This document shows, one piece after another, positions 1 through 64,000 of a stretch of DNA of 64,000 nucleotides. This DNA is from Dehalobacter sp. DCA (lineage in GTDB: Bacteria; Bacillota; Desulfitobacteriia; Desulfitobacteriales; Syntrophobotulaceae), in the NCBI RefSeq assembly GCF_000305775.1, contig NC_018866.1, forward strand, positions 124,001 to 188,000, in the 5' to 3' direction. Position 1 is the first letter of the stretch, and every line of letters starts with the position of its first letter. The notes under the pieces are model-generated. The model saw only the letters and a list, made by a program, of their open reading frames with translations. It did no database searches and was not told the origin of the DNA. Position numbers and translations under genes: made by a program.

Positions 1-118
1 CCACATGCTGTGCAGGATAGCTTTCTTCATGGTGACAGAATAGGAAATTCTTCCAAAATTGTGGTATGATTTTACAGTAATAAAATGACCCGGTTGATTA
101 ATATATTTGGAGGTTGTT

Positions 119-1633
119 ATGAGAAAAATGACATTTGGTATTAAAGGTATATTTTCTATAGTTCTTTTGATGCTGGTTTTGGCTAGTCCTGTATTAGCAT
201 CCACGGATAGTTCGGAAAGGATATGCGGAGCGGATAGATATAAAACAGCAGAGGCAATTGCAAATACGGTTAATAGCAAGGAGGTCGATTGTGTAGTTTT
301 AGCCCCCGGCAATAGTTATGCCAATGCTTTACCAGCCGGTGTGCTGGCCTACAAAAGTAATGCCCCTTTGTTATTAATAAATTCTACGGCAAGTAATACC
401 ATCGAAGCTTTTAATTATATAAAATCTCATTTATCTTCGACAGGGAAAATATATCTTGTTGGAGATAATGACCTTATTGGAAATGATTTTATTACAAGCC
501 TTAATGGCATGGGTTATACCAATATAATTAAGATTTCTGGCTCTGATATTTATAATACTGATTACTTAATTGCCAAAGAATTAAATGTTCCAAATAATAC
601 GCCCATGGTTATAAGCTCTGGAGTAAACTTCCCGGATGCATTGGCAATATCCAGTGTAGCTTCATCAAATGGTTGGCCTATTTTACTCACAGACGGAAGT
701 ACATTATCAAACGATATTAAATCAATAATTACTGAAAAGCAGCCGCAAAAGATATATATTACCGGAGGAATAGCTGCTGTAACAAATTCTATTGAAGATC
801 AGATAAAGAGTATCGCGCCAAACTCTACAATCATTAGGTTTGCCGGTAGTGACAGATATGAGACGTCTACTCTTATCGTAGATCAGTTTTTTTCTTCTTC
901 AGAGAATATTTATTTAGCTTCAGGTCTTGATTATCCAGATGCTTTAGCAGGAAGTGTCTTAGCAGCTAAGAGCCAAAGCTCCATTATTTTAATAAATCCA
1001 AATACAAAAAGATCTATTCCTGGGAGCGTAGTGCATCTTTTGGTAGAGTTAAGGGGAAAGCAAGTAGGTAAGAATTTAACTGCTCTTGGAGGTATTACCG
1101 TTGTCCCGAATGAAGTGCTTCAATTAGCTAATGACCTTATGGGTAAAATTAATTTGACCAGCCTTGGGCAGCCGGTAAATTTCAGTTATGCTTTTACAAA
1201 AGATCCCCAATTTAGTCATAACGGTAATTTTGTTGAAGGTACTGGAAGTTTGTCTGAGGAACAACAGATAGCTTTGATTACAGCGGTGAAATTCTATAAT
1301 TCATGGAAATCGATTAACTATCAAAATCTTGATAACACATCTTATGGATATGAATACTGTACAGATAGATTTGCTGACGGGGAAAAACAAAATCTTTTAA
1401 ATACTAAATCCTCGCTTATCCAACGAAAATACGTACATCAAATAAATAAAATCACATTATCAAGTTATGGCACGGCTTATATTTTAAAAGATACTCCTTA
1501 TACTTTCTTCCGTATTGCTGCTGATGTGCAGGGCCATGATGCAAATACAGGAGGGTCTTTTCATGGTACCGAATACCAAATGATTTTGCTTTATAATGTT
1601 CGAGGCTATTGGGAGATTGATAGTATAAGATAG
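119..1633 (+). CDS. Cell-wall-binding repeat 2 (CWB2) surface protein
   Basis: Exported surface protein of about 504 residues. The first 28 residues form a signal peptide (basic start, hydrophobic core, cut near Ala-Ser after VLA). Residues about 35-330 hold three CWB2 (PF04122) repeats, each beginning with a G-S/A-D-x-Y motif (GADRYKTA, SGSDIYNT, AGSDRYET). In clostridial S-layer proteins such triplets form the module that binds anionic wall polymer. The last 150 residues are not recognised and should be the functional domain. The start is the ATG at 119, nine bases after GGAGG; a TTG at 107 in the same frame would overlap that ribosome site. It stands alone. The neighbouring broken hydrolase suggests a wall-remodelling locus next to the island. 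Confidence 0.85.
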   Translation: MRKMTFGIKGIFSIVLLMLVLASPVLASTDSSERICGADRYKTAEAIANTVNSKEVDCVVLAPGNSYANALPAGVLAYKSNAPLLLINSTASNTIEAFNYIKSHLSSTGKIYLVGDNDLIGNDFITSLNGMGYTNIIKISGSDIYNTDYLIAKELNVPNNTPMVISSGVNFPDALAISSVASSNGWPILLTDGSTLSNDIKSIITEKQPQKIYITGGIAAVTNSIEDQIKSIAPNSTIIRFAGSDRYETSTLIVDQFFSSSENIYLASGLDYPDALAGSVLAAKSQSSIILINPNTKRSIPGSVVHLLVELRGKQVGKNLTALGGITVVPNEVLQLANDLMGKINLTSLGQPVNFSYAFTKDPQFSHNGNFVEGTGSLSEEQQIALITAVKFYNSWKSINYQNLDNTSYGYEYCTDRFADGEKQNLLNTKSSLIQRKYVHQINKITLSSYGTAYILKDTPYTFFRIAADVQGHDANTGGSFHGTEYQMILLYNVRGYWEIDSIR

Positions 1634-1688
1634 TTGAAATTCGTAAAGGAGCGTATGTTTTTGAATTTGATAGGTATTCCACGGTTAC

Positions 1689-2173
1689 ATGAGCTGGTTG
1701 TTATTGGAATGCCCAAGAACTAAGAAACAATTCTTCTGTCGCCCAGATCTAGTATCGCGCACTCAGATAAGCCTTCAGTTCATCGGCTGGGACGGCCGGT
1801 GTGGAGCACTTACCAAGGTAACAGCCGAGGGGAGTCCCGCCATCGGAACAGTGCATCCCTTTGGGTTGGACTGCTCCGGCTATGTGGCACGGGTATTCGT
1901 TAACGCGGCGGGAAATTCAGATACGGCAGAGATCATCGGAACCGGTACGTCAAGCCAGTATGCTGCCTGTACACCAGTAAACTGGAGCAATGCACAGCCG
2001 GGAGATCTTGCCTTTTATTCCGACTTAAGCCATGTGGGTATTGTTGTAGGTAAGGGAAATGGGAATCTGCTGATTGCTCCGCCGCCAGCCAGAACAATGT
2101 AGTGGTATCCTGCGTGTCCGGTTCGAGCTCATCAGGATTTTATATGATTGGCAGACCTGAGTTTTATGAATAA
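1689..2173 (+). pseudogene. NlpC/P60 peptidoglycan hydrolase, broken remnant
   Basis: Remnant of the catalytic domain of an NlpC/P60 cell-wall endopeptidase. The catalytic Cys lies in the DCSGYV motif and the His in SHVGIVVG. The front of the protein is missing, and the sequence before about position 1770 does not look like the family. The frame breaks near 2080: the matching C-terminal sequence (CSAASQNNVVV to GRPEFYE) continues in the next frame to a stop at 2173, which fits a small out-of-frame deletion just before the expected HC pair. It is probably not functional. It may be debris from an older wall-hydrolase gene beside the CWB2 protein. Confidence 0.7.
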
Positions 2174-2331
2174 GATTCTGATACCTGGCTAGAAGCGATA
2201 AAGTTTTGCGAAACTTCATAATATAATAATGCCGATCTGAATGGGCTCTAGCTTTCTCAGATCCATTAAGAAATGATGCAAGTAGCCTATTGTGATGGCT
2301 TCTATCTTCGCGAGTTTTATTAAAAGTAATA

Positions 2332-2390
2332 TTTACAATCTTATTTAATAATCATATAATTATATATGTATATGTTAATTCTTGCGAGGA
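2332..2390 (+). promoter_or_regulatory. Promoter and ArsR-type operator
   Basis: A -35 box TTTACA (2332-2337) and a -10 box TATAAT (2355-2360) are separated by 17 bases. They are followed directly by AT-rich dyad sequence TATATATGTATAT, where an ArsR repressor would sit between promoter and start codon. Autoregulation is inferred from this position. Confidence 0.6.
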
Positions 2391-2399
2391 GGTATTATT

Positions 2400-2786
2400 T
2401 TGAATGATTTATTAAATTTGTTTAGTATGCTTTCAGATAAAACGAGACTACGCATTTTATTATTATTGTTGGAACATGAATTGTGCGTATGTGAAATCTC
2501 TGCAGCTCTTGAAATGTCCCAACCCAGAGTATCTAGACAACTGGCAATATTAAAGCAGGTAAGACTGATCAAAGACAGAAGGGAAGGCAAATGGATATAT
2601 TATAGAATTGAAGAAAATGCCGACACAAGATACTTGATGCGTATACTTTCACTTCTGCCGGATTGGTTAAAGGATGATTCGGAATTCAAGAATGACAAAA
2701 CAATGTTGAATAAGATTTCTTGTTTGAAAAATAAGTTGGAGAGCTGTGAATGTATCTTGCCCAGAAGTGAAAACATTGGGGAATAA
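2400..2786 (+). CDS. arsR: ArsR/SmtB-family metalloid-responsive repressor
   Basis: Winged-helix repressor of about 128 residues that should leave its operator when As(III)/Sb(III) binds. The helix-3 ligand motif ELCVCE is present (the two Cys of the classical CVC site), followed by a recognition helix SQPRVSRQL and the wing RREGKWIYYRI. The C-terminus has two further Cys (ESCECIL). The TTG start at 2400 is chosen because GAGGAGGT lies 8 bases before it; the upstream TTG would lie before the ribosome site. It is the first gene of the arsenic island and probably controls the xdhC-like, redox and sigma genes downstream. Confidence 0.88.
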   Translation: MNDLLNLFSMLSDKTRLRILLLLLEHELCVCEISAALEMSQPRVSRQLAILKQVRLIKDRREGKWIYYRIEENADTRYLMRILSLLPDWLKDDSEFKNDKTMLNKISCLKNKLESCECILPRSENIGE

Positions 2787-2897
2787 TGAATGCTGCAACC
2801 TGAGCATCGTGATGAATGTGAGCAACGATTTTAAAAACTCTGCATTTGGTTTTGGTAACCTGTAGGCAAGTCAGTTCATAAAGAGGAGGATAAAAAA

Positions 2898-3722
2898 ATG
2901 GAATTTTTACAAGAACAGTTGAAAGCAAAAAAGGCGGGTATTTCTTATGCAGTATTGACAGTGGCGGAGACAGAAGGCACCTCTCCTTGGAAGATAGGTA
3001 AGAAGATGCTTCTGCTGGAAGACGGCACGACTTATGGGACCATTGGCGGCGGAGAATTAGAACGCCAGGTACTTCAAGAGGCCGCTCAAGCAATAAAAGA
3101 GAAACAGAACTTTTTTCGGAGATACACAAATACTCCTTCATACGAAGAACCTGGCTTGGGGTGTAGTTTTAAGGCGAGTTTGCTGGTGGAAGTGGTCTGT
3201 TCCAGTTTACAGCTTGTGGTCTGCGGAGGAGGGCATGTAGGCAGTGCTGTGCTGCGTTTAGGAAAACTACTGAATTTTGAGACGACACTGATTGATAACC
3301 GTTTTCCGGGTCATATTGAGGAGAAGATAGATATAGCGGATCGTTTCATTCAATGCAACACATTTGAAGAAGGTATTTCAGGTGCGGATATCTATGATGG
3401 AGCATACTATCTATGCTGCGCATCCACGCACACTCAGGACAAATCTGCCCTTAAAGGCGCACTGCAGAAGCGCTTTGCCTATGTGGGAATGCTAGGCAGC
3501 ATCAAAAAAACCAAAGAGATGTACCGCCAGCTTGAGGAGGAAGGCATCAGCAAGGATTTGCTTGAGCAAGTACACTCGCCCGTCGGGCTGGATATCTGTG
3601 ACATGTCCCCGGAAGAAGTTGCCTTTTCCGTATTGGCAGAGATTTTAATGCTAAAAAATGGCGGCACGGGTAAACCCCGCAGGGATCTGAAGGCAGCGCC
3701 AACAACAAAGGTGGATTTGTAG
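2898..3722 (+). CDS. xdhC: XdhC/CoxI-family molybdoenzyme maturation protein
   Basis: Family member of 274 residues. XdhC proteins bind molybdenum cofactor, help exchange its oxo for a sulfido ligand and insert it into xanthine-dehydrogenase-type enzymes. The N-terminal XdhC_CoxI domain carries TIGGGELE, and the C-terminal Rossmann domain carries VVCGGGHVGSAV and the conserved AYVGMLGS and SPVGLDI segments. It follows arsR with a good GAGGAGG site. No molybdoenzyme large subunit lies in the window, so its client is unknown. A second, longer XdhC is in the arsC-arsD interval, and a molybdate transporter lies at 24.7-27.3 kb. The recurrent link with ars genes suggests a metalloid-related molybdoenzyme elsewhere. 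Confidence 0.85.
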   Translation: MEFLQEQLKAKKAGISYAVLTVAETEGTSPWKIGKKMLLLEDGTTYGTIGGGELERQVLQEAAQAIKEKQNFFRRYTNTPSYEEPGLGCSFKASLLVEVVCSSLQLVVCGGGHVGSAVLRLGKLLNFETTLIDNRFPGHIEEKIDIADRFIQCNTFEEGISGADIYDGAYYLCCASTHTQDKSALKGALQKRFAYVGMLGSIKKTKEMYRQLEEEGISKDLLEQVHSPVGLDICDMSPEEVAFSVLAEILMLKNGGTGKPRRDLKAAPTTKVDL

Positions 3723-3788
3723 AAATTCAAATATAAAAATTTATATGTTTTACCTAGGGTTTTAATAAAATAAAGGAGTGTCTTGAAC

Positions 3789-4028
3789 ATGATTATTAAG
3801 ATTTTAGGATCAGGCTGCAAAAATTGTGTTACTCTTACTGAAAATACTAAAGTTGCTTTGGAAGAAGCGGGAGTTTCTGGCGAAGTAATGAAAGTTACAG
3901 ATATCCAAGACATCATGGCCTATGGCGTGATGTCCACACCAGCCCTGGTTATCGATGAAAAGGTGGTATCTTTTGGAAAAGTTCTAAAACCAAAAGAAAT
4001 CGTTAAGATTTTAGAAACTGTGAGGTAG
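3789..4028 (+). CDS. Small thioredoxin-like redox-active disulfide protein
   Basis: Protein of 79 residues with a thioredoxin/glutaredoxin-like fold and the redox motif GSGCKNC near the N-terminus, then the cis-Pro segment VMSTPALVID. It belongs to the small 'redox-active disulfide protein 2' family often found beside ArsP-type permeases and ArsR regulators. The ATG at 3789 is chosen, about ten bases after AAAGGAGTG. It probably reduces a metalloid substrate or a partner protein in the cytoplasm; the exact partner cannot be read from the sequence. It sits just ahead of the sigZ-like gene (7-base gap), so the two are probably co-transcribed. A related gene is at 20.6 kb. Confidence 0.8.
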   Translation: MIIKILGSGCKNCVTLTENTKVALEEAGVSGEVMKVTDIQDIMAYGVMSTPALVIDEKVVSFGKVLKPKEIVKILETVR

Positions 4029-4035
4029 AAAACAA

Positions 4036-4620
4036 ATGGCTCCGGAAGAACTATGGATTATCTATAGTCCCAAGCTTAAGAACTATATTATGAAACAGGT
4101 CTCGGATCAATATGAAGCAGAGGATATTCTTCAGGAAGTAGGTCTTCGGATACAAAAAAGTGCGAGCAAAATCCAGGAGATCACGAATGTGGAAGCCTGG
4201 TTGTATCGAATCGCGCATAATCTGATTGTGGATTATTACCGAAGTGCAAGAAAGTATGCGTTGACGGAAGATATCGGTGATATCGCTGATATAGCTAATT
4301 TAGCTGAACGGGATGCCACAGGACGGGAAAACTACAATAATGAAACAGCGGAGTGCTTGCTTAAACTCGTGGAATACCTACCAATAACCGATCAAGAAGC
4401 TATTCTGGAATGCGATTATAAGGGGACCAAACAAAACTTACTGGCGGAAAAATGGGGAATAAGTAAATCGGGGAGTAAAAGCCGGATTCAGCGGGCGCGA
4501 AAAAGATTAACTGCTGTGCTGCAGAGCTGCTGTGAAGTTAAAAAAGACCACGCTGGCAATATAATTGAGTTTAATAATAAAGACCATACTGGAACGGAGT
4601 TTTCCTGTTTAAAGTGTTAA
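4036..4620 (+). CDS. sigZ: SigZ-type ECF sigma factor with Cys-rich C-terminus
   Basis: Sigma-70-family factor of 194 residues related to SigZ. Region 2 contains the EDILQEVGLRI and WLYRIAHNLIVDYYR segments, and region 4 contains the SKSGSKSRIQRARKRL helix. The C-terminus continues past region 4 as LQSCCEVKKDH..GNIIEF and ends in CLKC. This Cys-rich tail is conserved with the second sigma gene at 22.3 kb and could sense As(III) directly; that is inference. No anti-sigma factor is adjacent, which supports direct sensing. It lies immediately before a DUF2703 gene, an arrangement repeated at 22.3-23.4 kb. Confidence 0.85.
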   Translation: MAPEELWIIYSPKLKNYIMKQVSDQYEAEDILQEVGLRIQKSASKIQEITNVEAWLYRIAHNLIVDYYRSARKYALTEDIGDIADIANLAERDATGRENYNNETAECLLKLVEYLPITDQEAILECDYKGTKQNLLAEKWGISKSGSKSRIQRARKRLTAVLQSCCEVKKDHAGNIIEFNNKDHTGTEFSCLKC

Positions 4621-4698
4621 AATTGTGCGTCCTTTTTTTAAGAGTGCCGTCTTAACTATTGAAACATGTATAAAACAATATCATAGGGAGGCATAAAA

Positions 4699-5133
4699 AT
4701 GAAAACACTGAAAATTGAATGGAAACACCTTGACGTAGAAGGAGAGACCTGTGATCGCTGTTATGATACGGGCGAGAATCTGGCTAATGAAGTAAAACGA
4801 TTAAACAGGGCCTTACAGTCAAAGGGCATTGAGGTCGAATGGATCGAAACTAAGCTTGATGATACCCAAATTCCTCAATCAAATATGCTCCTTTTTAATG
4901 GCGTTCCCATTGAAGATATTCTGAATATTGAGGTATCAGAGAACTACTGTGATTCCTGTACAACTTTACTGGGAGCTGAAACCTACTGTAGAACGGTAAG
5001 GTATGAAGGCAATGAGTATGAAGATATTCCGGCAAAAGCCATCCGGCAGGCGGCACTCAAGGTAATGGGCATAGACGAAGAACCCCCAGCAGAAAAATCT
5101 TGCTGCAGCTGCAATAGTAGCGGTTGCTGCTAA
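4699..5133 (+). CDS. DUF2703 protein with Cys-rich tail
   Basis: Protein of 144 residues with the DUF2703 fold, which is thioredoxin-like with a CxxC near the start of the domain (EGETCDRCYDTG) and later Cys (ENYCDSCTTL, ETYCRT). It ends in a Cys cluster, KSCCSCNSSGCC, typical of metalloid-binding tails. Its function is not established. It follows a SigZ-like gene, as does its paralogue at 22.8 kb, so it is likely a target of that sigma factor. A strong hairpin terminator lies 17 bases after the stop. A role as an As(III) or Sb(III) thiol chaperone is a reasonable guess. Confidence 0.8.
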   Translation: MKTLKIEWKHLDVEGETCDRCYDTGENLANEVKRLNRALQSKGIEVEWIETKLDDTQIPQSNMLLFNGVPIEDILNIEVSENYCDSCTTLLGAETYCRTVRYEGNEYEDIPAKAIRQAALKVMGIDEEPPAEKSCCSCNSSGCC

Positions 5134-5149
5134 CACCAATTGAATTCTC

Positions 5150-5217
5150 TCCCTTGTACAGTCAAGGGTTTTTATGAGGTCTTCTTGCCAAAGGGATTGG
5201 TCGGAAGACTTTTTTTA
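5150..5217 (+). terminator. Tandem rho-independent terminators
   Basis: The first hairpin has stem CCCTTG/CAAGGG (5151-5168) followed by TTTTT. A second one has GTCTTC pairing with GAAGAC followed by seven T (about 5178-5217). Together they close the first arsR-sigZ-DUF2703 unit. Confidence 0.7.
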
Positions 5218-5236
5218 TTAAAAAAGCGTGAAAAGA

Positions 5237-5300
5237 CTTACACAAAAAAATGATATAGTATATAATAATCTCATATACGCATATCCGAATAAACGAATAA
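5237..5300 (+). promoter_or_regulatory. arsR promoter and operator
   Basis: The -10 box TATAAT (5261-5266) is preceded at 18 bases by CTTACA. It is followed by an imperfect dyad around CATATACGCATATCCG and by a short AATAAACG/AATAAAAG direct repeat that resembles the longer tandem repeat upstream of the second radical-SAM gene at 10.2 kb. Confidence 0.5.
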
Positions 5301-5305
5301 AAGGA

Positions 5306-5659
5306 GTGAATAAAATTAAAAACATTGAAGATATCCTGAAAGCCTTAGCAGATGAAACCCGATTACGGATCATCAATTTACTGTATGAAAAGGAGGAGCT
5401 TTGTGTCTGTGATTTGTATGAGGCATTGAAGATAACCCAAACTAAAGCTTCCAGACATTTACAGTATTTAAAAAATGCAGGACTTGTGGACGATAGAAAG
5501 CATGCCCAATGGATATATTATTCAATAAAAAAGAATGAACAAATGAAATTCATAGACAATCTGGTTTATAACAATTTAAGAAACATCGAACTATATAAAA
5601 ATGATTTGGAAAGTTTGACGGAATGGTTAAAACAAAAAAATATTCTGTGCGATAGATAG
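5306..5659 (+). CDS. arsR: ArsR-family repressor, start codon unusual
   Basis: ArsR winged-helix repressor with the As(III) motif ELCVCD, recognition helix [12 protein letters not shown] and wing RKHAQWIYYSI. It is closely related to the repressor at 11.6 kb, and each is adjacent to a radical-SAM gene. The start is uncertain. In frame there is a GTG at 5306, but it overlaps the only ribosome site (AAAGGAG). The position with proper spacing is an ATT at 5315, which also matches the paralogue's first residue. A longer reading to 5228 would place the promoter inside the gene and is rejected. The stop is 14 bases before the radical-SAM start, so they form one operon. Confidence 0.8.
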   Translation: MNKIKNIEDILKALADETRLRIINLLYEKEELCVCDLYEALKITQTKASRHLQYLKNAGLVDDRKHAQWIYYSIKKNEQMKFIDNLVYNNLRNIELYKNDLESLTEWLKQKNILCDR

Positions 5660-5673
5660 TGGAGGTAGGCGCA

Positions 5674-6966
5674 ATGTGTGGATGTGGTTCATCATCCAGG
5701 GAAAGAAAAAAGACAAAAGAAGGAACAATCAAACAAGAGACGCAAATTAACCCAGACGGGAGTTTGCCGCTTTCCGAAGAGGTTTTGGAACAACTGGGAA
5801 TAACCGCGGGGAGCAAAGTTATCGTCAGCAGTTCCCCTTCGGGACTCTCACTGAGGAATATAAATCCGGCGCTGTCAAAAATCTATATTGAACCGACAAA
5901 TACGTGTAATCTGAATTGCCGAACCTGTATCCGTCATACCTGGAAAGATCCGGTTGGATTTCTGAAGATGGAAACATATATCAAATTGTTAGAAGAAGTT
6001 TCCACAATACCATCGATAACGAAGATTAGCTTCTGGGGCTTTGGAGAGCCCTTGTTACACCCTAACATCGTGGAGATGATTGCTCGGGCAAAAACATTGG
6101 GTTTAGAAACACAGTTAATAACCAATGGACTTTTATTAGATTTGAAAATGGCGAAAAGTTTAGTTGCCGCAAATTTGGATAGTATCGTCGTGTCCATCGA
6201 TGGATCGAGTGAGGAGACTCAAGCGGATGTCAGGTCAGGTGCAGATTTGAATTTAGTGAAGAAAAATATAAAACAATTACGATTAGTCCGTTATCATAAT
6301 GAAAGCGCTACACCGGAAATAGGGATAGAGTTTGTTGCGATGAAGAGCAACGTAAAAGAACTGGGTAACATAAAAGACGTGGCCTGTGAACTCGGGGCAA
6401 ATTTTATTTTCGTGACAAATGTATTACCCTATAGCAGTGAATTAAAAGATGAGATTCTCTATTGGCAAAGTGTAGATATGAAATTACCCCAGCAGGGTTG
6501 TGAATTTATGCCTAAGATTACTTTTCCGCCGATGGATAATAGAAGAGAAGAAGTAGGCGAAAACTTATTTAAAATCTCAGGACCGGTTGACTTGTCACAT
6601 ACCATTGTGAATAAAGGGGATGGCTACTGTCGTTTTGTTGGGGAAGGTTCCTTGGTGATAAGCTGGGACGGCGAGGTTAGTCCTTGCGCAGCACTGATGC
6701 ACGCTTATTCCTGTTATGTTTTGGGACGAAAAAAAGATATCAAACGTTATACTGTGGGAAATATCGAACAAGATAATATAACTGACTTATGGGATAATCA
6801 AGATTTTACTAATTTCCGGGAACGGGTACAACGTTTTGATTTTGCTCCATGCACGCATTGCGGCGGTTGTGAAATGGCTGAGTCCAATGAAGAGGATTGC
6901 TATGACAATACATTTCCAGTTTGCGGAGACTGTCTATGGGCGCAAGGGGTCATTCAGTGCCCATAA
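5674..6966 (+). CDS. Radical SAM/SPASM protein with N-terminal CGCG motif
   Basis: Enzyme of 430 residues and the first of three paralogues. Residues 1-8 hold a CGCGSSS motif, and residues 25-62 an AbrB/SpoVT-like segment (NPDGSLPLSEEV...AGSKV). The radical-SAM cluster is the CxxxCxxC at Cys78, 82 and 85, followed by FWGFGEPLLHP. A SPASM-type C-terminus has several Cys, ending CGDCLWAQGVIQCP. The layout resembles maturases that modify peptides or tungsten-enzyme cofactors, but no such partner is nearby. All three copies lie next to arsR or metalloid genes, so an arsenic-related radical reaction is inferred. The ATG at 5674 follows GGAGGT; the GTG at 5659 would overlap the arsR stop and contain the ribosome site. 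Confidence 0.8.
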   Translation: MCGCGSSSRERKKTKEGTIKQETQINPDGSLPLSEEVLEQLGITAGSKVIVSSSPSGLSLRNINPALSKIYIEPTNTCNLNCRTCIRHTWKDPVGFLKMETYIKLLEEVSTIPSITKISFWGFGEPLLHPNIVEMIARAKTLGLETQLITNGLLLDLKMAKSLVAANLDSIVVSIDGSSEETQADVRSGADLNLVKKNIKQLRLVRYHNESATPEIGIEFVAMKSNVKELGNIKDVACELGANFIFVTNVLPYSSELKDEILYWQSVDMKLPQQGCEFMPKITFPPMDNRREEVGENLFKISGPVDLSHTIVNKGDGYCRFVGEGSLVISWDGEVSPCAALMHAYSCYVLGRKKDIKRYTVGNIEQDNITDLWDNQDFTNFRERVQRFDFAPCTHCGGCEMAESNEEDCYDNTFPVCGDCLWAQGVIQCP

Positions 6967-7002
6967 ATTTTCAGTGTGACGAAGATCAAATTTGTACTTG
7001 TT

Positions 7003-7077
7003 TCACGTAATGATCGTATCGACGAGAAATGTCTTGTGTACATCGACGCCACAACAGATGGGATAAACGATTTTCAA
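7003..7077 (-). pseudogene. IS110-family transposase, N-terminal fragment
   Basis: The minus strand encodes about 24 residues beginning at a TTG after AAGGAGGGAGAA and reading KIVYPICCGVDVHKTFLV, the characteristic DEDD-transposase start (G-V-D-V-H-K) of IS110/IS1111 elements. A stop follows after DTIIT and nothing further of the transposase is found. The roughly 250 bases on its upstream side (7078 to about 7330) would be the non-coding left end of the element, which in this family encodes the bridge RNA. The insertion fills the gap between the radical-SAM operon and the next gene. Confidence 0.65.
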
Positions 7078-7379
7078 ATTTCTCCCTCCTTGCAATGAAA
7101 TCGTGAGGGATAAGACAGTGACTGGATTGCCGAACATTTAACGCTGAGCTAAAACAATGATTAGCGTACGGCCTCGTGGCACCACTTATTTGTGCTTGAA
7201 AGGCGATCCTTACACTGGTTTTTATACTGATTTAAGCAAAGAGGCAGTCTGCAACTCACCTCACTGTGCTTTGTAGTGTGCCTTTTCCTCAGAAACATTG
7301 TAACGTGGGGATGACCGCTGAACACCCCTTTTCATTACTAATTGTGTCGCCCGCAGCAGGCGGCGAAATGGAGGTTGTT

Positions 7380-7805
7380 ATGAACGATACATTAATTCAG
7401 GAATTAAAACAGAATGCTGAACAGTTATATAGAAGTGGTGACTACCTTTGCTCGGAGGCAGTATTTACTGTAGTCAATGATTATCTCGGGCGGCCTTTAC
7501 CTCCTGAAGCAGTTCGGATTACATCCGGTTTTCCTGTTGGAATAGGTCATGCAGGGTGTACATGCGGGGCTCTCAACGGTGCTGTTGTGGCCTTAGGGCT
7601 AAAGTATGGTCGTACTGGTCCAAAACAAGACAACCAGGAAATTATAAGTTTAAGTAAAGAATTACATGATGAGTTCAAAAAGAAATTTGGCAGTACCTGT
7701 TGCCGTGTCATCATTAAGGATTTTACTTTCGGGAGTCCTGAACACCTTGAACATTGCATTAATGTTACTGGCGAAGCTACAAAAATGGTATTAAATAAAT
7801 TGTAA
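7380..7805 (+). CDS. C_GCAxxG_C_C family redox protein
   Basis: Protein of 141 residues of the small Cys-rich 'C_GCAxxG_C_C' (TIGR01909/PF09719) family. The defining cysteines are visible: YLCSEAVF, HAGCTCGALNGA, STCCR and LEHCIN. The central segment gives the family its name, here with an extra Cys before GAL. These proteins are thought to be redox active or metal binding, but no reaction is established. The ATG at 7380 follows GGAGG; the reading extended to 7266 lacks a ribosome site and enters the insertion-sequence remnant. A strong terminator lies 20 bases after the stop, so it is monocistronic. Confidence 0.8.
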   Translation: MNDTLIQELKQNAEQLYRSGDYLCSEAVFTVVNDYLGRPLPPEAVRITSGFPVGIGHAGCTCGALNGAVVALGLKYGRTGPKQDNQEIISLSKELHDEFKKKFGSTCCRVIIKDFTFGSPEHLEHCINVTGEATKMVLNKL

Positions 7806-7824
7806 ACAGCTTATGAGCGAACAG

Positions 7825-7880
7825 GGAGTATTGCTAACTACTTTTTTGAAGTAGTTAGCAATACTCCTTCTGCTTTTCTC
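7825..7880 (+). terminator. Strong hairpin terminator
   Basis: A perfect 19-bp stem has arms at 7825-7843 (GGAGTATTGCTAACTACTT) and 7849-7867 with a 5-base loop. A T-rich stretch follows. Confidence 0.85.
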
Positions 7881-7909
7881 TTGAAAATCTGCACTTAGAT
7901 AAAAAACTC

Positions 7910-7956
7910 TTGACAATGAAAAGGGTTACAGACATAATATGCACAATAGTGCATAT
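7910..7956 (+). promoter_or_regulatory. Promoter with 20-bp ArsR-type operator
   Basis: The -35 box TTGACA (7910-7915) and -10 box CATAAT (7933-7938) have a 17-base spacer. A perfect inverted repeat ATATGCAC-AATA-GTGCATAT (7937-7956) overlaps the -10 end and the likely start of transcription. It precedes the permease-arsR pair and probably binds the ArsR protein encoded at 9222. Confidence 0.75.
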
Positions 7957-8001
7957 AGGCATATAAACTATCTGCTCACTATATAATTATGGAGGTTAAA
8001 A

Positions 8002-9117
8002 ATGTTTGCTGAACAATTAAGAATCGCTCTTGCGGAGTTTTGGCATGTGGCATGGGTACTGGTGCTTTTAATTGCAGCTATCTCTGTCCTTACAGGTTTT
8101 GTCAGAGAGTATATCCCTCAAGAAAAGTTTCAAAAAAGAATGAAGAATCAAAACAAAATATTAGGACCGATTATGGGGGCAAGTCTTGGTGTGCTTACGC
8201 CCTTTTGTAGTGCCTCAATGGTACCTGTAGCCATGGGCATGATAGAAATGTCGGTACCATTTTCAACGGTTTTTTCCTTTTTTATTTCAGCCCCGCTTTG
8301 TAATTTTGTTGTGGTCGGCATCATATTTGGAACATTCGGTTGGAAAATAGCATTAATCTACTTCCTTTGGACTTATTGTTGTGCTATCATTGCAGGACTT
8401 ACCGTGGGTCGCAGTAAGGTCAAAAATCATGTGAAGAACTTAGCGGAAATAGCCGCAGATAAAATGAAGGCAAAAACAGAAGGAAAAAGCAAAAAGTGCC
8501 AAGCACCACCGGCATGCTCTACTCAAGTTGCTGCTGCAAGTTGCAGTGATGACTCTGCCAGTGCCTGCTGTGCTCCAACGCCAACTCCAACTTGTACTGT
8601 ACAACTTGCTAGTACAAGCTGTTGTAATGCTAGTCCTATCAATATCAGTGATAAAACTAACAAGAATACTTCTTGCTGCGCACCAGCATCGTCTAACGGT
8701 GGGCATCAAGAAAAGATTAAGGGTGCCTTTCAGTTTGCACTGGCGTTATTTAAACAAATTATTCCTTACGTTATTATTGGGGCAGCGATAAGCGGAATTG
8801 CACTTGCATTCATTCCCACTAGTATTGTAGAAAAGTATGTTGGAAATGACGTATGGTACGCTATACCTCTAGCAGCTGCTATTGGCGTACCGCTATATTT
8901 GAGGATAGAAATGGCAATACCTATCCTTAGTGCATTGCTAGTAAAAGGCATGAGTATGGGTGCGGCTATGGCACTTCTAATAGGCGGTACTGGGGCGAGT
9001 TTGCCCGAAATTGCTATACTTTCGTCCATGTTAAAGCCCAAAGCACTTGTTGCCTTTGTGTTGACCGTTTTTGTAATTGCAACATTGGGTGGAGTTCTGT
9101 TTATGCTCATATTATAA
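8002..9117 (+). CDS. arsP: ArsP/DUF318-type permease with Cys-rich cytoplasmic loop
   Basis: Membrane permease of 371 residues (PF03773). The family includes ArsP, an exporter of trivalent organoarsenicals. Two bundles of about four helices each carry the conserved TPFCSASMVP and YLRIEMAIP segments. The loop between them (about residues 150-235) is unusual: it holds more than ten cysteines in CC, CCA and SCC clusters separated by Ser/Ala/Thr/Pro, followed by a basic stretch. This loop could collect As(III) or a methylated or aromatic arsenical before transport. It sits under its own promoter and operator and is followed by an arsR. Substrate not proven. Confidence 0.85.
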   Translation: MFAEQLRIALAEFWHVAWVLVLLIAAISVLTGFVREYIPQEKFQKRMKNQNKILGPIMGASLGVLTPFCSASMVPVAMGMIEMSVPFSTVFSFFISAPLCNFVVVGIIFGTFGWKIALIYFLWTYCCAIIAGLTVGRSKVKNHVKNLAEIAADKMKAKTEGKSKKCQAPPACSTQVAAASCSDDSASACCAPTPTPTCTVQLASTSCCNASPINISDKTNKNTSCCAPASSNGGHQEKIKGAFQFALALFKQIIPYVIIGAAISGIALAFIPTSIVEKYVGNDVWYAIPLAAAIGVPLYLRIEMAIPILSALLVKGMSMGAAMALLIGGTGASLPEIAILSSMLKPKALVAFVLTVFVIATLGGVLFMLIL

Positions 9118-9221
9118 TGCAAGACGGTGGATTGCTTCCCAGTATCGTTGACAGATATTTATTGGAGCCATATACTTTAAATATGCGTAACATGGCATAT
9201 GTAGAGCTTATGGAGGTTCAC

Positions 9222-9638
9222 ATGGAAAACTATGAAATTAATCCCTTGGAGCGCTATACTATTATATTTAAAGCCCTGTCTGATATGACAAGGCTGAAAA
9301 TCATGTGGTTATTGCTTTCTGTTGATTCAAAAATAAGTGTATCTGAGATTATAGACGTTTTGGGGGAAAACCAATACAACGTTTCTAAACACCTAAAGAT
9401 TTTGAAGAATGCAGGACTCATCTTTGAAAAAAAAGAGGGAAGATGGACTTTTTACCACTATCTAAGCAGCGAGGACGCTTTTGATACAGAAATTCGAATA
9501 ACTGTACTAACTATTCCGAAAGAGTGGATGACGGATGCGGTATCCCGTTGTGAAAAACGTTTAGCCATGCGCGTTGATGGCAAATGCGTAGTTGGTTCTG
9601 AAAGTGATGAATGGGCTGAACTTAGAAATGACGGATGA
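9222..9638 (+). CDS. ArsR-family regulator without the CVC motif
   Basis: Winged-helix repressor of 138 residues with recognition segment NQYNVSKHLKIL and wing KKEGRWTFYHY. The helix-3 position that carries ELCVCD in other ArsR proteins here reads SKISVSEI, without cysteine. Two Cys lie in the C-terminal part (SRCEKRL, GKCVVG), so an inducer site elsewhere is possible, as in organoarsenical-sensing ArsR variants. It follows the permease and likely regulates it through the ATATGCAC operator. The ATG at 9222 has a GGAGG site; an upstream ATG at 9117 overlaps the permease stop and lacks one. Confidence 0.8.
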   Translation: MENYEINPLERYTIIFKALSDMTRLKIMWLLLSVDSKISVSEIIDVLGENQYNVSKHLKILKNAGLIFEKKEGRWTFYHYLSSEDAFDTEIRITVLTIPKEWMTDAVSRCEKRLAMRVDGKCVVGSESDEWAELRNDG

Positions 9639-9715
9639 TAAGAGCCTTGACCAACATATTTATTTCTAACAGGTTCAATTATCAAAAGGTGAATAGAGAA
9701 CAAGGAGTGGATTAT

Positions 9716-10078
9716 ATGACTTTTTTCTTTAAAAAAGTGCTTGCTCTGCTCAAAGCTTTCGCAACATATTGTCCGTACTGTTTAGCAGGAAAAAAAGTTG
9801 TACAGGTTGCCAGTGGAAAAAATAAATTGAAGAAAAAAAATAATCCGACGGAGAAGGAAAAAAATCTGATCGGAGGGATAAAAATGGGAAAATACATTGC
9901 AATTATTGGTGTTTTCTGCCCATTCTTTTGGATTTCTTTATTAACAGGAGCCAGCATAGAGATGATTCGTTTTAATGCGATACATTCTGGAATTGTTATT
10001 TTGATTGGTTTTGTAATTATGCTTATATGCAGAGTCGGTTTGGAAAAAATAAGAAAGGAAAGCTCTTCCTCAATGTAG
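9716..10078 (+). CDS. Small two-helix membrane protein with CPYC motif
   Basis: Not recognised. The frame encodes about 120 residues: an N-terminal hydrophobic segment followed by TYCPYCLAGKK, a highly basic Lys-rich linker, and two predicted membrane helices (IAIIGVFCPFFWISLLT and a second around IVILIGFVIMLIC). The CPYC motif is glutaredoxin-like. The ATG at 9716 follows AAGGAGTGG. A second ATG with its own GGAGGG site near 9883 could instead start a short two-helix protein, so this may be two genes fused by the frame. It follows the permease and arsR and is likely in the same transcript. Confidence 0.5.
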   Translation: MTFFFKKVLALLKAFATYCPYCLAGKKVVQVASGKNKLKKKNNPTEKEKNLIGGIKMGKYIAIIGVFCPFFWISLLTGASIEMIRFNAIHSGIVILIGFVIMLICRVGLEKIRKESSSSM

Positions 10079-10108
10079 ATATAGAAAATGCAAATTCCAG
10101 CCACATTT

Positions 10109-10141
10109 ATCCTTGTTTCAGGAAGGGACAAGGATTTTTTG
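10109..10141 (+). terminator. Rho-independent terminator
   Basis: Stem ATCCTTGT (10109-10116) pairs with ACAAGGAT (10128-10135) and is followed by six T. It ends the permease-arsR-membrane protein unit. Confidence 0.75.
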
Positions 10142-10167
10142 CTATAAAAAAAATATTCCTAAACGGG

Positions 10168-10197
10168 TTGTAAATTAATACCGATAAAAGATATAAT
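10168..10197 (+). promoter_or_regulatory. Promoter of the second radical-SAM operon
   Basis: TTGTAA (10168-10173) and TATAAT (10192-10197) have an 18-base spacer. The presumed leader then runs through the 8-bp tandem repeat to the ATG at 10297. Confidence 0.6.
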
Positions 10198-10210
10198 ATA
10201 TGCGTAAGCA

Positions 10211-10258
10211 ATTAAACGATTAAACGATTAAACGATTAAACGATTAAACGATTAAAAG
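10211..10258 (+). repeat. Tandem repeat of ATTAAACG in a 5' leader
   Basis: Five perfect head-to-tail copies of the 8-base unit ATTAAACG are followed by one variant ATTAAAAG. They lie between the promoter and the ribosome site of the radical-SAM gene. A two-copy relative (AATAAACG, AATAAAAG) lies before the arsR at 5.3 kb. It could be an operator array or a slippage-prone leader. Confidence 0.9.
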
Positions 10259-10296
10259 ATTATAGGCAGTTATGAATGTACAAGGAGGAAAATTGA

Positions 10297-11577
10297 ATGG
10301 GTTGCGGATGTGGATGTTCGTCTGGTGATAGTAAACCAAGAGAAGTGAGCCTTAAAACAGAAAAGCAAACCGACCAGGACGGTAGTTTACATCTTCCTGC
10401 GGAAGTAATGGAAAAACTACGGGTAACGCCGGGGAGTAAAGTACTTATTAGTGCTTCTTCAAACGGACTGTTATTAAGAAGTACAAATCCTGAGCTGTCC
10501 AAGTTATATATTGAACCTACCAATACCTGTAATCTTAGCTGCCGGACCTGTATCCGCCATACTTGGAAGGATTCGGAAGGGTTTATGAGTAGGGAAGTGT
10601 ATTTAAAACTGTTGGCTGAAGCAAGTGAATTTAAATCACTTCGTAAAATAAGCTTCTGGGGTTTTGGAGAACCCTTGTTACATCCCGATATAGTTGAAAT
10701 GGTAGCCCAGGCGAAGCAATTAGGAGTAGAAACACAGATTATAACTAATGGGCTGTTATTAGACAAAAAAATGGCCGAAGGTTTGATGCAGGCCGGATTG
10801 GATAGCATTGTGGTATCCATAGACGGTACTAGTGAGGAAGTCCAGGCTGACATCAGATCCGGTGCAGATTTGAATGCAATAAAGAAAAATGTTAAATATT
10901 TAAGACTGATACGTGAACGAAAAAGCCAGATGAATCCGGAAATAGGGATAGAATTCGTAGTTACCCGAAGCAACGTGAAAGAATTGGGCAATTTAAAAAT
11001 ATTAGCTAATGAGTTGGGAGCTAGCTTTATTTTTATTAGTAATCTCTTACCATATAGCAGTGAAATGAAAGATGACATTCTCTACTTGGATAGTGTACGG
11101 ATGGGAACCGGCGAGAACGATAATCCACGTATCTATTTTCCCCCTATCGATAATAGGCGTGATGAGGGAGAAAATATAATTAAAGTCTCCGGTCCCCTAG
11201 ATCTATCTCACACCACTTTGAAAAAGGGAGACGGATACTGCCGTTTTGTTGATGAAGGAACCTTGGTGGTAAGTTGGGATGGAGAAGTGAGTCCTTGTGT
11301 CGCTTTAATGCGCTCTTATTCCTGTTACGTATTGGATCGCAAAAAAGACATTAAAAAATACACAGTTGGAAATGTAGCCAAGGATACAATTAAAGATTTA
11401 TGGGAGAAACCCGATTTTGTAAGCTTCAGGGAACGGGTACAGCGTTTTGATTTTGCACCTTGTACTTGCTGCGGTGGTTGTGATATGTCCGAATCGAATG
11501 AAGAAGACTGTTATGGCGATACTTTCCCTGTTTGTGGAGACTGCCTATGGGCTCAGGGCGTAATACAGTGTCCATAA
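10297..11577 (+). CDS. Radical SAM/SPASM protein, second copy
   Basis: Enzyme of 426 residues, strongly similar to the copy at 5.7 kb over its full length. It starts with a CGCGCSSG motif, has an AbrB-like segment (DQDGSLHLPAEVM), then a CxxxCxxC cluster within NTCNLSCRTCIRHTW and the FWGFGEPLLHP glycine-rich motif. A C-terminal SPASM domain ends in CGDCLWAQGVIQCP. It precedes an arsR gene and acr3, the reverse of the order in the first copy, where arsR comes first. The close match and repeated arsR link indicate duplication within the island. Substrate unknown; a peptide or an arsenical thiol are both possible. Confidence 0.82.
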   Translation: MGCGCGCSSGDSKPREVSLKTEKQTDQDGSLHLPAEVMEKLRVTPGSKVLISASSNGLLLRSTNPELSKLYIEPTNTCNLSCRTCIRHTWKDSEGFMSREVYLKLLAEASEFKSLRKISFWGFGEPLLHPDIVEMVAQAKQLGVETQIITNGLLLDKKMAEGLMQAGLDSIVVSIDGTSEEVQADIRSGADLNAIKKNVKYLRLIRERKSQMNPEIGIEFVVTRSNVKELGNLKILANELGASFIFISNLLPYSSEMKDDILYLDSVRMGTGENDNPRIYFPPIDNRRDEGENIIKVSGPLDLSHTTLKKGDGYCRFVDEGTLVVSWDGEVSPCVALMRSYSCYVLDRKKDIKKYTVGNVAKDTIKDLWEKPDFVSFRERVQRFDFAPCTCCGGCDMSESNEEDCYGDTFPVCGDCLWAQGVIQCP

Positions 11578-11617
11578 AGTAAAACAAACGTTTTTATTTT
11601 TTAGGAGGTGGTTTATT

Positions 11618-11956
11618 ATGGATAAACTATTAGATACCTTAAAATCACTATCAGATGAGACTCGATTAAGAATCATAAATCTATTATATGAAAAAGAGCT
11701 TTGTGTTTGTGATATTACAGAAACACTGCAAATATCGCAGACGAAGGCATCAAGGCATCTAATTTATTTGAAAAATGCCGGTCTTGTGCAAGACCGCAAA
11801 CATGCTCAATGGGTGTATTATTCATTGCCTAGAAATGAACAAATGAAATTTTTAGACAGCTTGGTTTATGATAACCTAAGAAATATCGAACAATACAAAA
11901 AGGATATGGAAAACTTGAAAGAGTGGTTGAAACGGAAAAATATTAAATGTGATTAA
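11618..11956 (+). CDS. arsR: ArsR-family arsenite-responsive repressor
   Basis: Repressor of 112 residues with the canonical As(III) site KELCVCDI, recognition helix [12 protein letters not shown] and wing [12 protein letters not shown] conserved tail ([20 protein letters not shown]) is shared with the repressor at 5.3 kb. The start is supported by TAGGAGGT and shows where the paralogue should start. It lies between a radical-SAM gene and acr3, with only 14 bases to the latter, so it is co-transcribed with the efflux pump and is the likely regulator of this operon. Confidence 0.9.
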
Positions 11957-11970
11957 GGAGTTTGATTGAA

Positions 11971-13056
11971 ATGGATAATGTAAGTAAAACTAGACTATCA
12001 TTTTTAGACAGGTTCTTAACCCTATGGATATTTATAGCAATGGCTATCGGGGTTTTAGGAGGTTATTTATTTCCTAACCTGGCGGTATCACTGGGGAGCT
12101 TCAGTACAGGTACAATATCATGGCCTATAGCCATTGGGCTTATCGTTATGATGTATCCGCCGCTTGCCAAGGTAAAATATGAAGAGATTGGTAAAGTAGC
12201 ACAAAACAAAAAGGTATTTGGCTTTTCCTTAATTCAGAACTGGATCATCGGACCAATATTAATGTTTGTTTTAGCCATAATATTTTTGGGGGATAAGCCC
12301 GAGTTTGCCATTGGTCTGATCATCATCGGGTTGGCACGTTGTATTGCAATGGTTATTGTTTGGAATACCCTGGCCAAAGGGGATAATGAATATTGCGCCG
12401 CCTTGGTAGCGCTAAACTCTATATTTCAGATACTTTTATACTCAGTATATATTTATTTGTTCGTTACCCTTGTTCCCAAATGGCTGGGACTTTCCTGGGG
12501 TGGACAAATCGTTGATGTTTCTATGTTAGATGTAGCCAAAAGCGTGCTCATTTACTTGGGAATACCTTTTGTAGCCGGCTTTATCACCAGATTCACCCTG
12601 ATAAGAGCGAAAACCAAAGAATGGTATGAAAAAGTATTTATTCCCAAAATCTCTCCCTTGGCGTTGATAGCGTTACTATACACAATCATTATTATGTTTA
12701 TTACCAAAGGCGAACAAATTATTAATAATCCTCTGGATGTTGTTAGGATTGCAATCCCGATGTTGATTTATTTTGCAATTATGTTTTTTGTCAGCTTTTA
12801 TATGGCATATAGAGGTGGCTTCAGATACGATCAAACTGTAACGTTGGCCTTTACAGCAGCAAGCAATAACTTTGAGCTGGCTATTGCTGTGGCCGTAGCA
12901 GTATTTGGAATAGCTTCCGATGTTGCTTTTACGGCAGTTATTGGTCCATTGGTCGAAGTACCGGTAATGATCGCTCTGGTCAATGCAGCACTCTATTTTA
13001 AAAGAAAATACTTTAATGAAAGTGGCTTGCCCAAAAAAATGGAGCAGAGGGCTTAA
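11971..13056 (+). CDS. acr3: ACR3-type arsenite efflux permease
   Basis: Ten-helix As(III)/H+ antiporter of 361 residues. Family signatures include [13 protein letters not shown], the conserved functional cysteine in [13 protein letters not shown], and [19 protein letters not shown], which carries the conserved Glu. Length is normal for bacterial ACR3. The ATG at 11971 sits ten bases after AAGGAG; a TTG at 11962 is too close to the site. It pumps out arsenite released by ArsC and may cooperate with ArsA/ArsD encoded at 15.6-17.8 kb. The end of this gene is copied again just upstream of arsC. Confidence 0.93.
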
Positions 13057-13090
13057 CGCATGCTGATTCAAGATGGCGGAAGCTATAGAT
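13009..13090 (+). repeat. Duplicated acr3-arsC junction, left copy
   Basis: The last bases of acr3 (AAAGTGGCTTGCCCAAAAA onward) and the following GGCTTAACGCATG match 13857-13905 immediately upstream of arsC. After GCATG the sequence jumps to TTCAAGATGGCGGAAGCTAT, matching the inside of arsC, so about 45 bases of the arsC start are missing. This is a deleted arsC beginning left behind by a duplication. Confidence 0.75.
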
Positions 13091-13320
13091 TGCCTCAGAT
13101 GGATAATAAAGTTATTTAACCAATTTATCGTTTGAATTGCTGATGAGGGCAGGAAAGGGCTCTATTACTACAAGGACAAATATATTTAATATATTTTGAC
13201 TATAAATCGAAGGGGGGACAAAAACATGATTGTATTTATCACATAATTGTTCATGCCCCGAATACCTTTGACGAGGGTTAAACGTTATTCAGTTAGATAA
13301 TATTTAGGGGAGGTTTTCTA

Positions 13321-13614
13321 ATGAAAAAGATGTATGAGGAATATTTTCCGGAATATGCGGAAAAATTGGGAGAACTTGACGCTCAATTGTTTGGAAAAGG
13401 TAAACTTGATTTAAAAACTATTCACTATATTTGCCTTGCATTAGCAATAAGAGGACGCTCTAAGCCCTGTGTGATTAAGCATTTTAAGGGAGCCAAGGAA
13501 GCAGGTGCTACGATAGAAGACCTCACCAGCGTCATTGCTTTAACTATGCGAGAAGCAGCAGGGCAGGATGACGATTGGACACATGATGTACTTGGGGATT
13601 GGAATAAACTTTAA
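13321..13614 (+). CDS. CMD-fold (carboxymuconolactone decarboxylase-like) protein
   Basis: Protein of 97 residues with the AhpD/CMD fold. The motif is RSKPCVIKHFKGA, and the C-terminus is REAAGQDDDWTHDVLGDW. Classical AhpD-type redox proteins have CxxC before the His; here only one Cys remains, so disulfide reductase chemistry of the usual kind is unlikely. A close paralogue is at 45.2 kb beside the third radical-SAM gene and MFS transporter. Both are alone behind good ribosome sites (GGGGAGG). It sits inside the duplicated acr3-arsC junction. Function unknown; association with arsenic genes suggests handling of an organic or thiol-bound arsenical. Confidence 0.8.
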   Translation: MKKMYEEYFPEYAEKLGELDAQLFGKGKLDLKTIHYICLALAIRGRSKPCVIKHFKGAKEAGATIEDLTSVIALTMREAAGQDDDWTHDVLGDWNKL

Positions 13615-13715
13615 GCTCTCCAGAAAAAATAATAGAGAAGAGAATAGTTGCGTAATCTAAAAAAAATATTTGATGTAATTATAAGACTTAGCAAACTAAA
13701 AAATGCATTCCGTAT

Positions 13716-13746
13716 ACTCCCAGCCCATACTGGGAGTTATTTTCCT
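13716..13746 (+). terminator. Rho-independent terminator
   Basis: Stem ACTCCCAG (13716-13723) and CTGGGAGT (13730-13737) is followed by TATTTTCC. It closes the CMD gene. Confidence 0.7.
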
Positions 13747-13856
13747 TGATTACATGAGCTGAATTAGCACGGGGATCATATCATGAAAGAAGTAAAATGA
13801 TGTAAGGCGTTGAGCCGGTAATGAGAGGACTTGTAGCAGCACCTATTTAAAAAATA

Positions 13857-13905
13857 TTTTAAGGAAAGTGGCTTGCCCAAAAAGTTGGGACAGAGGGCTT
13901 AAAGC
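13857..13905 (+). repeat. Duplicated acr3-arsC junction, right copy
   Basis: Matches the end of acr3 at 13009-13061 with few changes, including GGAAAGTGGCTTGCCC and CAGAGGGCTTAAAGCATG, where the final ATG is the arsC start at 13906. It shows that acr3 and arsC were originally adjacent and that the CMD gene was inserted between them. Confidence 0.75.
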
Positions 13906-14319
13906 ATGAAGGAAAAAATTAAGATAGCATTCGTATGTGTTCATAACTCATGCCGTTCCCAGATGGCGGAAGCTATTGCAAAATTGATAGCTGCTGATAG
14001 TTTTGAGGCTTATTCCGCAGGTGTTGAGATTAAACAACTTAACCAGGAGGCAGTTGCAGTAATACATGAGCTTTATGGTGTAGATATGAACCAGAGCCAA
14101 AAATCCAAACTGATTTCTGATATTCCACCTGTTGATATAGTGGTTACTATGGGATGTAATGTTGATTGTCCTTATCTTCCTTGTAGATATAGAGAAGACT
14201 GGGGATTGGAAGATCCGACAGGGAAAGATAAAACAGAATTTATTAAAACCGCTGAATTAATAGAAAATAAGCTGAGAGACCTTAAAGATAGAATTAAAAG
14301 TGGGAAACTAAAAATATAA
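13906..14319 (+). CDS. arsC: Arsenate reductase, thioredoxin-dependent (LMW-PTP fold)
   Basis: Enzyme of 137 residues that reduces arsenate to arsenite. The P-loop CVHNSCRSQMAEA carries the nucleophilic Cys11 and Arg, and the two redox-relay cysteines lie in MGCNVDCPYLPCR, as in Staphylococcus aureus ArsC. The aspartate of the WGLEDPTGK segment is the expected general acid. The start is the ATG inside the duplicated junction; the ribosome site is weak (CAGAGGG). As it originally followed acr3 directly, it belongs functionally with the ArsR-ACR3 operon. Confidence 0.93.
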   Translation: MKEKIKIAFVCVHNSCRSQMAEAIAKLIAADSFEAYSAGVEIKQLNQEAVAVIHELYGVDMNQSQKSKLISDIPPVDIVVTMGCNVDCPYLPCRYREDWGLEDPTGKDKTEFIKTAELIENKLRDLKDRIKSGKLKI

Positions 14320-14361
14320 AATTGGAAAAGTATTTAATAAAATTTAGAGGGGGGATTCCGA

Positions 14362-15489
14362 GTGAAAAACATGTGTCGCGAAGCGGTGGAACTATTGCAA
14401 AAAGGACAAAGCTTTGTGATGGCAACTATTTTTGATAAAACCGGTTCAGTCCCACGTACCGCAGGAGCAAAAATGATAGTTCGGGCGGATGGTTCAATTG
14501 TCGGCACAATTGGGGGAGGACGTATGGAGGCAGATGCCATACATCTCGCTTTGGAGACATTGCCTTCCAAGCAAACAGTAATGCATTCCTTTGATTTATC
14601 CAGCAAGGATGTCGCTTCCACGGACATGATTTGCGGCGGAAAGGGCGAACTATTGTTAGATTTCATCGATGCTGACGATAAAAATAACCTAATGATCTAC
14701 CAGTCTGCAGCACAAATTATGGAGCGGAGGGAGAAAGCGTGGTTAATAACCGTGCTGGGTAGTAGTATTCCGGGTGTTTCTGGGATATCAAGGCAACAAT
14801 GCCTGGTAAAACCGGATAAAACTCTTATTGGCCGAGTTGATTGTGATCCATACATTTTGGAGAAGCTAATAGCCGGGCCAGCTAAGATTTCCATCCATAC
14901 CGAAGCGATTGATAATCAACGCTTTTTGGCAGAACCACTACGACCGGCGGGGACGGTTTACATTTTCGGCGCAGGCCATGTGTCACAAAGAATTGCCTCA
15001 TTAACTGAAACAGTAGGTTTTAAAACGGTAGTATTGGATGACCGTGCCGACTATGCTAACCGTGAAAGGTTTTCTAGGCCTGTGGAGATTATGGTAATTG
15101 ATTCATTTAGGAAATTTCCTTCTTTGGAGATTAACGGAGACAGTTACCTTGTTATAGTGACCAGAGGCCATCTGTATGACAGAATTGTCCTGGAGCAGGT
15201 ACTGAGGAGCGGTGCGCGGTATATTGGCATGATTGGCAGCCGAAGCAAAACAGGACAAATCTTCAAAGAAATGATGAATCAGGGATATAAAAAAGAAGAA
15301 CTTGACAGTGTTTATGCGCCGATCGGCACGAACATCAATGCTGAAACACCAGAGGAATTAGCGGTAAGTATTGTTGGCGAATTAATCAAGGTGAGGGCGG
15401 AAAGAGAAAATATCGGCCCAAAACAAAGAAGCGGTGATGGTGATGGTAGTACTTGCTGCAGAATACTAGTCCCGGATGCTGGAGTTTGA
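14362..15489 (+). CDS. XdhC/CoxI-family maturation protein, long form
   Basis: Protein of 375 residues with both XdhC domains: an N-terminal half with GSVPRTAGAKMIV and TIGGGRMEADAI, and a C-terminal Rossmann half with VYIFGAGHVSQRIAS and YIGMIGSRSK. It is about 100 residues longer than the copy at 2.9 kb because of the insert between the halves and a Cys-containing tail (STCCRIL). GTG start after a GGGGGG ribosome site. Expected role: delivery of sulfurated Mo-cofactor to a molybdoenzyme. It lies between arsC and arsD. A selenium-dependent molybdenum hydroxylase system would be an alternative, but no hydroxylase is seen. Confidence 0.85.
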   Translation: MKNMCREAVELLQKGQSFVMATIFDKTGSVPRTAGAKMIVRADGSIVGTIGGGRMEADAIHLALETLPSKQTVMHSFDLSSKDVASTDMICGGKGELLLDFIDADDKNNLMIYQSAAQIMERREKAWLITVLGSSIPGVSGISRQQCLVKPDKTLIGRVDCDPYILEKLIAGPAKISIHTEAIDNQRFLAEPLRPAGTVYIFGAGHVSQRIASLTETVGFKTVVLDDRADYANRERFSRPVEIMVIDSFRKFPSLEINGDSYLVIVTRGHLYDRIVLEQVLRSGARYIGMIGSRSKTGQIFKEMMNQGYKKEELDSVYAPIGTNINAETPEELAVSIVGELIKVRAERENIGPKQRSGDGDGSTCCRILVPDAGV

Positions 15490-15593
15490 ACCATAAATAC
15501 CGTCAAGACATCTAACGACTCTTAAAAAGTGTGGGATGTTTGAAACTTAACTGAGATATAATCTAAATAATAAAACGATTGGAGGGTCTGGTT

Positions 15594-15989
15594 ATGAAAG
15601 GAATGCAAATCTATGAACCGGCTATGTGCTGCCCTACTGGGCTTTGCGGAGTAAGCGTTGATCCTGAACTTCTTAGAGTTTCTACTGTCCTAGACTCATT
15701 AAAGAAGAACGGCATTGAGGTGCAAAGGTTTAATCTCTCAAGTTCGCCGCAGGAGTTTGTCAACAACAAATCAGTCAATAAATTTATAACTGAAAAAGGT
15801 GTTGATGAGCTGCCAGTTACTGTTTTAGATGATGAAATCGTGATAACAGGCAGATATCCTACAAATGAAGAATTTGCAAAACTGTTAAATGTTCCAAGCA
15901 GTTTTTTGGGAGAACAACCAAAGACTTTAAAATTAAAAGTAAAAAGCAAATCAGGAGATTGCGGGTGCTCTGGTGATAACTGTTGCTGA
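15594..15989 (+). CDS. arsD: ArsD arsenite metallochaperone
   Basis: Metallochaperone of 131 residues that hands As(III) to ArsA. The N-terminal EPAMCCPTGLCG provides the Cys12, Cys13 and Cys18 triad of the family, and the thioredoxin-like fold follows. The C-terminus adds a second cluster (DCGCSGDNCC). The ATG at 15594 follows GGAGGG. It lies 69 bases before arsA, in the usual arsD-arsA order. Confidence 0.93.
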   Translation: MKGMQIYEPAMCCPTGLCGVSVDPELLRVSTVLDSLKKNGIEVQRFNLSSSPQEFVNNKSVNKFITEKGVDELPVTVLDDEIVITGRYPTNEEFAKLLNVPSSFLGEQPKTLKLKVKSKSGDCGCSGDNCC

Positions 15990-16058
15990 TTTCAAGCTAC
16001 TGTCTGATTGATAAGGGGTGGTAGCAGTAGAATCTGTATCAATAGAAAGGCGCAGCAT

Positions 16059-17801
16059 ATGAATAATTTTAACCCCAAAAAAATTGCACTTACAAAATAT
16101 TTATTTTATACAGGGAAGGGTGGCGTTGGGAAAACCTCCACTGCCTGTGCCACTGCAGTCACCCTTGCCGACAGCGGGAAAAAAGTGCTGCTCATCAGCA
16201 CTGATCCTGCCTCAAATTTGCAGGATGTGTTTAATGCCGACTTGAATAATAAAGGTGTTATAATTAATGAGGTGCCAAACCTTACTGTTGTAAACCTTGA
16301 TCCGATACAGGCAGCAGCCGAATACAGAGAGAGCGTAATTGCACCTTATCGTGGGCTGCTTCCCGAAGCGGCGCTGAGCAACATGGAGGAGCAATTATCC
16401 GGTTCCTGTACGGTCGAGATTGCTGCGTTTAATGAGTTTTCTCATTTCATCACCGATGAAAAGGCCCAAAAAGAATATGACTATATCCTATTTGATACTG
16501 CGCCGACAGGTCATACCCTCAGAATGCTGCAATTGCCGTCAGCCTGGAGCAATTTTATCAGCGAAAACACCCATGGTGCATCTTGCCTGGGACAGCTGTC
16601 CGGTTTAGAAAGCAAGAAGGGAGTATACAAAAGGGCTGTGAACACCTTAGCCGATAGCAAGTTGACAACGTTAATCCTTGTTTCCCGCCCGGAAGAAGCT
16701 CCTCTCAAGGAAGCAGAAAGAGCATCTAAGGAGCTTGCCGACATCGGTATAAACAATCAGACAATGGTGATCAACGGTGTACTGACTTCTTACGATGACA
16801 GCATCTCCGAAAGTTTGTATCAGAAACAGCAAAAGGCACTTACAGAAATGCCCCAGGGCTTAAAGGGGATTACCGCCTACATGATACCGCTCAGAGCTTA
16901 CAATATTACAGGTGTGGACAATGTGCGTGCTTTGCTTGCCAAAGATAACTGCATTGTAAGTGATGGAAAAATAACAGCCCGGACAATTCTGAAGTTGAAA
17001 GACGTGATTGACGATCTGTATCTTAGCAACAAAAAAGTGATTTTCACCATGGGCAAAGGCGGTGTGGGAAAGACCACGATTGCGGCAGCTATAGCGTTGG
17101 GATTATCGGCCAAAGGTAAAAAAGTGCATCTAACGACAACTGATCCTGCAGCGCATTTGAAATTCGTATTGGCTGAAAGCAGCGGAATCAGCATGAGTCG
17201 CATTGACGAACACGCCGAGCTCGAAAAATACAAAGAAGAAGTGCTTTCCAGAGCGAGAGAGACCCTGTCCGCTGGTGATATTGCTTATGTTGAGGAGGAT
17301 CTGCGATCCCCTTGCACCCAGGAAATTGCTGTTTTCCGTGCTTTCGCAGAGATTGTAGACAAGGCGGATGAGGAAGTTGTGGTCATCGATACTGCACCGA
17401 CCGGGCATACGCTTCTTTTGCTCGACTCGACCCAAAGCTATAACAATGAAATCAAGCGTTCGCAAGGCGATATTCCGGAATCTGCCAAAAAATTGCTGCC
17501 ACGGCTGCGAAATCCTGATGAAACAGAAGTCATTATTGTAACGCTGGCTGAAGCTACACCTGTCTATGAAGCAATGCGTCTGGAAGAAGATTTGCAGCGC
17601 GCCAGTATTGCGGCAAAATGGTGGGTCATCAATTCCTCAATGTATCAAACAGGTACGACAAACCGATTGTTGTCCGCAAAGGCAAGCAACGAGGTTGAAT
17701 GGATTAACAAGGTTGATTCCCATACAAATGGTAAGTTTGCTGTTATTCCCTGGAGTCCCGATGAAATAAAAGGCGATAAGCTAAAAAAGTTGATAATATA
17801 A
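16059..17801 (+). CDS. arsA: ArsA arsenite-stimulated ATPase
   Basis: Soluble ATPase of 580 residues made of two homologous halves. Each has a deviant Walker A (GKGGVGKTSTA near residue 20, GKGGVGKTTIA near 345) and a DTAPTGHTL signature. Metalloid-binding cysteines are visible in SGSCTVEIAAF and RSPCTQEIAVF. It normally energises ArsB; with ACR3 in this window it would drive ACR3 or receive As(III) from ArsD for export. The ATG at 16059 is chosen because it starts the conserved N-terminus, though its ribosome site (GAAAGG) is modest; an upstream reading from 16008 lacks support. Confidence 0.93.
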   Translation: MNNFNPKKIALTKYLFYTGKGGVGKTSTACATAVTLADSGKKVLLISTDPASNLQDVFNADLNNKGVIINEVPNLTVVNLDPIQAAAEYRESVIAPYRGLLPEAALSNMEEQLSGSCTVEIAAFNEFSHFITDEKAQKEYDYILFDTAPTGHTLRMLQLPSAWSNFISENTHGASCLGQLSGLESKKGVYKRAVNTLADSKLTTLILVSRPEEAPLKEAERASKELADIGINNQTMVINGVLTSYDDSISESLYQKQQKALTEMPQGLKGITAYMIPLRAYNITGVDNVRALLAKDNCIVSDGKITARTILKLKDVIDDLYLSNKKVIFTMGKGGVGKTTIAAAIALGLSAKGKKVHLTTTDPAAHLKFVLAESSGISMSRIDEHAELEKYKEEVLSRARETLSAGDIAYVEEDLRSPCTQEIAVFRAFAEIVDKADEEVVVIDTAPTGHTLLLLDSTQSYNNEIKRSQGDIPESAKKLLPRLRNPDETEVIIVTLAEATPVYEAMRLEEDLQRASIAAKWWVINSSMYQTGTTNRLLSAKASNEVEWINKVDSHTNGKFAVIPWSPDEIKGDKLKKLII

Positions 17802-17886
17802 AATGTAAGCAATTATCGCCTTCATTTTAAGATGTTTTACGATCAAAAGTTGGAGGTACTGCGCAAATACATTTTGGTATTAGCAT

Positions 17887-17952
17887 AAGTGGAAGAAGTT
17901 CGGTAAAACCGGTCCAAGTGGATGCCGCAGTGGGTCCGGTTGTTGCGGATGA
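17887..17952 (+). pseudogene. Remnant of a Cys-tailed protein
   Basis: The frame ending at a TGA (17950-17952) encodes KWKKFGKTGPSGCRSGSGCC plus a final Gly, a Gly/Ser/Cys tail like that of the ferredoxin at 43.7 kb. No start codon or upstream domain is visible, so it looks like the surviving 3' end of a lost gene. Confidence 0.35.
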
Positions 17953-17970
17953 GTTGAAAGGAGAATACTT

Positions 17971-18189
17971 ATGGCTTTAGATGTAAAAATAAAAGAATTA
18001 GTTGCCGTTGGCGCAGCTGTTGCTGGAAACTGTATCCCCTGCCTTCAGTGGCATTATAACAAATGCATTGAATTAGGCATTCCAATTGAGGATGTGAAAG
18101 AAGCTATCGAAATGGCAAGAATGGTCAAGGAAGTGCCTATTAAAAAAATTGATGAACTGGCGGAAAAACTTACAGGTACTCTAAAATAA
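17971..18189 (+). CDS. AhpD-like CMD-family redox protein
   Basis: Short protein of 72 residues with the AhpD-type motif GNCIPCLQWHY (CxxC followed by His), the disulfide reductase centre of this fold. Length matches the small CMD subfamily common in anaerobes. A GAAAGGAG ribosome site precedes the ATG. It follows arsA and precedes a strongly regulated arsR. Unlike the two CMD proteins at 13.3 and 45.2 kb it retains both cysteines, so a peroxide or disulfide reductase role is plausible. Confidence 0.78.
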   Translation: MALDVKIKELVAVGAAVAGNCIPCLQWHYNKCIELGIPIEDVKEAIEMARMVKEVPIKKIDELAEKLTGTLK

Positions 18190-18244
18190 AATGTCTAAGA
18201 TAGTTATTTGTACTTTCTATAGAGAGATGGTACGAATAACTATT

Positions 18245-18310
18245 CTTGACAAGAAGGTCTTAAAACAATAATATATGCATATACGTATATGCATATATTA
18301 TTGTTTTAAG
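18245..18310 (+). promoter_or_regulatory. arsR promoter with 52-bp perfect palindrome
   Basis: The -35 box TTGACA (18245-18250) is followed by a perfect 52-base palindrome (18259-18310, arms of 26 bases). Its centre reads GCATATACGTATATGC and its flanks CTTAAAACAATAATA. The -10 (AATAAT or TAATAT, 18267-18274) lies inside the left arm. It is presumably the ArsR operator; on RNA it could also form a long hairpin ending in a short T run. Confidence 0.85.
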
Positions 18311-18416
18311 AGGAGGTTAAAAAAATAAAAACTTTAATGGTAATACAAAACTTAACGAAGTAAACGCAAAGGTACAAAGACTCATGAAAGAGTATTTTTC
18401 TAGTAAAGGAAAATGA

Positions 18417-18776
18417 ATGATGGATAAGCTTCTGGATTTCTTTGGTATTGTAGCAGACGAAACCCGTCTCAGGATCATTGGTCTCTTAAATCAGAAAGAA
18501 CTTTGCGTCTGTGAGATGTGCGAGATTCTAGGATTATCACAGCCAAAGGTGTCTAGACACCTTTCCAAGCTTAGGGATGCAGGGATAGTCATAGATTCCC
18601 GGCAAGGACAGTGGGTTTTTTATTACCTTAATGTGAAAGACAATGTGATGAAAGATTTGTTATCCGTAATAGTAAATAACAAAGAACAGTATCCGGCATT
18701 GAAGACGGATTACCAAAAGCTCAAAAACCGGATTGAAGAGCATAAAATGTGTCATAGGGAAAATAAAGAAAAATAA
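18417..18776 (+). CDS. arsR: ArsR-family repressor
   Basis: Repressor of 119 residues. It has the As(III) motif KELCVCEMCE, with a third Cys as in the R773 ArsR triad, recognition helix SQPKVSRHLSKL and wing RQGQWVFYYL. It lies about 107 bases downstream of a 52-bp perfect palindrome that overlaps its promoter. It is followed after 14 bases by a DUF169 gene, which is therefore probably metalloid-induced. Confidence 0.9.
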   Translation: MMDKLLDFFGIVADETRLRIIGLLNQKELCVCEMCEILGLSQPKVSRHLSKLRDAGIVIDSRQGQWVFYYLNVKDNVMKDLLSVIVNNKEQYPALKTDYQKLKNRIEEHKMCHRENKEK

Positions 18777-18790
18777 AGGAGTGTGGATTG

Positions 18791-19528
18791 ATGTCAACAA
18801 TGAAAGGGCTGGCTGATCGTCTTAAAGAAATATTGGGTTTGAATAGGGAGCCTGTAGGGGTAAAGTTTTTGGATGAAAAAGGCCGGTCAGATTTAAAAAA
18901 TAAATACGATAGTGAAACGAAGACCAGGTACTGTCAGGCTCTCATGCGGGCAGGCAAAGGTGAGAATATAATTATTACGAAAGATAATGTTTCCTGTCCT
19001 GCATCAGCAGCCGCTTTTGGAATAAAGCCACTGCCCGAAATGTTGCAGACAGGGCAAATGCTTTTAAATATGGGGCTGTTTGAGAGCCTTGAAGCTGGTA
19101 AGAAAGCCATGGATGGCATGACGCGGCTTGAACAAGGAAAATATCAAGCTGTTTTGCTAAGTCCGTTAGATAGTATTGAAATAGAACCGGATGTGGTTGT
19201 AATTGAATCAAAACCTGAGCATTTGATGTGGACAGCGCTTGCTTATATTTTTAAAACAGGGGACAGGTTATCGTTTAGTTCTGCCATATTTCAGGCAACT
19301 TGTGTAGATTCTACGGTAATACCTTTTGCCAAGGATACAATTAATTCAAGTCTGGGCTGTTATGGATGCAGAGACGCAACGGATATTGAAGATTCAGAAT
19401 GCCTTATTGGGTTGCCTTATAAGAAGCTGGAAGAGGTCATCGATAATTTGGAGAAGTTATCCGAAAAGGCTATGAAAAAGACAAGAGTGAAAGAAGCCTT
19501 TCACTCTTTCAGCGGATGCGGAGAGTAG
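18791..19528 (+). CDS. DUF169 family protein
   Basis: Protein of 245 residues of the DUF169 family (PF02596), whose function is not established. Visible family traits are REPVGVKFLDE near the start, the Cys at TRYCQALM, ITKDNVSCPASAAAFG, and the Cys-rich C-terminal segment SLGCYGCRDATDI. Members are common in anaerobes and methanogens next to metal or cofactor genes. Here it is tied to an arsR with a 14-base gap, so a metalloid-linked role is inferred. The ATG at 18791 follows AAAGGAGTG. Confidence 0.8.
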   Translation: MSTMKGLADRLKEILGLNREPVGVKFLDEKGRSDLKNKYDSETKTRYCQALMRAGKGENIIITKDNVSCPASAAAFGIKPLPEMLQTGQMLLNMGLFESLEAGKKAMDGMTRLEQGKYQAVLLSPLDSIEIEPDVVVIESKPEHLMWTALAYIFKTGDRLSFSSAIFQATCVDSTVIPFAKDTINSSLGCYGCRDATDIEDSECLIGLPYKKLEEVIDNLEKLSEKAMKKTRVKEAFHSFSGCGE

Positions 19529-19612
19529 AGGTTAATTAGGGGTTAGGTTGCTTAACAAATTGTAATCTAGTCAAAAAGCCAATCTTTCCATCCCAAAATA
19601 CTCTTCTGAAAA

Positions 19613-19660
19613 TTAGATTAAAAGAATCTGGAGCCTGCGCTCCAGGTTCTTTTAATCTAA
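19613..19660 (+). terminator. Long hairpin terminator
   Basis: Arms TTAGATTAAAAGAA-CTGGAGC and GCTCCAG-TTCTTTTAATCTAA enclose a short loop (19613-19660), with A-rich and T-rich flanks that allow termination from either side. Confidence 0.75.
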
Positions 19661-20081
19661 AAGGCTATGTTTTTTTAAGCATCTATCCAACGGAAAATCC
19701 AGAAGAACTATGAAAGCGTATAATTAAATGTTAAATGTTATACCTAGTAAGGTGACTTTGTTCTTGACTGCTTTGCAGGGGGCCGGAACAGCACTCTCTG
19801 TAGCTGAAAAAATGAATAGACGATGAATTGGTAGTGACATAGAAAAACGGTCTTTGTATACAATACTTGTGAGGAAGAACCAGAAGAATCGGAAACTCCC
19901 GCACTATCGACACAGGGTGGCATGGTGTATCCGACGGCGGAAGTACTGGAATCTGCGACCAAGAAGAAAGCACTTGTATGCATTGAGTAGGGGGCGCTCA
20001 TTTATTACTCGGTGATTGGTATCATCTGCCAAGGAGATGAAGCTCTTCCGCAGCACGGTCAAACGAACGATTTCTCACCAC
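19661..20081. other. Gene-free stretch with a decayed coding fragment
   Basis: No intact gene. Between about 19,845 and 19,990 one forward frame reads a coherent acidic then polar peptide (EEEPEESETPALSTQGGMVY, continuing to KKKALVCIE and a stop) without start codon or ribosome site. It looks like the end of a lost gene that I cannot identify. The remainder carries nothing I recognise. Confidence 0.4.
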
Positions 20082-20118
20082 AAAAAAAGCGACCACCTTC
20101 GCAAATAGCAAGGGTGGT
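20082..20118 (-). terminator. Terminator of the minus-strand arsR operon
   Basis: On the minus strand ACCACCCTTGC pairs with GCGAAGGTGGT around a short loop, followed by CGC and seven T. It lies 42 bases after the stop of the arsR at 20160. Confidence 0.75.
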
Positions 20119-20159
20119 ATGAAAACGGTAGCCAATAATTGAAACAGAACTTGCCTATA

Positions 20160-20468
20160 TTAACTACCACCTGCATTAGTAAGTTGTCTTGATAGGTTTT
20201 TAAAAACCATTTTTAACATTGGAAACATAAAATGGTCTTTATTCAAAGAATATAAATTCCAAACTGCTTCTTGACGTTTTATGAGCAGCCCATTTTCTGA
20301 AAGTATTTTTAAATGATATGAAAGGGCTGATTGTGATGTATTAAAGTATTCGGTTAATTCGCATACACATTTTTCTCCATTTTGGAAAAGGTAGAAAAGA
20401 ATATTAAGCCGGAATTCATCGGATAATGATTTAAAGTAATCTGCATAATTAGAGATTGAAGTATCGAT
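20160..20468 (-). CDS. arsR: ArsR-family repressor with non-AUG start
   Basis: The minus strand encodes a complete ArsR-type winged helix of about 102 residues: YADYFKSLSDEFRLNILFYL, metal-site motif EKCVCEL, recognition helix TSQSALSYHLKIL, wing RQEAVWNLYSL. No ATG, GTG or TTG exists at its beginning. AAAGGAGG is followed seven bases later by ATC (20468), and there is an ATT even closer. Either it uses a rare ATC/ATT start, which would keep expression low, or the start was mutated. It is read after the permease and redox genes in the same direction and has its own operator upstream. Confidence 0.7.
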   Translation of the reverse strand: MDTSISNYADYFKSLSDEFRLNILFYLFQNGEKCVCELTEYFNTSQSALSYHLKILSENGLLIKRQEAVWNLYSLNKDHFMFPMLKMVFKNLSRQLTNAGGS

Positions 20469-20484
20469 GTTAATGCCTCCTTTT

Positions 20485-20504
20485 ATATCAAATTTGCTTG
20501 ATAT
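20485..20504 (-). promoter_or_regulatory. ArsR operator before the minus-strand arsR
   Basis: Inverted repeat ATATCAA-N6-TTGATAT lies just upstream of the arsR ribosome site. The same half-site recurs in front of the permease at 22.0-22.15 kb, so one repressor probably binds both. Confidence 0.7.
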
Positions 20505-20590
20505 AGTTAATTATATGAACAATGCACTAAGACGTAAAGAAAACTCTCTTCAACCTCTAAAAAAATTTTATGAGCAGTTAATGATTCCAT

Positions 20591-20833
20591 TCATGCATTC
20601 ATTTCATCCTGAATATATTTCTTTATTTCTTCTTTACTTGGGACTCTGCCCATGGCCTTAACTTTGTTATTAACGACAACGCCAGGAGCCTTCATAACGC
20701 CATATTCCATTATCTTTTTCATGTCGCTAACCTTCTCAACCGTAGCCGTTATACCCAGTTCCTTAATTACCTCCTCTGTTGTCTTCTGTAGACCATAGTT
20801 TGAACAGCACGATACTAAAATTTTGATATTCAT
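20591..20833 (-). CDS. Small thioredoxin-like protein with SCCSNY motif
   Basis: Protein of about 80 residues of the same small thioredoxin-like family as the gene at 3.8 kb. The usual CxxC is replaced by SCCSNYG, with two adjacent cysteines, and the cis-Pro segment is KAPGVVVNNK. The paired Cys cannot form a normal CxxC redox centre but could bind As(III) or a metal. The ATG at 20833 follows AAAGGG at about ten bases. It is read directly after the ArsP-type permease (69-base gap), a frequent pairing. Confidence 0.78.
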   Translation of the reverse strand: MNIKILVSCCSNYGLQKTTEEVIKELGITATVEKVSDMKKIMEYGVMKAPGVVVNNKVKAMGRVPSKEEIKKYIQDEMNA

Positions 20834-20902
20834 TAACAATCAACCCTTTCATTTTTTATATAGAACTTTAATAATCTCCTAGTGATCGGTACTTCCAACT
20901 TT

Positions 20903-21931
20903 TTAAACAAGAACTATATTGAAGAAGTAACCAATAAATATAATCGTGATTGCCATTATACCTACAAATACAGCGAGTAGTTTCGGCTTTAAAACCTTAC
21001 GGAGAATGATCATTTCAGGAAGACTTAAAGCTGTTACCGCCATCATAAATGCCAGTGCCGTACCCATGGGCACGCCAACCTTGGTAAGCTCACTCACAAT
21101 AGGAAGTGTACCTGCCGCATTGGAATAAAGAGGTATACCAATAAGAACAGCAAGTGGAACTGCCAGAGGATTGCTCCTCCCTGCATATTTTGCAAGCCAG
21201 TCACCTGGAGCCCAACCGTGTATGGCAGCTCCAATGACCAGACCAATAATAATATAGGGCCAGATTTTTTTAACTAGGTTTAGGTCATAACTCCATGCAT
21301 CTGTAATCCGCTGCTTCCAGGTAGGCTTTACTATCTCAACATCACCCATCTTAATGTTACATACATCTTCCTCAAGATATTTTTCCATCTTTAGTTTGCC
21401 AATAATGGCTCCTGCAACAATCGCTACAGTTAATCCGGTTGCCATGTATAACAAGGCGATCTTCCAACCGAACAAACTCCAAAGCATAACAACAGCAACT
21501 TCATTTATCATCGGTGAAGCAATAAGAAATGAGAATGTTACGCCTAAGGGTATTCCTGCTCCTAAAAATCCAATAAAGACGGGAACAGCCGAACAAGAGC
21601 AGAAGGGGGTAACAATACCCAGAAGAGCAGCAAATATGTTGCCGATAAAACCTCTGGTTCTTCCGCCTTCCCCTAGAAGTTTCCTTGTCCTCTCTGGAGG
21701 GAAAAAACTTCGTATAATTGATACGATAAATATGATAATGATAAGCATCAGGAAGATTATAATCGTATCAGTGAAGAAGAATTCAACAGATTCTTTATAA
21801 CGTGCTGAATCTAAAAATGCAGGATTTTGGCCCAATAAGTCCAAAATCCATCTTAAAAATGTCGTAAGTATATAGCCTAAAATATTTGCTATCCAACCAA
21901 CTGCTGAAAACACGTATTTCACACCTTTCAT
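20903..21931 (-). CDS. arsP: ArsP/DUF318-type permease
   Basis: Membrane permease of 342 residues (PF03773) with eight or more helices. The conserved TPFCSCSAVPVFIGF and SFLIASPMINEV segments and the C-terminal VLIGIPLYSNAAGTLPI match the family. The cytoplasmic loop holds one Cys, unlike the Cys-rich loop of the copy at 8.0 kb. Known members export trivalent organoarsenicals, but substrates of many relatives are unknown. It heads a minus-strand unit with a small redox protein and arsR, behind several TTGATAT-type operator half-sites. Confidence 0.85.
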   Translation of the reverse strand: MKGVKYVFSAVGWIANILGYILTTFLRWILDLLGQNPAFLDSARYKESVEFFFTDTIIIFLMLIIIIFIVSIIRSFFPPERTRKLLGEGGRTRGFIGNIFAALLGIVTPFCSCSAVPVFIGFLGAGIPLGVTFSFLIASPMINEVAVVMLWSLFGWKIALLYMATGLTVAIVAGAIIGKLKMEKYLEEDVCNIKMGDVEIVKPTWKQRITDAWSYDLNLVKKIWPYIIIGLVIGAAIHGWAPGDWLAKYAGRSNPLAVPLAVLIGIPLYSNAAGTLPIVSELTKVGVPMGTALAFMMAVTALSLPEMIILRKVLKPKLLAVFVGIMAITIIFIGYFFNIVLV

Positions 21932-22073
21932 ATTCGCATTTTAAATTACTGTTCATTGCTGCTATCAATACCCGTCAAAGCCCTAAATATCTCAGATCGG
22001 TGAGAGCAATGTGTGGAAAGAATAAGCAGACTAACTTAGTTTATGGGTACTTGCATATCAAATAAATTTGTTG

Positions 22074-22150
22074 AATATATCAAATTTATTTGATATATTC
22101 ATTGTATGCTAGTCATAACCGCATGTCAATACATCAAAAAAACTTGATAT
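22074..22150 (-). promoter_or_regulatory. Cluster of TTGATAT operator half-sites
   Basis: A 26-base near-perfect palindrome (22074-22099, ATATATCAAAT/ATTTGATATAT) and a second ATCAA-N6-TTGAT pair (about 22134-22149) lie upstream of the permease and between it and the divergent sigma gene. They match the operator in front of the arsR at 20.5 kb. Confidence 0.65.
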
Positions 22151-22273
22151 ATATTTATTGTGGCTCAACCAAGAATCTAACTGTTCAAGGTTTTCAAAAT
22201 CATTATCGATATGATAGATAGAATTTATAATGGATGAAAATAGATTTGTGGTGACAATAAAATTCATGGCAAT

Positions 22274-22699
22274 ATGAGTGGTTTAAAGGATGATGCCAAA
22301 ATCAATGCATGGATATACCGGATAACCCGAAATACAATTGTTGACTACTACCGAAAGCAAAACAAGTCCATCGCATTAATGAAGTTTACGGAGAATTTAA
22401 CCAATGTGGAGGACGAAGATTTGTCAGCAAGTGGGGAAATTGCATCATGTTTAAAGACAATGATAGAGCATTTACCTGAAAAGTATAAAGAAGCAATTAT
22501 GTTAACGGAATTTTATGAACTAACGCAGAAGGAGTTAAGCGAAAGGCTTGGCCTTTCCCTGTCGGGAGCAAAATCCAAAGTACAACGGGCAAGGGGACTG
22601 CTTAAAGAAATGCTTTTAGGTTGTTGCCATCTTGAATTCGACCGATTGGGAAATATCATTGAGTATTCACACAAGACAAAGGACTGTAAGTTTTGTTAA
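22274..22699 (+). CDS. sigZ: SigZ-type sigma factor, 5'-truncated
   Basis: Protein of 141 residues. It preserves the end of region 2 (INAWIYRITRNTIVDYYRKQ), region 4 (LTQKELSERLGLSLSGAKSKVQRARGLL) and the Cys-rich tail (LLGCCHLEFDRLGNIIEYSH, ending CKFC). The first 45-50 residues of region 2 found in the full copy at 4.0 kb are absent. The same frame continues upstream only to a TAG at about 22241, and no ribosome site precedes the ATG. It is therefore probably inactive, or starts from an unrecognised codon. It keeps its DUF2703 partner downstream. Confidence 0.75.
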   Translation: MSGLKDDAKINAWIYRITRNTIVDYYRKQNKSIALMKFTENLTNVEDEDLSASGEIASCLKTMIEHLPEKYKEAIMLTEFYELTQKELSERLGLSLSGAKSKVQRARGLLKEMLLGCCHLEFDRLGNIIEYSHKTKDCKFC

Positions 22700-22793
22700 G
22701 CAAAAGGTCATAAATTTGCATCCTTTTTTCATAGACTTCGTCTTTATATATGTAAAGTCTATAGACTAAGAAATATATAAGGAGTGTTTTATA

Positions 22794-23423
22794 ATGGTTG
22801 CCGAAAACAATATTTTTGCAGATTGTTCCTGCTGCTCGGATTGTGCAGATGATTCACAGGATACCCAAGCGAATGGTGCAGGTGGCTGCTCCTGTGGTCC
22901 CGGCTGCTGTGATGCCACAAAGGATACCAATGCTGAAAAAAGGCTGATCGTTATCGACTTTTTATATCTGGATTTGAGTGTATGTACACGCTGTCAGGGT
23001 GCGGATTCAAGCCTTTGTGAAGGTTTGGCTGAAGTTTCAAAGGTACTTGAGGCGACGGGGGTTAATGTTGTTGTTAATAAAATCAATGTCCTCAGTGAAG
23101 AAATAGCCATTGCCCACAAGTTTGTTAGTTCACCCACGATTCGTATTAACGGACAGGATATTCAAATGGATGTCAAAGAAAGCCTTTGCGAATCTTGCGG
23201 GGATTTATGCGGTGATGAAGTAGAATGCCGTGTCTGGGTTTATCAAGGTAAGGAGTATACTGTGCCTCCAAAAGCGATGATCATGGAAGCAATTCTTAAA
23301 GAAGTATATGGAGGAGATAAGGGCAGCAATATCGTGGAACAGGAATATGTCATGCCTGAGAATCTAAAACAGTTTTATGCTGCAATGAAAAGCAATTCTT
23401 CTGGCTCAAAAAGCTGCTGCTAA
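22794..23423 (+). CDS. DUF2703 protein with N-terminal Cys-rich extension
   Basis: Protein of 209 residues. Residues 1-45 are extremely Cys rich (DCSCCSDCADD, CSCGPGCCDA). The DUF2703 domain follows with VCTRCQGAD, LCESCGDLCG and VECRVW, then a tail ending KSCC. Compared with the 144-residue paralogue at 4.7 kb it has gained the N-terminal metal-binding extension. It follows the truncated SigZ gene and has a GGAG ribosome site. As(III)/Sb(III) binding is inferred from cysteine density and context. A very strong terminator follows. Confidence 0.8.
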   Translation: MVAENNIFADCSCCSDCADDSQDTQANGAGGCSCGPGCCDATKDTNAEKRLIVIDFLYLDLSVCTRCQGADSSLCEGLAEVSKVLEATGVNVVVNKINVLSEEIAIAHKFVSSPTIRINGQDIQMDVKESLCESCGDLCGDEVECRVWVYQGKEYTVPPKAMIMEAILKEVYGGDKGSNIVEQEYVMPENLKQFYAAMKSNSSGSKSCC

Positions 23424-23473
23424 TTAACTCTTAAAAGAATCACTTCGGAAAAGAATAACTTATATACTTTTAA

Positions 23474-23520
23474 TGATAACATAAGAGGTTGAGAATTGCT
23501 CTCAACCTCTTATGTTATCA
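23474..23520. terminator. Bidirectional hairpin terminator
   Basis: A perfect 21-bp stem (23474-23494 with 23500-23520) has a 5-base loop. It lies between the converging DUF2703 and TauE/SafE genes. Confidence 0.85.
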
Positions 23521-23708
23521 TTCGAATATTCTAAATCAGTATAGAATCAATTTAATAAAATAAATTTCCCAAAAGGCTCCGAAAAGTCAGGGCACTTTTT
23601 TGTTACCTAAAAATATTGAAGAAAAAAGTTGTATTTCCATCGTTAGAAGTACTTGATAAGATAAAAGAAAGGGGGAGCGTCGAAAAATTTAGTATAAAGA
23701 TTTTATTG

Positions 23709-24677
23709 CTATATAAAGAAATATTGAAAAATGTATGAAATCGAAAGAATAGAAGTAAGAACCAAAAGTATTTTTTTTATAAATGTTTCTGGTAGAAATT
23801 TTTGTAGGTAAGCGCCAAAGTAAGTTCCAATAATTCCACCTACTCCCAACATCAATCCCAAAAGCCAGTCTGGGGAAACAGCGGAACTAGATACCGTCGT
23901 AACGGCTAATATTTGATAGTATACTACGCCCGCAATCGAGGTAATAAACGTGCTTGCCAAGGCAGCACCAGCCACAGTGTATATCGGGAGGGCAAACAGA
24001 GAAACGCAAACCGGTGAAATAATTGATCCTCCTCCAATCCCATATATTCCACCAATAAGGCCAACTATTAACGCAAGAATAAAAACGGGTATCGTCTTAA
24101 ATGAATAGGTTTCTCCCCAAAACTCATATTCGACTTTCAAAAATGAAAGATATTTTGTCTTGACCACAGCTTCAGCAGGCAGCCCGGCAGTCAGACGGTT
24201 TTGATTCGCTTCTTTTCTTAGGACAACTTGTTCCGCAAATTTTTTGTTTAAGAGCGCGTTCTGCTCCTTAGTCTTTTTGTTCCAGCCAAAGATGTCCGAA
24301 AGAAGACGATAGGATAAGTATAAAAGCACAATTCCTACGAACAGTTTGAAGGCTTTAGGATTGGTAAGATAATGTATTCTGATCCAGGCGCCAACAAAAA
24401 CGCCTGGAAGGGTGCCAATAGAGATGATACCTGTCAAAGCCCAGGCCATTCGTTTTTCTTTTATGTACCGATATAAGCCGCCGGGAGCAGCTATGACATT
24501 GTAAATTAAATTTGTGGGGCTAACAGCAGGACTATTAAAATGCAAAACACTAACCTGGAAAGGCAGTAACAGGAATGCGCCGGTAATCCCCGCAGAAGCA
24601 GAAATCGAAGATACGATCATAGCGACCAACGGCGGTATCAGCGGAAACACATCGACACCGGATACCGGGAAATGCAT
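23709..24677 (-). CDS. TauE/SafE-family anion exporter
   Basis: Membrane protein of 322 residues with about eight helices (PF01925). Characteristic segments are the N-terminal SAGITGAFLLLPFQ and the central LIVGLIGGIYGIGGGSIISP repeat. A longer cytoplasmic stretch of about 60 residues lies between the two halves. Family members export sulfite, sulfoacetate or related anions, or take up sulfur compounds; the substrate here is not determined. It starts from ATG with an AAAGGAG site and is not overlapped by the neighbouring ABC operon (75-base gap). In a sulfur-metabolising anaerobe sulfite is a plausible substrate. Confidence 0.83.
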   Translation of the reverse strand: MHFPVSGVDVFPLIPPLVAMIVSSISASAGITGAFLLLPFQVSVLHFNSPAVSPTNLIYNVIAAPGGLYRYIKEKRMAWALTGIISIGTLPGVFVGAWIRIHYLTNPKAFKLFVGIVLLYLSYRLLSDIFGWNKKTKEQNALLNKKFAEQVVLRKEANQNRLTAGLPAEAVVKTKYLSFLKVEYEFWGETYSFKTIPVFILALIVGLIGGIYGIGGGSIISPVCVSLFALPIYTVAGAALASTFITSIAGVVYYQILAVTTVSSSAVSPDWLLGLMLGVGGIIGTYFGAYLQKFLPETFIKKILLVLTSILSISYIFQYFFI

Positions 24678-24752
24678 AATATCAATCTCCTTTTATCAGT
24701 CAGAGCATAAAATGCTCATTATTTACTCTTTTGAATTAATGTTGCGCTAATC

Positions 24753-25838
24753 TTAATTAAAACGATGCGCAGGCTCCCTGTTCATTAAAAAAACCTTGTT
24801 CTCAGGAATACGAAGCCATAGTTTTTGACCAATAGTATTTTTTAAACGCAGAAAGTCGTTGTTGGAGATTTCGGCCTGCAAAGATTTTCCCTGACAATTC
24901 ACGATCACGGTGGTGGAAATAACGCCTTCAATCACTTCTGTTGCCTGGCATTCGAAGGTGTTGGATTCTTTGGTATTCTCCAGTGACAATATCAAATCAT
25001 GTGACCGTACTCCCGCCATCATCTTTGATTGAAGTTCGGTATTGCTTTTTGATGTTTTCAAACATAAACTTCCGGATTTAATCAGCAGCGATCCGCCATC
25101 CTCACCGCTAACCTCTGCCTCAAAAAAATTTTTGCAGCCGGTGATCCTGGCAGCAGATACGGTCGCTGGATAACGGATGATCTCTTCCTTTTCCCCAATT
25201 TGCACAGATTTCCCCTTATCTAAGACCAAAATCCTGTCGCAAAGTCGGTAGGCTTCTTCAATATTATGCGTAACCAATAGAACAACACCATGATAGTTCT
25301 TTTTAATAATACTCAGTAATTCTTTTTCCAGTATTTGCTTTACATGGCTGTCCAAGGCTGAAAAAGGTTCGTCTAAAAGCAATAATTCCGGTTCGGTAAT
25401 CAAGGTCCTGGCTAAAGCAACACGCTGCTGCTGCCCCCCTGATAATTGAGAAGGGTATTGGTTTTCGTGACCGTTCAGCTGCATTTTCTGGATCATCTCA
25501 CTGACTTTCTCATGGTATTTGGCTTTATCTAGGTGCTGTATACCATAGGCAATGTTTTTATAAACAGTCAGGTGAGGAAATAAGGCATAATTCTGAAATA
25601 CATAACCAATATTTCTATGCCGGGGAAGCACATTGACTTTTGTTCCTGAATTGAACAACTCTTTTCCGTTGAGCTTTATTGTTCCTTTGTCCGGGTGATA
25701 GAGCCCTGCGATACATTTTAAAGTCAGACTTTTGCCGCAGCCGGATGAACCGAGAATTCCCAAAACGCCTTTGCCGCTGGCAAAAGATGATTGCAGCGTA
25801 AAATTACCCAGTGTTTTCTCAATGGATACTTCGAGCAT
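24753..25838 (-). CDS. modC: Molybdate ABC transporter ATP-binding protein ModC
   Basis: ABC ATPase of 361 residues. Walker A GSSGCGKS, Q-loop, signature LSGGQQQRVALAR and Walker B LLLLDEPFSALD are present. The C-terminal 130 residues form a TOBE/MOP oxyanion-binding domain, which is diagnostic of molybdate or tungstate importers. It starts six bases after modB ends, and the operon order modA-modB-modC is standard. Tungstate rather than molybdate cannot be excluded from sequence. Confidence 0.88.
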   Translation of the reverse strand: MLEVSIEKTLGNFTLQSSFASGKGVLGILGSSGCGKSLTLKCIAGLYHPDKGTIKLNGKELFNSGTKVNVLPRHRNIGYVFQNYALFPHLTVYKNIAYGIQHLDKAKYHEKVSEMIQKMQLNGHENQYPSQLSGGQQQRVALARTLITEPELLLLDEPFSALDSHVKQILEKELLSIIKKNYHGVVLLVTHNIEEAYRLCDRILVLDKGKSVQIGEKEEIIRYPATVSAARITGCKNFFEAEVSGEDGGSLLIKSGSLCLKTSKSNTELQSKMMAGVRSHDLILSLENTKESNTFECQATEVIEGVISTTVIVNCQGKSLQAEISNNDFLRLKNTIGQKLWLRIPENKVFLMNREPAHRFN

Positions 25839-25844
25839 TTTTCC

Positions 25845-26516
25845 TCACCCCTTCTTCATCTTTTTTTCCAGCCGATTGACAATATACAAAACCGCAACGG
25901 CAACACTTGTCATGATCAGAACGAGAAAATTGGCCATATTATAATTACCGGCCTGCAAAGAGTCATAAATGGCAATTGGCATGGTGAGAGTTTTACCAGG
26001 TATGCTACCGGCAACCATTAATGTTGCGCCAAAATCCCCCAAAGCTCTGGCAAAGGACATGGTGATGCCGGAGATAATACCTCTCCAGGCAATCGGGATC
26101 ATAATGGTCACAAATATATTGAATTCAGTTCTTCCCAAAAGTCTGGCCGCATTCAGGTAATCCTCGTTGATTTCGGAAAGAGCGGCCTTGGATGCTTTGA
26201 TCAGATACGGAATGGACACGACAGTGGCGGCAATAACTGCCCCTGTCATTGTAAATACAATCATGATGTTGAACTGTTCTTCCAGAAATTTACCTACCCA
26301 GGAATTACGGCCCAGTAAGACCAGCAGATAATAGCCCAGGACTGTTGGCGGCAAGACAATGGGAAGGTTTGTCAGCGTATCGATAAAATCGCATAATTTT
26401 CCTTGGCGGCGGCTTAATAGATAGGCTAGCGGCAAACCACAAACAACTCCGATAAAAGTTGCGGTAAACGCCACCCGTAAGGACAAAAAAAGAGGGAAAA
26501 GGTCGATGTTCTCCAT
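25845..26516 (-). CDS. modB: Molybdate ABC transporter permease ModB
   Basis: Inner-membrane permease of 223 residues with five to six helices and the EAA loop that contacts ModC (AARLLGRTEFNIFVTIMIPIA, ARALGDFGATLMVAG). Length and sequence match ModB. It begins five bases after modA ends, so translation is coupled. It forms the membrane channel of the ModABC importer. Confidence 0.9.
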   Translation of the reverse strand: MENIDLFPLFLSLRVAFTATFIGVVCGLPLAYLLSRRQGKLCDFIDTLTNLPIVLPPTVLGYYLLVLLGRNSWVGKFLEEQFNIMIVFTMTGAVIAATVVSIPYLIKASKAALSEINEDYLNAARLLGRTEFNIFVTIMIPIAWRGIISGITMSFARALGDFGATLMVAGSIPGKTLTMPIAIYDSLQAGNYNMANFLVLIMTSVAVAVLYIVNRLEKKMKKG

Positions 26517-26521
26517 GTTTT

Positions 26522-27334
26522 TTACACTTCACCCGGCAGGACAAAACCATATTTTTTCATAATATTCCTGCCTTGCTCCCCGTTAACAAATTTTATAAAA
26601 TCTCTAGCTACTTGCTCGTGTTGCGTCGTCTTAACGATGGCTATGGCTTGTTTCAAAGGGTTATGCAGTTTATCATCAAAGAGCAGGAAGTTGACATCAT
26701 CTTTATTAACCACTGAAAGGGAGATAAAAGCTGCCTCAACATTGCCCGACTTTAAGAGTGTCAAGGTATCCTGAATATCTTTGCCATAGACCAATCTGTC
26801 TTTGAGCTGATCCCACAAACCCATGGATACCAGTGCTTCTTTGGCGGCCAAACCATAGGGGGCGTGATCTGGATTGGCGATGGCAATTTTCTTGAATTTC
26901 GGATTTAATAAATAGCTTGCTTCTTTAACCTGAAGTGGGCTGTTTAGGAGTGTTGCCACACCCACGCGACCAATGGCGTACAATTCTTTACTGTCGGCGA
27001 TGATTCTGTCCTGAGCAATCAGGTCATCGACAAACTTGATATTGGCCGAGGCATAAACATCATATGGCGCACCATTGGCAATCTGTTCTCTGGCTGTCCC
27101 CGAAGATGAGTAGGTGATTTCAACTTCATTTCCGGTGGCTTTTTCGTACAATTCTCCTATTTCTTTAAAGGCAAGAGATAAATCAGCGGCAGCGGCAACG
27201 GTGATTTTCACGCCAGTTTTAGCAACCGTTTGATCAGCGGTATCCTTCGCTGTAGAAGTTGATGCCTTACATCCTGTCAGCGCAGCCATAAAAACGAATA
27301 ATACTAAAATTCCAGCTATATATTTTCTATTCAT
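26522..27334 (-). CDS. modA: Molybdate-binding lipoprotein ModA
   Basis: Solute-binding lipoprotein of 270 residues. The signal peptide ends in the lipobox LTGC (Cys21). The mature protein has the ModA fold: AAADLSLAFKEIGELYE, YSSSGTAREQIANGAPYDVYASA and the later DALL-like segments. It captures molybdate or tungstate outside the membrane for ModBC. A GAGGAGA site precedes the ATG. A Moco-type riboswitch lies upstream on the same strand. Confidence 0.9.
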   Translation of the reverse strand: MNRKYIAGILVLFVFMAALTGCKASTSTAKDTADQTVAKTGVKITVAAAADLSLAFKEIGELYEKATGNEVEITYSSSGTAREQIANGAPYDVYASANIKFVDDLIAQDRIIADSKELYAIGRVGVATLLNSPLQVKEASYLLNPKFKKIAIANPDHAPYGLAAKEALVSMGLWDQLKDRLVYGKDIQDTLTLLKSGNVEAAFISLSVVNKDDVNFLLFDDKLHNPLKQAIAIVKTTQHEQVARDFIKFVNGEQGRNIMKKYGFVLPGEV

Positions 27335-27386
27335 AATTTTTCTCCTCGTATGCCTTATTGCTATTTGCGTTACCTAAGTATTGACA

Positions 27387-27416
27387 TTAAAAAAACGCAT
27401 CAAACGAGTGTGCGCT
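27387..27416 (-). terminator. Possible riboswitch-controlled terminator
   Basis: On the minus strand a short GC stem (AGCGCA with TGCGTT) is followed by a run of seven or eight T, between the riboswitch and modA. The stem is only six base pairs, so this is tentative. Confidence 0.4.
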
Positions 27417-27436
27417 ACGGCATGCTAAATAAGCAT

Positions 27437-27550
27437 CGATCGCCACCTCCTTTTCATAGTGAAGGCATATTCGTTTCCAAATACACCCCGAGGGCTGTAA
27501 AGCCCTGGCCGGCTGCCAAAAAATAATTAGGCATTCCCGCTCGGAGATAA
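27437..27550 (-). promoter_or_regulatory. Moco/Tuco-type riboswitch upstream of modABC
   Basis: The minus-strand leader before modA is strongly structured. It has CTCCGAGC and AATGCC at the start, GGCAGCCGGCCAGGGCT with its partner AGCCCTCGG, a TATTTG-GAAA-CGAATA tetraloop hairpin, and AGGAGGTGGCGATCG at the end. This order and the GNRA hairpin fit the molybdenum/tungsten cofactor RNA family, which often controls molybdate transporters. The exact base pairing was not computed. Binding of Moco would be expected to reduce modABC expression. Confidence 0.6.
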
Positions 27551-27587
27551 TAATATTCAGTTCCGTTATGTTTCATTTCGTACATAT

Positions 27588-27736
27588 TCGCACTTGAAAT
27601 AAAATAAAATGTGCGATATAATACGAAACATAACATAGATGCATAATATATATGTTCTATATCTCAGATTATATTATTTGGAACAGTAAGTCAATATAGT
27701 AATAATTGGTATATAGCATTTTATTGAATTTCGCAC
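27588..27736. promoter_or_regulatory. Repeated TCGCAC sites in the mod intergenic region
   Basis: TCGCAC at 27588-27593, its reverse GTGCGA at 27611-27616 (an inverted pair 17 bases apart) and a third TCGCAC at 27731-27736 near the divergent regulator gene. They are likely binding sites of that regulator on both promoters. Confidence 0.5.
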
Positions 27737-27763
27737 ATTGATCTAATGTTTAGGAGGATGCAT

Positions 27764-28705
27764 ATGACGGAAAAAAAGGCGCTTTCCACCCAAGATGTGG
27801 CTGCCATGCTGCATGTCAGCAAAAGTACGATTTATGACCTGATTAGAAAAGGCGAAATCAGCTCTTATAAAGTAGGAAGAAAGGTTCGTTTTACAGAAAA
27901 TGACGTGCAGGATTATATATCCCGTTCTAAGAAAAGCCAATCTGCCCTTAATTCATCAGCAAATAACTTAGCCGACTTCAGCCTGCTCGGCAACGAAAAA
28001 AAACAAGAGGGTTTTATTATATGCGGTCAGGATTTGATTCTTGATATTCTTTCCAATTATATGAGACTGCACAATATTCCCGCCCTAAGGGCGTATATAG
28101 GAAGTTATGACAGTTTAGTTTCCCTATACAGAAATAAGATTAACGTTGCTTCCACACATTTGTGGGACAGTGATACAGATCAGTATAATGTACCCTATGT
28201 CAGAAGACTGCTTCCTGGTGTTCCTACTGTGATTATTCACCTTACATGCCGTATACAAGGATTGTATGTGGCCAAAGGCAATCCAAAAGGGATTATGACA
28301 TGGGCAGATTTTGGAAGAGATGACATTACAATGATTAACAGGGAATATGGAGCTGGTTCAAGAGTCCTTTTGGATGAAAACTTAAAACTCCTTGGGATAT
28401 ATGGAAGTGCAATTAAAGGTTATAAGAAAGAAAACCAGTCACACTTAGCAGTTGCCAGCGCCATAAGCAGCGGACAAGCTGATGTGGCAGTGGGCAACGA
28501 AAAGATGGCGAGACAAGTTGATAATATTGATTTCATTCCTCTTAAGAAAGAACGCTATGATTTAGTTGTAAAAAAAGAAGATTTTCAATCGCCTGAAGTC
28601 CAAACAATGCTAAATATCATCCGTTCTGCAGCTTTCAAAAATGAATTTGCAAATATTGGTGGTTACGATACAAGCGACATGGGTAAAATCGTTGCAGAAA
28701 TATAA
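27764..28705 (+). CDS. HTH regulator with periplasmic-binding-protein-like domain
   Basis: Protein of 313 residues. Residues 1-55 form an excisionase/MerR-like helix-turn-helix (STQDVAAMLHVSKSTIYDLI, KVGRKVRFTENDV). Residues about 80-310 form a substrate-binding-protein-like domain (PF12727), with IICGQDLILDILSNYM and ADVAVGNEKMARQV. This architecture is common for regulators of molybdate and tungstate transport in anaerobes that lack ModE. It is divergent from modABC with TCGCAC sites between. The ATG at 27764 follows AGGAGG; a longer reading from 27746 would include the ribosome site. Confidence 0.8.
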   Translation: MTEKKALSTQDVAAMLHVSKSTIYDLIRKGEISSYKVGRKVRFTENDVQDYISRSKKSQSALNSSANNLADFSLLGNEKKQEGFIICGQDLILDILSNYMRLHNIPALRAYIGSYDSLVSLYRNKINVASTHLWDSDTDQYNVPYVRRLLPGVPTVIIHLTCRIQGLYVAKGNPKGIMTWADFGRDDITMINREYGAGSRVLLDENLKLLGIYGSAIKGYKKENQSHLAVASAISSGQADVAVGNEKMARQVDNIDFIPLKKERYDLVVKKEDFQSPEVQTMLNIIRSAAFKNEFANIGGYDTSDMGKIVAEI

Positions 28706-28837
28706 CGTGACATAGTAGCAATAACATTTCATTTCCCAAAAGTAGGCTGAGATGCGCAAAATGAAAGTAAATTCTTCCCATTATTGTGCTAAGAAAATAA
28801 TTATGCTAATATAGAAATCAGTAAGGCAAAACCTTAC

Positions 28838-28910
28838 TTGCGATGGGGCTCGCATATGCTATGGCTAATGGCTCCTACCTTTCAATTATGCAAGGTAGGA
28901 GCTTATTTTA
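28838..28910 (+). promoter_or_regulatory. Fluoride riboswitch (crcB RNA)
   Basis: The conserved core of the crcB motif is visible in order: GCGATGGGGCTCGC, then ATATGC, then GGCTAATGGCTCCTACC. The CTCCTACC segment also forms the left arm of a terminator hairpin (GCTCCTACCTT 28871-28881 with AAGGTAGGAGC 28892-28902) followed by a T-rich run. Fluoride binding should prevent the terminator and switch on the antiporter gene 37 bases downstream. Confidence 0.85.
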
Positions 28911-28938
28911 TTTATTTAAGGGGAGGGTGTAAGTATTA

Positions 28939-30101
28939 GTGGATCAGACTTTTTTAATTGCGACAGTATGGATTTTTTTAGCCTTTATGGCTAGTCTTAT
29001 CTCAATTCGTCTAGGGATCTCTTTAGCTTTAATCGAAATCATAGTTGGCGTAGTTGCGGGGAATGTAATACACCTCCAGATTACCGACTGGGTAAATTTC
29101 CTGGCCAGCCTTGGAGCCGTCATTCTTACCTTTCTGGCAGGGGCTGAGATTGACCCTGCCAGCCTAAAGAAAAATCTCAAACAAAGTGTTGTTATTGGTT
29201 TCCTATCCCCTGTGTGCCTTGTGTTTGTGGAATGCTTGTAGCGTATTATTTGCTTGGTTGGGATGTAAATGCCTCGAAAATTACAGGTATTGCTTTATCT
29301 ACTACTTCAGTTGCTGTTGTCTACGCCGTGATGGTCGAAAGTAGACTCAGTTCTACTTCTTTCGGGCAATCGATCCTGGCGGCTTGTTTTATTACCGACT
29401 TAGGAACGGTTCTGGCGTTAGGCCTTCTTTTCACAGGCTTTTCTTATAAATTGTTGATTTTTGCAGGAGCAGTCATTGTGGTATGTTTTGCCGGAATCCC
29501 GCTGGCCAAACGGATTTTTGAAAGATACAGCGGGAAAGTCAGTGAACCGGAGATTAAGTTTGTCTTGCTTATCCTTGTATTATTGGGTTACCTTGCGGTC
29601 TATTCCGGCAGCGAAGCGGTACTACCCGCTTACATTATCGGTCTGGCTATGGCAGGATTTTTCCTACAATATAAAGAGACACTCCATAAGATGCGGGCTA
29701 TTGCCTTTGTCGCATTTACGCCGTTTTATTTTATCAAAGCAGGCTCTCTTGTTTCTTTAAAAACTCTTACTGTAACATTCTCGCTGATAGTAATCCTATT
29801 ACTTGTCAAAGTTGGTGCTAAGTTCATCGGAGTACTTCCGGCAACCAAGTTCTTCAATTTCAAAAGGAGGGAAGGGATTTATACCACCCTTCTAATGAGT
29901 ACAGGACTGACCTTCGGAACGATTTCTGCTTTATACGGTATAACAAACAAATATATTAATAGTTCTCAATATAGCGTGATTGTAACAGTCGTTATTCTAA
30001 GCGCTGTTATTCCGACCCTGATTGCCCAAAAATTCTTCTTCCCTAAAAAAGTTTTACAAGAACAAGTTTTACAAGGGGGACATGACGATGGAAGTAGATA
30101 A
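28939..30101 (+). pseudogene. CPA2-type cation/proton antiporter, frameshifted
   Basis: Two overlapping frames together encode one Na+/H+-antiporter-like membrane protein of about 387 residues. The first (28939-29241) gives helices 1-3 including LTFLAGAEIDP. The second (from about 29220 to 30101) continues with CGMLVAYYLLGW and TTSVAVVYAVMVES to the C-terminal helices. The break lies around 29200-29220 near CCTATCCCCTGTGTGCC, a C/T-rich patch prone to slippage or sequencing error. Antiporters of this type are frequent fluoride-riboswitch targets. A GTG start has a GGGGAGGG site. If the shift is real, the gene is inactive. Confidence 0.75.
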
Positions 30102-30185
30102 GATTCTTGTGTGTTATGAATTTTTACCAAGTGAGTTAAGCCGTACTTAGTATTATATAAACAATTTTAAAAATGGGAAAACATA

Positions 30186-30228
30186 TTGACTAATATCGAT
30201 ATATTGTACATAATATAACATATCGACA
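30186..30228 (+). promoter_or_regulatory. Operon A promoter and ArsR operator
   Basis: The -35 box TTGACT (30186-30191) and -10 box CATAAT (30209-30214) have a 17-base spacer. A palindrome ATATCGATAT (30193-30202) lies within the spacer, and a second ATATCGA half-site follows the -10. This is the likely operator for the ArsR encoded directly downstream. Confidence 0.65.
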
Positions 30229-30251
30229 AAAATAGATATGAGGTGGAAGAA

Positions 30252-30554
30252 TTGGAGAGCAGGTATGAGAAAAATGCAAAGGTGTTTAAAGCACTCTGTG
30301 ATCCAAACCGATTAATGATCATTGAGATGCTGCGAAGTGGAGAGAAATGTGCCTGTAAAATATTGGAGGAACTTAATATCGGGCAATCAACCTTGTCACA
30401 TCATATGAAAATACTATGTGAATCAGGGCTTGTTGGTAGTCATCGTGTCGGAAAATGGACGCACTATTCACTAAATAAAGAGGGCTGTGAAACAGCAAAA
30501 AATCTATTAACTGAAATTACAACAGTAAAAGATAAGTGTGAGCTTAGCTGTTAA
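30252..30554 (+). CDS. arsR: ArsR-family repressor of lipoate operon A
   Basis: Repressor of 100 residues. The helix-3 site reads EKCACKI (CxC retained), the recognition helix is GQSTLSHHMKIL and the wing RVGKWTHYSL. Additional Cys occur at MKILCESG and in the tail KCELSC, giving potential three-coordinate As(III) sites. The TTG at 30252 is preferred because GAGGTGG lies at proper distance; the GTG at 30243 overlaps it. It is first in an operon of lipoate and DGC genes, with 15 bases to the dihydrolipoamide dehydrogenase gene. This is the main evidence that the operon responds to metalloid. Confidence 0.85.
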   Translation: MESRYEKNAKVFKALCDPNRLMIIEMLRSGEKCACKILEELNIGQSTLSHHMKILCESGLVGSHRVGKWTHYSLNKEGCETAKNLLTEITTVKDKCELSC

Positions 30555-30569
30555 AGGAGGAGGTCTTAG

Positions 30570-31964
30570 GTGGTGAAGAAGATTGACACGACCCTAGCTG
30601 TCTTAGGTGGCGGTCCTGCCGGTTATGTCGCAGCTATACGGGCTGCCCAGCTCGGGGCAGATGTTGTTCTTATTGAAAATAAAGAGCTTGGTGGGGTATG
30701 CATGAATAGAGGATGTATTCCTACAAAAGCCCTGCTCAGGACTTCAGAGATTGTCTCAATCTTAAAGAAATCCAAAGAATTTGGAATTGAAGACAAAGGT
30801 ATTAACATAAAATGGGATGTCAGCAATGAGCGAAAAAACCGTGTGGTTAAGAGTTTGGGTTTAGGTTTGGACCAATTGTTGCCCAAGTCAGGAGTCACTG
30901 TGCTCAAAGGCAGAGGTACAATCCAAAATCCAAAGATGATTTCTGTATGGACACAGGAAGAAGAAATAGAAGTTCATTGCGCCAAGATGATTATTACCAC
31001 AGGGGCTAGACCATTAGTTCCTGATATAGAAAATATTCACAGCGAGGGTGTTTTAACAAGTAACGAGGCACTGCATTTGGAAAAGGTTCCCGAAAGTATG
31101 GTTATTATTGGGGCAGGCGTTATCGGCTTGGAATTTGCCACAATGTTTAGCGCTGTGGGCAGCAAGGTAACCATTCTTGAAATGATGGATCGAATACTTC
31201 CTATTGAAGATACTGAGATAGCCACTGAATTATTGAAAATTATGAAAAGACAAGGAATTTCCTTTAAGTTAGCTGCCACGGTTCAAAGAATTGAACAAAC
31301 AGAGGATGGGCTTGAGGTACACTATATCGACAAGGACAAGAATTTAACCCTCAGCTGTGAAAAGATTTTGGTGGCTGTAGGAAGAAAACTCAATTCAGAC
31401 AGTGAAGACTTTAAAAAACTAGGGCTGAACATTAATAATGGTGCCTTAGTAGTGAACGAAAACATGGAAACCAATATCGAAGGTGTTTATGCCGCAGGAG
31501 ATGTAATAGGAGGAAATCTTTTGGCCCATCTTGCCTTTATGGAGGGGAAGACAGCCGCTGAAAATGCTTTGGGAATTGCTGGTAGAGTAAATTACAACGC
31601 GGTTCCGGCTTGTATTTATACCAATCCGGAAGTTGCTTCCGTAGGGATGACTGAGGAAGAAGCATCAAGTGCAGGAATAAAAGTGAAAGTTGGCAGATTT
31701 CAATTCAGAAACAATGGACGCGCCTTATGTTTAGGTGAACGAGATGGTTTTGTCAAAATTGTTGTCGAGATGGACAATACTATTATTGGCGGACAGATAT
31801 TGGGAGCGAATGCTTCCGAAATGATTTCAGAAATAACCCTGGCTATTACTTTAAAAGCAAAGGCTGACACCATAGCCGACATGATCCATCCGCACCCTAG
31901 TTTGAATGAAGCTGTGTGGGAAGCTTGTGCAGATGCTGTAGGCAGGGCAATTCATAAAATATAA
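30570..31964 (+). CDS. lpdA: Dihydrolipoamide dehydrogenase (E3-type)
   Basis: FAD disulfide reductase of 464 residues. The FAD motif GGGPAGYVAAI, redox disulfide GGVCMNRGCIPTKAL (Cys44-Cys49), NAD motif GAGVIGLEFA and C-terminal His-Glu pair HPHPSLNEA are all intact. It should oxidise or reduce lipoyl groups with NAD(H). No E1 or E2 genes of a 2-oxoacid dehydrogenase and no glycine decarboxylase lie nearby, so its partners are presumably the GcvH-like and lipoyl proteins of this region. Keeping these lipoyl groups as dithiols would let them bind As(III). Co-transcription with arsR is clear. Confidence 0.92.
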   Translation: MVKKIDTTLAVLGGGPAGYVAAIRAAQLGADVVLIENKELGGVCMNRGCIPTKALLRTSEIVSILKKSKEFGIEDKGINIKWDVSNERKNRVVKSLGLGLDQLLPKSGVTVLKGRGTIQNPKMISVWTQEEEIEVHCAKMIITTGARPLVPDIENIHSEGVLTSNEALHLEKVPESMVIIGAGVIGLEFATMFSAVGSKVTILEMMDRILPIEDTEIATELLKIMKRQGISFKLAATVQRIEQTEDGLEVHYIDKDKNLTLSCEKILVAVGRKLNSDSEDFKKLGLNINNGALVVNENMETNIEGVYAAGDVIGGNLLAHLAFMEGKTAAENALGIAGRVNYNAVPACIYTNPEVASVGMTEEEASSAGIKVKVGRFQFRNNGRALCLGERDGFVKIVVEMDNTIIGGQILGANASEMISEITLAITLKAKADTIADMIHPHPSLNEAVWEACADAVGRAIHKI

Positions 31965-31983
31965 CAAATAGGAGGATTTTATC

Positions 31984-32364
31984 ATGGGAGAAAAAGAACG
32001 TTATGGATTTATTTTGTGTGTATGCACAGGAAAGTGTCCCGGTTTTCATGCGATGGATATTTGGGATTTCATCAATCAGGTAAGAGTTGAGCTACCGGTA
32101 GAATATGGATTTATTCATCCGCAACTCTGCGAAGAGGATGGCGACCGTTTTCTTGCCGACTTCTTAAAAGCAAATAGAAAAGTGATCATCGGGGCTTGTG
32201 CTCCCAATATGCAAAGAAAGATGTTCAAACAAGCTTTTAAAGATGCTGGTTTAGATGTAGAAAAAGACGCTGTAATGTTGGATATCCGTGATATGACCAA
32301 TGAAAAGGCCTTTGATGTAGTTAAAAATGCGCTCAAGGAATTGGGATATGAAGGGGATGAATAA
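31984..32364 (+). CDS. Stand-alone HdrA N-terminal-like protein
   Basis: Protein of 126 residues resembling the N-terminal domain of heterodisulfide reductase subunit A: a front Cys motif (GFILCVCTGKCPGF), a Cys in IHPQLCEEDG, and the VIIGACAPNMQRKMFKQAFK segment, equivalent to the conserved 'ACSPRLHE' region of HdrA. The FAD domain and ferredoxin inserts of full HdrA are missing. It is followed two bases later by a ferredoxin gene, so the pair may form an electron-transfer or Fe-S scaffold module for the DGC-lipoyl protein. Assignment rests on motif resemblance. Confidence 0.6.
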   Translation: MGEKERYGFILCVCTGKCPGFHAMDIWDFINQVRVELPVEYGFIHPQLCEEDGDRFLADFLKANRKVIIGACAPNMQRKMFKQAFKDAGLDVEKDAVMLDIRDMTNEKAFDVVKNALKELGYEGDE

Positions 32365-32366
32365 TC

Positions 32367-32660
32367 ATGAGTGAATCAACATTTATGGGCGTTTCCCGAG
32401 AAAAAATTGATTGGAGCCCAAGAATAGACTTCACGAAGTGCAACTATTGTATGGAATGTGTAGAATTTTGCCCTCATAAGGTATTTGAGGTGAATGAGGA
32501 GGCAGAACAAAAATTCAGTGTCAAGAACCCAAACAATTGTGTTGTGTTCTGCCGTGCTTGCGGAAAAACCTGTGGCTTAGATGCGATTGAGTTTCCCAAC
32601 AAGACAGAAACCACCAAGCGGATCAAGGAAATCAGACAGGAGGCAGTAAGTGATGAGTAA
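32367..32660 (+). CDS. 4Fe-4S ferredoxin-like protein
   Basis: Protein of 97 residues. A first cluster motif is CNYCMECVEFCP, and a second set of Cys is NNCVVFCRACGKTCGLD, consistent with two [4Fe-4S] clusters or one plus a structural site. The start lies two bases after the HdrA-like gene, and the end overlaps the next gene by eight bases, which implies translational coupling. It probably carries electrons between LpdA, the HdrA-like protein and the DGC-lipoyl fusion. Confidence 0.8.
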   Translation: MSESTFMGVSREKIDWSPRIDFTKCNYCMECVEFCPHKVFEVNEEAEQKFSVKNPNNCVVFCRACGKTCGLDAIEFPNKTETTKRIKEIRQEAVSDE

Positions 32661-33528
32661 AGCCTATGCGGTTTTACCCTGCAATGGTCTCGATAAATGT
32701 GCAGGGTGCATCACCAAAGAGGTTGCGGTAAAACTGACTCAAAAATCGGACAGCAAGATTATATGTCCAGTATTCTATCGCGTTTCGGATGCCCGATATA
32801 ATAAATTAGCGGAAGAAAATCCTGTTATTGTTATCGATGGCTGTGCCACAAGATGTGCCAGCAAACTGGCAGCGGAAAAAGGAATTAAGGTTTCTAAGAA
32901 AATCAATATTGCGGACGAAGCAAAGACAAACAACATCGTCCTCGGGGAAAATTTGGTATTGGGTGAAAACGAATTGCGGTTAGCTGGAATTGTAACAGAT
33001 AGCCTGTTAAAAGAGGAGTATAAGCTGCTAACAAAGAACGAGCAGAATAAGGCTGAAGATTCATCGGCTTTTCCTGAAAGCTTCGAGTATGAAAGCTATA
33101 CCAAGGATAAGTTTGTATTTCGATTGCCTAAAGAAGAAGGGTTTTACTTCAATGAAAATGACTGCTGGGCCTATGTGATTGGTAATAAAGCACGAGTCGG
33201 CGTAACTGATTTTGTCCAAAAAAGCTTATCGGACATTATGTTTTTTACTCCGCCTGCTCTGGGCAGTCAGATTGAACAGTTTGAAGAAGTCGGTACAATT
33301 GAATCAGGCAAAGCAGTATTTGAAATTGTCTGTCCGGTAAGCGGAACTGTCACGGCGGTGAATTATAAGCTGTTAGAAGCACCTGAACTTATCAATCAAA
33401 ATCCTTATGAAGAGGGCTGGATTGCAGAACTTGAATTAGCAGACTTTGAGAGTGATAAGGAACTTCTTCATACCTTTGATACTTACTTTAAAATATTAAA
33501 GCGAAAGGTAGATGAATTCCATGTCTAA
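32653..33528 (+). CDS. DGC domain fused to GcvH-type lipoyl domain
   Basis: Fusion protein of 291 residues. Residues 1-115 are a DGC (PF08859) putative metal-binding domain: LPCNGLDKCAGC, a Cys at KIICPVFYR and VIDGCATRCASK. Residues about 150-270 are a glycine-cleavage H-protein (GcvH) domain: VGVTDFVQKSLSDI, lipoyl-lysine motif TIESGKAVFEI (Lys about 220), CPVSGTVTAVN and NPYEEGWIAEL. All core GcvH features are kept, so it should be lipoylated. Attachment of a lipoyl arm to a Cys-rich binding domain, in an ArsR operon with lipoate ligase and LpdA, suggests the dihydrolipoyl arm handles As(III). I know of no described protein of this layout. Confidence 0.85.
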   Translation: MSKAYAVLPCNGLDKCAGCITKEVAVKLTQKSDSKIICPVFYRVSDARYNKLAEENPVIVIDGCATRCASKLAAEKGIKVSKKINIADEAKTNNIVLGENLVLGENELRLAGIVTDSLLKEEYKLLTKNEQNKAEDSSAFPESFEYESYTKDKFVFRLPKEEGFYFNENDCWAYVIGNKARVGVTDFVQKSLSDIMFFTPPALGSQIEQFEEVGTIESGKAVFEIVCPVSGTVTAVNYKLLEAPELINQNPYEEGWIAELELADFESDKELLHTFDTYFKILKRKVDEFHV

Positions 33529-33931
33529 AATAAAAATAATACCCTGCAGTGGTATTGGAAAAGCCTTTGGTCTTATGACAAGAGAAGCTGTATTTCAAGT
33601 GACCAATAAACTTAACCCCAAAGAAGCTGAAACTGCCTGTCTTGCTCATATTATTACCGGAGATGCCGAGGGTAGGGATAAAGTAGCAGGTCAAAGATGT
33701 ATCACAGTCGACGGGTGTCCTAAACTTTGTGCTGCTAAAAGCGTGGAATTTGAGGGCGGGATTGTCAAACAACAATTTAGGGTTATTGATGAGATGAAGA
33801 ACCATAAGGGTGTTAATCCAGGAACGGGTACGGCACTTTCTGAAGACGGTTGGATCATTGTAGATGAACTGGCTGAAAAAATCTCTGCGAAAGTTACAGA
33901 ATTGGTGGAGGAGGGAAAAAACAATGCCTGA
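33521..33931 (+). CDS. DGC-domain putative metal-binding protein
   Basis: Protein of 136 residues of the DGC family (PF08859). Conserved Cys are in IIPCSGIGKAFG, ETACLAHI and TVDGCPKLCAAKS (the D-G-C motif). The family is called zinc binding, but its true ligand is not established. It overlaps the fusion gene before it and the DGC gene after it, by eight bases each, so all are translated together. It is nearly duplicated at 39.4 kb. In this setting the Cys sites may hold As(III) or another soft metalloid. The ATG at 33521 matches the paralogue. Confidence 0.8.
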   Translation: MSKIKIIPCSGIGKAFGLMTREAVFQVTNKLNPKEAETACLAHIITGDAEGRDKVAGQRCITVDGCPKLCAAKSVEFEGGIVKQQFRVIDEMKNHKGVNPGTGTALSEDGWIIVDELAEKISAKVTELVEEGKNNA

Positions 33932-34328
33932 CGTACAAATTGGGGTGCTGTCTTGCAGCGGCGAAGAATGTCTTGGCGGTACAATCTCCAGACTTGCTAC
34001 GCGCAAAGTGATGGAAAAGCTGCGGATAGGCCGGACAACTTCACTTTGCCTGCCGCTTTATATAGCTGGAGGTGAGGAGGAACGCAATTTTGCCAAAGCG
34101 TATCCTGTAATTTCTGTAGATGGCTGTGACAAAAGCTGCGCCAAAAAGGCGACAGAAAGGTTTAGCGGTGATGTGAGTGAAGCCTTGGTTATTTCCGATA
34201 TTTTAGGGGAAGAGGCTGCCTTGGATAAGACTGTATCGGCGAGGGATTTAACCGAGGAGCATTATACAATGGTGGATAAAATAGCGGAAGAAATATGCAA
34301 AAAAGTTGATAAGATAGTGGCTGAATAA
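33924..34328 (+). CDS. DGC-domain protein, second type
   Basis: Protein of 134 residues. It has VLSCSGEECLGGTISRLATRK, TSLCLPLYIAGGEEERNFA and SVDGCDKSCAKKA. Two Cys pairs plus a lone Cys match the DGC family, but it forms a distinct subgroup shared with the gene at 39.8 kb. The ATG at 33924 follows GAGGAGGGA and overlaps the previous stop. The invariant order of the two DGC subgroups in both operons suggests that they form a heterodimer. Ligand unknown. Confidence 0.8.
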   Translation: MPDVQIGVLSCSGEECLGGTISRLATRKVMEKLRIGRTTSLCLPLYIAGGEEERNFAKAYPVISVDGCDKSCAKKATERFSGDVSEALVISDILGEEAALDKTVSARDLTEEHYTMVDKIAEEICKKVDKIVAE

Positions 34329-34378
34329 GGAAAGCTTGACTATTGATCATATATTTTAATTTATTGAGGGAGGATATT

Positions 34379-34654
34379 ATGAATATCAAAATTGAACCAA
34401 CAGTGTTTGCGGAGCTAAAGGATGCTATGACAAAGGAAGGAAAAACAGCGGCAAGATTTTATGCTTCAGGATGTGGCTGCAAAGGACCGGTGTTTGATAT
34501 TTCTTTTGATCATGTGAAAGAAGACGATGTGGTTGAAGAGTTCGAAGGCACTAAATTTGTTTATGAAAAAGATTTTGCAGCGGCGTTAAAGGCTCCGGAA
34601 ATTATTAAGACCGAAAATGGTTTTGCTGTAAAACGCTCCGCTTGCGGTTGTTAA
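34379..34654 (+). CDS. IscA/HesB-like small Cys protein
   Basis: Protein of 91 residues related to A-type Fe-S carriers (HesB/IscA fold). The central ASGCGCKGPVFDISF and the C-terminal SACGC carry the cysteines. It lacks the third conserved Cys position of classical IscA in its usual spacing, and instead has CGC at both sites, like the CC-type HesB-like proteins (some of which are selenoproteins). It could carry an Fe-S cluster or an As-thiolate. Good GGGAGGA site; last gene before a stem-loop. Confidence 0.7.
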   Translation: MNIKIEPTVFAELKDAMTKEGKTAARFYASGCGCKGPVFDISFDHVKEDDVVEEFEGTKFVYEKDFAAALKAPEIIKTENGFAVKRSACGC

Positions 34655-34678
34655 TGATTGAAAGGCTAAGCTAAGCTA

Positions 34679-34712
34679 AATGCAGACGTATCGTTCATGA
34701 TGCGTCTGCATT
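34679..34712 (+). other. Stem-loop between hesB-like and lplA genes
   Basis: AATGCAGACG (34679-34688) pairs with CGTCTGCATT (34703-34712). There is no T run after it, so it is more likely a processing or partial attenuation site than a full terminator. Confidence 0.55.
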
Positions 34713-34748
34713 GCCAAAATAAAAGATATACTTCATAGAGAGGCAAAA

Positions 34749-35738
34749 ATGATTAACGTTATTAACAATTCAACCAATCCTTTTATAAATTTAGCCTTGG
34801 AAGAATACTTTTTAAAATACAAAGCTTTAAAAGATGATGTCCTGATACTATGGCAAAATGAGCCGGTTGTCGTAGTCGGAAAGAATCAGAACACCTATGA
34901 AGAACTCAATGCAGAGTATATAGAGAACAAAAACATTAAAGTCGTAAGAAGATTATCCGGAGGCGGCGCAGTATACCATGACTTGGGCAATTTGAATTTC
35001 ACTATCATAAAAAACAATGCAGAGGTATACAGAAACGATTTTTCATTTTTTGCTATGCCCGTGATAAAGTGTTTGGAAATCTATGATGTAACAGCATCGT
35101 TCAGCGGCAGAAATGATATTTTGATTGATGGCAAAAAGTTTTCTGGAAATGCGCAATATTTTTATAAAGATAAGGTTCTTCATCATGGCACTCTTTTGTT
35201 TTCCAGTGATTTAACAGTATTAGCCAAAGCATTAAAAGTAAGACAAGATAAGTTTGAGTCCAAAGGAATTAAATCTATGCAAAGCAGGGTTGCCAATATT
35301 GGTGATTATATTGATAAAGATATTACCTTAGCGGAGTTCCGCCAGACGCTTATTAGGAGCATGTTTGACTATGAACAAGAGCCGGTCAGGCATTATGATT
35401 TGACAGCTGAGGATATAACGGCAATTACCGAATTAGAAAAAACAAAATACAGTACATGGGACTGGAACTATGGACAATCGCCAAAGTCGAACTATAAGAA
35501 GGAAATGAGATTTACTTCAGGAATGGTATCGCTGGAAATGAACATAGAGGACGGTTTGATTACCCAATTAAAATTATACGGAGATTTCTTTGAGGAAAAT
35601 CCAAAAGAAATATTAGAGAATTTGTTTATTGGTGAAAAATACGATCTTGTTGTAATCAGAAACATAATAGAAAAGGCGGATGTTTCGCGATATATACATA
35701 AGCTGAGCAATGATGAATTTATAGAATTATTTTTCTAG
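34749..35738 (+). CDS. lplA: Lipoate-protein ligase A
   Basis: Ligase of 329 residues. Signatures RRLSGGGAVYHDLGNLNF and the lipoyl-AMP lysine motif DGKKFSGNAQY are present, and the full C-terminal accessory domain is present. It activates lipoate with ATP and transfers it to lipoyl domains. No LipA/LipB is present, so the lipoylation depends on scavenged lipoate or on other genes. It is placed after the DGC-GcvH fusion gene, whose product is the obvious acceptor. A second LplA with separate specificity is at 40.9 kb. The start has a GAGAGG site. Confidence 0.92.
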   Translation: MINVINNSTNPFINLALEEYFLKYKALKDDVLILWQNEPVVVVGKNQNTYEELNAEYIENKNIKVVRRLSGGGAVYHDLGNLNFTIIKNNAEVYRNDFSFFAMPVIKCLEIYDVTASFSGRNDILIDGKKFSGNAQYFYKDKVLHHGTLLFSSDLTVLAKALKVRQDKFESKGIKSMQSRVANIGDYIDKDITLAEFRQTLIRSMFDYEQEPVRHYDLTAEDITAITELEKTKYSTWDWNYGQSPKSNYKKEMRFTSGMVSLEMNIEDGLITQLKLYGDFFEENPKEILENLFIGEKYDLVVIRNIIEKADVSRYIHKLSNDEFIELFF

Positions 35739-35883
35739 AAAACATAGAAAAGACTGTCGCGGATGTGGAGGAGACTGTTAATCGTTGAGGATATTAATAG
35801 GAAGATCAAACCAGGTGATAAGACTAGTAAAAGTACTTAGGCTGTGATAAATAGACTAAAAAATTATTGGGGGATTAATTACA

Positions 35884-36453
35884 ATGGAAAACAGCCAAAA
35901 AGAAAGCATGTTCAAAAAACATGCATTAAAAATTATCATTCCAATCCTCATTATTCTAGCTATTGGTGCGATATGGTTCATTAAAAATGATGAACAAAAG
36001 CCAATGGCTGATAATATAGTAGGCTCTGACATCAGTACGGCAGAATCAGCAGACTTTGCACTTCATGTTACAGAGAAACTAGACCTTGAGAAGCTTAAAT
36101 CCTACGGACTGCCCATTATGATAGACTTTGGTGCTGATTCCTGTATCCCGTGTAAGGAAATGGCCCCTGTTTTGGCGAAACTAAACGAGGAACTGCAGGG
36201 AAAAGCAATCATTAAATTTGTCGATGTGTGGAAATATCAAGAACTGGCAGAAGGATATCCAATTAGTGTGATCCCTACACAGGTATTTTTTGATAAGGAC
36301 GGTAAACCATATACTCCATCTGACCCCAAAGCCTCTCAAATGAAGATGTACTCTTTAAAGGATACGAACGAGCATGTATTTACGACTCATGAAGGCGGTA
36401 TGACAGAGGAAACGATTCGTGCTGCACTGAAGGAAATGGGGTTAAAGGAATGA
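35884..36453 (+). CDS. Membrane-anchored thioredoxin-like protein
   Basis: Protein of 189 residues with one N-terminal transmembrane helix (residues about 14-33) followed by a thioredoxin domain on the outer side: DFGADSCIPCKEM (CxxC) and cis-Pro ISVIPTQVFF. It overlaps the CcdA gene by four bases (ATGA), so the two work together: CcdA brings electrons from cytosolic thioredoxin to this extracytoplasmic domain. Possible roles are reduction of extracytoplasmic thiols or cytochrome c maturation. Location in the arsenic-lipoate operon makes extracellular thiol reduction more likely. Confidence 0.85.
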   Translation: MENSQKESMFKKHALKIIIPILIILAIGAIWFIKNDEQKPMADNIVGSDISTAESADFALHVTEKLDLEKLKSYGLPIMIDFGADSCIPCKEMAPVLAKLNEELQGKAIIKFVDVWKYQELAEGYPISVIPTQVFFDKDGKPYTPSDPKASQMKMYSLKDTNEHVFTTHEGGMTEETIRAALKEMGLKE

Positions 36454-37142
36454 TAAATCTGTGGCTGGAAACATTGTCAACACTCATTTCTGAAAGTTTT
36501 TGGCTTGCGCCGATACTGGCGTTGCTTGCGGGAGTATTAACCTCTATCACTCCTTGTGCACTGACAAGTGTTCCTCTTGTGATAGGATATGTTGGCGGTA
36601 CAGGGAATAATGATCCTAAAAAAGCCTTCAGATTATCACTTGCATTTGCCCTTGGAATGGCAGTTACTTTTACAACCCTCGGAACAGCCGCTTCATTGCT
36701 AGGGAAACTTATTGGAACATCAAGTCCGTGGTGGTACATTGCACTGGGTGTTTTAATGGTGTTGATGGCACTCCAAACTTGGGAAGTGTATAATTTTATT
36801 CCCTCTACATTTCTCACAAGCAAAACAACAAAAAAAGGATACATAGGAGCATTCGTTACAGGAATATTGGGTGGGGTGTTTTCATCACCTTGTGCAACTC
36901 CTGTATTAGTTGTTTTATTGGGTATTGTAGCTCGGAGTGGAAATGTAGCATGGGGAGTGCTACTCCTGCTCTTATACTCAGTTGGCCACAGTGTGCTGGT
37001 ATTGGCAGCAGGAACATCTGTGGGCTTGGTGAAAAAAGTGACTTCCAGCGGAAGATATGGCATCTTCAGTAAAGTATTAAAGTATTTTATGGGTGGGGTC
37101 ATTTTACTGATTGCATTTTATATGTTTTATTTAGCGTTTTAG
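36450..37142 (+). CDS. ccdA: CcdA/DsbD-family transmembrane electron carrier
   Basis: Membrane protein of 230 residues with six helices. The two redox cysteines are in the conserved TPCALTSVPLVIGYVGG and SSPCATPVLVVLLG segments. It moves reducing equivalents from cytoplasmic thioredoxin across the membrane. Coupled to the membrane thioredoxin gene before it. Confidence 0.9.
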   Translation: MINLWLETLSTLISESFWLAPILALLAGVLTSITPCALTSVPLVIGYVGGTGNNDPKKAFRLSLAFALGMAVTFTTLGTAASLLGKLIGTSSPWWYIALGVLMVLMALQTWEVYNFIPSTFLTSKTTKKGYIGAFVTGILGGVFSSPCATPVLVVLLGIVARSGNVAWGVLLLLLYSVGHSVLVLAAGTSVGLVKKVTSSGRYGIFSKVLKYFMGGVILLIAFYMFYLAF

Positions 37143-37170
37143 CTATAAAAAAACAAGGAGGCTGTTGATT

Positions 37171-38316
37171 ATGGGCATCTACTTGGATAATGCCGCAACA
37201 TCATTTCCTAAACCTAAAACTGTTGTCCAATCTATGTATGATTTTATGATAGAAAATGGTTGCACATCCGGTCGTGGCGCTTATGAAAAAGCAATTGAAG
37301 CCGACATGCTCGTTTATCAAACCCGCAAAGCAATTGCTAATTTTTTTAATTTTAACGACCCCAAAAAAGTTATCTTTACTTCCAATATTACAGAATCATT
37401 GAATCTGGCTATAAAAGGTATTCTGAAAAAAGGAGACCATGTCATTGTAAGCAGCGTGGAGCATAATGCAGTATGGCGGTGTATTAAGACTGTTGAAAGA
37501 GATTTAGAAATTAGTATTTCTAAAATACCTTGTTCGGAGGAAGGTTATACAAATGCCAATGATATTGAAAAACTAATAAAAAAAAATACCTCTTTGGTAG
37601 TCATAAATCATGCTTCAAATGTTCTGGGTACGATTCAGCCTATCGAGGAGATTGGCCGAAGATGCAGAATACATAACATCCCATTTTTGGTTGATGTCGC
37701 TCAAACAGCAGGGGCTCACTCTATTGATATAGTCAAGCAAAATATTGATTTGCTGGCCTTTACCGGGCACAAAAGTCTCCTTGGCCCTATGGGTATCGGA
37801 GGTCTTATTATAAACTGGGAAGGAGACATATACCCGCTAAAGTCTGGTGGAACCGGCGGTGATTCTGCTTATGAATATCAGCCCGATTATTATCCGAACA
37901 GATTTGAAACTGGAACTTTAAATGTTCCAGGAATAATTGGTCTGCACGAAGGTCTAAAATTTATTCAAAAAGAGGGTCTAAATCATATCGTTAAAAAGGA
38001 AATTGAACTTGTGAATTATGCTTTGATGAGATTAAAAGAAGTTGACGATATAAAAATTTACGGTCCTCAAGACAGCAGTAAAACAGTTGGGGTCATCCCA
38101 TTTAATTTAAAGAATAAATCCTGTAATGAAGTAGCCTATGAATTAGACCAAAACTTCAGCATCATGATCCGCTCCGGGCTACATTGTGCTCCGAGTGCAC
38201 ACCAAATTATTGGTACCGAAAAATCAGGCACGTGCAGAGTAGGGATAGGCTATTTTAATGAAAAACATGAACTTGATCATTTGGTTGAAGCACTAAAATC
38301 AATAAGTAGCAATTAA
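37171..38316 (+). CDS. Cysteine desulfurase-family aminotransferase (class V)
   Basis: PLP enzyme of 381 residues, TIGR01977-type. Key residues are the Schiff-base Lys in FTGHKSLLGPMG, the His/Asp of VDVAQTAGAHS and the active Cys in RSGLHCAPSAHQ. It is expected to release sulfur (or selenium) from cysteine for Fe-S, lipoyl or Mo-cofactor sulfuration. It follows the CcdA gene with an AAGGAGG site and precedes an Fe-S gene. The true sulfur acceptor is unknown. The ATG at 37171 is used rather than the TTG at 37165. Confidence 0.85.
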   Translation: MGIYLDNAATSFPKPKTVVQSMYDFMIENGCTSGRGAYEKAIEADMLVYQTRKAIANFFNFNDPKKVIFTSNITESLNLAIKGILKKGDHVIVSSVEHNAVWRCIKTVERDLEISISKIPCSEEGYTNANDIEKLIKKNTSLVVINHASNVLGTIQPIEEIGRRCRIHNIPFLVDVAQTAGAHSIDIVKQNIDLLAFTGHKSLLGPMGIGGLIINWEGDIYPLKSGGTGGDSAYEYQPDYYPNRFETGTLNVPGIIGLHEGLKFIQKEGLNHIVKKEIELVNYALMRLKEVDDIKIYGPQDSSKTVGVIPFNLKNKSCNEVAYELDQNFSIMIRSGLHCAPSAHQIIGTEKSGTCRVGIGYFNEKHELDHLVEALKSISSN

Positions 38317-38340
38317 CATATTATTCGAGGGGTGTTAAAA

Positions 38341-38859
38341 ATGTACCTAGAGAAAATACAAATTACATTTATCGAACCGTGTACAGCCGATACTGAAAAA
38401 ATGAGGTTTAAAGCAAAATTTTCGAGAGATATTGCAGATATTTTACCCTACTTAAACCGTCGGATAAAAACTGCGCAATATAACGACCAAGCAAAAAACC
38501 TTACATTTAATCAAGGAATTAAAATGATTACAATCTACAGGGATTCTTTGGCTGTTGCAAAAGTTATCAATGAGTCCGAGGCTTATGAAATGAGCGATAC
38601 TATAAAAGATCTAATCAACGAAACACATGATACGAAAGATTTGCTTGTCCCCATGTATGAAACGCGCAAAAAACCATCAGTCTTGGATATATATAGATAT
38701 TTACCAAAAACCAATTGCAAAATGTGCGGGGAGCTATCCTGTATGGCATTTGCAGCCAAACTAATATCTTCCTCTAAAAATATAGAATTATGTACACCTC
38801 TTTCCCTTCAGGATAAAAAAGAAAACTTTAATGAAATTGTTGAACTTTTAGATTTTTAA
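38341..38859 (+). CDS. Protein with C-terminal (Fe-S) domain
   Basis: Protein of 172 residues. The first 110 residues match no family I recognise. The C-terminus has the four-Cys Fe-S domain (PF04060) as LPKTNCKMCGELSCMAFAAK with a last Cys at ELCTPL, as found in corrinoid/Fe-S protein subunits and RnfB. It is last in operon A. It likely supplies an Fe-S cluster or electrons for the redox chain of the operon. The ATG at 38341 follows GAGGGG. Confidence 0.75.
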   Translation: MYLEKIQITFIEPCTADTEKMRFKAKFSRDIADILPYLNRRIKTAQYNDQAKNLTFNQGIKMITIYRDSLAVAKVINESEAYEMSDTIKDLINETHDTKDLLVPMYETRKKPSVLDIYRYLPKTNCKMCGELSCMAFAAKLISSSKNIELCTPLSLQDKKENFNEIVELLDF

Positions 38860-38934
38860 TTCAATTATTTACATTTTCTGTATAGTGAAGAGGACAATGT
38901 TTTCTTGACTTTTTAAATATTAATTCTGAAAAAC

Positions 38935-38990
38935 ATTGTTAACTATTTCACAGTCATATAATATATAAATATATAATTATATGTTTATAA
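38935..38990 (+). promoter_or_regulatory. Operon B promoter and operator region
   Basis: An ATTGTT/TTGTTA -35-like box (about 38935-38941) and -10 TATAAT (38957-38962) are followed by the AT-rich dyad ATATATAAATATATAAT before the arsR ribosome site AAGGAG. Confidence 0.5.
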
Positions 38991-39002
38991 GGAGCTAAAT
39001 AA

Positions 39003-39350
39003 ATGTTTGAAAGCCGATTTAAAGCCCTGGGAGAACCAACTCGCTTAAATATTATTAAACTATTATCTTTTAAAGATTTATGCGTCTGCGAGCTTGAAGA
39101 AATTATGCAAATTAGTCAGCCGCGCATATCCCAGCACCTTAAGGTTTTGAAACAATCCGGTTTGGTCAAGGAACGAAAGGAAGGGCAGCGTCGAGTATGC
39201 AGTTTAAATACTGCCTTGCTGAACAATACGATGGAAGAGTTTATGGATTATATTGCCAAACCACTTCAGGAAATTCCGGAATTAAACGAAGCGTATGAGC
39301 GATTAGTGGATCTTGATGGCGAATCCTGTACAAGAAAACTGAAGCAATAA
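39003..39350 (+). CDS. arsR: ArsR-family repressor of lipoate operon B
   Basis: Repressor of 115 residues. It has the As(III) motif KDLCVCELEE, recognition helix SQPRISQHLKVL and wing KEGQRRVCSL (extra Cys). It is placed ahead of the two DGC genes in the same way as the repressor at 30.3 kb is placed ahead of the LpdA operon. Start ATG after AAGGAG. Confidence 0.9.
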   Translation: MFESRFKALGEPTRLNIIKLLSFKDLCVCELEEIMQISQPRISQHLKVLKQSGLVKERKEGQRRVCSLNTALLNNTMEEFMDYIAKPLQEIPELNEAYERLVDLDGESCTRKLKQ

Positions 39351-39427
39351 GACTTCCAAGTGTTTTGGAAAAAAACTTAATTTTAATCAATACTAAGAAG
39401 TTAAGAGAAGAAAGGTAGATGAATTTA

Positions 39428-39832
39428 ATGTCTGAAAAAGTAAAAGTAGTTCCCTGCAGCGGGATAGGCAAGGTTCACGGTCTTTTAGCCAGAGAGATTG
39501 CCTTGAAGATCGTAAGCGAGCTTTGCGTGGCAGAAACGGAATCCCCCTGTTTAGCCTACATTGTAACCGAAGACCCAGAAATCAAAGAGAAAATTGCCCA
39601 GGGAAAATGTGTAACCATCGATGGCTGTCCCAAAATGTGTGCGGCTAAAAGCGTAGCGCATGCAGGAGGTAGTGTCGCAGAAGAGATTCGGATTCTGGAG
39701 ATACTGAAAGACTACCGGGGAATTCAACCGGGGAATGCTACTGCTTTAAACGATGATGGTTGGAAAATTGTGGACGAGGCGGCACTCAAAGTTGCGGACC
39801 GAGTTCAAAAAGTATATGAAAGCGAGGTATGA
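39428..39832 (+). CDS. DGC-domain protein, operon B
   Basis: Protein of 134 residues, paralogue of the one at 33.5 kb, with VVPCSGIGKVHGL, ESPCLAYIV and TIDGCPKMCAAKS. The first 40 bases of the two genes, including the ribosome site, resemble each other, evidence of duplication. The ATG at 39428 is chosen by analogy. It overlaps the next gene by four bases. Confidence 0.8.
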   Translation: MSEKVKVVPCSGIGKVHGLLAREIALKIVSELCVAETESPCLAYIVTEDPEIKEKIAQGKCVTIDGCPKMCAAKSVAHAGGSVAEEIRILEILKDYRGIQPGNATALNDDGWKIVDEAALKVADRVQKVYESEV

Positions 39833-40248
39833 AAAAAATGGAACCAGTTAAAGTAGGAGTAATTTCTTGCAGTGGGGAGGATTGTCTGGGCGGTACGATC
39901 TCGCGTTTAGCTACGAGAAAAATCCTGGAACGCATCCGGTTAGGCGAATCGGTTACCATTTGCCTGCCGCTGTTTATAGCCGGAGGGGAAGAAGAAAGAG
40001 TCTTTGCTACACTCTTTCCTACCATTACAGTCGACGGTTGCGGTAAATGGTGCGCCAAGAGAGCGACGGAAGAATTGAGCGGAAAAGTCAGTGATACGGT
40101 TCAAGTTTCAGATATTATTGGTCAAGAAGCAGCGGAGAGTCCTGTTCTCTCCACCCGGAATCTATCCAAGGAACATTTGGAAATGGTGGATAAAGTAGCG
40201 GAGCAAATCAGGGTGAAGCTCGATCGCCTGGTTGATGAGAATAAATAA
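39829..40248 (+). CDS. DGC-domain protein, second type, operon B
   Basis: Protein of 139 residues, paralogue of the one at 33.9 kb: ISCSGEDCLGGTISRLATRK, TICLPLFIAGGEEERVFA and TVDGCGKWCAKRA. The same pair order as in operon A. It is followed at 66 bases by the first lipoyl-domain gene, so the DGC pair may be the loading partner for these small lipoyl proteins. Confidence 0.8.
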   Translation: MKKMEPVKVGVISCSGEDCLGGTISRLATRKILERIRLGESVTICLPLFIAGGEEERVFATLFPTITVDGCGKWCAKRATEELSGKVSDTVQVSDIIGQEAAESPVLSTRNLSKEHLEMVDKVAEQIRVKLDRLVDENK

Positions 40249-40314
40249 ATTGTGAATGGCAATGTAGCGTGTGCTTGCCGAAGATAAATGACCGCATGCT
40301 GGAGGTAACCAATA

Positions 40315-40578
40315 ATGTTAGAAATAAAACTTAACAAGAATTTATGTGGAATCTTTAAAGTTGGCAGAGTGTTTGTCAAAGAAGGGGATTCGGTCCATTG
40401 TGGTGAGGGACTGTTTACGATAGAGGCTAATAAAATAAACACAGCAATTTATGCTAATTTTGAAGGTGAAATCATCAGCATGAACTTAGCAGGTGGGAAT
40501 GTAGTTAAGCCGGACAGTATTATCTTAACAGTGGATGGACAGGTGGTAAAAGAATCTAAGACAATCATAGCAAATTAA
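40315..40578 (+). CDS. Stand-alone lipoyl-domain protein 1
   Basis: Protein of 87 residues consisting only of a lipoyl/biotinyl-type beta-barrel domain. The lipoyl-lysine candidate is Lys40 in TIEANKINTAI, with acidic Glu at -3, and the hairpin AYANFEGEI follows. It lacks E2 catalytic or peripheral-binding domains. It has one Cys in the lead strand (LCGIFKVG) and another at HCGEG, absent from most lipoyl domains. Lys40 should be lipoylated by the LplA at 40.9 kb. With LpdA and DGC partners it may carry dihydrolipoyl-bound As(III). Biotinylation is possible but less likely. Confidence 0.8.
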   Translation: MLEIKLNKNLCGIFKVGRVFVKEGDSVHCGEGLFTIEANKINTAIYANFEGEIISMNLAGGNVVKPDSIILTVDGQVVKESKTIIAN

Positions 40579-40615
40579 GAAAACTTTAATAAACATATTC
40601 AGGAGGTAATTGGAA

Positions 40616-40885
40616 ATGTTGGAAATAAAAGTAAAAGATTATATAGCCTCAGTCTGCAATGTGGGTAGCCTGTTTGTTAATGAAGGAGACTTCGTCAAAT
40701 GTGGAGACAATTTATTTAATGTGGAGTCCCAAAAAATTAGTACGGTAATTAAGGCTAATTTTGAAGGAAAGGTCTTAGACATCAACCTGACTAGAGGGGA
40801 ATACTTGGAGCCAGGAGTGGTTGTACTCACAGTTGATGGTAAAGTAATTGAAGAATCCGAGCATCTTAGTGTTGAGCAAAAATAA
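40616..40885 (+). CDS. Stand-alone lipoyl-domain protein 2
   Basis: Protein of 89 residues, a tandem paralogue of the lipoyl protein at 40.3 kb. The lipoyl-lysine candidate is again residue 40, in NVESQKISTVI, followed by IKANFEGKVLDI. It keeps the Cys residues at SVCNVG and VKCGDN. The ATG at 40616, nine bases after AGGAGG, is chosen. The next gene (lplA) starts two bases after its stop, a direct sign that it is a ligase substrate. Two non-identical carriers suggest separate acceptor and donor roles or different target proteins. Confidence 0.8.
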   Translation: MLEIKVKDYIASVCNVGSLFVNEGDFVKCGDNLFNVESQKISTVIKANFEGKVLDINLTRGEYLEPGVVVLTVDGKVIEESEHLSVEQK

Positions 40886-40886
40886 T

Positions 40887-41879
40887 ATGCCAAAGATAAA
40901 ATTGAAAGTTATGGAACCGAAGGGTAACGACCCCTGGCTAAACCTGGCAACAGAAGAATATTTACTGAATTCTAAGACCTCTGAAGAAATCATCTTATTG
41001 TTATGGCAAAACGATAAGACCATTGTCATAGGCGCCAATCAGAATCCCTGGAAAGAATGCAACATTAGGCTTTTTGAGGAAGATGGCGGCAGGCTGGCCC
41101 GCAGGATTTCAGGCGGTGGCGCGGTTTATCATGATTTGGGGAACCTGAATTTTAGCTTATTAATAGATCAGGCTAATTATGATTTTGACAAACAGGTCAA
41201 AATCATCACGGATGCCATAGCTGATCATCAGATTATAGCTGAATTTAAGGGCAGAAATGATATTCTGGCCAATGGTAAAAAATTTTCCGGAAATGCCTTT
41301 TATCATAATGCAAATAAAGTCTTGCATCATGGAACCCTATTAGTGGATTGTGATTTTACTGAAATGACGAAATATTTGCAGGTCTCGGAGAAAAAAATCC
41401 AATCTAAAGGAATTGAATCTATCAGAGCTAGGGTAATTAATCTCAAAGATTTGAATTCCAGTATTACAATTAATGCCTTAAAAGAGAGTATAAAGAAGCA
41501 ATTTGCGCTGAACTATGGGGTGGACTATGTCCAAATCACTGACGCTGAGCTCGATATGCACAAACTGGACTCTATTTATAGAAAACATTGTTCGTGGGAT
41601 TGGAGATTTGGAGATACCCCCGAATGTCAGATATCATTTGCCAACCGCTTTCATTGGGGAGAACTAAGTATTAATTTAAATGTTGAAAAAGGTTTGATTA
41701 AAAATATTCAGATATATTCAGATGCAATGGATGTCCGGTTGGTAGAAAACATAAAAAGTCTTTTCACTGGATTGCCGTTTGATGCTGACGCAATACAAAA
41801 GAAGTATAACGATTACGAGGAGAAACAAGAGTACAAGGATGTCATCAATTGGTTTGTTGAAGAAGTTCATCATTATTAA
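40887..41879 (+). CDS. lplA: Lipoate-protein ligase A, second copy
   Basis: Ligase of 330 residues with LARRISGGGAVYHDLGNLNF and GKKFSGNAFYHN. It begins two bases after the second lipoyl gene, suggesting translational coupling and a dedicated substrate. It differs clearly from the ligase at 34.7 kb, so the two probably have separate acceptors (GcvH-like fusion versus small lipoyl domains). Confidence 0.92.
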   Translation: MPKIKLKVMEPKGNDPWLNLATEEYLLNSKTSEEIILLLWQNDKTIVIGANQNPWKECNIRLFEEDGGRLARRISGGGAVYHDLGNLNFSLLIDQANYDFDKQVKIITDAIADHQIIAEFKGRNDILANGKKFSGNAFYHNANKVLHHGTLLVDCDFTEMTKYLQVSEKKIQSKGIESIRARVINLKDLNSSITINALKESIKKQFALNYGVDYVQITDAELDMHKLDSIYRKHCSWDWRFGDTPECQISFANRFHWGELSINLNVEKGLIKNIQIYSDAMDVRLVENIKSLFTGLPFDADAIQKKYNDYEEKQEYKDVINWFVEEVHHY

Positions 41880-41980
41880 ACCTACAAATAAAGTGAGTGT
41901 AGATTTTTAATAGATTATCTGTTCCTGAAGATTTTGAAACTGGGGTTAAGGAGGAGGCGGCAGGTCCGCTGACTAAAAAG

Positions 41981-42202
41981 ATGGTGAAAAACTGTTCTAA
42001 TTGCGGGCTGGGGATTTCTCAGGCTGACGGTCAAATAAGCTGTTTTAAGTATAGGACAATAAATAAGGCAGATGAAGATAAAACCTCTTGTCTTTTCCAT
42101 ATTGAACCAATAATTGAGGATGGCGAGCCATTGCTGCCCTTGCAACATTTGTTGTTAAAGGAAGTAGAGATAAAGCAGCATGGTATGAAAGGTCCGCTTT
42201 AA
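41981..42202 (+). CDS. Small protein with CSNC motif, function unknown
   Basis: Not recognised. The reading frame gives 73 residues with VKNCSNCGLGI, SCFKYR and TSCLFH cysteines, possibly a small zinc or Fe-S domain. The same frame stays open about 80 bases upstream (LSVPEDFETGVKEEAAGPL) but shows no ATG, GTG or TTG there, although AAGGAGGAGG occurs inside it. The true start is unclear. It sits between lplA and the third radical-SAM gene with no terminator in between. Confidence 0.5.
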   Translation: MVKNCSNCGLGISQADGQISCFKYRTINKADEDKTSCLFHIEPIIEDGEPLLPLQHLLLKEVEIKQHGMKGPL

Positions 42203-42242
42203 ATAGGGCAGTTACTAATAGATATTGATAAGGAGAAGAGTA

Positions 42243-43613
42243 GTGAAAGAAGATAATAAGGCGATTATTAAGGATGAACTGACGGTGCAGGTGAACCAGA
42301 AATTGGTAGGGGGAGGCTGTGGCTGTAGCTCGATCAGTGAATCGGAAATAATGATAGATAATGATGTCCCTAAAAAATATTTAATCCAGGCAGGCGAAAA
42401 CAATCAACCGATTTTTCCGGCAGAATTGGTAAAGATGCTGGGTATGGAGAATGGATCATCTATACAGGTAGTTCTATATGAAAATAAAGTAGAGATTTAC
42501 CCCAATATTCATAGTCTTTCTAAATTATATATTGAACCAACGTCCAGATGTAACCTTGATTGCCGGACATGTATAAGGGAGACTTGGAACGAGCCTTTGG
42601 GATCAATGGATATTAACGTCTTTGATAGCTTAGTCGAGCAAATTAAAGAATTCAAGACTCTCCGCACAGTTATGTTTGGCGGTTTCGGAGAGCCAACCTT
42701 CCATCCAGATATCCTTTATATGATCGCGAGGATTAAATCTCTTGGCCTTACCGTTGAAATGGTCACCAATGGGACATTGTTAAATGAGGAAATGACAGAA
42801 GGATTGATTAGAAGCGGACTTGACACCTTATGGGTGTCATTCGATGGGTCAAGTGCCGAGAATTTTGAAGATATTAGAGCAGGGGCAAATTTCGACGCTG
42901 TAGTTCAAAACCTGGTACATTTAAAAAAAATAAATAGAAATAGTTGTCGCAAAGTAAAAGTTGGGATTGCTTTTGTTGTGATGAAAAAGAACATTAATGA
43001 ATTGAAGAATCTTGGAGTCCTTGCCAGGAAGGTCGGGGCTAAAATGGTGTCGGTAAGCAACGTAATTCCCTACAGTGAAGACATGGTTGAAGAAATGGTA
43101 TGTGATTTGGGTGTAGAAAGTAATCGAAAGCATTACGTAGGTTCAATACCAATAAACATTCCCAACATAGATATGACAGAAATAACCAAACAACCCTTAT
43201 ATGAGCTGTTTAGAGACTGCGATAATATCAGTATTATGAAAAACAAAGTTGGGGCAGAAACCGAAAGCTGCAGATTTATTAAAGAAAGATGTACATTTGT
43301 AAGATGGGACGGGAAAGTAAGTCCTTGCATGGGGTTGCTTCATTCCTATAAAACTTATTTTAGTATGGGAAAAATTCAAAGAGAAGTATCAAATTATTCT
43401 TTGGGAGACATTGAAGAAAAAAAACTTAAAGATATCTGGAATTCCAAAGAATATTATGATTTTAGAGAAAAAGTTAACACATTTGACTTTTCGCCTTGCC
43501 TTCAATGCGGGCCATGCAATTTAGCGGAAAACAATGAGGAGGATTGTTTTGGCAATACTTTTCCAACATGCGGGGGATGCTTATGGGGACAAGGAGTCAT
43601 TCAATGCCCATAA
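42243..43613 (+). CDS. Radical SAM/SPASM protein, third copy
   Basis: Enzyme of 456 residues. It has an N-terminal Gly/Cys motif (VGGGCGCSSIS), AbrB-like segment (QPIFPAELVKMLG), CxxxCxxC cluster in SRCNLDCRTCIRETW, MFGGFGEPTFHP, and the SPASM end CGGCLWGQGVIQCP. More diverged than the other two copies. GTG start after AAGGAGAAG. It lies in the lipoate operon B with a ferredoxin (electron donor for the radical cluster) directly downstream and an MFS exporter. A substrate bound to the lipoyl carriers is possible but untested. Confidence 0.8.
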   Translation: MKEDNKAIIKDELTVQVNQKLVGGGCGCSSISESEIMIDNDVPKKYLIQAGENNQPIFPAELVKMLGMENGSSIQVVLYENKVEIYPNIHSLSKLYIEPTSRCNLDCRTCIRETWNEPLGSMDINVFDSLVEQIKEFKTLRTVMFGGFGEPTFHPDILYMIARIKSLGLTVEMVTNGTLLNEEMTEGLIRSGLDTLWVSFDGSSAENFEDIRAGANFDAVVQNLVHLKKINRNSCRKVKVGIAFVVMKKNINELKNLGVLARKVGAKMVSVSNVIPYSEDMVEEMVCDLGVESNRKHYVGSIPINIPNIDMTEITKQPLYELFRDCDNISIMKNKVGAETESCRFIKERCTFVRWDGKVSPCMGLLHSYKTYFSMGKIQREVSNYSLGDIEEKKLKDIWNSKEYYDFREKVNTFDFSPCLQCGPCNLAENNEEDCFGNTFPTCGGCLWGQGVIQCP

Positions 43614-43671
43614 GCAAATCGAAGAAAGTTATCTATAACTCGAAAAAATTAAGAATGAGAGGAGCTTATCG

Positions 43672-43947
43672 ATGTCAGAGAAATGGTATCCGGTATTAAA
43701 TTATGAAGTGTGTTTAGAATGTGGGGTTTGCTTTAACAAATGTAGCCATGGAGTCTTCGAATTACAAGGAAACAGGCCAATCGTAGTTTCTCCTCAAGGA
43801 TGCGTTGATGGTTGTCACGGATGCGGTAATCTATGTCCTGTAGGTGCCATCGAATATGTAGGAGATACAACAGGGTGGGTCGCTCCCGGGAAACAATCCT
43901 GCTGTGAAGGTGGTTCTGGCTGCTGTGGCAGTTCAGGCTGTTGCTAA
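43672..43947 (+). CDS. 4Fe-4S ferredoxin with Cys-rich tail
   Basis: Protein of 91 residues. Two cluster motifs (CLECGVCFNKCSHGVF and CVDGCHGCGNLCPVGAI) fit two [4Fe-4S] clusters. It ends in a Gly/Ser/Cys tail (CCEGGSGCCGSSGCC), like the tails of DUF2703 and ArsD here. It is likely the electron donor for the radical-SAM enzyme before it, and the tail may bind metalloid. Confidence 0.85.
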   Translation: MSEKWYPVLNYEVCLECGVCFNKCSHGVFELQGNRPIVVSPQGCVDGCHGCGNLCPVGAIEYVGDTTGWVAPGKQSCCEGGSGCCGSSGCC

Positions 43948-43971
43948 TAACAGGGTAGAGGGGATGCACAC

Positions 43972-45147
43972 ATGAATTCAAAAAAAATACTGTTAATACT
44001 TGGCCTAGCTGGATTTGTAGTCATGGCAGATAATTGGGTAGTATCACCTATCCTGCCTTCGATTTCAAAAGATATTGGTGTGGATATAGCGAGTTCTGCT
44101 CTGATTATTACTGCTTATATGGTGCCTTTCGGTCTATTTCAATTGATTTTTGGTTATCTAGCCGATAAATTTGGCAAAAGACAGGTTATCAGTTTTTCCA
44201 TGGTATTCTTTACCATCGCCACTGCGTTATGCGCATTAGGGTCTGGGTTAACTGATTTAGTTATTTACCGCGCGCTGACCGGAATTTTCGCTGCGTCAGT
44301 AATGCCGGTATCAATGGCTTTAATCGGAGATATCTTTCCTATAAATGAACGCCAGTCAGCGATTGGTACATTCTTAGGGATTTCTTTTTTGGGGCAGGGG
44401 TTAAGCATGCTTCTTGGGGGATCTATCGCCTATTTTTTAAATTGGCGGGGTGTTTTTGCCGTATATGCATTATTATCGGTTATTGCAACAGTGCTGTTAC
44501 TGACAGTAGGCAAAAAAATTCCTTCCAGCAAGAGCGAAACCAGTCAGGTCTTAACACCCTATATAAACCTTATTACAAATCCTTTAAGCCTAAAAATTTA
44601 TCTGTTGGTACTTTTTGAAGGTTTTCTCTTGATGGGAATATTTTCTTTCCTTGGAGGATTTATTAAAACAACCTATGATTTCAATAACTTCATGATTGGC
44701 TTAATTATGACGGTGTTTGGTCTGATGGCTGTGGCAGGCGGACGTATCTCGGGAAAGATTGCTTCCAGAGTTGGACGCAAAAAGACGATCTTGATCGGTC
44801 TTATCTGTACATTAGTTGGGAATCTGATCTTTATCTTGTTGGGAAATGTGTTAGCTATTTTTATTATCGGTGTTGGCTTATTAGGTTTAGGTCTAATGCT
44901 TGCCCATTCTACGTTTTTAACAATCGCTACCGGATTTGCAGAAAGATGGAGGGGCGTAGCTATGTCTCTTGTCGCATTTTGCATGATGGGTGGCGGTGGA
45001 TTGGGAACGGCGATTGGAAGCCGGATCGTTGGGAACAGCAGCTATCTAACGTTATTTTCTGTTTATGGAATAGGGCTAATTGTTTTAATCCTTGCAGTGC
45101 TTCTGGTAAAAAAGAGCTTTATGCTTAACAGCGTGGAGTTGAAGTAA
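43972..45147 (+). CDS. MFS-family exporter
   Basis: Twelve-helix major facilitator of 391 residues. It has the drug-efflux-type loop 2-3 motif FGYLADKFGKRQVISF and RALTGIFAASVMPVSMALIGD. Position after the radical-SAM and ferredoxin genes suggests export of an organic arsenical or other product, as with ArsJ-type MFS exporters, but no signature fixes the substrate. Confidence 0.85.
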   Translation: MNSKKILLILGLAGFVVMADNWVVSPILPSISKDIGVDIASSALIITAYMVPFGLFQLIFGYLADKFGKRQVISFSMVFFTIATALCALGSGLTDLVIYRALTGIFAASVMPVSMALIGDIFPINERQSAIGTFLGISFLGQGLSMLLGGSIAYFLNWRGVFAVYALLSVIATVLLLTVGKKIPSSKSETSQVLTPYINLITNPLSLKIYLLVLFEGFLLMGIFSFLGGFIKTTYDFNNFMIGLIMTVFGLMAVAGGRISGKIASRVGRKKTILIGLICTLVGNLIFILLGNVLAIFIIGVGLLGLGLMLAHSTFLTIATGFAERWRGVAMSLVAFCMMGGGGLGTAIGSRIVGNSSYLTLFSVYGIGLIVLILAVLLVKKSFMLNSVELK

Positions 45148-45231
45148 TAGAGAAAATATATATCAAATTTTACATTATAAAATGCTATAATAAATTAAAA
45201 AGTTTACTTAATAAAGGGAGGATACGTTATT

Positions 45232-45555
45232 ATGAGAATGCTTGCCGAGTTATTTCCGGAATTTGCCCAAAAGTTTGATGAGATTGATGAGCTGTATAAA
45301 GAAAAACGGCTCATTGATGAAAAGACTTATCAGTTCATTTGTTTTTCAGTGTCAATTAAAGCCCGGTCAAAACCCTGTGTGATTAAACATTTTAAAGGTG
45401 CTTTAGACGCAGGAGCTACTCCTCGCGAATTGGCCTATATTTTTGCCTTGGTGATGAGGGAAGCAGCAGGTGCTGATGATTGTTGGACGCATGATGTCTT
45501 AGGAGAGTGGACTGAAATCGTAGCTGGTAATGTGGACTGCGGTTGTCCAAAATAA
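45232..45555 (+). CDS. CMD-fold protein, second copy
   Basis: Protein of 107 residues, paralogue of the CMD protein at 13.3 kb, with the same ARSKPCVIKHFKGA and REAAGADDCWTHDVLGEW segments and an additional C-terminal DCGCPK. Only one Cys is kept in the core motif. A GGGAGG site precedes the ATG. It is the last gene before the insertion sequence; its terminator hairpin has been duplicated by the insertion. Confidence 0.8.
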   Translation: MRMLAELFPEFAQKFDEIDELYKEKRLIDEKTYQFICFSVSIKARSKPCVIKHFKGALDAGATPRELAYIFALVMREAAGADDCWTHDVLGEWTEIVAGNVDCGCPK

Positions 45556-45595
45556 TTCTACGTAGTTACTATTAATAAATTTGAATATTAGAAGA

Positions 45596-45662
45596 AGCGT
45601 TACTTTCTAAGATTAAATAAACGAAGAAAGTAACGCTCTTTTGTTTTATACAAGTAGTTGTT
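45596..45662. repeat. Left copy of 67-bp insertion-site duplication (contains terminator)
   Basis: Identical to 47698-47764 on the other side of the insertion sequence. It contains a terminator hairpin (GCGTTACTTTC with GAAAGTAACGC, then CTCTTTTGTTTT) that originally closed the CMD gene. Confidence 0.85.
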
Positions 45663-47697
45663 CCTGACTTTAGAAGATAAAAGACGAAAAATCGCTGAAT
45701 CACTTGATGCGCAAGAGATTCAGCGATTTTAAATTGTCCTATTATTTTAGGTTTATTGTTAGATCCAATTTTGTGCATGAACGGAACTTGGTCAGTGTCA
45801 TGTTTGTCTTTAGAGGAGTCAGTTTGAGTATCGATGCGAGATCGAGATAAGTCTGGGAAACTTGGGTTGGGGTAACGATATTATTTGGGTATTCTCCCTG
45901 AACTAATGCAAGGGGGTCCTGTATTGCTTCCATGATTTGCGCGGCCGAAACGCTCTTGCCCATTGATTGTTCGAGTAAGTACTGTGCATAACGGAGTATG
46001 CATAACGCGATGAAACACATGGCAAAGTGCCCCTTAATATGTTCGTCATTCCATACGAAAACCGGTCGTGCTCTAAGGTCAGTCTTAAGTATTCTAAAAC
46101 TCTCTTCGATCTTCCATAGTCCTCCGTATATCTTGGAAACCTCATCTGTGCTCAAGTTCAGGTTGTTGGTAATGACCGCATAATACCCATCATAGCGGGC
46201 GGCTTGCTCAATTTTTGCTTCATCCAGCTTCCAATCTTCTGTGTCAAGCTCCATCTGCAAAAACTGATTGCAACCCCGTTTTACTGCAGCCTTAAGCTGA
46301 TAGGGTTTGTCAAGGCGTTTCTTGAGCTTCTCTAGTACGCGTTCCCTGTCGGATCTGTCTTTGTTAGCCCGTTTGGCCGACCAGGTTAAGTGTATCTTTA
46401 CGGGAATTTTTTCAATAGTGTACTTCCTGGGCCTTCCTCTTTTTTTCTTTTCAGCACTTTCCTCATCCTGATCTATGGGAACCTTGACCTCCAGTATTTG
46501 CTCTACGATCTTGGAACGAGAGGTTATCTCCCCTGTGGCAAGGTCCACACTATCTTGCCATCCTTCGTCGTTCCATACAAGTTCCTTAAAGGAGTCAGGA
46601 GAACGCTTTAAAGTATAGCTGATGACGAAGTCGTGCCCACCCTTGCAGAGGTACTCAAGATTGCTGCCGCTGTTGAGTCCTCTGTCGGCAACCACCGTGA
46701 TCTTTTCCAGCCTGTACAGACTCTTAAGCTTCTCTACCGATCGGGTCAGAGTACACTGATCCATCGTGTTGCCTGGAAAAAGTTCATACGTTATGGGTAT
46801 GCCGTTGTTGTCCAAAAGCAGCCCCATGACCACCTGAACTTCGTTATTTTTGTGATCCTTCGAGAAGCCAAACATTCGTAATTCGCCCCAGCGGGTGCTC
46901 TCAAAAGCGTACGTTGTGACGTCATAGTATGCTTCAGGACCACTGCGGCTGGTTTTCTTTTCAAAGAAGTCAGCAAGGTGGCTTATGATGGCCTCTTTCT
47001 GCTGGGAGAGTACATCAAGAACATCGTAAAGGACATCGATCCCAAGAGAAAGGATACCCGCATAGGAATTCTGTTCCAATGCACTCGCATGGATACTGCA
47101 AGGATCTGCGCAGCGATGGGCGACAAGGTAGAATAGAGCTTGTCCAACAGCTGTAGCATTGCGCTTTCCGCAATTAGCAAGAAAAAAGGCGTCTAACCCC
47201 ATAGTGCTCCAAAGCTGTTTGATTAGCGCATGACCGAACCTGAAGGAAGGAACAACATCCTGAGGTGATGTGATGTCCATAACGGTAACGCTTAAAGCGA
47301 GAGGAGCGTTCGTTTCCTTCTTTGCCCTTGTCAGTTCAGCTGCTTCAGCCTTAAGCTTGGCAATAATGTCCGGATCCTCAGCGAGCATTCGTTCATAGTT
47401 ACCAATCGTCTTCACGACATGCGTCTTTTTCTTCGTTGTTCCCGGAATACGGGTATCTTCTCTAAACTGTATGACCCGGGCCTTGCCCGAGCCTGTTATG
47501 GCAACGTACATACAGAAGGCTCCTCTGGATAAAAATATCTAAAACTATTATACCATAATCGCAACTAATATAAAAGGACATAATAGGACAAAATATAATA
47601 TATTTTCTACATAAAAATCAGCCCTGAACTCCGCTATCTAAACGGTTTTCAGGGCTGAGTGCTAGCAGTTTTTCGTCTTATAAGTCCTAAAGTCAGG
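45663..47697 (-). mobile_element. IS1634-like (IS4 superfamily) insertion sequence
   Basis: About 2035 bp. Imperfect terminal inverted repeats of about 29 bases both start CCTGACTTTAG and end AAGACGAAAAA. It contains one transposase gene on the minus strand, with hairpins near both ends (AATCGCTGAAT/ATTCAGCGATT at the left; CAGCCCTGAA/TTCAGGGCTG at the right). It is flanked by a 67-bp direct repeat. IS1634 is known for long, variable target duplications, which supports the family call. Confidence 0.8.
45742..47511 (-). CDS. IS1634-type DDE transposase
   Basis: Transposase of 589 residues. A DUF4277-like N-terminal part is followed by a DDE core split by a long insertion: the first Asp in TVVADRGLNSGSN, the Tyr-rich YYAVITNNLNLS and the Glu helix ..IYGGLWKIEESFRILKTDLRARPVFVWNDEHIKGH, typical of the IS4/IS1634 group (the Y-REK-like motif). 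Frame is intact, so the element may be active. Confidence 0.85.
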   Translation of the reverse strand: MYVAITGSGKARVIQFREDTRIPGTTKKKTHVVKTIGNYERMLAEDPDIIAKLKAEAAELTRAKKETNAPLALSVTVMDITSPQDVVPSFRFGHALIKQLWSTMGLDAFFLANCGKRNATAVGQALFYLVAHRCADPCSIHASALEQNSYAGILSLGIDVLYDVLDVLSQQKEAIISHLADFFEKKTSRSGPEAYYDVTTYAFESTRWGELRMFGFSKDHKNNEVQVVMGLLLDNNGIPITYELFPGNTMDQCTLTRSVEKLKSLYRLEKITVVADRGLNSGSNLEYLCKGGHDFVISYTLKRSPDSFKELVWNDEGWQDSVDLATGEITSRSKIVEQILEVKVPIDQDEESAEKKKRGRPRKYTIEKIPVKIHLTWSAKRANKDRSDRERVLEKLKKRLDKPYQLKAAVKRGCNQFLQMELDTEDWKLDEAKIEQAARYDGYYAVITNNLNLSTDEVSKIYGGLWKIEESFRILKTDLRARPVFVWNDEHIKGHFAMCFIALCILRYAQYLLEQSMGKSVSAAQIMEAIQDPLALVQGEYPNNIVTPTQVSQTYLDLASILKLTPLKTNMTLTKFRSCTKLDLTINLK

Positions 47698-47764
47698 AGC
47701 GTTACTTTCTAAGATTAAATAAACGAAGAAAGTAACGCTCTTTTGTTTTATACAAGTAGTTGTT
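47698..47764. repeat. Right copy of 67-bp insertion-site duplication
   Basis: Perfect copy of 45596-45662. After it the sequence proceeds to the marR remnant. It restores a terminator on this side of the element. Confidence 0.85.
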
Positions 47765-47838
47765 AGAAGTTAAAAAAATATTTTAACTGACAAGTTCATC
47801 TGGATTAAGAAATAATGCAAAAATATCCATTGAGATAG

Positions 47839-47892
47839 TTGACGGAAACAACTAAATCTGCGTATAATATAGTTGATGATATCAACTATATT
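47839..47892 (+). promoter_or_regulatory. Promoter with MarR-type operator
   Basis: TTGACG (47839-47844) and TATAAT (47863-47868) have an 18-base spacer. A perfect inverted repeat AATATAGTTGAT-GAT-ATCAACTATATT (47866-47892) overlaps the -10. An additional GTTG-N7-CAAC pair lies at the -35. The broken marR gene follows directly. Confidence 0.75.
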
Positions 47893-47910
47893 ATTTTCTG
47901 GAGTGGCATG

Positions 47911-48361
47911 ATGGATGAAAGAATAACAGATATCTACAATTTGATGCTGGAACTGTCCTGGAATTTTGGAGACCATGGCTTCAATGGCGAATGCTGTGCA
48001 GATCTTTCCTAGTAGAATTTATGGTCTTTAGAAAAAATTCTAAAATACAAAGAGTATACCAATTCAGGAAATCGGCATCGCTTTGAATTTTACCAAGAGT
48101 GGTGCAACCCGGATTATAGATCGTCTGGAACAAAAGGGATATGTTTTACGAGAACAATCGCTGGTCGATGGGCGGGTATGCTGTGTGACAGTTACACCGA
48201 AAGGGATAGAAGTAATGACAAAAATAATAGAGAAATATACTGAATATGTTCAAGGCATATTGGAAGATTTTGAGTCCGGACAAATTGAACAAATCGAAAA
48301 TTCATTGGAAATGCTGGTAGAAGCGGTACAAAATAATAAACCATTTGACTCAAGCTTCTAA
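47911..48361 (+). pseudogene. MarR-family regulator, multiply frameshifted
   Basis: The sequence encodes a MarR-like winged helix in pieces: MDERITDIYNLMLELSW to ECCADLS in one frame, LVEFM then EKILKYKEYT in others, and the recognition helix IALNFTKSGATRIIDRLEQK with wing VDGRVCCVTVTPKG to the stop at 48361. At least two or three single-base changes (near 48010, 48026 and 48062) break it. Its inducer-sensing Cys (ECCAD, VCCVT) suggest a metalloid or oxidant sensor. It once controlled the permease downstream. Confidence 0.75.
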
Positions 48362-48386
48362 TATACTTTTTAGAGGAGATGTTTTT

Positions 48387-49277
48387 TTGAACACGTTAAT
48401 CATTACCCTGAAGTATTTCATTACGATTATGGCAGAACTCACCGTTCTTTTTATTGGAATCAGCACAATTATAGCCCTAGTATTAATGTATATTCCTCAG
48501 GACAAACTAAAAAAATGGATGTCGGGCAAGGGTATCTGGGGTAATATTATGGCGGTGCTTTTTGGAGCCGTGACACCTTTTTGCGCATGCTCCACTGTAC
48601 CGTTAACACTCGGTTTTTTGCAGGCCGGTGTTCCCTTTGGCACGGTAATGTCTTTTGTAATTGCATCCCCGCTAATGGACCCTTTAGTATTCTCTCTAAT
48701 GACAGCATTTATGGGGTGGAAGGTGGCTGTCGGTTTTTTGGTTCTGACATCGGCTTTCGCAGTTATCTTCGGAATAATCCTTGAGAAAATGGGTTGGGCC
48801 AATCAAGTAAAAAACGTTCGCCTCAAAGGGTCTGGGCCGCAAATTGGAGAAGTGCCGGAGGGGTTCAAAAGCAGGCTGAAAGTTTCCTTTCTAAAAGCCT
48901 GGGGAGATTATAAATCAGTATTTCTTTATATGATAATCGGTGTTGGGATTGGAGCAGCTATTTACGGATATATGCCTACCGATCTTCTCGCCAAAGTGGC
49001 AGGACCCGACAACCCATTTGCTGTTATCATTGTCGCATTAATCGGGATGCCGTTATATATTCGTGTAGAATCTGCAATTCCTATTGGAATCGCCCTATTG
49101 GGGAAAGGTGCGAGTATCGGTGCTGTAATAGCATTTATTATTAGCGGAGCGGGTATTGCCATCCCTGAGTTGACCATGCTTGCCAGCATATTTAAGAAAA
49201 AAATAATTATTGCATTTATTGTGATTGTATTCGTTACTGCAGTAGCATCAGGACTGCTTTTTAATATGCTTCTCTAG
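48387..49277 (+). CDS. arsP: ArsP/DUF318-type permease, third copy
   Basis: Membrane permease of about 296 residues with TPFCACSTVPLTLGF and SFVIASPLMDPL in the first half and IVALIGMPLYIRVESAIPIG in the second. Family as at 8.0 kb and 20.9 kb, and without a Cys-rich loop. A TTG start at 48387 is chosen, eight bases after GAGGAGA; an ATG-type start further upstream would overlap the marR remnant. With its repressor gene broken it is probably expressed constitutively. Confidence 0.85.
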   Translation: MNTLIITLKYFITIMAELTVLFIGISTIIALVLMYIPQDKLKKWMSGKGIWGNIMAVLFGAVTPFCACSTVPLTLGFLQAGVPFGTVMSFVIASPLMDPLVFSLMTAFMGWKVAVGFLVLTSAFAVIFGIILEKMGWANQVKNVRLKGSGPQIGEVPEGFKSRLKVSFLKAWGDYKSVFLYMIIGVGIGAAIYGYMPTDLLAKVAGPDNPFAVIIVALIGMPLYIRVESAIPIGIALLGKGASIGAVIAFIISGAGIAIPELTMLASIFKKKIIIAFIVIVFVTAVASGLLFNMLL

Positions 49278-49324
49278 GCATATTCATAATATAAAAAAGA
49301 AAAGCAAAAAGGAGTAATGTGTTT

Positions 49325-49495
49325 ATGAAAGATGAAGATGAGAAAAAAGGGTTTTTTAGTCGTTTAACTGGGAGTAACAAAACGAAAAAGGATTCATGTT
49401 GTTGTAACTTCGAAATAGAAGAAGTTACTGATGGAAAAGAAAATGATCAGAACAAAGCAAAAGAAGATGAAGGCAACTCTTGTTGCAATAAGTAA
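49325..49495 (+). CDS. Small Cys-rich protein next to permease
   Basis: A 56-residue acidic and lysine-rich protein with a central CCC (DSCCCNFE) and a C-terminal CC (SCCNK). AAAGGAG precedes by about 13 bases. It follows the ArsP-like permease by 47 bases and is followed by a terminator. Similar short CC-motif proteins accompany such permeases and probably bind the substrate metalloid. Confidence 0.65.
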   Translation: MKDEDEKKGFFSRLTGSNKTKKDSCCCNFEIEEVTDGKENDQNKAKEDEGNSCCNK

Positions 49496-49525
49496 TCATT
49501 AACAAAATCTGAACCGATGCGAACT

Positions 49526-49562
49526 GCCAGGGCGTGATATCTGAAACTCTCTGGCTTTTTTG
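49526..49562 (+). terminator. Rho-independent terminator
   Basis: GCCAG (49526-49530) pairs with CTGGC (49551-49555) and is followed by six T. Closes the permease and small Cys protein unit. Confidence 0.65.
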
Positions 49563-50463
49563 CTTCTTTAGGGATATTTTAGTTACTCTTTAATCAATAA
49601 GCACAAAAATTTACAGAAATATATTTATTATTTTATTAAGATGTAGTAAAATGCTTTTTGTGTTGTAAAAAATATACATAAATGGATGATTGTGAAAATA
49701 ATGTTGTATAAAGGAAAATATTTATTCGAGAAGTGAAATTTAAAAAAGTAATCAGGGGCGTAAAGCCATAGAGTCTCGAAGGAGATAATATTATGATAAA
49801 AAAAATAAAACACCGATTACACCAAAAATACCGCAAAAAGAGAATAGACATAGGTAAGCAGATGGTCTTGAATCAACAGAAGTTGAAACAAGGCCATCTG
49901 TTTTTTTGTGCTCGACAGAATACTGTTATATATGACAGGAAGTTATAAAAACTGAAAAATAGAAAGGCGGTGGTAACAGGTATTATTAAACAGGATGAAA
50001 AGGAAGTAGGGTTTATTTCTGTGAAAAAAAGCACAAGACTTTACAAGAAAACGCCTGTGGAATTTTAACCATCTTATGTAAAGCAGATGCCGCCGTGTAG
50101 GTTGGAATTGATATTATATGGGACAAGCTCATTACAGTATAAAGCTTTTCACCGTCCCTGCCAAAGTACATAAGACAAATACTATACGCACACACAGATT
50201 TTATCACCATTTTAAAAGACAACAAAAGCTAAAAGGCGATAACGATTCAGCGGGTAGTAAACTGCTTGAGAAGATAGCTTTTATAGCCGAGTTTACGTTT
50301 TCATGTAAACTTGGTTATTTTCATTTTTATGGGCGTTCGTACAATCCTTCTGAATATGGCTTCTCTTGTTGTGCTCTGAAAACAGAAAAGTTTGAAAAGA
50401 AGAGTTGCCGCTCTCCACCTCTGTTTTGGTTTTTTACAAAAAAATCAAAACGGAGGTTTCTAT
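49563..50463. other. Gene-poor stretch with a GEMM-like RNA half and a short ORF
   Basis: Around 49757-49780 the sequence GGGGCGTAAAGCCATAGAGTCT resembles the 3' half of a c-di-GMP-I (GEMM) riboswitch, but the expected GGCAAACC half upstream is missing. A 51-codon frame (49793-49948) with an AAGGAG site follows. Inside it a 12-bp stem (CAGATGGTCTTG with CAAGGCCATCTG) plus seven T acts as a terminator. A poorly supported 128-codon frame (50118-50504) is not accepted as a gene. Confidence 0.4.
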
Positions 50464-50886
50464 ATGACAAAGATCAATTTGAAAGATTATTATCTGGTCG
50501 ATAAATCTGACTTTTTCGTTGAAGTGACTCCAGCGGTTGCAAATCTACTCAAACAGTTTAGCCGAAAAGACCATGCAGACTATGAACGCAGGCGTGTACA
50601 CAAGGCATACTATTCTCTTGACGCTGACGACGGTATTGAAAAGGATGTTGTCCTGCTGGTCTTATCTCCCGAGGAAATCTATGAAAGAAAACTGAGCAAT
50701 CAGGAGTTGTATGCCGCTATCAACAGTCTGCCGGAAAAGCAAGCAAAGCGTCTTTATGCCTATTTCTTTTTGGATATGAGCAAAGCACAGATTGCAAGGA
50801 TTGAAGGAGTTAATAAAAGCCGAATAGCGCATTCAATCAATCAGGCACTAAAAAATATGGAAAAATTTTTAAAATATAGTTTGTAG
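50464..50886 (+). CDS. Sigma-70-like regulator of Tn916/Tn1549-type element
   Basis: Protein of 140 residues with an N-terminal region of unknown role and a C-terminal sigma region-4 helix-turn-helix (LPEKQAKRLYAYFFLDMSKAQIARIEGVNKSRIAHSINQAL). Such small sigma-like regulators lie in the same position in Tn1549/Tn916-related conjugative elements, upstream of xis and int. The ATG at 50464 has a GGAGG site; the earlier frame has none. Confidence 0.75.
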   Translation: MTKINLKDYYLVDKSDFFVEVTPAVANLLKQFSRKDHADYERRRVHKAYYSLDADDGIEKDVVLLVLSPEEIYERKLSNQELYAAINSLPEKQAKRLYAYFFLDMSKAQIARIEGVNKSRIAHSINQALKNMEKFLKYSL

Positions 50887-51491
50887 GGGGGCAACAAACG
50901 CTTAAAAAATCTGCTGATTAATAGAGGGATATACTCTACCCCCTCGACTGATCCTTGACAATTGAATAAGTGTTTTATCGGGTACTTTCCCCGTATGTCC
51001 TGTAAAGGGAAGCCAGATTGCAGGTACGCCATGATCACCTGTCCGGTATTGCGCCGGATTACAGCTGAAGGATTAATGCCATTTATGGATTGGATGAAGG
51101 TAAGGTGAAAGCGATCAATACTCTTGCAATAGATAAATGCCGGTTGCATTTAGGGCGAAGACGCATACGGAGGAATTATGATACTTGCGTGCAGTCGAGG
51201 TTAAGTCCCAGAGCGCGCCCCGGTCGCTGACGGGGAGGTGGAATTCCTATGAGACGGTCAACCACTGTCTGCCGGATAAAACTAATAACTTTGATTAACC
51301 AAAACAGAATGTGGCATAGGGTATGCTCGGGGTGTAAATGCATTTCTGAATCACGGCATACCCTTACTGTCGCATCTCGTACCTTATAGAGATAAGACAA
51401 TTCCAAGTCTTAGCGATTCCATATAAAGACAACTAGGAGCAAACAGGCGCGGTTTTTGTCTGTCAATGTTTTAAAGAAAGGAGACAGTAGT
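50887..51491. other. Non-coding stretch between regulator and excisionase
   Basis: No coding frame with a ribosome site. The sequence 51180-51290 contains GC-rich stem-forming segments (CCCCGGTCGCTGACGGGG and similar). It probably is the regulatory leader of the xis-int genes; no known RNA family was recognised. Confidence 0.35.
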
Positions 51492-51758
51492 ATGGCCGTA
51501 AAACAACAGGCTGTAAAAGCTATTGAACCTCTGCCTATGCTGAAGACAGTAGAGCAAATGAGCCGTATTTCCGGTATAGGCGAAAACAAGCTACGGGAAC
51601 TGATGGACAAAGGTGAAATTGAATATGTACAGAACGGAAACCGCCGTTTGCTGGCTGATGCAGCCATATGGGACTGGTATGAAAGGAATAAAATATCAGC
51701 GGGCATAAGCAAGAAAGGAGGTAATGAGAAATATGTCGGTAGCACCAAGGCAGGTTAA
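51492..51758 (+). CDS. xis: Excisionase (Tn916 Xis-like)
   Basis: Protein of 88 residues with the MerR/Xis winged helix: MLKTVEQMSRISGIGENKLRELMDKGEIEYVQNGNRRLLADAA. Typical of Tn916-family elements, in which it directs Int for excision. AAAGGAGAC site; overlaps int by 26 bases. Confidence 0.85.
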   Translation: MAVKQQAVKAIEPLPMLKTVEQMSRISGIGENKLRELMDKGEIEYVQNGNRRLLADAAIWDWYERNKISAGISKKGGNEKYVGSTKAG

Positions 51759-53013
51759 AAATAAACGGAATCAAGATGGTGTCAGCACGTCCCGCACAGG
51801 AACGGTTTATGATGTTTTCATTCGCTATAAAACAGACGACGGCTATAAGACTTATGGTAAGCGCGGATTTGCGACCAAGCAGGAAGCTTTGAGCCATGAA
51901 GCTGAGATGCGTACAAAACTGACAAAACCGGGATACCAGCCTTTACAGGCTACGAAATCCAAACAAACCATGAAAGAGTATTTGGAGACCTGGGTGGAAA
52001 ATCACGGCAAGGCAAACTTGCGCCCAAGCACTTTTGCAGGTTATAAAAGCCATATTAAAAACCATATTCTACCCTTTATTGGCAATGTTCCCTTAAAACA
52101 ACTTACCCCTGCCATGATAGATAACATGTTTCAAAAGCTATTTGACAAAAAACTTTCTCAAAGCACCGTCCGTTATGCGCAGCGTATTTTGAGCGTAGCA
52201 TTAGAGGCGGCCCGAAAATACCACTACATAGAAACGAACCCAGCCCGCGACATTATCACCAAGTTTGGAAAACAGGGCAAGACTCCCGACCCCTATACGG
52301 TTGAGCAAATGCAACGGCTTATGGGCAACTGCGTAGGAACAGAATGGGAAATGATTATTGTTTTAAGCGGCATGTATGGACTGCGTCGCAATGAAGTTTT
52401 AGGACTGCGCTGGGACAATGTAGACTTACAAAACAAAACCTTTTCAATCTTGGAGCAATTGCCTTATAAAGTTCCGCCTGGAACCATGACTATTATGGAA
52501 ATGGCTCCAACCAAATCCAATGACCGTGTACTCCCCATCACAGAAACTACTCTGCCGTACTTCGTGCGTCAGCTTGTTTTACAACATAAGCAAAAGGAAT
52601 TGGCCCAATTATCAGGGCAGGAATATTACGATAATAGCCTTGTCATTGCGAAGCCCAATGGTGCACCATTACGCGCTGATCGTGTATCTAGTAATTTTGG
52701 TCAAATGTTGCGCCATCTTGAAATGCCACATATCCGCTTTCATGACTTGCGCCATTCGGCAGCCACCAATATGCACCAGCTTACTGGGGACTTCTACACT
52801 GTAGGCGAGATTTTAGGCCATACCCTAAAAGGTATAGGCATATCACTGGGTATTTCCACAAATCTTGAAGCTGTCACAGCACAGTATGTGAATGTACGAT
52901 TGGATCGAAAAAAGACCGTGCTCGATGCTTACCATAATGCCCTGCATCCGCAGGAGATTGCTAAAGCAGCGTCGAAGAAACCTAAGAAAATGAGTAGAAA
53001 CATGGAGCGATAA
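51733..53013 (+). CDS. int: Tyrosine integrase (Tn916 Int-like)
   Basis: Integrase of 426 residues. The N-terminal arm-type DNA-binding region is followed by a SAM-like core-binding domain (about residues 75-170) and the catalytic domain with Arg in GLRRNEVLG, HDLRHSAATNM (H-x-x-R) and the LGH/Tyr segment ending AQYVNV. An intact frame. Its position beside the tRNA-Ser fragment and the defence genes suggests that it mobilised the surrounding island. Confidence 0.9.
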   Translation: MSVAPRQVKNKRNQDGVSTSRTGTVYDVFIRYKTDDGYKTYGKRGFATKQEALSHEAEMRTKLTKPGYQPLQATKSKQTMKEYLETWVENHGKANLRPSTFAGYKSHIKNHILPFIGNVPLKQLTPAMIDNMFQKLFDKKLSQSTVRYAQRILSVALEAARKYHYIETNPARDIITKFGKQGKTPDPYTVEQMQRLMGNCVGTEWEMIIVLSGMYGLRRNEVLGLRWDNVDLQNKTFSILEQLPYKVPPGTMTIMEMAPTKSNDRVLPITETTLPYFVRQLVLQHKQKELAQLSGQEYYDNSLVIAKPNGAPLRADRVSSNFGQMLRHLEMPHIRFHDLRHSAATNMHQLTGDFYTVGEILGHTLKGIGISLGISTNLEAVTAQYVNVRLDRKKTVLDAYHNALHPQEIAKAASKKPKKMSRNMER

Positions 53014-53124
53014 ATATGTAACGTCCTGTTTGAATTGCGTATTTATCAGTATGTCTCATTGACATTATGCAAATAAAGAGTAAGATTTATTCTGGGAAAT
53101 TGTATTTAAAGTGAGGTGATTGTA

Positions 53125-54084
53125 ATGGCTACAGCAGATCAAATCAAAGGGCTGATTAGAGCTCATTTTGATCGTGACGACGAAAAATTCAAGACAACTG
53201 TCTTGCAAATTGCTGCATACGAAGCTAAGCATGGCCATACAAATTTAGCTCGTGAACTAAAAGCACTTCTTGATAAGGCAAATTTCTCAAAAGCGAAAGT
53301 TGTTCAAATAAATAATCAGAATCAAATGTTGCTAATGTCCAGTCCGGATGATAGGCTATCGGATTTGGTTGTTTCTGATGAAGTGCATAATAGAATAATT
53401 CGTATCCTTAATGAATTTACCAACCGCGACAAGTTAAAAAAACACGGTTTGGTTAATAGAAGAAAGATACTAATCGAGGGAAATCCGGGTACAGGAAAAA
53501 CAATGACTGCATCCGTTATTGCTTCGGAACTGCGTCTTCCATTGTTTGTCGTCCAAATGGATAAAATGGTTACTAAATTTATGGGTGAGACCAGTGTAAA
53601 ACTGCGCCAGATCTTTGACTCCATCGAGAGTATAACTGGCGTTTATTTGTTTGATGAATTTGATGCCATCGGTGCTGATAGGGGCTTAGATAATGAAGTT
53701 GGTGAAATGCGCCGGATCTTAAACTCTTTTTTGCAATTTATTGAACAAGACGCTTCAGATAGTATCATTATCGCAGCCACTAACAATCATCGAATGCTAG
53801 ATCAGGCATTGTTCCGACGGTTTGATGATGTCTTGCATTATTCATTACCATCATCCGATGATGTACAAAGATTATTTGAAATAAAATTAGGTGCATTTTC
53901 TCCTGATTTTGCGCCATCAGAACTGTTGGTTAATAAGGCGCTTTCTTTGAGTCATGCAGAGATTGCGCGAGTATGCGATGATGCAATTAAGCACTCTATT
54001 TTGAATGATGTTGAACTTTCACAAGAGAATTTGATGAGTATAATCAGCGAAAGGCTTTCGGTCTATTCTAATAAGGAGGCGTAA
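53125..54084 (+). CDS. AAA+ ATPase, IetA-like
   Basis: ATPase of 319 residues. Walker A GNPGTGKTMTA, Walker B GVYLFDEFDAIG, and arginine finger in ALFRRFDDVLHYSLP. An N-terminal helical region of about 90 residues may recognise the partner. It overlaps the subtilase gene by one base. The pairing AAA ATPase plus S8 protease is that of IetAS, described as a plasmid stability and anti-phage system. The ATG at 53125 follows GAGGTG. Confidence 0.8.
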   Translation: MATADQIKGLIRAHFDRDDEKFKTTVLQIAAYEAKHGHTNLARELKALLDKANFSKAKVVQINNQNQMLLMSSPDDRLSDLVVSDEVHNRIIRILNEFTNRDKLKKHGLVNRRKILIEGNPGTGKTMTASVIASELRLPLFVVQMDKMVTKFMGETSVKLRQIFDSIESITGVYLFDEFDAIGADRGLDNEVGEMRRILNSFLQFIEQDASDSIIIAATNNHRMLDQALFRRFDDVLHYSLPSSDDVQRLFEIKLGAFSPDFAPSELLVNKALSLSHAEIARVCDDAIKHSILNDVELSQENLMSIISERLSVYSNKEA

Positions 54085-56558
54085 TGATGGCTGTTGAAAA
54101 AAAGAACATATTTCTTTCTAATACAATAGAACCATTGCCTTATGTCTCCAAAAGCGGCCGAGGCCCTGAAAAGAGAATCCCAGATAGAGATGTCAATACT
54201 CATGCGAATTTTTTAAAACGCAAATTTGAGGAAGCGTATGCTCAATCACTCACACAGAAACAAGTTGCGGCAATTCGATATAAAGAAGGTACATATCTTG
54301 AATTTTCCGGCAAGCAGCAATATGATCTGAGTATCAAAAGTCTCGAAAATCTTTCAGCGGGGATTCGCCTTTTGAATGTTAAAACTGATAAAGAGACAGA
54401 TACTGTTCGGGCAACTGTTTATGTTCCCGAAGGTAAAGAAGCGTTCTTCATTAACAAAGTAGAAAAGTATCTGGAATCTTATGAAAAAAATGGGAAGCCA
54501 AAATACAATGACCTTATTAGCAGTATTGATGATGTCAAGTTGGCATTTTTGGAAGCCTTCTGGATTGGCAAGAAGGAAGATATGCCTACAGACACCCCGG
54601 TATGGTGCGAAATATGGCTAAGAGTCGAAGATGTTCAATTTGATGAAGTTGAGTCTTCGTTCTCGGCAAAATGTGAAGAATTGGGCATTCATTGTGATGA
54701 GAAGTTAATTAAGTTTCCTGAGCGATTGATCAAATTGATTTATGCGAGTGCTACACAACTCGGAGAGTTGATTAGTCGCCATGCATACATTGCTGAAATT
54801 CGTAGGGCTCCTGAAGTCACGAGTTTTTTTGAAGAATTAAATAGTAAAGAACAAAGAGAATGGGTAGAAGATTTGCTGTCTCGTATAGATTATGATTTTT
54901 CAAATGCTGCTATCTGTATTCTTGATACAGGAGTTTCTTCTGGTCACCTTTTGCTTTCTGGCGCATTTGATGATGACACAGTCCAATCAGTTGAAGCAGC
55001 TTGGGGTAACGGCGACCATGACGGTCATGGTACGGAGATGGCTGGAATTGCTCTATACTACAATTTACAGGACAGACTTCTCTCTCCTAATCGCCAGAGA
55101 ATTGTTCATCATCTTGAGTCGGTAAAAATCCTACCACCAAAGGGTGAAAATGATCCCAAACTCTATGGAGCTATTACCCAGAGAGCTGTGTATCTAGCAG
55201 AAATCAGCCGTCCTCATATTGAACGTACCGTTTGCATGGCTGTTACATCCGAAAGATATAATACAAATGACGGAAGCCCCACATCTTGGTCGGGGGCTGT
55301 TGATAGTATTGTTTCCGGTGCAATGGATAGAGACGAAAAGCGGTTGTTCTTCGTTAGCGCAGGAAATGTTTATCCATTCGAACTTTCACATTCGGAATAT
55401 CCTGAATCAAGTATAATACACTCGGTTGAAAGTCCGGGACAAGCATGGAATGCTATTACTGTTGGTGCATATAGCCAAGATGTCCGCATAGAGGATAATT
55501 TGTTGAAAAACTATAGGGCTGTTGCTAACAGTGGAGAGTTATCTCCGTATAGTTCGACTTCTGTAATGTGGGATGATAGATGGCCAATAAAACCTGAAAT
55601 ACTATGTGATGGCGGAAATGTGGCGACTAATGGTACGGATTATACGGAGTGTACGGATTTATCATTATTAACAACTCATTATAAGCCGCTGTCTAGACTG
55701 TTCAGCACAATATGGGGGACAAGTTCCGCAACAGCTCAGGCAGCCTGGATGGCGGCACAGATTATTGCTGAATATCCAGGTATATGGCCGGAAACAGTTC
55801 GTGCATTGCTTATTCATTCAGCAAGATGGACTGATTCAATGAAATCTCAGTTTTGCAAAGATGATAAAAAAACAAAAGGTAGGCGTAATTTATTGCGTTC
55901 ATGCGGATACGGGATTCCAAATTTGGACAGAGCTATCCAGTGCATGAATAATAGCGTGAACTTAGTTATGGAGGGAGAATTACAGCCATTTGTCAAAAGC
56001 GGAATGAATGAGATGCATATTCACCATATTCCATGGCCCAAGGAGGTATTGCAAGGATTAGGTTCTATCCCGACAGAGATGCGTGTAACGCTGTCATATT
56101 TTATAGAGCCAGGTCCTGGCGAGGTTGGTTGGAAAGATAAGTACCGCTATCCATCATGTGGTTTGCGATTTGATGTAATAAACCAGAATGAAACTAAAAC
56201 TGACTTCATGAAACGCATTAATGTTAAAATGCGTGGTGAAGACAAGAAGGATTCAGGAGAAGGAACAAGCGGTAGTAAGTTTTGGTATTTAGGTACTGAT
56301 AATCGAGATGTTGGTTCAATTCATTCGGACTTTCGTCAACAAAACGCGGTCGATTTGTGTGATGCTAATTACATTGCCGTGTACCCAGTTATAGGTTGGT
56401 GGAGGGAGCGGGCGTATCTTGGACGTTACAACAATAAGGTTCGATATTCACTAGTTGTTTCGATTTCAACACCAGAGATTGATATTAATCTCTACACGCC
56501 AATCATCACACAGGTTGAAGCTAGTATTAAAAATGCTGTGGAGATTGAAGTATCTTGA
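54084..56558 (+). CDS. Subtilisin-like S8 protease, IetS-like
   Basis: Protein of 824 residues. A long N-terminal non-catalytic region (about 280 residues) precedes the S8 domain with Asp in AICILDTGVSSGH, His in HDGHGTEMAGI and Ser in GTSSATAQAAWMAA. No signal peptide is seen, so it acts inside the cell. Coupled to the AAA ATPase before it; together they match the IetAS architecture. It may degrade a host or phage target when triggered. Start at ATG 54084 or 54087. Confidence 0.8.
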   Translation: MMAVEKKNIFLSNTIEPLPYVSKSGRGPEKRIPDRDVNTHANFLKRKFEEAYAQSLTQKQVAAIRYKEGTYLEFSGKQQYDLSIKSLENLSAGIRLLNVKTDKETDTVRATVYVPEGKEAFFINKVEKYLESYEKNGKPKYNDLISSIDDVKLAFLEAFWIGKKEDMPTDTPVWCEIWLRVEDVQFDEVESSFSAKCEELGIHCDEKLIKFPERLIKLIYASATQLGELISRHAYIAEIRRAPEVTSFFEELNSKEQREWVEDLLSRIDYDFSNAAICILDTGVSSGHLLLSGAFDDDTVQSVEAAWGNGDHDGHGTEMAGIALYYNLQDRLLSPNRQRIVHHLESVKILPPKGENDPKLYGAITQRAVYLAEISRPHIERTVCMAVTSERYNTNDGSPTSWSGAVDSIVSGAMDRDEKRLFFVSAGNVYPFELSHSEYPESSIIHSVESPGQAWNAITVGAYSQDVRIEDNLLKNYRAVANSGELSPYSSTSVMWDDRWPIKPEILCDGGNVATNGTDYTECTDLSLLTTHYKPLSRLFSTIWGTSSATAQAAWMAAQIIAEYPGIWPETVRALLIHSARWTDSMKSQFCKDDKKTKGRRNLLRSCGYGIPNLDRAIQCMNNSVNLVMEGELQPFVKSGMNEMHIHHIPWPKEVLQGLGSIPTEMRVTLSYFIEPGPGEVGWKDKYRYPSCGLRFDVINQNETKTDFMKRINVKMRGEDKKDSGEGTSGSKFWYLGTDNRDVGSIHSDFRQQNAVDLCDANYIAVYPVIGWWRERAYLGRYNNKVRYSLVVSISTPEIDINLYTPIITQVEASIKNAVEIEVS

Positions 56559-56730
56559 TAAATGTTATCATGTTGTAAAATTGTTATAAAACTGCCCCGG
56601 ATAATACAGTAAAATGATATGCGCACATATAAAGCCATTTTGGGAAATCCCTATAAAATCAAGCCTTTGAGGGATAAGGATACAAAAACATATAAAGCAA
56701 AACGAGCGAAAAACCCATAAAATTACCCCT

Positions 56731-56786
56731 CGAAATGCGGCGTACCTGCAAAGGTACCGTGGGTTCGAATCCCACCTTCTCCGCCA
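56731..56786 (+). other. tRNA-Ser 3' fragment (likely right attachment site)
   Basis: The sequence contains the variable arm of tRNA-Ser (GTACC-TGCAAA-GGTAC), T-arm GTGGG-TTCGAAT-CCCAC, 3' acceptor CTTCTCC, discriminator G and CCA (56784-56786). The 5' half (GGAGAAG and D/anticodon arms) is absent, so it is not a full tRNA gene. This is the classic displaced 3' end at the far end of a tRNA-integrated island. The intact gene should lie left of the window in the same orientation. Confidence 0.75.
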
Positions 56787-56852
56787 CTGAAGATAAAGCT
56801 TCATCGCAAGATGAAGCTTATTTAAATAAGAAGGTGGGATTCGAACGGGCGG
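56766..56852. repeat. 87-bp repeat containing the tRNA end, first copy
   Basis: Repeated at 56922-57008 (offset 156). The unit runs from CGAATCCCACCTTCTCCGCC through a terminator-like hairpin (AAGCTTCATC-GCAA-GATGAAGCTT) to AGAAGGTGGGATTCGAAC, which is the inverted copy of the tRNA T-arm and acceptor. Confidence 0.85.
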
Positions 56853-56921
56853 ATAAAGAAAAGCCGACACATGGGAGGGTTTTCCCGCCCCGGCGTGAAA
56901 GCGAGCCGAAGGCGAGCGGAG

Positions 56922-57008
56922 CGAATCCCACCTTCTCCGCCACTGAAGATAAAGCTTCATCGCAAGATGAAGCTTATTTAAATAAGAAGGTGGGATTCGA
57001 ACGGGCGG
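56922..57008. repeat. 87-bp repeat containing the tRNA end, second copy
   Basis: Second copy of the 56766-56852 unit, without the tRNA variable arm. Could be a second, older attachment scar. Confidence 0.85.
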
Positions 57009-57047
57009 CCGCTCCTGCTGTCATCCATGGCCTGGCGGCAAAGTAAA

Positions 57048-58451
57048 TTAGTTATTAAATAGTTTATCCCCATACTCAGCATATAACGAGTTGAACCAAA
57101 GCTTGTATTGCTCTCGCTTTTCTTGTTTATTTTTATACATTTCACTATCGGCATTCCTATAAATGCGGTCTAAGCTGCCATTATTAGCATCCCCTAATGC
57201 AGCACCAATGGAAAAACTCACAGGCAAATAAGAGTTTTCTTTGTTATGCTTTTCGAGTTCAAATTCGATTCTCTGACAGACCTCTTTTAGTGAGTCAGGT
57301 GAGCAATTTGGTAAAACAATTGCAAATTCATCACCACCTACCCGGGCAGCAACATCGTTTTCCCGGACAGAACGTCGAAGTATTGAAGCAGTGGAAGTAA
57401 TAAGCAAATCTCCGGCATGATGTCCCAAAGTATCGTTTACCACTTTAAGCCCGTCAACATCACATTCTATAATCGCTACTGGATTAGATCTGCCTGAACA
57501 CAGTCTTAACAATTCTTCATTAAAGAATGCTCTGTTGTATAATCTTGTAAGATCATCGTGAAAACTGATAAATTTTAACCTGTCCTCAATTTGTTTTCTA
57601 TATGTTAAATCCGTAAATATGATCACTGTACCTTTATATTTTTCACTTACGTCCAGCATGCGGTGAAAGTTTATAACCAGATTCCTGGTTCCTAATTCGA
57701 GCATCTTCAAATTCTTTTCAATGGATACTTCAATATCATTTCCGTTGATAAAAGCAGTAAATTCTTCTGCAAGCCAAGGGAATACATCTACTAAATATAT
57801 TTCATGTTTTTCATTGGAATAATAAGATGTCCCATCGATTCCTGCAGACTTGAGGAACTCTTTAGCTGCATTGTTCATGTTGTCAATCATATTATTACTA
57901 TCCAAAATGATTGAAGGAGTTGGAATACTTTCAAATATTGTTAAATACTTATTTTTTTCATTCGTCATCATACGATTCGTATTTTGAAGACTTAACGTAA
58001 GTACTTCCTTCTTCTCGTTGATCCACTCACTGCTAAAAGCTAATTCTATACGATCAAAAAACCGATTAATAAACAATAAAAAGTAATCACAATCTATATT
58101 TTTTTTCCTATAGGTTTCTATTATCAGATCGAGATAGGATTGACGATAATATTTCATCAATCCTAAAAACATTTCCAGGGTAACTCCACGTTTGCGATGA
58201 AGCTGTGCCTCAAGTATCCCAAAAGAGCCAACTGGATCATTTGCATAATCTTCATCCACATTTAATTCAGGTATAGATTCACAGGACTTGAGAACTGAGA
58301 TTAAAGCTTCGGACAACCCGTTAATTGATGTACGCCAAGCTTCTTCCAGAGTAGAGGTATATTTTGTATAATTATGCATTTTTGCATATTCTAAGGTACG
58401 TCTAATTAAAAATGTTTGATTTGATTGGATCAACTCAACCGGTTCTTTCAT
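57048..58451 (-). CDS. GGDEF diguanylate cyclase with PAS domain
   Basis: Protein of 467 residues. A helical N-terminal sensor-like part (to about residue 165) is followed by a PAS-like domain (ESIPTPSIILDSNN) and a GGDEF domain with RVGGDEFAIVLPN, and ends ...NADSEMYKNKQEK. It makes c-di-GMP. No membrane helices, so it is cytosolic. First gene outside the island; reads toward the attachment site. Confidence 0.88.
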   Translation of the reverse strand: MKEPVELIQSNQTFLIRRTLEYAKMHNYTKYTSTLEEAWRTSINGLSEALISVLKSCESIPELNVDEDYANDPVGSFGILEAQLHRKRGVTLEMFLGLMKYYRQSYLDLIIETYRKKNIDCDYFLLFINRFFDRIELAFSSEWINEKKEVLTLSLQNTNRMMTNEKNKYLTIFESIPTPSIILDSNNMIDNMNNAAKEFLKSAGIDGTSYYSNEKHEIYLVDVFPWLAEEFTAFINGNDIEVSIEKNLKMLELGTRNLVINFHRMLDVSEKYKGTVIIFTDLTYRKQIEDRLKFISFHDDLTRLYNRAFFNEELLRLCSGRSNPVAIIECDVDGLKVVNDTLGHHAGDLLITSTASILRRSVRENDVAARVGGDEFAIVLPNCSPDSLKEVCQRIEFELEKHNKENSYLPVSFSIGAALGDANNGSLDRIYRNADSEMYKNKQEKREQYKLWFNSLYAEYGDKLFNN

Positions 58452-58747
58452 CATATTCCCTCCTCTCCTTTGGAAAAAGTAATTAAGCTTATTTAGATCA
58501 ATGATTCGACATTAAATGACATACTCCTCTCCATCGTATCAAACTATACATTTGGGATTGTGCAGATCCATATTTCCTAATTTGATGGGACTTAATTCCT
58601 AAATATATAAATATTAAGGAAGAAAAAGGAATTAAATTAATACTGTAGAATTATAGATTTTACATAGTTGATCTTATTTTTTTACGTTATTTTTAGTTGA
58701 GAGTAAGTTACTCGTATGCAAACGGTAGTATGAAAGGAGAAAAGACC

Positions 58748-60022
58748 ATGAAACCTCGTTTATCCAGAAATATTGCAATCGCGATATGTGCAGTCATTTT
58801 TTGTTTAGGCATAGTCACCTATGGTTATGCGCAAAATGCTTCCTGGCCCGGATTAAAAATAGGCGAGGATAAAACTCCTTATGTTGCGGTGGCAGTGAAC
58901 GGGGAGATTTCTGGCGATAAAATTATCTTACATTGGGATCAGGTTGATCATCCCAAATTTTCCGGCTATAAAGTGGTGATTTCAAAGAACAATCCGAATC
59001 CGAAGTATCCCGACGACGGGTATTTATACTACATTACTGAAAGGACCATGACCAGTGCGGTGATCAATAACAGTGAAGCCTATAAAAACGGAGACTTTGG
59101 CGAGAAACTTGTCTCTGGTGAAAGATACTATTTTAGCATCACGGTGCTTTATTCGGATAAGACCGTTCCGGGTGATAGTCTGCAACTGACGTATCCGGGC
59201 GGTACGGCTGTCTCTTCACCGGAACCTGCCGAGGAAGCTATCGTAACGCCGGCCGAAACAACACAACCCACCAAGGAAACACCGGCTACAGAAATAAAAC
59301 CTGCTGTCAAACCAGTTGTATCCTCCTCTTCCTCTTCAAAGGCACCTCAGGTAACCGTTTCTAAGGACGACAACCGGCTCATTGTCAAATGGAATCCGAT
59401 TTACAGTGAAAGCTTCCAGGGCTATAAGGTCGTTATTTCCAAAAATAATTCCAGGCCGGCCTATCCCAGCAGCGGTTATTTGACTTACATTACCAATCAA
59501 AGCACCAGCCGGTGGGTAATTGACAACAGCATAACGTATCACGGTGGGGACTTTGGCAGTTATCTGACTCCCGGACAGGCGTATTACGTTAGTGTGACGG
59601 CTTTGTACAGTGATGGCAAAGTTGCCGGAAATGCCGTCCGTGTCACGTATCCGGCCGATGGATACAATCCACTAGCTGAGAAGGAAAGTGTCCAACAGAG
59701 CCTGGATCCGATTGCCATATCGGCAACAGCCAGCGGCAGTAATTTGATTTTAAGCTGGCCAGCTTCGGAAGCAGCGAATTTTGAAGGCTACAAAGTGGTC
59801 ATTTCAAAGAGTAATCCTAATCCAAAATATCCAAATGACGGTTATCTGGAGTGGATTACCGACCGGAACAGGACTTCAGTGACAATCAACGCCGACACTT
59901 ATTATCAGGGCGATATCCAGGGTAATTTAGTTTCTGGCGAGTACTACTATTTCAGTATCAGCATCATTTATGACGGATGGATCATTGTTCCGGGTCCCGC
60001 GCAATATGTCATGATCCCTTAG
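58748..60022 (+). CDS. Secreted protein with three FN3-like repeats
   Basis: Protein of 424 residues with a signal peptide (to Ala about 28). Three similar domains of about 90 residues each have FSGYKVVISKNNPNPKYPDD-type cores. The first two are joined by a Pro/Thr/Glu-rich linker of about 50 residues. Fibronectin-III-like repeats suggest an adhesive or surface-bound protein. The ATG at 58748 follows AAGGAG. A terminator follows. Confidence 0.8.
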   Translation: MKPRLSRNIAIAICAVIFCLGIVTYGYAQNASWPGLKIGEDKTPYVAVAVNGEISGDKIILHWDQVDHPKFSGYKVVISKNNPNPKYPDDGYLYYITERTMTSAVINNSEAYKNGDFGEKLVSGERYYFSITVLYSDKTVPGDSLQLTYPGGTAVSSPEPAEEAIVTPAETTQPTKETPATEIKPAVKPVVSSSSSSKAPQVTVSKDDNRLIVKWNPIYSESFQGYKVVISKNNSRPAYPSSGYLTYITNQSTSRWVIDNSITYHGGDFGSYLTPGQAYYVSVTALYSDGKVAGNAVRVTYPADGYNPLAEKESVQQSLDPIAISATASGSNLILSWPASEAANFEGYKVVISKSNPNPKYPNDGYLEWITDRNRTSVTINADTYYQGDIQGNLVSGEYYYFSISIIYDGWIIVPGPAQYVMIP

Positions 60023-60042
60023 TTAGAAAATCTTCAGTTTCG

Positions 60043-60076
60043 GCCCGTTTTTTATGGTGAAAAGCGGGCCTTTCTA
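60043..60076 (+). terminator. Rho-independent terminator
   Basis: GGCCCG (about 60043-60048) pairs with CGGGCC (60066-60071) and is followed by TTTCT. Ends the FN3 gene. Confidence 0.6.
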
Positions 60077-60204
60077 TTGGACCGAAACATATAACGCAAA
60101 AAGTAAAAAACTAAAAAAGTGCTTTTTTTTTTGAGCAAAATCATATATTATAAAGTAGGTAGTTATAAAAAATTTATACTTGTAGAATGGAAGGATGGGA
60201 GAGA

Positions 60205-61812
60205 ATGTTGTCACTGCTGCTTGCACTGCTGCCGATAGCAGTCATTGTTGTTATGCTTATTGTGTTTAAAAAGCCAGCCCATACCAGTGGAATTGTGGGT
60301 TGGCTTGCTGTTTCTCTTGTGGCGTTTTTGTTTTTTCAGACGTCGGGAGAAGTCATTGTACGCTCGACGCTGGCCGGTCTGATTAAATCTTTTTCAGTAT
60401 CACTGATCGTAGCCACATCGCTGCTTCAAATGGCCTATATGGAAAAGACAGGAGCCTTAAAACGAATTATTATATTTATTAAGACCTTAGCCAGTGAAAA
60501 CAGAGCCGTTCAGATCATGATGATCAACATTGGATTTGGAACGTTGATGGTTGCCGTCGGAGCAACTCCTGTATCTCTTCTGCCGCCTATCTTGATTGCG
60601 ATGGGATACTCTACGTATGTGGCCATAGCTTTACCGGCGATCGGATATGACTCCCTGTGTACGTATGCCTTACTCGGCGCCCCGATCGTGGTGTTTGTGG
60701 ATATCGCGAACAGCTTTTTAGGAAAAGGCAATGAAATTACCCTTTCTCAGGCCGGAAGCATCTTCTTTATGTTTTTGCCGGTTGTATCTACCTTGATCGG
60801 CTTTTCGATGCTTTGGATTGTCGGAAAGTGGAAAGCCGTCAAAGAGGGGATTGTCCCGGTATTGGTTACGGGCATTACCATTTCGATTGTCGCTTATTTT
60901 ACCAATCATTATGACAATCTTGTTGTCCTCACAGGAGTCTTAAGTGGTTTTGCAGTCATTCTTGTAATGATCCTGTATCTTAAGCTAACGGGTAAAAAAA
61001 TTATTGATCGAAGCCGGCTGACGCCGGAAGAACTTGCCTATGAAAAAGAATATCCTTTGTGGAAAGCCAGTATGCCCTGGCTGCTTTTGATCGTTCTGAT
61101 TCTGGCGCTTAACCTGCCAAAGGAATCTTTCGATTATTTATACCGGACACTGACGCTCAGCATTCCCGGCTTATCTGCAGACGGCAAGCCGATAGCAACC
61201 CGAGCTTTATGGAATGCCTACACCTGGATTCTGGTCAGCATCTTGATTTCGATCCCGATTATGCGCCCAAAAGCCGCCCAAATTAAAGATTCAATAAAAG
61301 TTTGGTGGCGAAGGGCACCAAAACCTGTTTTCTCAGCAGCGATCTTCTTTGCGATTGGTGAAGTCATGAATATGTCTGGATTTAATATGGCTTCCAATCT
61401 CAATGCCGCACTGTCGAAAACACTGTGCCCAAGTATGGTGAAAGTACTCGCAGACTATTCCGCGCAGGCTTTTCATGGAGCCTACGGAGCTATTGTAAGC
61501 TTTATTGGATTATTCGGAGGATTCATTACCGGAAGTGAAGCTTCGACGATTGCGATGTTTGCAAAATATACCATGTCAACAGCAACGAATCTTAACTGGG
61601 GACTTAAGGGTATTATCATCGTTACAGCCGGGTTAGCCTTTGGTGGAGGACTAGCCAGCGTAATTTCCCCGGCAAAACTCCAAAATGCGGCCGCATCTAT
61701 TGATAAACTTGGTGAAGAAAACAAAGTGATGCGCGTTGCCTTTATTTTTGCGCTCATCATGTCAGCAGTGACTGCTGCTGTGGTGGTCGCCTTGCTTAAG
61801 TTCCTGGTGTAA
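60205..61812 (+). CDS. lctP: L-lactate permease (LctP family)
   Basis: Membrane permease of about 535 residues with twelve or more helices. Family segments are GATPVSLLPPILIAMGY, LPAIGYDSLCTYALLGAPIV and FIGLFGGFITGSEASTIAMF. It takes up lactate or glycolate with protons, in line with a lactate-oxidising anaerobe. The ATG at 60205 has a GGATGGGAG site; an ATG at 60187 is not excluded. Confidence 0.88.
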   Translation: MLSLLLALLPIAVIVVMLIVFKKPAHTSGIVGWLAVSLVAFLFFQTSGEVIVRSTLAGLIKSFSVSLIVATSLLQMAYMEKTGALKRIIIFIKTLASENRAVQIMMINIGFGTLMVAVGATPVSLLPPILIAMGYSTYVAIALPAIGYDSLCTYALLGAPIVVFVDIANSFLGKGNEITLSQAGSIFFMFLPVVSTLIGFSMLWIVGKWKAVKEGIVPVLVTGITISIVAYFTNHYDNLVVLTGVLSGFAVILVMILYLKLTGKKIIDRSRLTPEELAYEKEYPLWKASMPWLLLIVLILALNLPKESFDYLYRTLTLSIPGLSADGKPIATRALWNAYTWILVSILISIPIMRPKAAQIKDSIKVWWRRAPKPVFSAAIFFAIGEVMNMSGFNMASNLNAALSKTLCPSMVKVLADYSAQAFHGAYGAIVSFIGLFGGFITGSEASTIAMFAKYTMSTATNLNWGLKGIIIVTAGLAFGGGLASVISPAKLQNAAASIDKLGEENKVMRVAFIFALIMSAVTAAVVVALLKFLV

Positions 61813-61894
61813 TCGGGAGATCATATCGTAAATAAAGTCTATGCTGAAATATGATCCTTCAGTGTCCCGATCTCTGAGAAAGAACGGGTCATCT

Positions 61895-61940
61895 AAATAC
61901 GAACAAGGACTTCAAAGTTGTGAAGTCCTTGTTCGTATTT
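61895..61940. terminator. Bidirectional terminator
   Basis: A perfect 20-bp stem (61895-61914 with 61921-61940) has a 6-base loop, between convergent lctP and MATE genes. Confidence 0.8.
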
Positions 61941-61969
61941 TAGATATATCAGTTTTATATCAGCCTGAA

Positions 61970-63331
61970 TTATCCTACGCTGACAGCGGGCTGATTTTTG
62001 CTAAGCCGTTTCATTTCCAGCGTTATCAACGTTGCTGTGATCAAAACGGATAAGATATCTGCAATCGGGGCAGCCCGCCAGACACCCTCAATTCCCCAAA
62101 AATGAGGCAGGACCAAAAGAAGCGGTATATATAGCAGTACCTGCCGGGAAAGGCTCAGAACAGATGATTGAAGCGGTTTGCCGACTGCCTGAAAGTAACT
62201 TGAGCAAATAATTTGAAAACCAATCAGCGGGAACATTGTAAAAAATATCAGTATCACGTGAGTTGCCAGTTCTGTAAGCGCCTTATCGTTATCACTGAAC
62301 AAGCCAATGATTTGTTCGGGCCAGAAATGTATGACCAGATAGCCGACAACAGCAATACAGGTGCTCGCGATGATGGCCTTCTTCAATGTTGCCTTAACTC
62401 TTTCAAACTGCCCGGCTCCATAGTTAAAGCCTATGATAGGCTGAGCACCCTGGCTGACACCGATAATCGGCATAAAGAACAATGTTGAAATACTCATAAT
62501 GACGCCGATGGCAGACAGCGCTAGGTCGCCGCCATAAAGCATGACACTCTTATTCAGAAGCATATTCTGCACACTGTTGGCAAGTTGCATTGCAAACGGA
62601 GCAAAGCCAATAGACAATATGGCCAGATAGATCGGAAAATCCGGTTTCAAATTTTTCAGGCGGAGCTTAAGCGTGCTATGGCCGAGAAGAAAATAGCCCA
62701 ATACCCAAAGCGACGTAATGAATTGGCCCGAGACCGTTGCGAGTGCGGAACCCGCTATACCTAATCCCAAATGAAAAATAAAAATGTAATTCAACACCCC
62801 GTTAATCACAGCGCCGAGAATTTGCGTTAGCATCGCAATTCTGGGGTTTCCTTCAGCTCTGATAAAATTGTTCATGCCAAAACCGATTGCGCCAAAAACG
62901 GATCCTGCAACAATGATATTGGTAAAATCAAGTGCATTGGGCAATACTTCCTGATTAGCACCAAAAAAGACCAAAAGCTGTTCAGAAAATGAGAAATAAA
63001 AGACCATAAAAAGAAGCGGAAGCATAATTAAGAGAGTAAGTGCATTACCTACAATTTTTTCGGCTTCATCTTTTTTTTGTTCCCCGAGCCGAATGGAGAT
63101 TAATGCTGTTGCACCAATACCAACTAGCATCCCCAGTGCCATTAATAGAAGCATAATTGGGAAGGCCACTGTCGTTGCAGCAATTGCAAGTGTACCGACG
63201 CCGCGGCCCACAAAAATCCGGTCAACAATATTATATAAGGCATTCACCAACATACCGACAATCGCCGGCCAGGAGAATTGCCATAATAGCTTCCCAATGC
63301 TTTTATTACCGAATTCAAAACTTTTATCCAT
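61970..63331 (-). CDS. MATE-family efflux transporter
   Basis: Membrane exporter of 453 residues with the twelve-helix MATE fold: PAIVGMLVNALYNIVDRIFVG near the start, IRAEGNPRIAMLTQILGAVINGVLNYIFIF and PIIGFNYGAG in the middle. Family members export cationic drugs in exchange for Na+ or H+. The substrate is not known. Confidence 0.88.
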   Translation of the reverse strand: MDKSFEFGNKSIGKLLWQFSWPAIVGMLVNALYNIVDRIFVGRGVGTLAIAATTVAFPIMLLLMALGMLVGIGATALISIRLGEQKKDEAEKIVGNALTLLIMLPLLFMVFYFSFSEQLLVFFGANQEVLPNALDFTNIIVAGSVFGAIGFGMNNFIRAEGNPRIAMLTQILGAVINGVLNYIFIFHLGLGIAGSALATVSGQFITSLWVLGYFLLGHSTLKLRLKNLKPDFPIYLAILSIGFAPFAMQLANSVQNMLLNKSVMLYGGDLALSAIGVIMSISTLFFMPIIGVSQGAQPIIGFNYGAGQFERVKATLKKAIIASTCIAVVGYLVIHFWPEQIIGLFSDNDKALTELATHVILIFFTMFPLIGFQIICSSYFQAVGKPLQSSVLSLSRQVLLYIPLLLVLPHFWGIEGVWRAAPIADILSVLITATLITLEMKRLSKNQPAVSVG

Positions 63332-63529
63332 GTACAGTCTCCTTCTACAGTTTCTTCATAAATTGGGGATTATCAGAAAAACAACAATTATTCATATTAA
63401 CATTCTTAGTTGAAATTTTCAAGGAGCTCTTTGAAATATTCTTTTATGCATTTATCAAATAAAAAATAAAAGGACTTCATTCCGCAGAAAAATCCTTCTC
63501 ATTTAAAAAATACTAATATTATTCTGTTT

Positions 63530-63733
63530 CTAATATTCCTGATCGCCGAGGAGCGTCGACAGACGGACTCCAAGAGCTTGAGTGAGATGGAAAAGTGTTT
63601 TAATAGATGGATTTGTTTTATCTCTTTCGATTTCACATAGATAAGAAACGGAAATACCGGCAATCTCAGCCAGTTCCTTTTGTTTTAAATGCTTTTTCTT
63701 CCGGATCTCCCGAATTTTTGAACCAAGGGACAT
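63530..63733 (-). CDS. XRE-family helix-turn-helix regulator
   Basis: Protein of 67 residues that is almost only a HTH_3 domain (IREIRKKKHLKQKELAEIAG, SVSYLCEIERDKTNPSIKTL). Divergent from another XRE gene at the window end, with a perfect 25-bp palindrome between them. Confidence 0.85.
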   Translation of the reverse strand: MSLGSKIREIRKKKHLKQKELAEIAGISVSYLCEIERDKTNPSIKTLFHLTQALGVRLSTLLGDQEY

Positions 63734-63750
63734 AACACCACCTCCGTCTA

Positions 63751-63775
63751 ATAATTACGCATATAGCGTAATTAT
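63751..63775. promoter_or_regulatory. Perfect palindrome, XRE operator
   Basis: ATAATTACGC-ATATA-GCGTAATTAT, arms of 10 bases, 18 bases upstream of the XRE start. Probable autoregulatory operator. Confidence 0.7.
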
Positions 63776-63953
63776 GCAACGGTTAAATTTAGCCGTCTGC
63801 CAAAAATAGGTTCCAATCCCAAGCAAATATAGGATATTCTTCCACATTGCGCATATTTACGTCAAAAATGTATAGCAATTCAGTAGACCTGGCGTTTTTC
63901 AGCGATTATACTAGTATTAATTCGCTATTATCGAAAATTTGGGGGAAATTGCG

Positions 63954-64000
63954 TTGACTGTCGGTGATCGGATTAAAGAGCAAAGAAAAGAGAAGAAGCT
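63954..64000 (+). CDS. XRE-family regulator, partial at window end
   Basis: TTG start followed by TVGDRIKEQRKEKKL, the first helix of a XRE HTH domain, cut by the window end. A GGGGG site lies ten bases upstream. Confidence 0.55.
   Translation, partial: MTVGDRIKEQRKEKK

Follow-up and report, generated by a model that had tools for sequence, protein, structure and literature searches.

A DGC–lipoyl fusion protein in a conserved, arsenic-associated gene module hints at a so far undescribed role for lipoic acid

Lipoic acid serves central carbon metabolism as a cofactor and, as has been known since 2018, sulfur oxidation too; it is also a target of arsenic. A locus of Dehalobacter sp. DCA raises the question of what a lipoyl carrier does when it shares one polypeptide with a cysteine-rich DGC domain. 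Initial annotation of the 64,000-nucleotide stretch of DNA analysed here (“the window”; NC_018866.1, positions 124,001 to 188,000) had proposed that such a protein exists, that its layout is undescribed and that its arm might move a metalloid or a reducing equivalent between the two sites.

The proposed fusion was borne out at the level of the gene and of its domains. The reading frame is intact from an ATG at 32653 to a stop at 33526–33528, and profile searches assigned both halves to the families named for them, with PF08859 (DGC) covering residues 6–91 (E 2.6e-20; 72.9 bits against a gathering cut-off of 27) and PF01597 (GCV_H) covering residues 165–283 (E 2.7e-31, far above its gathering cut-off). 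The lipoyl motif, VGTIESGKAVFEI, contains the candidate lipoyl lysine K220, which is kept in 30 of 30 aligned fused proteins, and a lysine is also found in every fused H domain of our tree. The DGC half qualifies as a family member both by its profile score and by its conserved cysteine set (C10, C38, C64 in the DGC motif itself, and C68), three of which are invariant and one near-invariant, the sole gap being a row truncated at the N-terminus. A further pair that the initial annotation had read as a cysteine motif (CAGC; C16 and C19) is not conserved, and relatives carry DKPAGS, DKFAGS or DKSLG. Near the start of the H domain, C171 is nearly invariant.

An AlphaFold2 model from a 30-row alignment (mean pLDDT 90, pTM 0.56) predicted two confidently folded domains on a loose, low-confidence linker, with residues 126–135 below pLDDT 50. 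The concern that a rigid scaffold might hold the two sites apart is not supported, because this linker is of low confidence and its length differs among relatives in the alignment. The C-terminal half matched the pea lipoamide H-protein 1htp (Z 22.9, rmsd 1.0 Å over 131 residues), which together with the invariant K220 gives it both the H-protein fold and the lipoyl lysine. The third DGC protein of the operon, folded alone, is predicted to adopt an alpha/beta, Rossmann/flavodoxin-like arrangement (pLDDT 93.6). Searches for a solved DGC relative returned none by sequence and only middling Rossmann/flavodoxin-like PDB matches by fold, and we found no characterised member of the family.

Since the H-protein fold is that of glycine cleavage, the simplest possibility is an ordinary glycine cleavage H-protein, or a lipoyl-relay GcvH, that has acquired a DGC domain. 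Besides the fold, a GcvH profile score slightly short of its cut-off speaks for it (NF002270, 111.5 vs 117 bits). The fusion passes neither this curated cut-off nor that of TIGR00527 (98.3 vs 115.85). We searched the host genome, a single contig estimated as 99.97% complete, for the remainder of such a system. The fusion contains its one GCV_H domain; lipA (lipoyl synthase) gave no match in this genome and GcvP gave sub-cut-off matches only, leaving the fusion no GcvP over cut-off to work with. The same holds more widely, as 6 of 20 other carrier genomes have no GcvP and 11 of 20 no lipA over cut-off. In the tree, fused H domains form a group separate from 16 clostridial GcvH proteins (support 100/100, branch 1.83), and the clostridial lysine context ES-K-xxSD is replaced in them, mostly by ES(G/S)K(A/S)VFE. 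Judged by genome content and tree, which rule out a glycine cleavage role, the fusion is not part of glycine cleavage in this genome, because the genome has no other GcvH, no GcvP over cut-off and no lipoyl synthase; we regard an H-protein with an added domain as extremely improbable.

The same search bears on where lipoate could be used at all. Both LplA genes of the host lie in the window cluster, and all five of its DGC domains lie within the window. Elsewhere on the chromosome, biotin/lipoyl-type domains occur in frames of 156, 1152 and 307 residues, and below cut-off in one of 422; the 307-residue frame is membrane-fusion-like by sequence, and the sizes of the 156- and 1152-residue frames would fit a biotin carrier and pyruvate carboxylase. 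Candidate lipoate users were found in the window cluster alone, as the genome search gave no others.

The fusion does not stand by itself (Table 1). In the window the module genes are closely spaced, and 8-nt overlaps join ferredoxin to fusion, fusion to DGC protein 2 and DGC protein 2 to DGC protein 3. We found it at no fewer than 45 other loci, spread over Clostridia, Bacteroidales, Chloroflexota and Asgard archaea; scans yielded 31 loci in genome contigs and, among the host and 198 relatives, 15 genomes (the host included) with strong full-length matches. Carriers include Clostridium ljungdahlii, C. frigoris, C. tepidiprofundi, Caloramator, Sinanaerobacter, Eubacterium callanderi (two copies), Acetobacterium, Bacteroidales MAGs, a Dehalococcoidales MAG, and Heimdall-, Jord- and Lokiarchaeota. 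In nearly all loci the genes run HdrA-N-like Fe-S protein, ferredoxin, DGC-GcvH, DGC, DGC, and the four partners are present in 44, 45, 45 and 45 of the 46 test loci. A chance fusion or annotation artefact was rejected, because the fusion is conserved in several bacterial phyla and in archaea. The HdrA-N-like profile matches HdrA N-domains in the PDB (7bkb, E 1.2e-4), and the protein retains C12, C14, C18, C49 and C72 invariantly, with 60–89% identity across loci including those of Asgard archaea. The four cysteines of DGC protein 2 are invariant across 31 homologues and those of DGC protein 3 in all homologues aligned. Lpd lies near the module in 21 of 46 loci vs 1 of 20 control stretches and LplA in 12 of 46 vs 0 of 20, with the controls drawn from four genomes only. 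On these comparisons of gene order and sequence, the conserved module is well supported.

Table 1 Features of the operon, the adjoining second module and the arsenic genes of the island (positions in the window)
Feature	Position	Strand	Evidence and remarks
Island arsenic genes	11962..17801	+	ACR3 11962, ArsC-type LMW phosphatase 13906, ArsD 15579, ArsA 16008
Imperfect inverted repeats over the operon promoter region, candidate ArsR operator	30182..30240	.	27-nt arms, 70% complementary, 5 nt apart
ArsR-family repressor at the head of the operon, with CxC motif (EKCACKILEEL)	30243..30554	+	PF01022 E 1e-15
Dihydrolipoyl dehydrogenase (Lpd)	30570..31964	+	TIGR01350 520 bits, cut-off 408.8
HdrA N-domain-like Fe-S protein, 126 aa	31984..32364	+	NCBIfam HdrA E 5e-5
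Ferredoxin	32367..32660	+	PF13237/PF00037; two conserved Cys4 sets
DGC-GcvH fusion	32653..33528	+	One uninterrupted ORF, 291 residues
Fusion layout	residues 1-120; ~121-145; ~146-291		DGC domain; linker, flexible; H-protein lipoyl domain
DGC protein 2	33521..33931	+	PF08859 E 2.2e-14; starts 8 nt inside fusion gene end
DGC protein 3	33924..34328	+	PF08859 E 4.4e-19; 8-nt overlap with DGC protein 2 gene
HesB/IscA-like small protein	34379..34654	+	Weak NCBIfam matches E 8e-7, below cut-off
Lipoate-protein ligase LplA 1	34749..35738	+	TIGR00545 422 bits, cut-off 280
Membrane-anchored thioredoxin and CcdA/DsbD_TM	35884..37142	+	PF00085, PF02683
Cysteine-desulfurase-like class V aminotransferase and PF04060 Fe-S protein	37165..38859	+	
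Second ArsR (DLCVCELEEIM)	39003..39350	+	
DGC proteins 4 and 5, second module	39419..40248	+	PF08859 E 8e-15 and 2.7e-16
Two small lipoyl-type domain proteins (EANKIN, ESQKIS; at 40315, 40610)	40315..40885	+	PF00364 E 6.7e-9, 2.4e-8
Lipoate-protein ligase LplA 2	40848..41879	+	PF21948 E 3.5e-63

As to what the module may respond to, its neighbourhood points to arsenic, which gives the metalloid suggestion of the initial annotation a more definite form. The operon is headed, as an ars operon would be, by an ArsR with an As(III)-type CxC motif (KCACKILEEL, at 30243). Also encoded in the window are ACR3, ArsA and ArsD, an ArsC-type protein, a number of ArsP_1 permeases and many LCVC-bearing ArsRs; the arsenic genes of the island are matched by TIGR00832 (439.6 bits), TIGR04291 (835.4 bits), PF06953 and PF01451. 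Across the locus set, ACR3, ArsA, ArsC or ArsD lies within about 10 kb in 20 of 46 loci vs 0 of 20 control stretches (Fisher p 1.4e-4) and ArsR-like genes in 33 of 46 vs 0 of 20 (p 1e-8), p values that are optimistic because loci of related species, which are not independent, were treated as if they were. A CxC motif, mostly LCVC or KCVC, is present in 53 of 65 ArsR-like ORFs. In more than half of the 46 loci no classic gene for arsenic efflux or reduction lies within 10 kb, the Asgard loci have just ArsR and the core genes, and the Bacteroidales ArsRs next to the module are mostly without the CxC motif. In one genome (G178) a split version of the operon reads ArsR, TauE, a small Cys-rich protein, ACR3, lipoyl H-protein, DGC, DGC, OsmC, Lpd. 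A phylum-wide search with the HdrA-N-like profile also recovered a second, lower-scoring HdrA-N/ferredoxin lineage that is without DGC-GcvH; a CVC-type ArsR is nearby in 7 of the 7 loci examined (L113–L119), and most also carry ACR3, ArsC, ArsA/D or ArsP. This second, independent line ties the electron-transfer pair to arsenic in the absence of the lipoyl protein, and the arsenic link of the module as a whole is well supported by gene context.

The arsenic genes might instead be general neighbours in a metal island, the actual target being a different soft metal or metalloid (Sb, Hg, Cu, Cd). ArsP_1 permeases, which are common in the loci and are kin of SaoE and of the SO_0444 Cu/Zn efflux family, speak for this, but ACR3, ArsA and ArsD are specific for arsenic/antimony and the CVC motif of the ArsRs is of the As/Sb type, and we consider a different target highly unlikely.

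Taken with the exclusion from glycine cleavage, this context leads us to propose, with about an even chance of being right, that the fusion serves an arsenic-inducible redox module as its dedicated lipoyl carrier and is not a glycine cleavage protein. As(III) would release ArsR and switch the operon on, and LplA would lipoylate K220 with salvaged lipoate. From its flexible linker the dithiol arm could then visit Cys4 sites at which arsenic may be held, those of the DGC domain in the same chain and of both partner DGC proteins. There it might deliver electrons, for instance reducing pentavalent or thiolated arsenic, or it might bind As(III) in a cyclic dithiol adduct and take it towards ACR3 or ArsP for efflux; its recharging would fall to Lpd with NADH, to the ferredoxin/HdrA-N-like Fe-S pair, or to both. 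In this scheme we infer the lipoylation, the place of arsenic as ligand or substrate, the direction of electron flow and the physical complex. Dithiols are both reductants of pentavalent arsenic and tight binders of As(III), vicinal ones such as dihydrolipoate included, so redox relay and carriage are each chemically reasonable; we favour the relay, given that no part of the module is kept more strictly than the Fe-S pair. More tentatively still, and with rather less than even confidence, we suggest a widely shared anaerobic arsenic-processing machine in which a lipoylated arm would swing between DGC arsenic sites and the ferredoxin/HdrA-N electron pair, as the host's only use of lipoic acid found.

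It is this Fe-S pair that sets the redox proposal apart from simple sequestration, in which dihydrolipoyl and the DGC Cys4 sites would take up As(III) and pass it to ACR3/ArsA like an enlarged ArsD, with no redox turnover and with Lpd merely keeping the dithiol reduced. As(III) binding by vicinal dithiols would serve a buffer of this kind well, as would four cysteines per DGC and three DGC per operon, and in G178 the lipoyl gene adjoins ACR3. Lipoic acid is itself named as an arsenite ligand in one paper (PMC6205960). The strictly kept ferredoxin and HdrA-N-like protein would nevertheless be left unexplained, and the same pair occurs in ArsR loci that have neither lipoyl nor DGC proteins, so that a pure chaperone seems to us unlikely.

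The main rival to the arsenic relay is a sulfur carrier, and it comes from the nearest described system, the LbpA lipoate-binding proteins of sHdr sulfur oxidation, which are served by lipoate ligases of their own (PMC6067878). As proposed there, the arm would move sulfane sulfur, here between the DGC cysteines and the HdrA-N-like protein; the arsenic genes would be neighbours because arsenic and thioarsenic or polysulfide stress occur together. The sHdr-LbpA systems (PMC6067878) are built from parts that recur here: an HdrA domain, a GcvH-like lipoyl carrier outside carbon metabolism, a dedicated LplA-type ligase gene nearby and, sometimes, Lpd. In addition, a rhodanese occurs in 5 Bacteroidales-type loci, and 10 of the 46 have a cysteine-desulfurase-like gene. 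Unlike the LbpA system, however, our locus has a DGC domain on the carrier, arsenic-type regulation and neighbours and, among the window genes scanned, an HdrA N-domain-like protein with no HdrB or HdrC seen; its hosts are anaerobic heterotrophs and Asgard archaea. LbpA has conserved cysteines near both termini, whereas the conserved columns of the fusion alignment include no C-terminal cysteine in the H domain. The As(III)-type CVC motif on most regulators and the split operon adjoining ACR3 likewise argue against sulfur as the cargo, which we hold to be improbable, to about the same degree as sequestration.

The arsenic relay that we favour overlaps with other known systems in part only. It has the regulator type and the neighbouring genes of classical ars operons (ArsR, ACR3, ArsC, ArsA, ArsD), but its core genes are lipoyl, DGC, HdrA-N and ferredoxin; with GcvH the fusion shares fold and lipoyl-lysine site, but it is DGC-fused, groups apart in the tree and lives in several hosts without GcvP. 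In Mycobacterium tuberculosis, a peroxidase chain runs from Lpd through the lipoyl protein DlaT to AhpD. There, as in our proposal, a lipoyl arm reduced by Lpd serves a thiol partner, and the island too encodes small AhpD-like (CMD) proteins; here, by contrast, we identified no peroxiredoxin partner and the context is arsenic. Our literature search on DGC with lipoyl, GcvH or arsenic gave no description of the layout, in agreement with the initial annotation; searches on lipoate ligase with arsenic and on Sao/Tso selenoprotein systems likewise gave nothing on the fusion protein, two ars papers searched by term do not mention lipoamide dehydrogenase, and a paper on arsenate growth of Fusibacter does not mention the gene set. 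Our results suggest an undescribed use of lipoic acid in arsenic handling. If true, this would be a third role for lipoate, in a genome in which no other lipoate user was found, a first testable function for the DGC family and an undescribed anaerobic arsenic-processing route in Clostridia, Bacteroidales and Asgard archaea; to our knowledge, it would also be the first lipoyl-dependent metalloid system.

Several other features of the region were recorded. Small lipoyl-type proteins stand in tandem between DGC and LplA genes, two in the window and three in a genome of the same genus (L086, 11539–12425), with motifs that vary (EANK, ESQK, ESRK, EIKK). Three small AhpD-like proteins (CMD, PF02627) are encoded in the island (13321–13614, 17971–18189, 45232–45555), AhpD being elsewhere a known partner of lipoyl arms. 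Three radical SAM/SPASM paralogues in the arsenic region (5659–6966, 10297–11577, 42225–43613) all score below cut-off against TIGR04317, the tungsten-cofactor oxidoreductase maturase that they resemble. A Cys-rich DUF2703 protein follows each of two sigma-70-like sigma factor genes (4036–5133, 22274–23423), and two XdhC/CoxI family proteins of the molybdenum cofactor accessory type lie in the island (2898–3722, 14362–15489). Upstream of the operon, a Na+/H+ exchanger (PF00999; 28939–30101) is split over two overlapping frames covering profile positions 2–86 and 86–367, which looks like a frameshift or pseudogene. No plasmid record spans 80% of the query, the matches listed being ordinary partial GcvH matches, and the window has no tRNA genes. 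A DDE transposase (45742–47511) and a phage-type integrase (51724–53013) lie directly downstream of the arsenic region, and the arsenic island may be mobile. The ArsP_1 permease at 20903–21931 is related to SaoE, from a predicted selenoprotein-linked metal system.
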